Origin: a virus
Reading direction: 5' to 3' (one strand)
IMG/VR virus record: IMGVR_UViG_3300021368_000924
Span: 1-23,171 of that record
DNA length: 23,171 nt
The position numbers were made by a program, and so were the translations under genes. Every line of letters starts with the position of its first letter. Position 1 is the first letter of the stretch. This document shows positions 1 through 23,171 of this stretch, piece after piece. Below the pieces are notes generated by a model, which did no database searches, was not told the DNA's origin, and worked only from the letters and a program-made list of their open reading frames with translations.

Positions 1-74
1 CCCTGAGCACCTCCTAATGAAGATACAACTTTAACCGCAGGTTGTTGACCTACTCTAACCTTGATATCAGCCAT
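1..74 (-). CDS. 5' end of a phage virion structural protein (partial)
   Basis: Only the first 24 codons and two further bases are present; the gene runs off the left edge. The ATG at 74-72 opens a frame beginning MADIKVRVGQQPAVKVVSS and then a Gly-rich stretch. From memory, this N-terminus is typical of long structural or fibre-like proteins encoded downstream of the baseplate genes in T4-like marine cyanophages; that is recollection, not a search. A perfect late-promoter box lies 27 bases upstream at 101-108, so the gene probably starts its own late transcript. No purine-rich ribosome-binding site precedes the ATG; the predicted leader is pyrimidine-rich. Function cannot be assigned from so short a piece; a tail-fibre or whisker-like role is a guess. 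Confidence 0.72.
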   Translation of the reverse strand, partial: MADIKVRVGQQPAVKVVSSLGGAQ

Positions 75-100
75 GAAATCGGATAGGGGAACCTAGTATG

Positions 101-108
101 TATTTATA
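101..108 (-). promoter_or_regulatory. T4-type late promoter box TATAAATA
   Basis: The minus strand reads a perfect TATAAATA here, in the 35-base gap between the stop of the 59-residue gene (110-112) and the ATG at 74. In T4 this octamer is the whole late promoter, recognised by the phage sigma factor gp55, and it spans about -13 to -6. By that rule transcription would begin near 95 and give a leader of about 21 bases. The exact match and the exact placement at a junction make this convincing. It should drive the structural gene entering at the left edge. Confidence 0.85.
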
Positions 109-109
109 T

Positions 110-289
110 TCACAATGCTCCCATCTTGGAAACAACCTCTTGTTGCTTAAAATAAAGTTTAATATAACACTTTGCAACTTCTCTTAAAAGATCTGGATCT
201 TTTACATCTTCAATATCTCTTGCAAGTTTCTCATATGCAAAAGATTTATTCATCGTCTCTAATACAATATCATCTGGATTCATTTCCAT
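110..289 (-). CDS. Small conserved-type phage protein, 59 residues, function unknown
   Basis: The ATG at 289-287 opens a 59-codon frame ending with TGA at 112-110. The product starts MEMNPDDIVLETMNKSFAYE and ends EVVSKMGAL. It is acidic to neutral, has no signal peptide or membrane segment, and is rich in helix-forming residues (ALREVAKCYIK-like patterns), suggesting a small all-helical protein. The start is well supported by an AAAGGAG Shine-Dalgarno at 303-297 with a 7-base spacer, the strongest in the window. A second in-frame ATG lies two codons downstream. The gene overlaps the end of the 68-residue gene by 20 bases in another frame, so translation is probably coupled. I recall similar short proteins beside the baseplate genes of cyanomyoviruses, always unannotated. 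It could be a small baseplate assembly factor, but nothing in the sequence shows that. Confidence 0.82.
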   Translation of the reverse strand: MEMNPDDIVLETMNKSFAYEKLARDIEDVKDPDLLREVAKCYIKLYFKQQEVVSKMGAL

Positions 290-476
290 TCAAGATCTCC
301 TTTACTAGTGATTTAAGTTCGTCAATCTCCGCTCTCATATCAGAAAGTTCTTTTTTCTGCAAAGTCCTCCTATTAACAGTTGAGACATACTGATTGTATG
401 CTACACTATCGCAATTAACAATGGCACCAGTTTTTTCATCTCTATAAAGATGCTGGTGCCCTTCAACTCTTATCAT
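270..476 (-). CDS. Small phage protein with C-terminal coiled-coil, 68 residues, function unknown
   Basis: The ATG at 476-474 overlaps the stop of the DUF4815 gene (475-473) as ATGA, a classic translational-coupling junction, and the frame ends at 272-270. The product starts MIRVEGHQHLYRDEKTGAIV, which resembles a short beta-hairpin head, followed by a Tyr/Asn-containing linker. From about residue 38 to 64 it is a charged heptad-like helix (KKELSDMRAEIDELKSLVKE), a likely short coiled coil that could form dimers or trimers. There is no membrane segment or enzyme motif. I recall similar small hypothetical proteins at this place in cyanomyovirus genomes. Its position immediately after a giant baseplate protein suggests a small baseplate or assembly factor; this is inference only. 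Its early codons contain a nested RNA hairpin (423-460). Confidence 0.85.
   Translation of the reverse strand: MIRVEGHQHLYRDEKTGAIVNCDSVAYNQYVSTVNRRTLQKKELSDMRAEIDELKSLVKEILNGNESR
297..303 (-). promoter_or_regulatory. Strong ribosome-binding site for the 59-residue gene
   Basis: The minus strand reads AAAGGAG, with seven bases (ATCTTGA) before the ATG at 289. This near-perfect anti-16S match lies inside the coding sequence of the upstream 68-residue gene. It decides the start of a gene otherwise easy to miss because of its length. No other gene start in the window has a comparable site. Confidence 0.8.
423..460 (-). repeat. Nested inverted repeat / RNA hairpin within the 68-residue gene
   Basis: In the minus-strand transcript GGCACCAG (460-453) pairs perfectly with CTGGTGCC (430-423). 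Directly inside it, CATCT (452-448) pairs with AGATG (441-437), closing a 6-base loop. The two stems stack on one side, and a run of six A residues (436-431) bulges on the other. The composite helix is 13 base pairs and begins 16 bases after the start codon. It is not followed by a U-tract, so it does not look like an intrinsic terminator. It may affect translation or RNA processing, or may be a by-product of the coding sequence. Confidence 0.5.
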
Positions 477-3400
477 CTTACCGCGATAGTTCTAAGATCT
501 CTTATTCTTGGCGCTTTTGCTTGACTTGTTCCTGCCATAATGATTTTGATTCTATATCCAGTGAATAGATCTAAATCATTTGCTGTGAATTCATATTCTA
601 AGAACTGATTCTCCAAACTTGCTGGAACAATGGCATCTGATCTACCGCTATTATTTGCTGGATTTACAACCTCAAGTCTTCCTGTTCCACTAGCAGCAAG
701 ATTATCATATCCAGGGAATAATTCAAATTCTTGTTCTACTTCAGCAGAATCTGCTCTTGTCAAACTATAAAGAACTCTAATGTCTGCCGTAGAATCTCTA
801 TAAGCAGCCAAGATAACTTTAAGACCCGTAGCTGGATTTGAAAGATTTACGGTATTAGAAACATAAACACCTGCGTTAGGATCAAACAGGAGAGAATTAA
901 CTCTATTGTCTGATGCATAATCATTGATTGGATTGTTTACACGACTATTTCTGAACTCTGTATATGCAGCGTCTGTGTAAATTATAGGTGAAAGATTGCT
1001 ATCCTCAGTAGTCAATGTTACAGCAGTAGTAAACGACTTCTTCCTGGGAAGGTTGGTTAATCTTGCATTTTCATTAACCTCAGAAGCAACTATTCTTGTA
1101 GAACTCAACAAATTAATCTTATTCAACTCTACATTCTCAAATCCATTATCCAAGAATGAAACTTCTGTGCCATCAACACTTGTTCCTGATACAGTTCTGA
1201 TTTGACCTGTTGCAGATGTGCTTGAACCAGGAGTAGCAACATAATAATTGGGGATCAAAGCACCATACTGAATATTTTCAGATGCCTTGGAAGTTGATCC
1301 ACCCAAATCAGACTCATCATTGAATGAGAGTTCGGGTGCCCTAAGTCCTGCATCGTCAGAAGTTCTATTCAAACCATTTTGAGATCTATCAATCGCAATG
1401 CTATACTTATCCATTTCAATATCAATATTGCTGATATCATGAGTTGTATTGATTCTTCTGAGAGAAACACCATTCAACTCATACTTGGCAACTTTTGTTG
1501 AACTTGAGTGATCAATTACCAATGTAGAATCAACACCTCTGCCATTAGTAGCAATTTCAAGAATATCCTGACCAACAGCGTCATAACCAATGATTTCATT
1601 TTCAATTAATACATATCCCGTATTAGCAGCACTAACAGCAACACCCTCAAAGGTGAGGAAATTAACAGTACTACCAACACTAATAGTATCAACTTCCTGA
1701 GAAGATAGGTTAGAAGAAAGTGTTGTTGGTGGGATGTTAGATTCGATATCACTAAGTACAACTCTGTTCGTGTTGGAATACATCCCATGATCGAAATGAC
1801 TTACTTTAATGAAATTACCCGAGTTAGCAGATCCAGTTTCGGTATAAGATGTGATAGTAGTATTAGCAAGTGAAACAAGATTACCACTATTATCTCTGAA
1901 ACTTACTGCTGCACCAATAGTGAAACTGTCACCCTTAAGGTCAGTCAGATAAAGAGTATCAGTACCCTGAACGGCTTGAATATTGACAGTAGCATCAGTA
2001 CCAGAGAGTGAGGAAACAGATGAAGTTACAATTCCAACTACATCACCTTGTTGATATCCATTACCAGTATTACCAATACTTACATTTGTAATACCCTTAA
2101 CTCCATCAGCAGCGGCAGTAATATTCAGAGTCAATCCTGAACCAGAACCGATAATATTGTAAGTTGAAACATTGGTATCACTTACGTAAGAAGAACCACT
2201 GGTTCCAATACCAATATTAGCAACACAACTACCTGTAGCAGATATAGTAGCAGTAACGAAATCTTCTGCTCCAACAATCTTTCTACCAACTACCAGATCT
2301 TGTTGAGTGGTAGCATCAAATGCAGTTGTAATTCCAAGAGTAGCAGTTTTTGGAAGTGTTGTGATTGGGTTTTCGCCCAGAATCTGAACATATCCATTAC
2401 TTTCATCCAATGTTGGATTATAGAAGTATGCTGTGCCAGAATTGGATGTGAAGTTCGCCTTATACAGTTTGAACTTAAGATCTTGATATTGATCAGCAGT
2501 CCAGATAGTTCCGTTTTGTGACTTGAACAGACTTCCCAATGCAAACTGCTTGGTGTATCTGACTGCCTCTGCATCAGGAAGTGACTGAGTATTAACAGTT
2601 ACTTCACCCATGCGAGCAGTCCACAACTCATACTCATCACTTGCTTCAGAAACAACTACAATTGCATATTCTCTTGAAGGTTCGAGGAAGATTGGATATG
2701 GGAAAGAAACCTTAGTAGCAATCTCACCTGTTCTGGATATAGTAATATCTTCTGGTCTAAGTGTTACTGTATCGCCAATTATATCTCTAGTTGGAGTTCC
2801 CAACTCAACAGTTCTAATCTCAACTCTAACTGGATTATTATTAGAATCCTTATTAGCGAAGAACAAGTCCACAGCGGTCAAATAAGCGCCGTTAGTGTCG
2901 TCATTTCCACCGGTGGCATCAGATGTGGTTTCAACGTTTCCACCCACCGTGAAGGACTGTGCAAGGGGGTCTACGAAGCGATTGATAGTTCTTCTGGTCT
3001 GTACTAACTGTCTGACCTGGAATACACCCTCTGCTTTATACTCAGTCTCTGCGGAAGAAATTAAGTTACTACCAGGCAGTGGTTCTGCATTAGTTGGGCT
3101 ATTGGTAACCTTGTAAGACTTCGTTCCAGTTTCAATCTTGACGGCAGGAGCGGGAGTAGCATATGGATCTTTAAGGAAGAATGTTCCTTTCAGATCGCCA
3201 TAGTTATCAGAGATCAATCTGAGATCTTTCAAATAAGCAACAGATCCACTTGACTGTCCAACTAACTTCATTCCCTTAGTTACATAACCAAAATATCTAC
3301 CCTGCGCTTCTTCTGATAATGCAAATGTATCTACATTCAACACTTTTGATGAAGCACTATAATCTGCTTGAAGATTCTCACTCTTAACATATGGGTTGAT

Positions 3401-6400
3401 ATTATAAACTAATTCAGGACTGTTAAAAGGACCATTCTTATGATTAGATTGAGCAACTCTAAATCTAATTAAGATATTTCCTTCTGAGTCAGTGCCATGT
3501 ACGGTCTCACCAACTTCAAATGCACCAGAAGCACCATATTCTTCAAGTGTGGTGTCAGAAGCAATCTCAAGCAACTTAGGAACATAATCAACAGAACCAT
3601 TTCCATCAAAGAATTGATAGAATTTAGTAAGTGGTTTAATATTTGTGATATCAAACTCAGTATTTCTGGAACGCATGAATGCGTCATTACCAGAAGATAC
3701 AACTACGTCTCTTGTAGATACTTGAGTTACAGTGCCAGCAAATACTCTCCATCCACCACCAAGAGAAACATTAGATGTTCCACCACTTACGTTACGGGGT
3801 GGAATTCTGATTGTTCTAACCCAACTATCCTGCGCAGGACTTAATTCAACATTACCAGTGTAAAGAACAACATGGAATGGGTTGACATTTTCAACTCTAG
3901 TTGCTAGTGGTTGTTCAATCCAACCTTTTTCTTCATATGCCAGAGTTACTGCTTTACCAGTCTTCTGAACATTAGAATCTAACAATGAATAATTTGTTGA
4001 GAAGTCAACAACAGTATCAATCAACTCCTCTGCGGGTGCAAGTTGACTCTTAAGAGTATTTCTTGCAATAATAGGAGTCAACTCCTGAGTCTGTGGATCG
4101 ACCTGAACAGATGATAGTTCTTGATTAATAAACTCATTAGATCTAAAATCATCTACAAAGAATCCACTCTTAAATCTGTTATTTCCATCAACATCTTGGA
4201 TTTGAAGAGTAGCAGTATTTAACTCAAGCAAAGAAAGTGATGTTACTTTCTCCAAGTTCTCTACTCTATCTTCAATATATCCAATGTCACGCATTGTATA
4301 TCTTCTATTATCAACCAGATCCAATGAAGCATCACTGGGATTATAGAGATAGGGTGGTAACGTAACGGTTGCAATATCCATTACATTATCAAGTTTGGTA
4401 GGTGGTTTTGGATCAATTCCAGAGATACCTTTCTGAACTATGAACTGACCAAACTTGTTGATATAGATTTTATCAATTCTACCAAGATAATAATCATATC
4501 CTAAACGAGAAGATTCATTTGATGCTAAGAGTAACTTAGGAACAGTACCAAAATCTCTTGCTGGGAAGTTAAATGGCGATGCTGTTGTGGATTCAAATAG
4601 GGAAACTCTGGGTCTGAAATCAAGAGTATCTGTGGCTCTGACTTTATTTTTACCAATCAGAGGAACATCATTTGTAAATCTATCTTTGTCGTAACTTAAT
4701 ACTGTGAATACATCACCATCATCTTCAGTTGGGATAGTGTAGTGATCATACACAACAAGAAGTCTTCTTGAAGGAATAGTAGAATCCTTTGTTCTTACAA
4801 GTCTTGAATAATCATAATATTGATCTCTCTGACCTTTATCCAAAGCAAAGTTACTGGTAATATTCTTATAAGAACCAGCACTAATTGCTTGAATATTTGT
4901 TATAATACCTGACTCATCAAAAGTAACTTCTTCATTATTATTGAGTTTTTCGCCAGTCAGATAAACAACACCCAAAACATTAGCAGAGGGTTTTGTTACT
5001 ACTCTTGCAATCGCATTTGAGTCAGTTCCAGTGAAGTTTTCACCAATAATTGCATTGTTAGTAACATCTGCTGTTGACGTAAAAGTAATTGTGTCAAAAG
5101 TAGGAGTGCTGGCATCTAAACTCTCATAGACAGCAACAACTTCCGATACATCTGGACGATTCAGAGAAATCTCTTCGTCCTGAACTCTCAATCCATAGAA
5201 CTGGTTATGAGTCAATCCATCATTTACAGATGTATTGGCATTGGTGCCGGATTTTGTATACTTAGAAAGAGTTACTTCTAACTGTGTCGATCTTGTATAC
5301 TCTTTAACTTTACTTTGGATTCCTTGTTTAATGAGAGTTGCATTTACAACAACATTAGTTCCATTAGTAAGATTAGATACCGTTGCTTCGGTGCTATTTG
5401 CATTCAATACAAACTTATCTGAAGTGACTGTTCCAATACCACCACCACTTTCACTAACCAAGTATCTTTCAGCATCAAAAGCAGTAAGGAAAGAACTTGA
5501 AATACCTGTAAAATCTGAAACAGAAATTGTCAGTTGATTACCAGAGATAGTTTTAGCAGATACCTGCTCTGTAACCATTAACTCAGAACCACTCAACATT
5601 ACAGAAGCAATATTCTGATCTGGAAGTTCTGCATAAAGAGATCCTTTCTCTTCATTAGAGATTCTTGAAATACCCAGTTTTACTGATGCATATGTTCCAT
5701 TAGCAACAGCTGGATTATAAACACCAGGAGTAGCAGAACCAGTGCTAGTGAGTGAGAAATTAGCGCCACCACTATTAACAGCAGTGATTCTATTCCATCT
5801 TAAATCACCACTACCGGATTGATAAACAAGAACATCATCAACTTTCAGAGTTGGTGCTGAACCACCAGCAGGAGTGAAGAGATTACCACCAGAAATAACA
5901 CCACCAGTTACACCATCTGGCAAATCAGTAGTTTCTAGTACTGTGGTAGCAGTAAAGTTTGGAAATCCAGCAATGCCAGTTTGTGTAACTGACATGATAT
6001 CTCTACTATTGAATACTCGAGTAGAAACAATCGTTCTAGGACCTGCTTGGAAGTTAGAAACTGGCAGGTCATCAACACCATTGATTTCAATCTGCTCACC
6101 AGGTGCAAATGTTCCAGATGTCTGTCTGAACATCACTGTTACACCACTAGCACCAGCATTAACGGCAAATGCAGTAGCACCACTACTCTTACCTCTGATA
6201 TGAGAACCAGCTGGCAACTGAGACGTTGCTAGTTGTTGGTTAAAAGTAATCTCAGTGTATGTTTGAATGTCATACAGATACAGATCAAACTGAGTAGAAT
6301 CGTCGGCATATGTTCCATCAGTTAAGTTGAAAGAATATACTCTTGCTTCTCCAATTGTAGTACCAAGACCATTGACTCTTGATTTTAAGTTAACGACTTC

Positions 6401-7627
6401 TCTGAACTTAGGAGTTCCAGTAATATCAAAAACTCTCAGAAGATTTCCCATCTCAAAGGGAATGCTTACTGAGGAAATTTTATTAGTATCTCTTGGTTTA
6501 TCAACATCTAAAATCTTCGAAGATATTGTCTCTACATCATATCCTCTGACATATGCCTTTCCTGGGGAAAGTTTGAAGCACATCAGATCATTATTAGGTG
6601 TGTTTCCTTGATCTGTTACTTCATCACTGAAGAAAAGACCATCACTTCCTAATCTATCATTTAATGAGTTGTGGACTGATGGTTGGAACGGAATGATTGA
6701 GTAATCTCCTGACTCATCATATGTTCTTTCTGCCAAATAATCACGAATTTTATTGTATTCAGTTTTAGTCTCAAGAACTTTAATCTTTCCATCTTCAAGT
6801 CTCAATAATTCAACAAAGTCAGTATCGTTGACATCAGTCAACAGTTTTTTGGATAATGTAAGATCAATCTTTAATCTGTCAGCACCAGGTGCTGCATAGT
6901 TTGTAAATCCCTTGGCATTATCATACAAAGAAGAATCATCTTTTGCATTTACAAGAGACTCTGTAATCTTAAGACCAACTCTGTAAGAAGGAGTATTTGA
7001 ATACTCATCAAGAATTAGTGTATGCTTAGATACATTTACAAAATATCCACGAATAAAGAGAACACCGTCATTAATAAAAGCAGCGGAACCAATCGCAGTA
7101 GAATCAGATGCTACTGACGTAGCAAGAACTGTTCCTGCTGTAATGGTTGTATTACCATATACAATATTTTCACTAGCAAAGAATGACTCATTATCAGGGA
7201 ACTGATTAAATTCATAATTATTGTCAGAATCAAGATACTTTACATAAATTGTAAGATCTTCAACATTATTTCCATCAGGCAACAAATAAGATTGAATTGT
7301 TGCTGTTGTTCCAGAAGACTGACCAGTAATTTTCTTACCGATTAACTTATCGATATAAACCGAAATATCAATACCAGCGTTAGTTGGATTTAACTTAACA
7401 GCATAGAATTGACCATCATATGCAATATTACCAGGTATTACTATTGAACCTTCTTTAAAAACATGACTACCAAAATCTTCAATTTGATTTTGAAGTATTG
7501 ATTGTAAAGTGGTTAGCTCCCTAGCTTGGACTGGAAATCCGGGTTTAAATAATACTTTGTAAAAATTATTCGATGCGTCAAAATCGTCAAAATATGGATT
7601 GACGTTTAAATCGGTTTTTTGTGCCAT
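473..7627 (-). CDS. Giant baseplate/tail structural protein, DUF4815 type, 2384 residues
   Basis: The start is ATG 7627-7625, six bases after the gp8 stop; the stop TGA overlaps the next ATG. The N-terminus (about residues 8-75: NPYFDDF, FKPGFPVQARELTTLQSILQ, GSHVFKEGSIVIPG) is what I recognise as the DUF4815 family found in cyanomyovirus structural regions. More of that core appears near residues 840-1180 (YDHYTIPTEDDG, DFRPR, RYTMRDIGYIEDRVENLE). A second domain near 1550-1715 starts with DPLAQSF and includes LTAVDLFFANKD and GSLFKSQN. The last 150 residues hold NPATGLKVILAAYR and FPGYDNL, and end KAPRIRDLRTIAV. Between these lie inserted beta modules: four with an SSG-x-x-A core, a paired Gly-Tyr repeat near 1804-1868, and an IENEIIGY module near 1987-2064. 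There is no signal peptide, membrane segment or catalytic motif. T4 has gp9-gp12 here, so a peripheral baseplate or fibre-connecting role is likely but inferred. Confidence 0.86.
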   Translation of the reverse strand: MAQKTDLNVNPYFDDFDASNNFYKVLFKPGFPVQARELTTLQSILQNQIEDFGSHVFKEGSIVIPGNIAYDGQFYAVKLNPTNAGIDISVYIDKLIGKKITGQSSGTTATIQSYLLPDGNNVEDLTIYVKYLDSDNNYEFNQFPDNESFFASENIVYGNTTITAGTVLATSVASDSTAIGSAAFINDGVLFIRGYFVNVSKHTLILDEYSNTPSYRVGLKITESLVNAKDDSSLYDNAKGFTNYAAPGADRLKIDLTLSKKLLTDVNDTDFVELLRLEDGKIKVLETKTEYNKIRDYLAERTYDESGDYSIIPFQPSVHNSLNDRLGSDGLFFSDEVTDQGNTPNNDLMCFKLSPGKAYVRGYDVETISSKILDVDKPRDTNKISSVSIPFEMGNLLRVFDITGTPKFREVVNLKSRVNGLGTTIGEARVYSFNLTDGTYADDSTQFDLYLYDIQTYTEITFNQQLATSQLPAGSHIRGKSSGATAFAVNAGASGVTVMFRQTSGTFAPGEQIEINGVDDLPVSNFQAGPRTIVSTRVFNSRDIMSVTQTGIAGFPNFTATTVLETTDLPDGVTGGVISGGNLFTPAGGSAPTLKVDDVLVYQSGSGDLRWNRITAVNSGGANFSLTSTGSATPGVYNPAVANGTYASVKLGISRISNEEKGSLYAELPDQNIASVMLSGSELMVTEQVSAKTISGNQLTISVSDFTGISSSFLTAFDAERYLVSESGGGIGTVTSDKFVLNANSTEATVSNLTNGTNVVVNATLIKQGIQSKVKEYTRSTQLEVTLSKYTKSGTNANTSVNDGLTHNQFYGLRVQDEEISLNRPDVSEVVAVYESLDASTPTFDTITFTSTADVTNNAIIGENFTGTDSNAIARVVTKPSANVLGVVYLTGEKLNNNEEVTFDESGIITNIQAISAGSYKNITSNFALDKGQRDQYYDYSRLVRTKDSTIPSRRLLVVYDHYTIPTEDDGDVFTVLSYDKDRFTNDVPLIGKNKVRATDTLDFRPRVSLFESTTASPFNFPARDFGTVPKLLLASNESSRLGYDYYLGRIDKIYINKFGQFIVQKGISGIDPKPPTKLDNVMDIATVTLPPYLYNPSDASLDLVDNRRYTMRDIGYIEDRVENLEKVTSLSLLELNTATLQIQDVDGNNRFKSGFFVDDFRSNEFINQELSSVQVDPQTQELTPIIARNTLKSQLAPAEELIDTVVDFSTNYSLLDSNVQKTGKAVTLAYEEKGWIEQPLATRVENVNPFHVVLYTGNVELSPAQDSWVRTIRIPPRNVSGGTSNVSLGGGWRVFAGTVTQVSTRDVVVSSGNDAFMRSRNTEFDITNIKPLTKFYQFFDGNGSVDYVPKLLEIASDTTLEEYGASGAFEVGETVHGTDSEGNILIRFRVAQSNHKNGPFNSPELVYNINPYVKSENLQADYSASSKVLNVDTFALSEEAQGRYFGYVTKGMKLVGQSSGSVAYLKDLRLISDNYGDLKGTFFLKDPYATPAPAVKIETGTKSYKVTNSPTNAEPLPGSNLISSAETEYKAEGVFQVRQLVQTRRTINRFVDPLAQSFTVGGNVETTSDATGGNDDTNGAYLTAVDLFFANKDSNNNPVRVEIRTVELGTPTRDIIGDTVTLRPEDITISRTGEIATKVSFPYPIFLEPSREYAIVVVSEASDEYELWTARMGEVTVNTQSLPDAEAVRYTKQFALGSLFKSQNGTIWTADQYQDLKFKLYKANFTSNSGTAYFYNPTLDESNGYVQILGENPITTLPKTATLGITTAFDATTQQDLVVGRKIVGAEDFVTATISATGSCVANIGIGTSGSSYVSDTNVSTYNIIGSGSGLTLNITAAADGVKGITNVSIGNTGNGYQQGDVVGIVTSSVSSLSGTDATVNIQAVQGTDTLYLTDLKGDSFTIGAAVSFRDNSGNLVSLANTTITSYTETGSANSGNFIKVSHFDHGMYSNTNRVVLSDIESNIPPTTLSSNLSSQEVDTISVGSTVNFLTFEGVAVSAANTGYVLIENEIIGYDAVGQDILEIATNGRGVDSTLVIDHSSSTKVAKYELNGVSLRRINTTHDISNIDIEMDKYSIAIDRSQNGLNRTSDDAGLRAPELSFNDESDLGGSTSKASENIQYGALIPNYYVATPGSSTSATGQIRTVSGTSVDGTEVSFLDNGFENVELNKINLLSSTRIVASEVNENARLTNLPRKKSFTTAVTLTTEDSNLSPIIYTDAAYTEFRNSRVNNPINDYASDNRVNSLLFDPNAGVYVSNTVNLSNPATGLKVILAAYRDSTADIRVLYSLTRADSAEVEQEFELFPGYDNLAASGTGRLEVVNPANNSGRSDAIVPASLENQFLEYEFTANDLDLFTGYRIKIIMAGTSQAKAPRIRDLRTIAVR

Positions 7628-7633
7628 TTCTTT

Positions 7634-9178
7634 TTAGAATTCCAGAATAATTTTTACGTCTTCTTTTTGTCTGATGTCTCTTACAACAGTGGGACGATTG
7701 TCAATATAAATTAAATCGCCTGTTTTTTTATTTATCTCTGGACTAGCAAGTCCGTTCGTAAAAGTGACTCCCAAGTCTACAACTTTACTACCCACAGTTA
7801 CGCTGCTTCCAGTGTATGTGGTGTTTATGGATCCACTAAATGGAGTTATAGTGCTTGAAGAAGATTCAAAATCATAAATGGTTGATCCTGTGGTTACAGT
7901 ATCATAATCAGTTTGATCTTTTTCATTTCCAAAATACAATGATCTATCTTGAAAATACTTTAATACCTTTGTTTCGCTATCATAAGAAGCGACATAACCC
8001 TTGGCAATATTACCATCGGTTCTTGTCTGAGTAATCTCTCCACCAATAGTAGGTGTACCAGTGAAATCATCTGCTAACTTAACAGCAAACAGAGATGAGA
8101 AGTGACTTTGAGTGAAAACACTAGTAGAACTTAATTCTTGTGGATTTTTAATAATTCCAACTTGTGCAAACTGAGTATCTACTGGGAAATCCTTAGTTGA
8201 TGAATCAAACCTGGCATAGATAAGGACCTTATCGGTTCCAAGTTCAGTATAAACATCAAAACCATGTCCTCTTGATGGAGGAATGATTGGAATAAGTTTT
8301 GCTGGGTTGGGAATAGAACCAGATGGTTGTAGACTGCCTAAGTCAACAACACCAAACGTATATCCTTTACCGCCAGCAGTAACAGTTGTTCCTGTAATGG
8401 CACCAGCACTATCAACAGTAATAGAAACTCTACCACCACTGCCATCACCAAGAATATCTACTGTTCCTGCACTATATCCAGAACCAGCATCATCAATATA
8501 AACCTTCTTAATCTGGTTTGATTGAACTTCAGAATCACCTGCTTCTCTAACGTCAGAGATTTGAGTATCAGTTGATGTAGCCCAGTCATTAGGAACTACG
8601 ATATATTCTGTAGAGTCAAACTTAATAATATCACTTGGTGATACTGAGAACAAATATTTCCATACATAACCATCACCACTAGTTCCAGCAGCAGAAGGTG
8701 CTAGGTTAGTAAATGTTGGTTCATCTTGCGAATTATTACCTTTGGGATTAGATCCTGATGATCCATTATCAATACAAACATATACTCTAAAATCACTATT
8801 CATTACATAGTAATTAGAGTCATAAAGTCTGGTTGAGTTAGAATTAGGAGTTGGATTCTCAATGCTATAATCATGTCTATACATGTCATAGCGATTGTTT
8901 GCTACCCAAGTTACTTTTCTAATGACTCTTCTTATATTAGCACTATTAACTTTTTTTCCAAAAAGTATATTCTTCTTATAAAATCCAGAGTATTGAAGAT
9001 TATCGGTAGGACTTGGAACATTAGTATTAAAATCTGATGTTCTACCAAACCCTACAGATGGAGACGTGGGATTGCAAGACCCCAAGTAAACATAATACGA
9101 ATTACTTGCATTAGTAACCGAATCTACAAAATTACTGGCATTAGAAAGTCTAAATTGATCTGTTACGACAGCTGCCAT
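7634..9178 (-). CDS. 8: Baseplate wedge subunit gp8
   Basis: This is a T4 gp8 homologue, a structural subunit of the baseplate wedge that binds the gp7/gp10 part of the wedge. Two motifs tie it to T4 gp8. GDGYVWKYLF (residues 168-177) and the following EYIVVPNDW correspond to T4 GDGYVWEYLF...EYIVVPWP. The C-terminal KTGDLIYIDNRP (about 483-495), ending IILEF, corresponds to T4 SGEMIYMENRP...ILFTF. A third weaker match is YARFDSS...GIIKNP (about 318-344). The protein has 514 residues against 334 in T4. The extra length falls mainly in two places: about 110 residues between 200 and 315, which hold two Gly-Tyr beta repeats, and about 100 residues between 350 and 480. A late promoter lies 18 bases upstream of the ATG at 9178-9176, with no Shine-Dalgarno. 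An overlapping out-of-frame ATG lies at 9183-9181; the chosen start gives the MAAVVTDQFRLS N-terminus expected of the family. Confidence 0.94.
   Translation of the reverse strand: MAAVVTDQFRLSNASNFVDSVTNASNSYYVYLGSCNPTSPSVGFGRTSDFNTNVPSPTDNLQYSGFYKKNILFGKKVNSANIRRVIRKVTWVANNRYDMYRHDYSIENPTPNSNSTRLYDSNYYVMNSDFRVYVCIDNGSSGSNPKGNNSQDEPTFTNLAPSAAGTSGDGYVWKYLFSVSPSDIIKFDSTEYIVVPNDWATSTDTQISDVREAGDSEVQSNQIKKVYIDDAGSGYSAGTVDILGDGSGGRVSITVDSAGAITGTTVTAGGKGYTFGVVDLGSLQPSGSIPNPAKLIPIIPPSRGHGFDVYTELGTDKVLIYARFDSSTKDFPVDTQFAQVGIIKNPQELSSTSVFTQSHFSSLFAVKLADDFTGTPTIGGEITQTRTDGNIAKGYVASYDSETKVLKYFQDRSLYFGNEKDQTDYDTVTTGSTIYDFESSSSTITPFSGSINTTYTGSSVTVGSKVVDLGVTFTNGLASPEINKKTGDLIYIDNRPTVVRDIRQKEDVKIILEF
7729..7736 (-). 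promoter_or_regulatory. Possible weak late-promoter-like box GATAAATA
   Basis: The minus strand reads GATAAATA within the last codons of gp8 (the EINKKTG region), 102 bases upstream of the DUF4815 ATG. It differs from the late consensus only at the first base. It lies in coding sequence where AT-rich Lys/Asn codons could produce it by chance. Confidence 0.2.
8345..8505 (-). repeat. Pair of Gly-Tyr beta repeats inside gp8
   Basis: This stretch encodes about residues 226-278 of gp8. Two units are visible, one around DDAGSGYSAGTVDILGDGSG and one around TAGGKGYTFGVVDLG, about 45 residues apart. Both share a small-Gly-x-Gly-Tyr core followed by a beta strand. T4 gp8 is much shorter at this point. 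The same kind of unit occurs many times in the gp7-position protein and twice in the DUF4815 protein. Confidence 0.65.
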
Positions 9179-9195
9179 ATCATTGCGTTTTTAGA

Positions 9196-9203
9196 TATTT
9201 ATA
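9196..9203 (-). promoter_or_regulatory. T4-type late promoter box TATAAATA upstream of gp8
   Basis: The minus strand reads a perfect TATAAATA in the 34-base gap between the stop of the gp7-position gene (9215-9213) and the gp8 ATG (9178). Using the T4 spacing, transcription would start near 9190, leaving a leader of only about 12 bases. The box begins a few bases after the upstream stop codon, so the junction consists of little more than the promoter. It should drive gp8, the DUF4815 gene and the two small genes. Confidence 0.87.
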
Positions 9204-9212
9204 CAAAGATTA

Positions 9213-12200
9213 TTACAATTGTTTTGGTAATGAACCATTATCTCTCAATCCAACACCCCTTCTTTGAGCGATTGGGAATGTAGAAATTCCAACCGTTGTG
9301 CTTGGAATTGTGAAACCTGAAACTCCAATTGAAATGGGAGCACTAGATCTTGTAAATCCAGCAACTCTACCCCAAGAATACTTACCAACAGGATTATGAA
9401 TGTTAGTGGTAGTTCCAAGTCCAACTACATTTGAAGCAGAGTGGATATTGCATGTAATAATACCAACAGTTCCGCTGGTTTGTAATCCATGAATATAATA
9501 GACATTATCGAGGAATGTAGAACCAATACCGACGACTGCTGCGTCAGAATCATTAATTGAAGTAACTCCTGTTCCAATATTAGTATCAGAGATATAGATT
9601 GGATATCCAACATTCAGATGTGTAAAATCATTAGAGATAATTTCCATCTCAAGTGCGAGTGGAACTCCAATACCAGTGGTAGTTGTGATACCTGTTACAA
9701 TACCCGAGAATCCCATGTAAGTGGTTGCAGAACCAACAAACTCAACATTACCTGTTGCCTCTGTGCTACCAATACCAGCAACAACCATCATAGAGAATGA
9801 ATTAGGAGCATCATACTTAAACAGGTCTGCATTGTCTAAGAATATTTCAGTATCACCTACGTTGAAGTCTTTAATAATTTTAGAAACTGGGAAGATTTGA
9901 GTTTCAATAGAATCTCTTGTCTTAAATACATTCTCACCATTGATTACCTGGTCAACTTTTTGCTTAATAATATTAATTGGTTTGAAATCAGTATCATTGA
10001 TACCTTGATCAAAGTAACGGTTAGTCTCAATCTTATCAGAGGAATCTAGGTTGAATACAGTTCTCTTCTCTTGGGACTCAGTAGTTCTGATTGCGTTATT
10101 CTTCATAACTTGAACTTCATCACCCTTCTCAATAATCTGATCAACAGTTGTAATAAGAACGGTATCAGTTCCTCTGGTTCCACGATAGAAGAAGATATCA
10201 ATATTTGCTTCCTCTAATGGTGGTTCTGCGAGTGCAAAGTTTGTACCACCTTCAAATGTATATGCTACATTTGGTTCTTGAATAACACCATCAATAATAA
10301 TCAAAAGACAAGCGGCAAGATCAATATCACTATCTTCTTCAGTTTCAAAACTCAGAAGTTCGTTATTATAGAAGAGTGGGAATCTCTTACGAGTTCCATC
10401 TTGGAAGTTCTTAATAGAATCAATATAATCAAGTTCACCAAACTGCCATGAACCAAAGTTATCGGTGAAGATTTCAAGAACTTCAAGTTCATATTCCGAA
10501 AGAGGAGCAGCCAGTCCACGAGCAGTAACCAATCCAACTGGTTTAAATCTATCACCCTTCTGGAAAGAATATCCAGGTCTTGAAATATTGAATCCACTGA
10601 TTTCATGATAGGTGGATCCGATTCCAGTAGTAGATCCTGCACTTACATTAATATCAAGGAGAAGTCCGATTCCAGTATCCGTGGTTGCACCAATACTCAA
10701 TCTGGAAATACCCATTACACTCAGATCTTCATAATTTGGTTCAGAAACAAATATTTCTGGGTTGACGTACTCAGTTCCAGCAGCACCGACTGAAAGTGCA
10801 AGTGTACCACCAGCACCAACAACATGAGTTACGGTAGCACCTGATCCACCGCCACCACCAGTTCCAACACCAACACTAATCGTGTTTTGAGTGAATGTTT
10901 GGATACCCAATACTGCATTATGTGCAGGGTCACCAGCAACTACACCTCTTCTTGCTTGAGTCTTAGAAACTGCTCTTGGATATGAGTGCTCAGTAGCATG
11001 ATTATCCTTAGAGCAAGTAAATACTAAACTATCAGTTCCAATAGCAACTGTATTGGAATCAGTCAGTCCATGATTTACGATGGTTAAATTAAGAATACCA
11101 GTCAGAGAGTTGTAATCTGCATCCGTAGCAGTATATGTGTTATGAAGATTATCCGTGATGGAGTTTACGCCAGCACTTACAAATCTGTGATCATAGATCA
11201 AGTCAGTTACTGCAACTGATACATGACCATCTCTATATCCAGAACCTTCGGTTAAATCCCACCACTTATAAATGGTACCCATACCAACATAAGCATGAGG
11301 AATCGTGCAGACTCCAACATTAGCAGTGAATGTTCTGGAAGAAGTGATTCCAGTGATTGGGAATCTTTGACCAAAAGGACTGCTACCATCTGGGAAGATA
11401 GTAGTCGTAACTCCAGTATGCTCAGCAGTGCAAGCAAACTCAAGACCTTCCATGAAGACTGAACTTGTATCAACAGTCAGTCTGTGTTGATCACTTGTTG
11501 TAATCTCAAGAATACCAGTAGTATTGTTATAAGTTGCTGTACTGATGGAATATCCATCACTAACTCTCTTAACTTGATTAGTTGTACCAAATCCTACAAC
11601 AACATCACTAATGCTACCACCAGCGCCGATTACAGGTTTGGACATTGCACCAACCAAAGGAGCATATCCAGATCCACCAGTTGAACCAAGAGAAACAATC
11701 ATTCCTCCTCTTGGTAACTCACCCATATTCACATCAAACTCAGAAGTGAAGATGTTATTGGATTGGTCTCTAATACCACTGAAACTTACACTACTAATAC
11801 CAGCAGACAAATCTTCCACGATACTGAAGTTATTTGCTGGATTATTCTGAGTAGTTGGTGTCTGGAAAATACCGTTTATAAACAGAACTCCATTACCACC
11901 AGTTGTTCCAATACCTGTTGTATTTCCACCATCTACACTCAATGTAAATGTTCTACCAATACCAGTAAATTCATCAGAAATATCATCATAAACTTGGTTG
12001 GTTGCATAATCCTGTCTGAGGTATACTCTGCCATTGAAAGAGGCAACTGGGAAATCTAAATTAGAACTCGTTGAATCAAACTGAGGATTTCCTCTTGGTG
12101 CTTCCGTAAAGTGGATATCTTGACCTACAAGGTTGTATCCACCAGAGAAGACTGTTGCTACACCGGCTGTATCAGCATGTGTGGATTTTGAAGTACCAAC

Positions 12201-15200
12201 CGCTCCCCTTTCTACCTGAACGAGATTGAATGCACCAGTATTGGTGATAGGACCAACAGCAGTTGTACCAAGACCAACATTTTCAATAAGCATAAACTCA
12301 TTATCAACCTTAATAAGATCTTTTGGTTTGATTGTTGATATTCCACTCAATGAGAAGATAGTATCAGCGACTCCAATAGATCCACCATTGTCAGCAAGAG
12401 AATGATTTATTTCAGTCATCGCAACTGGATATTGTGCGATATTGTTGATACTAACCAGTGACTTAGAATTTCTCTTCGCCATCTCGAACATGTGAGTATT
12501 ACCTTCACCAATTGAGGTAATTGTTACAGCAGCACCAGCAAGAGATGTAGAAATTTGGAAACTATTTTCATCGGTTCCAACAATAGCAAAGACTCTTTCT
12601 GGTAATATGTCTATACTACCAGGAGTTGCGGGCATATACTGCATGGCAGTTGAACCAACACCTACGAATGATGCTGCCGGAGTATAAATCAGTTCTTCAC
12701 CGTTTTGGAAGAAGTGATCATCAATTTGGAATGTTGTTGGACCTGTCGAAAGATCCATGATATCTGTGTCTTCTGGGTTAAAGACCTTAGCAAAGATGGG
12801 AACTGAATTATGATTAACAGTAAACTGAGTTCTGTTGATTCTGTCACCATTGATTGCATTATAGAAGTTATATCCAACCGATTCTGATATAGCACCAATG
12901 TTAAGAACATTTGGAGTATTCAGACTATCAATCTTGGTGTAGAATATTTCACTAAAAGCAGATACACTTACATTAGATGCAGTGTCTGGTGTGAACGTCA
13001 GAATCATGTCCGTTCCATCAATATCACCACCAAAGGTTCCAATACCAGTTGTGCTTCCTACTGATAAGAATGGTGACTGCTGAATGTAAACGTTTTGATG
13101 CGAGTCCTTGATCATCAGGACTTGGTGCAGAGCACTAGTGTCACCAACACTTACTCTAACGTACGACTTCATAGAGTCAAAAAGTCCATTACTTACTGAT
13201 ACTACTGTGGTTGCAGTAGAAACATTATCAACGAAGTTGGACTGATAGATTACAGATCTTTCTGATCCATCAGTTTGGAAGCTATTCTTATATCTGTGAG
13301 TTCCAATGCCGATTGAAGTTGTTCCAAATCCAACAATTCTTGCTCTGATATCAATATCATCTTCTGTATCACTTGTATAAGTGAATGTAGCAATTCCACT
13401 GATAATATTTGCACTGAAACTACCTATTTCATCAATAGACAAGAAGTTAGTGGTTGAATCGGTATCATTATAATAATCAGAAATGAATGTATCAGTGCCA
13501 TCATGAGTCAGATAAACTCCGGCAAAATTCATTTCATTAGTGCTCTTGTTAATTACATGAACATCAGCAAATAATCCATCAAACTCATCTGTTGCTGCTG
13601 TGTAAAGAGCAGTGGTAAATCCAGTCTGAGTGGTTATACCATTTGAACTAACAAGATTAATAAATCCAATCGCTTGTGTGTTAACACCAACATTACTGCT
13701 ATTAAATTTGCTTGTTCTTGATTTTAGATCATAGTCAATATTATCTGGATCATCTGGAGTAAATCTCAAGAAAGAATCTCCAATAGAATCAGTTACGATC
13801 TCAAATGTACCAAACTCATCACCATTAGCATGAAGAATACTTGTACCTGTATTAACAACACTTCCTTTATCTAATAAGAAGTTATTACCACCAGAAGAGA
13901 GAATAACCAGGTCAGAGAGTTGAACTTCATTCATGTCCTTGTCACTGACTCTGAACAGAATACTTGTGAAAGTATCTGCAGGATCAAGTTTGAAGATATT
14001 CAGAAACTTACTTGGTTCCCCATCAAGGTTAGAGAACTGAGAATTAATATTATCAATCGTCAGAACTCTATTTGTTCTACAATCAATGTAATCAGTTAAT
14101 TTCTTATTCTTAAAGGTGATAAATTTCGATGTATTGTTTACAACATCAATGTCTCTAACCAGGTCAAAATCGTAAACAGTATCAACTCTTGTTTCAGTTA
14201 ACAAGTCTTTAAAAATTCCTGTCTGGTCATCAGTATCTGCAATGCCCGCAGATGTAGATGAAGTAATGCCAGTATCAGCAAAGTCTCTCATTCCACTTGT
14301 GTGTAAAAGACCTTTGACTACCTCAGTTGTCTTTTGATATGTAAGTGGGCTCTTGATTGAGTATGAAAGATTTTGATAGTAATCATTATCTGGAACTACT
14401 TGATCATCAAAGTCGAGCATACCAACATTAGTTTCCCAACCAATATCTTTCTTGATGCTATAATCAACAGAGAAGACACCTTCACCAACATCAAGGGAAC
14501 TAATAGTAGCAATGTTTCCAGAATCAACGCCAGTTAAGACATCTTCAACTTTAAGTTCGTCTGTTCCATTGATCTTGATTGAGAGTTCGTCATACGATGC
14601 AATAGTCAGATTTGATGTTGCGCCATTGATAAGAAGCTTCTCGCCAATCAAGAATGCAGATCTCTTTTGGATTGCTTCAAGAACTGGGTAATTATTTTTA
14701 TTGATTACAATACCAGTTGCATCCTGCTCAGTTTTTGCTAAACCAGCATTAGTGATGAAACTTGTACCATCAAGGGTAACTCTATCCAAGACACCACTTG
14801 TCTTATCATAGTTAGTAACCGTGTAGAACCTATATCCAACGTCTGGTGAGTTAAATCCAGTTCCAGTTGAGGTGTACTTCTGTATACCCTCAACGAATAC
14901 CTCATCACCGAGTGCAAATGGATCAACGGGGAATCCTACCGTTGGTGTTGTAATATGACAAGTAATAATTCCACTGTTCTCATTGGAGAATACTTTCTGA
15001 ACACTAATACCATTTGTATTATCTTCAGTAAAGAGTAAAGCAGTGGTTTCTGGTAAACCTTTTGGTTCTTGCTCAATAGTTACTCTTGTAATTGAGTTAT
15101 CTGTAATTTCAGCAAAAAGAACACCACTGTTAATCTTTTGACGTGTTGTTGGATGAACAACAGATACAGATGGTGCGTTGATAAAGAACTTGCCACCATC

Positions 15201-18200
15201 AGTAATACTAACAAAACCAACAGTATTTGAATCTTTAATGGTGATCAGAGGAGAGATATCCGCAGTTGGCTGAAGAGTTTTATCTGAGGAATATTCAAAT
15301 CCTTCATTGATAACTCTTACAGTCTCTGCATTACCAATAGTAGAAGATGTTGGGACGATATAGGCATCTTTACCATCAGAACCAGTTACATCTGTAAATA
15401 CAGGATACTGTTCATAGTTACTACCACCAGAGATAATATTAATCTTCTTGATTGGACCAGATGCAGTTACAGATGAAGTCTCATATTCTAAATTAGCACA
15501 CTCTGATTCAATATAAGATAATTTCTCTGGAACTTCACTCAAGAAGATATTGAATGTTGTACCAGCAAGTCCAACAGGAGAAACATGATACTCACCAGAA
15601 TATGCACTATTTTCAAATAAGATTTCTGAATATTGTTTGACTTCTTTATCAGCAGTGCTTATAAATCCAGATTTTTCAATGTTATAATAAAGTCTTCTGG
15701 GAAGATCAGTATTATGATTAACAGACAATGTTGCTCCTGTTGTAACACCAACAGTGCCAAGACCAACAATTGTAAATGAACCAGTTGTGGAGATGGATAC
15801 TACTTCATTATTGAATGCATTATCATAATAAATCTTGAACTGATAATCTTCAAGTGAAGAATCTTCAAGATTAAATACAAGATTATTATCTTTAACAGAT
15901 ACAACTTGTGGATTAATAGGTGAAATAGTTTGAGTAGATCCTCCGGTGCTCAGGATGTCCACAACTACTGGTGGATTTTTCTGAACATTTGTCAGAGTAG
16001 TGGAAAGTTGAATATTGTCATCGTCAACTCTATAAACATAATAAGTGGTAGTATGTAAACCTAATGCAACAGTATTGGCATCATAATCAACCTTATCCAA
16101 GGTCTTAAGACCATGAGATGGAATATTAATTTGATTAGTTACTGTATTAACACCTGCCGCTGCAAATGTAATAGGATTAATCTGAATGTTACCTGTCAGA
16201 GTATTTCTTTGAACTCTTACGGCAGTTGAAGTTCCAATGCCAACAGAAAGTGAAGGTGCGACATCAAGATTGATAACATCATTCGCTTTCAGTTCGTGAG
16301 AGGTTGATACAGAAACTTGAGATCTGACTTTTTGAACCTTACCAGTGATCTCAACAAAGTTTGTATCAAAACGATATTCGTCACTATTAGCACCTACCGT
16401 TCTAAAATATACCTCTGATGAAGTAAGTGTAGTTTTAATACCAATACTATTGATATTCTTATCTACAACAAATACATTTGATGGTAAGTTAAATGGAGTT
16501 CCTGTTGGAGACGTTGAAATAGATACTGCCGTACCATCAGCAGTGAAAGTAACGTTCTGATTATTTTCAAAAGGATGATTCTCTAATGTGATAGTCCTAG
16601 CTGGAATATCTCTTGTGATCAATGAATCACCTAAGGTGAAAGTAACCGATGTAGAAATGCCAGTTATTGTTCCAACACCAACAGACTCTGTTGGATTAAA
16701 GTATACTCTTTGATTGACTTTCGAATCAAAGAATTCCAGATTAGATTTAATTGTGAATGAATCTGGTTTGAACGATACCTCAGAAGTCGCAGTATGTGAA
16801 ATACCAGTCAAACTTCTTTCAACTTTAATAATATTTTTGTTATTAAAGATTTCTAATACAGTAAGAGTTTCTGTTGAAATTCCAATCTGACTATTGATTG
16901 CAATATTCTCAGGAATTCTTGATACATAAATTTCGGTCGAAACACCAGATGTACCAGCAGGGAGTTCTTTTATCAGAGATGCTTTGAAAGAAGTAACGCC
17001 AACTTTAAAAGTGTTATTCAGTCTAGACAGATTTGTTGAGAAACCGGAGATTACTACATCTTCACCATTCAAGATAGTATGACTTGGTTTGATAGTTACT
17101 CTTACATTTCTGTCATTATCTAAAGTAAATACTGCGTTTGGAAACTCTTCAATAGTTGTAGTTATATCTGTAATATTCTTACCACCAACTCTCGATACTC
17201 TTGAAATGAGTCCACCACCAGTTGATGTTGCCTCAAAGTTCAATACATCATTAACCATGTAGTTAGAACCAGAATTGACAATATCAAACCCAGTGATAGA
17301 ACCCTTAGTTTGAGATTCTACAATTGACTTCTGATTAATAACCTCATTAGTTTCAATGATAAAGTCGTTATCAGCATTAGAATCAGATACCTTATATGGG
17401 AAGGTATTTCTAAGTAGATTTGAGTTATTGAAATCAAACTCTTGATTTAATGTCTTATTCTCATGTAATGTATTTGATCTATACTTGTTACCAATGAAGA
17501 ATGGGAACTGTGGATCATTACTTGAATCAATAGTTGCATAGTAAGCATAGACTCCATTTGGAAACTCGGGAGTTTTTGCAAATCTACCATTATACTCATC
17601 AAGATCTCCATTACTGGTATAGCAGTAATCTTCAACAAAGAAACCGTTACTAAATCCAGATGGTCTATCAACTACATCAGATACTTTGAGTTCATATCCA
17701 GACTCTACTCTCTTAGGTGATGAGTTAGTATCATCTGCGTCAGAGTATCCATAAGGACCATAGATTGGATTACCATCATACGCCCATCCAATAATCTTGG
17801 ATGTTATAGTTGAATCTTCATTGAATGCATCTCTAACAGTATCAAAATAACCCAATACAGAGTATTGCAGTTTTTCATCTGTCTCATTTAAGAGTTCATT
17901 ACCAAACCTAGAAGTATTGGTAACAGTCAGTCCTCTAACATCAGCATCAAACAATGCATTGATACCAGTAGACTTAACTCTTAATGTTGAGGTGCTTGAA
18001 TAACCAATACCAGGATTAACGATCTTAATATCAGTTAATTTACCACCAGAGATGATAGGTCTAATATCAGCACCAGTTCCTGCACCAGTTGGGTCTACAA
18101 GCTCAATATCTGGTAATGATGTATACTCATTTCCACCAGAATCAATATTAACAATTTCTAATCTACCATTTACAATGATAGGTTCTAACTGAGCATTCTT

Positions 18201-21200
18201 ACCTGATGTAATAGAGATAAGTGGTTTACGGTGATGATTCAGAATGGTTGAACCATATCCTGTTCCTGCGTCATAGAGGTAAGAATCAATAATGCTTCCT
18301 CTTACAATAGGAACAGCATTAACTGTCTGGTAAGATTGTGTTGTTGTTCCAAAACCAACAGAGGTGTATTGAACATCAACGGAAATATCAGGGAACTTGA
18401 ACTGGTGCAATCCAGAACCTACGCCCTCAATTCTAATATTCTCTCTTTGCTCATACTTAGAAAGATTAGTTCCGCCGATACCAATATCAGCAAGTCTGAA
18501 AGTATCATCATCAACTTTCAGAATCATGTATGAAGCAGTCTTTACACCTACGGTAATATCTGGAGATTCGAATGATATACCATCAGTATTTTCATAAACA
18601 ATCCTATCACCATCTTCAAATCCATGATTAACAAAGTTAATAGTATGATTAGTGGTATTGATACCTACTGGTTTTACAAAAAGATTTCTGTTTGTATATC
18701 CAGAACCACCATCTACAACAACAATGTTTGCAATAGTCTTTTTGGATTTCGCTGGAGTGAATTTTTGAGTTCCATTACCAGATGATGTAAGATCAACAGT
18801 GTTGATTCCAGCAAGGAAGTCTGACTTTGACTCAAACAACTGGATCGTTTTGTTATTATCAATCTTAGCGAAGTATGATGCTCTATCAACTAAAGTAGTA
18901 GTTCCAATACCAATAGGAGTATTGCCTTCATCATGATAGATAATCTCTTCACCACTTGTAAGATTGTGGTCTTCTTTAAAAATCAACTGATCGGTTGTGG
19001 AATTAATACCGCCACCAGCAGATGAATATCTAGCATCAAAGAAGATATTTCTGAATCTATCAGTTAACTGTGCTTCTAATACTGCACCAGTTCCATTACC
19101 ACCAGTAATACCAATAGAAACAATACTTTGAATATCAAAGTCTTGAGGATCTACATATACCTTTTCAAAAGATCCACTGATAACTGGTCTAATCTTTGCT
19201 GTAGTTCCAGTTCCAGTAGTAGCCGTAATAACAGGTAAGTTGATTACATCATACCCTTTACCACCATTCAGGAGATTTATACTTTCTAAAGGACCAAAGT
19301 AAATCTTGTCATCAGATTTATAGTTGGATATTTCGACACCATTAATCAACATTCCAGTGGATCCTGGAATAGTTAACTCACCTACACCATTTTTAATGTT
19401 TGGTTCCAGAGTAAACTTCTTGAGCAGTTTTTGTGGACCAAGAACATTTGATCTTTGAGAGAACAATGTAAATCTATGACCATCTGCCTGTGGTCTAAAC
19501 TTCAGATAGTTGGGACCACCAACAAATGATCTGGAAGAATAAAGATTGATTTGTTTCTTATCAGAAGATACAATAGAAACAAAATATCCACCAGTCTCTA
19601 ATCCAACCAGAGGAGCTACATCTGGTTTGTAGAAGATCTTATCACCTTCAATGAAAGGAACTGGATTTGCGAACTTAATTGTTCTATAAGTACCATCTGC
19701 AAATCCATCAGTGATAATACCAACTGTTCCTGCACTAATAGAGGTAGTATTTACTTCCTTACTTATTTCATAAGCATATTCAATGGAAGTAGCAGTTGTG
19801 TCATTGTTAGATGGAAGTGAGTTTGAGGCAACATATGCATACTTACCTCTCTCATCATATACATTCAATACATCAGATAATGTTGTATTATTACCATACA
19901 ACATTGTTACATTAGAACTAGAAGCAGTATTTAACTTTCTTCTTAAATCATAATCCTGTCCTGTTGCAGCAGTAAATGAAAGGTTATCTAATGTTACTCT
20001 ATTTTCGGTGTTCAGAATATTTGCAATGTATGCAATATTTGTAGGAGAAGAATCAACAACGTTTGAATCTCTTTGAAGGATTTCTACTCTATCACCCTTC
20101 TTCAAACTTGATCTGTCAATTCCACTCGCAAGTGTATAGTTGCTTATGTCACTAATATTATATCTGGAACTAGTATTGTAAATCCAAGAGTTGAAGAATA
20201 CTTGCTTGTATGTCTTATCAGTCTCAGGATTCTTAACATTAGAACCAAGATTTTTTACTGAAATAATATCGTTATTAACAACATTCAGGTTGTCACTAAT
20301 CTGTTCAAACTTTGATAAAACACCTGTCAGACGCAATTCAACTTTTTTCGTTAAATCGCCGTCTTCATATCCAAAATAAATCTCATCGGAGCGGACGTTA
20401 TCTGCCGCCTCAATCGTTTGTCCAATACCTGTACAACCTAAAAACTGGTTGATACTCTTATCGGAGTATGTGATGGAATTGATTCCAGACAAAACATACC
20501 CAGTTTGAGCAAATCCAATCGTAGAATCAACAGTTACAACAGACGATCCAACAGCAACAGTTTGTGTTGCTTTGGTTGAGGGTGTAATTTGGAAAGTACC
20601 TTCGATTGTTGAAAGGTCATCATATCCAATGAATAATGATACTTTGAAATATTGCTTGTTGTTTCTTGTAAATGGTTCTACTTCAGAGATAGAAGCATTA
20701 GTGCCTGCATCAGTCTTTTTGGTAATTGTCTGGCCTACAAGATTATTTGGATTACCAGAAATTGCTTCTGCAATAGTAACGAATCTTCTGATGTACTGAG
20801 CAGCAGAAGGTTTGATCAAATAATCTTCTAGATTAATTATACTTGGATCTACACCATACAGAACCTTACAAAGAATCTTAAAGGAATCATCAGTACCTTT
20901 GGACTCATACAGAGACCTTGCCTCTTTGATAAAGTTACCAGCATTGACTGATGGATGGAAATCAACATCTTCCAATCCAGGAGTAAATGTTGCTTTCAGT
21001 TTCTTATAAAATTCTTTTAAGAATAATGTGCTAAGGTTCTGAACAGAAGAACTAGCAACGTGATCTGCTGCTACTGTATCGGAGAAAACTAACTCTTCTT
21101 GATTAGTGTCTTGGTGATAGCTAGTAATTCCAGAGAAACCACGCACACATCCAGTGAAGGATGTAGAAGTCTTCCCAGTATACGTAATAACCTCGTCATT

Positions 21201-21509
21201 GATCTTTAAAAGACCATAGGTGTCTGGGTATCCCTTAGTCGAACTAACGTTGATTGTAGAGTCACCAGCGGTCACTATACCGACCGTTGTGGTGCTATCA
21301 ACAACAACCTCTGGTATCAGGTTATCAACTTTTAGATATTGGTCTAAATTTTCAGAAAGATCTGAAGTACCGCCCTGATACTCCTGCGAAATATAATACT
21401 GTTTAAAGAAATCAACTGCCTTTGGATTTTCGTCCAATATAAAGCTAGGTAATTGATTAGCAATTATCTCTTGAACCTTAACCCTAGGTTCGAACCCAGT
21501 TTGTATCAT
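9213..21509 (-). CDS. 7: Giant gp7-position baseplate wedge protein, 4098 residues
   Basis: The start ATG 21509-21507 is one base after the gp6 stop (TAATATG). The protein lies between gp6 and gp8, the position of T4 gp7, the wedge protein that nucleates assembly. It is about four times the length of T4 gp7 (1032 residues), and the name rests mainly on position. Residues about 1-250 (FKQYYIS, SLYESKGTDDSFKILC, NLEDYLIKPS) look like the conserved head. The rest is a long chain of beta modules. A module seen about six times has an NHGFEDGD core followed by YYVxxVDDDxxQL. Gly-Tyr repeats number about ten, and about 20 G-[IVLF]-G-[TS] tetrapeptides occur. A YHYH-like domain lies near 1225-1350. 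A tandem pair of YNxxTGIL modules lies near 3317-3515. Two NGVxQxP-type loops lie near 3210 and 3742. No signal peptide, membrane segment or obvious catalytic triad is seen. The frame is intact with no sign of frameshift. Confidence 0.8.
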   Translation of the reverse strand: MIQTGFEPRVKVQEIIANQLPSFILDENPKAVDFFKQYYISQEYQGGTSDLSENLDQYLKVDNLIPEVVVDSTTTVGIVTAGDSTINVSSTKGYPDTYGLLKINDEVITYTGKTSTSFTGCVRGFSGITSYHQDTNQEELVFSDTVAADHVASSSVQNLSTLFLKEFYKKLKATFTPGLEDVDFHPSVNAGNFIKEARSLYESKGTDDSFKILCKVLYGVDPSIINLEDYLIKPSAAQYIRRFVTIAEAISGNPNNLVGQTITKKTDAGTNASISEVEPFTRNNKQYFKVSLFIGYDDLSTIEGTFQITPSTKATQTVAVGSSVVTVDSTIGFAQTGYVLSGINSITYSDKSINQFLGCTGIGQTIEAADNVRSDEIYFGYEDGDLTKKVELRLTGVLSKFEQISDNLNVVNNDIISVKNLGSNVKNPETDKTYKQVFFNSWIYNTSSRYNISDISNYTLASGIDRSSLKKGDRVEILQRDSNVVDSSPTNIAYIANILNTENRVTLDNLSFTAATGQDYDLRRKLNTASSSNVTMLYGNNTTLSDVLNVYDERGKYAYVASNSLPSNNDTTATSIEYAYEISKEVNTTSISAGTVGIITDGFADGTYRTIKFANPVPFIEGDKIFYKPDVAPLVGLETGGYFVSIVSSDKKQINLYSSRSFVGGPNYLKFRPQADGHRFTLFSQRSNVLGPQKLLKKFTLEPNIKNGVGELTIPGSTGMLINGVEISNYKSDDKIYFGPLESINLLNGGKGYDVINLPVITATTGTGTTAKIRPVISGSFEKVYVDPQDFDIQSIVSIGITGGNGTGAVLEAQLTDRFRNIFFDARYSSAGGGINSTTDQLIFKEDHNLTSGEEIIYHDEGNTPIGIGTTTLVDRASYFAKIDNNKTIQLFESKSDFLAGINTVDLTSSGNGTQKFTPAKSKKTIANIVVVDGGSGYTNRNLFVKPVGINTTNHTINFVNHGFEDGDRIVYENTDGISFESPDITVGVKTASYMILKVDDDTFRLADIGIGGTNLSKYEQRENIRIEGVGSGLHQFKFPDISVDVQYTSVGFGTTTQSYQTVNAVPIVRGSIIDSYLYDAGTGYGSTILNHHRKPLISITSGKNAQLEPIIVNGRLEIVNIDSGGNEYTSLPDIELVDPTGAGTGADIRPIISGGKLTDIKIVNPGIGYSSTSTLRVKSTGINALFDADVRGLTVTNTSRFGNELLNETDEKLQYSVLGYFDTVRDAFNEDSTITSKIIGWAYDGNPIYGPYGYSDADDTNSSPKRVESGYELKVSDVVDRPSGFSNGFFVEDYCYTSNGDLDEYNGRFAKTPEFPNGVYAYYATIDSSNDPQFPFFIGNKYRSNTLHENKTLNQEFDFNNSNLLRNTFPYKVSDSNADNDFIIETNEVINQKSIVESQTKGSITGFDIVNSGSNYMVNDVLNFEATSTGGGLISRVSRVGGKNITDITTTIEEFPNAVFTLDNDRNVRVTIKPSHTILNGEDVVISGFSTNLSRLNNTFKVGVTSFKASLIKELPAGTSGVSTEIYVSRIPENIAINSQIGISTETLTVLEIFNNKNIIKVERSLTGISHTATSEVSFKPDSFTIKSNLEFFDSKVNQRVYFNPTESVGVGTITGISTSVTFTLGDSLITRDIPARTITLENHPFENNQNVTFTADGTAVSISTSPTGTPFNLPSNVFVVDKNINSIGIKTTLTSSEVYFRTVGANSDEYRFDTNFVEITGKVQKVRSQVSVSTSHELKANDVINLDVAPSLSVGIGTSTAVRVQRNTLTGNIQINPITFAAAGVNTVTNQINIPSHGLKTLDKVDYDANTVALGLHTTTYYVYRVDDDNIQLSTTLTNVQKNPPVVVDILSTGGSTQTISPINPQVVSVKDNNLVFNLEDSSLEDYQFKIYYDNAFNNEVVSISTTGSFTIVGLGTVGVTTGATLSVNHNTDLPRRLYYNIEKSGFISTADKEVKQYSEILFENSAYSGEYHVSPVGLAGTTFNIFLSEVPEKLSYIESECANLEYETSSVTASGPIKKINIISGGSNYEQYPVFTDVTGSDGKDAYIVPTSSTIGNAETVRVINEGFEYSSDKTLQPTADISPLITIKDSNTVGFVSITDGGKFFINAPSVSVVHPTTRQKINSGVLFAEITDNSITRVTIEQEPKGLPETTALLFTEDNTNGISVQKVFSNENSGIITCHITTPTVGFPVDPFALGDEVFVEGIQKYTSTGTGFNSPDVGYRFYTVTNYDKTSGVLDRVTLDGTSFITNAGLAKTEQDATGIVINKNNYPVLEAIQKRSAFLIGEKLLINGATSNLTIASYDELSIKINGTDELKVEDVLTGVDSGNIATISSLDVGEGVFSVDYSIKKDIGWETNVGMLDFDDQVVPDNDYYQNLSYSIKSPLTYQKTTEVVKGLLHTSGMRDFADTGITSSTSAGIADTDDQTGIFKDLLTETRVDTVYDFDLVRDIDVVNNTSKFITFKNKKLTDYIDCRTNRVLTIDNINSQFSNLDGEPSKFLNIFKLDPADTFTSILFRVSDKDMNEVQLSDLVILSSGGNNFLLDKGSVVNTGTSILHANGDEFGTFEIVTDSIGDSFLRFTPDDPDNIDYDLKSRTSKFNSSNVGVNTQAIGFINLVSSNGITTQTGFTTALYTAATDEFDGLFADVHVINKSTNEMNFAGVYLTHDGTDTFISDYYNDTDSTTNFLSIDEIGSFSANIISGIATFTYTSDTEDDIDIRARIVGFGTTSIGIGTHRYKNSFQTDGSERSVIYQSNFVDNVSTATTVVSVSNGLFDSMKSYVRVSVGDTSALHQVLMIKDSHQNVYIQQSPFLSVGSTTGIGTFGGDIDGTDMILTFTPDTASNVSVSAFSEIFYTKIDSLNTPNVLNIGAISESVGYNFYNAINGDRINRTQFTVNHNSVPIFAKVFNPEDTDIMDLSTGPTTFQIDDHFFQNGEELIYTPAASFVGVGSTAMQYMPATPGSIDILPERVFAIVGTDENSFQISTSLAGAAVTITSIGEGNTHMFEMAKRNSKSLVSINNIAQYPVAMTEINHSLADNGGSIGVADTIFSLSGISTIKPKDLIKVDNEFMLIENVGLGTTAVGPITNTGAFNLVQVERGAVGTSKSTHADTAGVATVFSGGYNLVGQDIHFTEAPRGNPQFDSTSSNLDFPVASFNGRVYLRQDYATNQVYDDISDEFTGIGRTFTLSVDGGNTTGIGTTGGNGVLFINGIFQTPTTQNNPANNFSIVEDLSAGISSVSFSGIRDQSNNIFTSEFDVNMGELPRGGMIVSLGSTGGSGYAPLVGAMSKPVIGAGGSISDVVVGFGTTNQVKRVSDGYSISTATYNNTTGILEITTSDQHRLTVDTSSVFMEGLEFACTAEHTGVTTTIFPDGSSPFGQRFPITGITSSRTFTANVGVCTIPHAYVGMGTIYKWWDLTEGSGYRDGHVSVAVTDLIYDHRFVSAGVNSITDNLHNTYTATDADYNSLTGILNLTIVNHGLTDSNTVAIGTDSLVFTCSKDNHATEHSYPRAVSKTQARRGVVAGDPAHNAVLGIQTFTQNTISVGVGTGGGGGSGATVTHVVGAGGTLALSVGAAGTEYVNPEIFVSEPNYEDLSVMGISRLSIGATTDTGIGLLLDINVSAGSTTGIGSTYHEISGFNISRPGYSFQKGDRFKPVGLVTARGLAAPLSEYELEVLEIFTDNFGSWQFGELDYIDSIKNFQDGTRKRFPLFYNNELLSFETEEDSDIDLAACLLIIIDGVIQEPNVAYTFEGGTNFALAEPPLEEANIDIFFYRGTRGTDTVLITTVDQIIEKGDEVQVMKNNAIRTTESQEKRTVFNLDSSDKIETNRYFDQGINDTDFKPINIIKQKVDQVINGENVFKTRDSIETQIFPVSKIIKDFNVGDTEIFLDNADLFKYDAPNSFSMMVVAGIGSTEATGNVEFVGSATTYMGFSGIVTGITTTTGIGVPLALEMEIISNDFTHLNVGYPIYISDTNIGTGVTSINDSDAAVVGIGSTFLDNVYYIHGLQTSGTVGIITCNIHSASNVVGLGTTTNIHNPVGKYSWGRVAGFTRSSAPISIGVSGFTIPSTTVGISTFPIAQRRGVGLRDNGSLPKQL
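10970..11561 (-). repeat. Tandem pair of YNxxTGIL beta modules in the gp7-position protein
   Basis: The first copy starts around Tyr3327 (ATYNNTTGILEITTSDQHRL) and the second around Tyr3466 (ADYNSLTGILNLTIVNHGL), 139 residues apart. Both continue through a Val-rich strand to a Cys-containing strand (LEFACTAEHTG and LVFTCSKDNHA) and then a Pro turn. Identity is limited to the core pattern, so the duplication is old or the copies were acquired separately. I recall such modules as common in marine phage structural proteins. Confidence 0.7.
17476..17789 (-). other. YHYH-like domain within the gp7-position protein
   Basis: This encodes residues 1241-1345. It opens with GWAYDGNPIYGPYGY (1241-1255), continues to GDLDEYNGRFAKTPEFPNG, then VYAYYATID with Tyr1321-Ala-Tyr-Tyr1324, and closes with FPFFIGNKY. 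This order matches what I know of the YHYH domain: an AYDGxPIYGPYG signature, an LDExNGR segment, a TPExPxG turn, the YHYH core, then FPxxxG. Here the core reads YAYY, so both histidines are replaced. The domain is embedded in frame within the beta-repeat chain. Confidence 0.72.
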
Positions 21510-21510
21510 A

Positions 21511-23171
21511 TTACTGTCTTATAAGAATCCCGTTTGAATAACTTGATGTGTAATAATCTCTAGTAAATACCGTTCCAGAAATTTCATCACCAGATGCAAT
21601 AACATCTCTTACCATATTTATGGTGCTATCCGAAACACTAAAACTTAAATATAGATCTTTCAAACCAACAATATCATTGGATTCTGGGAATGCTTGAATC
21701 TCAATAATATCATTCATCTTTTCAGTAGATGTGATTGTGACCGTTCCCAGATTGATTTCACCATGCATGTAATCTACGGTACCGGCAGACTTGTTAATAA
21801 CTCTGATAGTTCCATCAGAAGTTTCTTTAACAATGGAAAGAGTTCCCGTTTTGCCATCATCATTAGGAATATCAGTAAAATAAACAGTATCTACTTCACC
21901 AGAAATCTTAAATCCCGTGGACTTGATATTACGTCCATCTGGATTGATGTGGAACTGGTTACCAAAGCACAACTCATACTGTGCAGATTGATTAATTGCC
22001 GCCTTCAAATCTCTTCTAATAATGACCTTTGTAATATTAGAAGTAATTGAGGTATCTGTATTATCAACAACTTGCTGAACCTTACTATATTTGAATCTAC
22101 CACCAAACTTATTAAGGTCAACTGATTCAGAATATTCCGACAAAGAGTTGATAATCGAACTTCTTAGGGAAGAAGCAGAAGTCGTCTTGTTTGTGTTATA
22201 GTAAACAGCACTATCAATCTCAACATATAGTATCTTAAGATCAATAATCTTTTGATTGATACCAGATACAGTGTACTGCTTCAACTTAGAAAGTATCTGA
22301 GACTTATTGAAGTCTGATACAAAACTACCATTCTTTGGTTTGATACTAAGAGTAACAGTACCAAACTCTGGTGGATCTAACTCTTCACCACCAACAACAG
22401 AAACAGATTCAGTATCGGGATAGATTGACTTGATAATAGCTTCGTAATCCCGTGATGTAACCGCTCTGTACTGCGAGGAATAGATCCTAGGAGCGAAGTA
22501 TTTGACGGAATCGATAGATTCTACGTCAGACCCATTTTGCGCTGCCTGAACGGTCGTTACAGTGACCGATCCTGGATTGGGAATATTACCACCAGAATCC
22601 TTGACGCTACCAGAATATGAGAATGAAGATGCTCCATTACCATCTGTACCATCAGTTACGATATAATGTACAGTGATGACTGATTCGTTCTCTAACTTTT
22701 CACCAAGTAATCCATCACCAAAGAGGATTTCATACTTCTCATCCTGAACCTCCTGGATCAAGAAAATCTTGGATGTACTCTCAAGATTTAAAATATTATC
22801 AACTAATTGATACTCAACACCTAAACCTGTGTCTCCAGGACCTTTTACATAAACAGAGATTGTTGATGTATCAACATATGAGTTATCAAGTAAAAATCTC
22901 TGATTCAGTGAAGTATCGACTGTAAATTCTTTTGTTAAAAAGATTCCTTGATAAACATCTACGTTCTCAAATGTTGCTACATTATTAACAACAGATGTTG
23001 TGATGTTTTCAGGAACCGCAAATGTATATGATGTATTATCTACGCTACCAGTGCACACCAGACCTGCCTGTAAGGTCGCTGTAGGCGATGTAGTGTTAAC
23101 TGCTGTACTAAATGATACCTGTGCCTTTGCTGCCGTTCTAGAGCGTGGTACGTATCCAATGTTACGTGCCA
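21511..23171 (-). CDS. 6: Baseplate wedge subunit gp6 (5' end missing)
   Basis: The frame is open to the right edge of the window: 37 codons plus two bases precede the GTG at 23058, and they read like family sequence (ARNIGYVPRSRTAAKAQVSF). That GTG is therefore internal and not the start. About 552 residues are visible against 660 for T4 gp6. gp6 forms the dimeric wedge core that connects adjacent wedges into the ring around the hub. Seen motifs of the baseplate-J/gp6 superfamily are YEILFGDGLLGEKL (near visible residue 147) followed by a VHY strand and a GTDGNG turn. Then comes FAPRIYSSQYRAVTSRDYEA (near 224), the classic J-like motif. An Asn/Ser-rich region and a C-terminal beta domain follow. 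It ends with TAA at 21513-21511, one base before the gp7-position ATG, which implies co-transcription and likely coupled translation. Confidence 0.92.
   Translation of the reverse strand, partial: ARNIGYVPRSRTAAKAQVSFSTAVNTTSPTATLQAGLVCTGSVDNTSYTFAVPENITTSVVNNVATFENVDVYQGIFLTKEFTVDTSLNQRFLLDNSYVDTSTISVYVKGPGDTGLGVEYQLVDNILNLESTSKIFLIQEVQDEKYEILFGDGLLGEKLENESVITVHYIVTDGTDGNGASSFSYSGSVKDSGGNIPNPGSVTVTTVQAAQNGSDVESIDSVKYFAPRIYSSQYRAVTSRDYEAIIKSIYPDTESVSVVGGEELDPPEFGTVTLSIKPKNGSFVSDFNKSQILSKLKQYTVSGINQKIIDLKILYVEIDSAVYYNTNKTTSASSLRSSIINSLSEYSESVDLNKFGGRFKYSKVQQVVDNTDTSITSNITKVIIRRDLKAAINQSAQYELCFGNQFHINPDGRNIKSTGFKISGEVDTVYFTDIPNDDGKTGTLSIVKETSDGTIRVINKSAGTVDYMHGEINLGTVTITSTEKMNDIIEIQAFPESNDIVGLKDLYLSFSVSDSTINMVRDVIASGDEISGTVFTRDYYTSSYSNGILIRQ
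21615..21622 (-). promoter_or_regulatory. Possible weak late-promoter-like box CATAAATA
   Basis: The minus strand reads CATAAATA within the 3' part of gp6, 106 bases upstream of the gp7-position ATG. It has one mismatch at the first base of the late consensus. It lies in coding sequence, so chance is a fair explanation. Confidence 0.2.

Follow-up and report, generated by a model that had tools for sequence, protein, structure and literature searches.

Genomic context of the giant wedge protein

The window, by which we mean the whole stretch of DNA analyzed, is a 23,171-base virus record whose minus strand codes for gp6, a 4098-aa protein, gp8, and a 2384-aa protein (Table 1). PHROG and Pfam profiles identify gp6 and gp8, and the giant protein between them matches a baseplate wedge subunit (PHROG 2885), which places it in the gp7 position. 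The PHROG 2885 match and the gp6-gp7-gp8 order that mark T4-like cyanophage gp7 are thus both found in the window, the gene order gp25-gp6-gp7-gp8 of P-SSM2 matches, and the 5195-aa gp7 of P-SSM2 can be aligned with the window protein (41% identity across 3541 aligned columns). The S-ShM2 gene at the place of the 2384-aa protein carries the annotation VrlC. The glycine-rich stretch directly before the YHYH module has similar counterparts before the module in syn9 and in two further phage genomes (G003 and G010).

Table 1. Coordinates of the genes, the YHYH-derived module, and its motif positions in the window.
Feature	Position	Strand	Basis
gp6 baseplate wedge subunit, cut by window end	21511-23169	-	PHROG 219, E=4e-163
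gp7-position giant baseplate wedge protein, 4098 aa (P0001)	9213-21509	-	PHROG 2885 baseplate wedge subunit, E=0
Glycine-rich repeat-like stretch, aa 1080-1200, GGxxYTSxPxxxL... pattern, directly before the YHYH module	17910-18272	-	Read from sequence
Whole recognizable YHYH-derived module including eroded motif site, aa 1214-1345	17475-17870	-	Alignment of 218 domains; AlphaFold2 model of aa 1195-1365
True Y-H-x-H position, here Y1216-S-V-L1219	17853-17864	-	Alignment, with bridging forms elsewhere among viral copies
Pfam PF14240 match, aa 1233-1329, profile 90-184 of 193	17523-17813 (second reading 17523-17816)	-	E=1.1e-25
T1236, column of third conserved His (HSP)	17802-17804	-	218-domain alignment
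D1245, the conserved DGxPIYG aspartate, present in every sequence compared	17775-17777	-	218-domain alignment
LDEYNGR, aa 1303-1309; Y1306 in place of LDEH His	17583-17603	-	218-domain alignment
A1311, column of Cys after NGRF in most cellular members	17577-17579	-	218-domain alignment
YAYY, aa 1321-1324, conserved YAYF strand of the family	17538-17549	-	218-domain alignment; profile-profile alignment
gp8 baseplate wedge subunit	7634-9178	-	PF09215, E=2e-13; PHROG 438, E=1e-157
2384-aa protein directly after gp8	473-7627	-	DUF4815 (PF16075), E=2e-59; PHROG 358

The wedge protein retains the C-terminal half of a YHYH domain

When the giant protein was searched with hmmscan, a single domain exceeded its cut-off, namely YHYH (PF14240), which scored 91.2 bits where the cut-off is 25. 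This match is far beyond chance and bears out the original prediction that the wedge protein at the gp7 position contains an embedded YHYH-family domain. The ordered landmarks lie where that prediction had put them (YDGNPIYGPYGY at aa 1244-1255, LDEYNGR, TPEFPNG at aa 1313-1319, YAYY, and FPFFIG at aa 1335-1340). All fall inside its proposed range of aa 1241-1345, which starts slightly late, leaving out the eroded site Y1216-L1219 and T1236. Profile-profile alignment (hhalign) of 21 window-like with 52 canonical copies extended over 118 columns (Prob 100, E=7.4e-42), and the C-terminal core of DGxPIYGP, LDxxNGR, TPExPxGxYAYF, and PYxxG is retained in the window module. This alignment begins at canonical column 127, and neither it nor the Pfam profile recognized the N-terminal half (NGV ... 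GGH ...) in the window module; the N-terminal half is therefore missing or unrecognizable in the window lineage. Some other gp7 copies, that of G010 among them, are still matched from profile position 21, and thus the truncation is not universal. Both kinds of alignment agree with the earlier claim of a kept fold as far as the C-terminal half is concerned.

The YHYH family is without a solved structure. AlphaFold2 gave a confident model of a cellular member (pLDDT 93.7, pTM 0.90) and a moderate one of the window module, aa 1195-1365 (pLDDT 74.6, pTM 0.67; block means of ∼78-89 over aa 1225-1334). In Foldseek, which also uses sequence, the window and canonical models matched several of the same predicted viral proteins, with TMq of 0.50-0.56 for the window. 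A search of the PDB by fold with the canonical model yielded no match below E=0.001, and no credible relative turned up when the PDB was searched by sequence, whether the query was the domain, the whole protein, or the canonical alignment.

Register of the motif and state of the presumed metal site

Motif columns were compared in an alignment of 218 distinct domains, including 77 cellular domains and 120 from long viral ORFs, and window residues were numbered from the translation of the 4098-aa ORF. A scan of bacterial genomes gave 79 YHYH loci, mainly from Bacteroidota and Planctomycetota. The cellular domains have the GGH histidine, both Y-H-x-H histidines, and the DG aspartate in 77/77 cases each, the HSP histidine in 76/77, the cysteine after NGRF in 68/77, and the LDEH histidine in 60/77. 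The x of Y-H-x-H is most often histidine, YHHH being commoner than YHYH in these proteins. Three of four cellular relatives tested carry a secretion-sorting domain, in keeping with the expectation that they are exported.

Cellular members match the YHYH profile from position 1 or 2 to 184, and their Y-H-x-H precedes the DGxPIYG aspartate (26 residues upstream in L249); judging from the matched ranges, the motif would sit at roughly profile positions 76-79, outside the stretch matched in the window. The same C-terminal strand reads Y[A/C/V/S]Y[F/Y] in the 77 cellular domains, none with histidine at the second position, alongside an intact Y-H-x-H; the YAYY of the window is therefore the ordinary YAYF strand. 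The original prediction had taken YAYY for the YHYH core with both histidines replaced. The similar-looking YxYx spacing invites that register, to which we give virtually no chance, as histidine-bearing proteins have YHYH and, further on, YAYF, and hhalign pairs VYAYYATID of the window with canonical TYAYFITVD. YAYY is ruled out as a decayed core; the claimed loss of histidines stands, at Y1216-S-V-L1219, T1236, and Y1306. For the eroded Y-H-x-H part, the register rests on bridging forms that other viral copies display (YTHAYAPKQL, YSHLYSPRSL, GGEYAHLSNPQRL, YASLYAPREL, and YSVCGYFQEL), which lead to YSVLGYFDTV in the window.

By the features that define the histidine-bearing class, the window lacks the Y-H-x-H pair and the HSP histidine and has the DGxPIYG aspartate. 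The presumed metal ligands are accordingly gone as predicted, both Y-H-x-H histidines, the HSP histidine, and the LDEH histidine being replaced, and D1245 is retained. The conserved acidic residues of the module might nonetheless coordinate a metal, for example calcium.

Histidine loss is general among gp7 copies

The histidine pair was present in 0/120 distinct copies from giant viral proteins as compared to 77/77 cellular domains; the viral copies were classed by locus set (long viral ORFs), and gene order was inspected for roughly a dozen of the records. A change peculiar to the window is rejected by this survey, which gives no support to the idea that its phage is unusual. The HSP histidine is kept in 61 of the 120 copies and the LDEH histidine in 57; 51 copies retain both of these histidines plus the cysteine, and 53 have none of the three. 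Such residue counts are not of independent events, since a tree of 94 domains, in which many forks are unresolved, requires four changes of the HSP histidine among gp7 copies. Several smaller viral YHYH proteins (L095, L096, L104, L105, and L109) have partly lost motifs (YHYR, YRYY, YAYR, YTYN, and YRYR), and loss of the pair thus recurs outside gp7. Giant viruses encode YHYH as well (BFVD A0A5B8IDC5 and A0A5J6VJS1, from Mimiviridae sp. ChoanoV1 and a Megaviridae environmental sample).

In a tblastn search over public phage records, the domain was found in 463, and all of these except one bear a cyanophage or marine name. Records named Synechococcus numbered 373 for gp6 and 372 for the domain, and those named Cyanophage 61 for each; these near-equal counts by name place the domain in essentially every cyanomyophage record with gp6. 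The many enterobacterial T4-like records carrying gp6 were absent from the matches to the domain. The N-terminal half of the histidine-bearing form, searched with one query, was found in only 72 phage records.

The module is under purifying selection

Relative to two close relatives (L003 and L005), dN/dS of the domain is 0.17 and 0.15. Across 54 related loci, the segment LDEYNGRFAKTPEFPNGVYAYYA / GDLDEYNGRFAKTPEFPNGVYAYYA is the best conserved of 84 gp7 bins of 25 aa (0.81 versus a mean of 0.49), and the domain falls within the top 1.3% of 108-aa windows of gp7, both ranks being inflated because the loci were fetched through this domain. When the window gp7 is compared to the divergent S-WAM2 and S-H34 proteins, the conserved segments are the N terminus and the stretch holding the YHYH module. 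A neutral, decaying relic of a captured domain might be suspected from the absence of the histidines and N-terminal half in the window and from the partial loss in other viral copies such as YHYR and YRYR. However, the low dN/dS and a C-terminal core that is invariant across distant phages make a relic very improbable, and we reject it; purifying selection marks the gp7 YHYH as a maintained, histidine-less module.

Intact YHYH copies in neighboring wedge genes

In S-SSM4, the order is a gp25-like gene, a gp6-like gene, a 6932-aa protein, CYXG_00060, a gp9-like connector, a 1154-aa wedge protein, and a wedge subunit in the gp8 position; the layout in S-ShM2 is the same, with gp8 and VrlC named there. 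The 6932-aa protein holds a histidine-less copy with GGEYAHFTNP, CYXG_00060 an intact YHYH, and the 1154-aa wedge protein a third copy. G003 (L261 and L262) has two copies in one 7185-aa ORF just after gp6, a histidine-less one near the first fifth, split by an insertion, and an intact one near the C terminus. In S-SSM4, S-ShM2, and G003 the first copy after gp6 is the histidine-less one. The histidine-bearing CYXG_00060 reads CGGHPEQDGEYHYHDG, then HSKIVGFCFDGYPIYGPFGY, LDEHNGRFCKTPEYPDGTYAYFLTL, and VYPYIFGP, and GxH, YHYH, HS, DGxPxYGP, LDEHNGRFC, and GTYAYF are all invariant in six viral copies of this type.

Within the baseplate wedge cluster, CYXG_00060 (L083:5223-6995, P0005) consists of the intact YHYH followed by an alpha/beta-hydrolase-like (esterase-like) half, the latter weakly similar to short-chain PHA depolymerases (NF050058; 31.5 bits, below the cut-off of 150). 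In phage S-BM3 (OQ319121.1 138225-138461), a histidine-bearing YHYH N-terminal half lies under a feature labeled "peptidase S8," a label reflecting either a fusion or a misannotation.

Discussion

In our reading, the giant wedge protein that T4-like cyanophages encode at the gp7 position incorporates a YHYH-family domain, of which the feature is the C-terminal half. The family's histidine pair has been lost, the window lineage losing in addition the third histidine, the LDEH histidine, and the cysteine, with the DGxPIYGP / LDxxNGR / TPEFPxGxYAY(F/Y) / FPYFIG core held under purifying selection. Most likely, the module, which sits at a fixed place after the glycine-rich repeat stretch, acts as a non-enzymatic structural or docking part of the wedge. 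Because the presumed metal-binding histidines are lost and yet the domain is under strong selection in nearly all such viruses, a structural role is more probable than an enzymatic one, and we assign a probability of about 0.6 to a function in wedge structure or docking that involves no catalysis. The gp7 module presumably neither binds metal nor catalyzes a reaction.

An exposed receptor- or glycan-binding module on the baseplate, with an enzyme-like fold kept for binding the cyanobacterial surface, is a less likely reading. The exported appearance of the cellular relatives, with their secretion-sorting domains, and the many conserved tyrosines and acidic residues kept in the module are compatible with it, and a pelagimyophage paper places YHYH among carbohydrate-binding and host-recognition domains (PMC7029224). 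However, parts that contact receptors usually diverge fast, and few parts of gp7 are as well conserved as this module, which is common to phages of different Synechococcus and Prochlorococcus hosts. The receptor-contact role put forward in the original prediction finds no specific support; a module that keeps a fixed position within a conserved segment fits a structural role better, albeit with a conservation sample that is biased. Quite improbable, in our estimation, is a still-active metal-dependent hydrolase that uses other ligands, such as D1245 or further conserved Asp, Glu, or Tyr residues. For phage YHYH domains, a study by Iyer and colleagues predicts a Zn-dependent, tail-associated hydrolase from three histidines and an aspartate (PMC7824862), and D1245 and the LD-NGR residues are retained in the window. 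All three conserved histidine positions and the frequent fourth are lost there, however, and the N-terminal half, which carries two of the motifs, is not recognizable; judged from these residues, the published Zn-hydrolase prediction cannot hold for the window copy unless other ligands substitute.

Beyond the structural or docking function that we favor, a more encompassing account can be offered tentatively, as something we consider possible and would not yet call probable. The gp7 module would be a pseudo-enzyme-like structural core of essentially all cyanomyophage baseplates, a captured domain of bacterial exported proteins with an unsolved fold; the gp7 lineage would have lost the histidine site at its base or close to it, and further copies in neighboring wedge genes would have kept it, some joined to an esterase-like domain.

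YHYH domains in phage tails have been published already; what appears to be new is the corrected register and the finding that histidine loss is general in gp7. No statement that gp7 copies lack the histidines was found in the open-access literature, outside which most subscription papers lie, and in the portion of the literature accessible to us no experimental work on phage YHYH domains was found. With the motif assignment corrected, cyanophage tails contain two YHYH classes, a near-universal histidine-less one in gp7 and a rarer histidine-bearing one nearby, and the published metal-dependent hydrolase idea cannot apply, as stated, to the commonest phage YHYH copy. For a family that lacks a solved structure, the gp7 module and its intact neighbor are useful as a matched pair for testing the role of the histidines.

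Several known systems can be set beside the window. The gp7 copies of other cyanophages (P-SSM2, syn9, S-CAM7, ACG-2014f, and S-SKS1) have the module in the same gene position and at the same place in the protein, and those read, P-SSM2, syn9, ACG-2014f, and S-SKS1 among them, are likewise without the histidine pair. In contrast to the window, about half of the sampled viral copies keep the HSP and LDEH histidines and the cysteine, and syn9-like gp7 copies keep the bridging form YAHL where the window has YSVL. CYXG_00060 of S-SSM4 and SShM2_094 of S-ShM2 have a domain homologous to the window module in the same wedge gene cluster, but in a separate short gene and, unlike the window, with the GGH, YHYH, and HSP histidines and the N-terminal half. 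Exported bacterial YHYH proteins (PF14240; L249 and L175) are homologous to the window over ∼118 columns comprising DGxPIYGP, LDxxNGR, TPE(F/Y)PxGxYAY(F/Y), and (F/Y)PYxxG, whereas the window lacks their N-terminal half, GGH, Y-H-x-H pair, HSP and LDEH histidines, and cysteine; the bacterial form is a signal-peptide protein with a secretion tail and the window module is embedded in a giant virion protein. The YHYH domains described in jumbo phages resemble the window in being fused to tail or baseplate proteins and differ in their conserved histidine triad plus aspartate, the basis of the predicted Zn hydrolase, of which the window keeps the aspartate only (PMC7824862).
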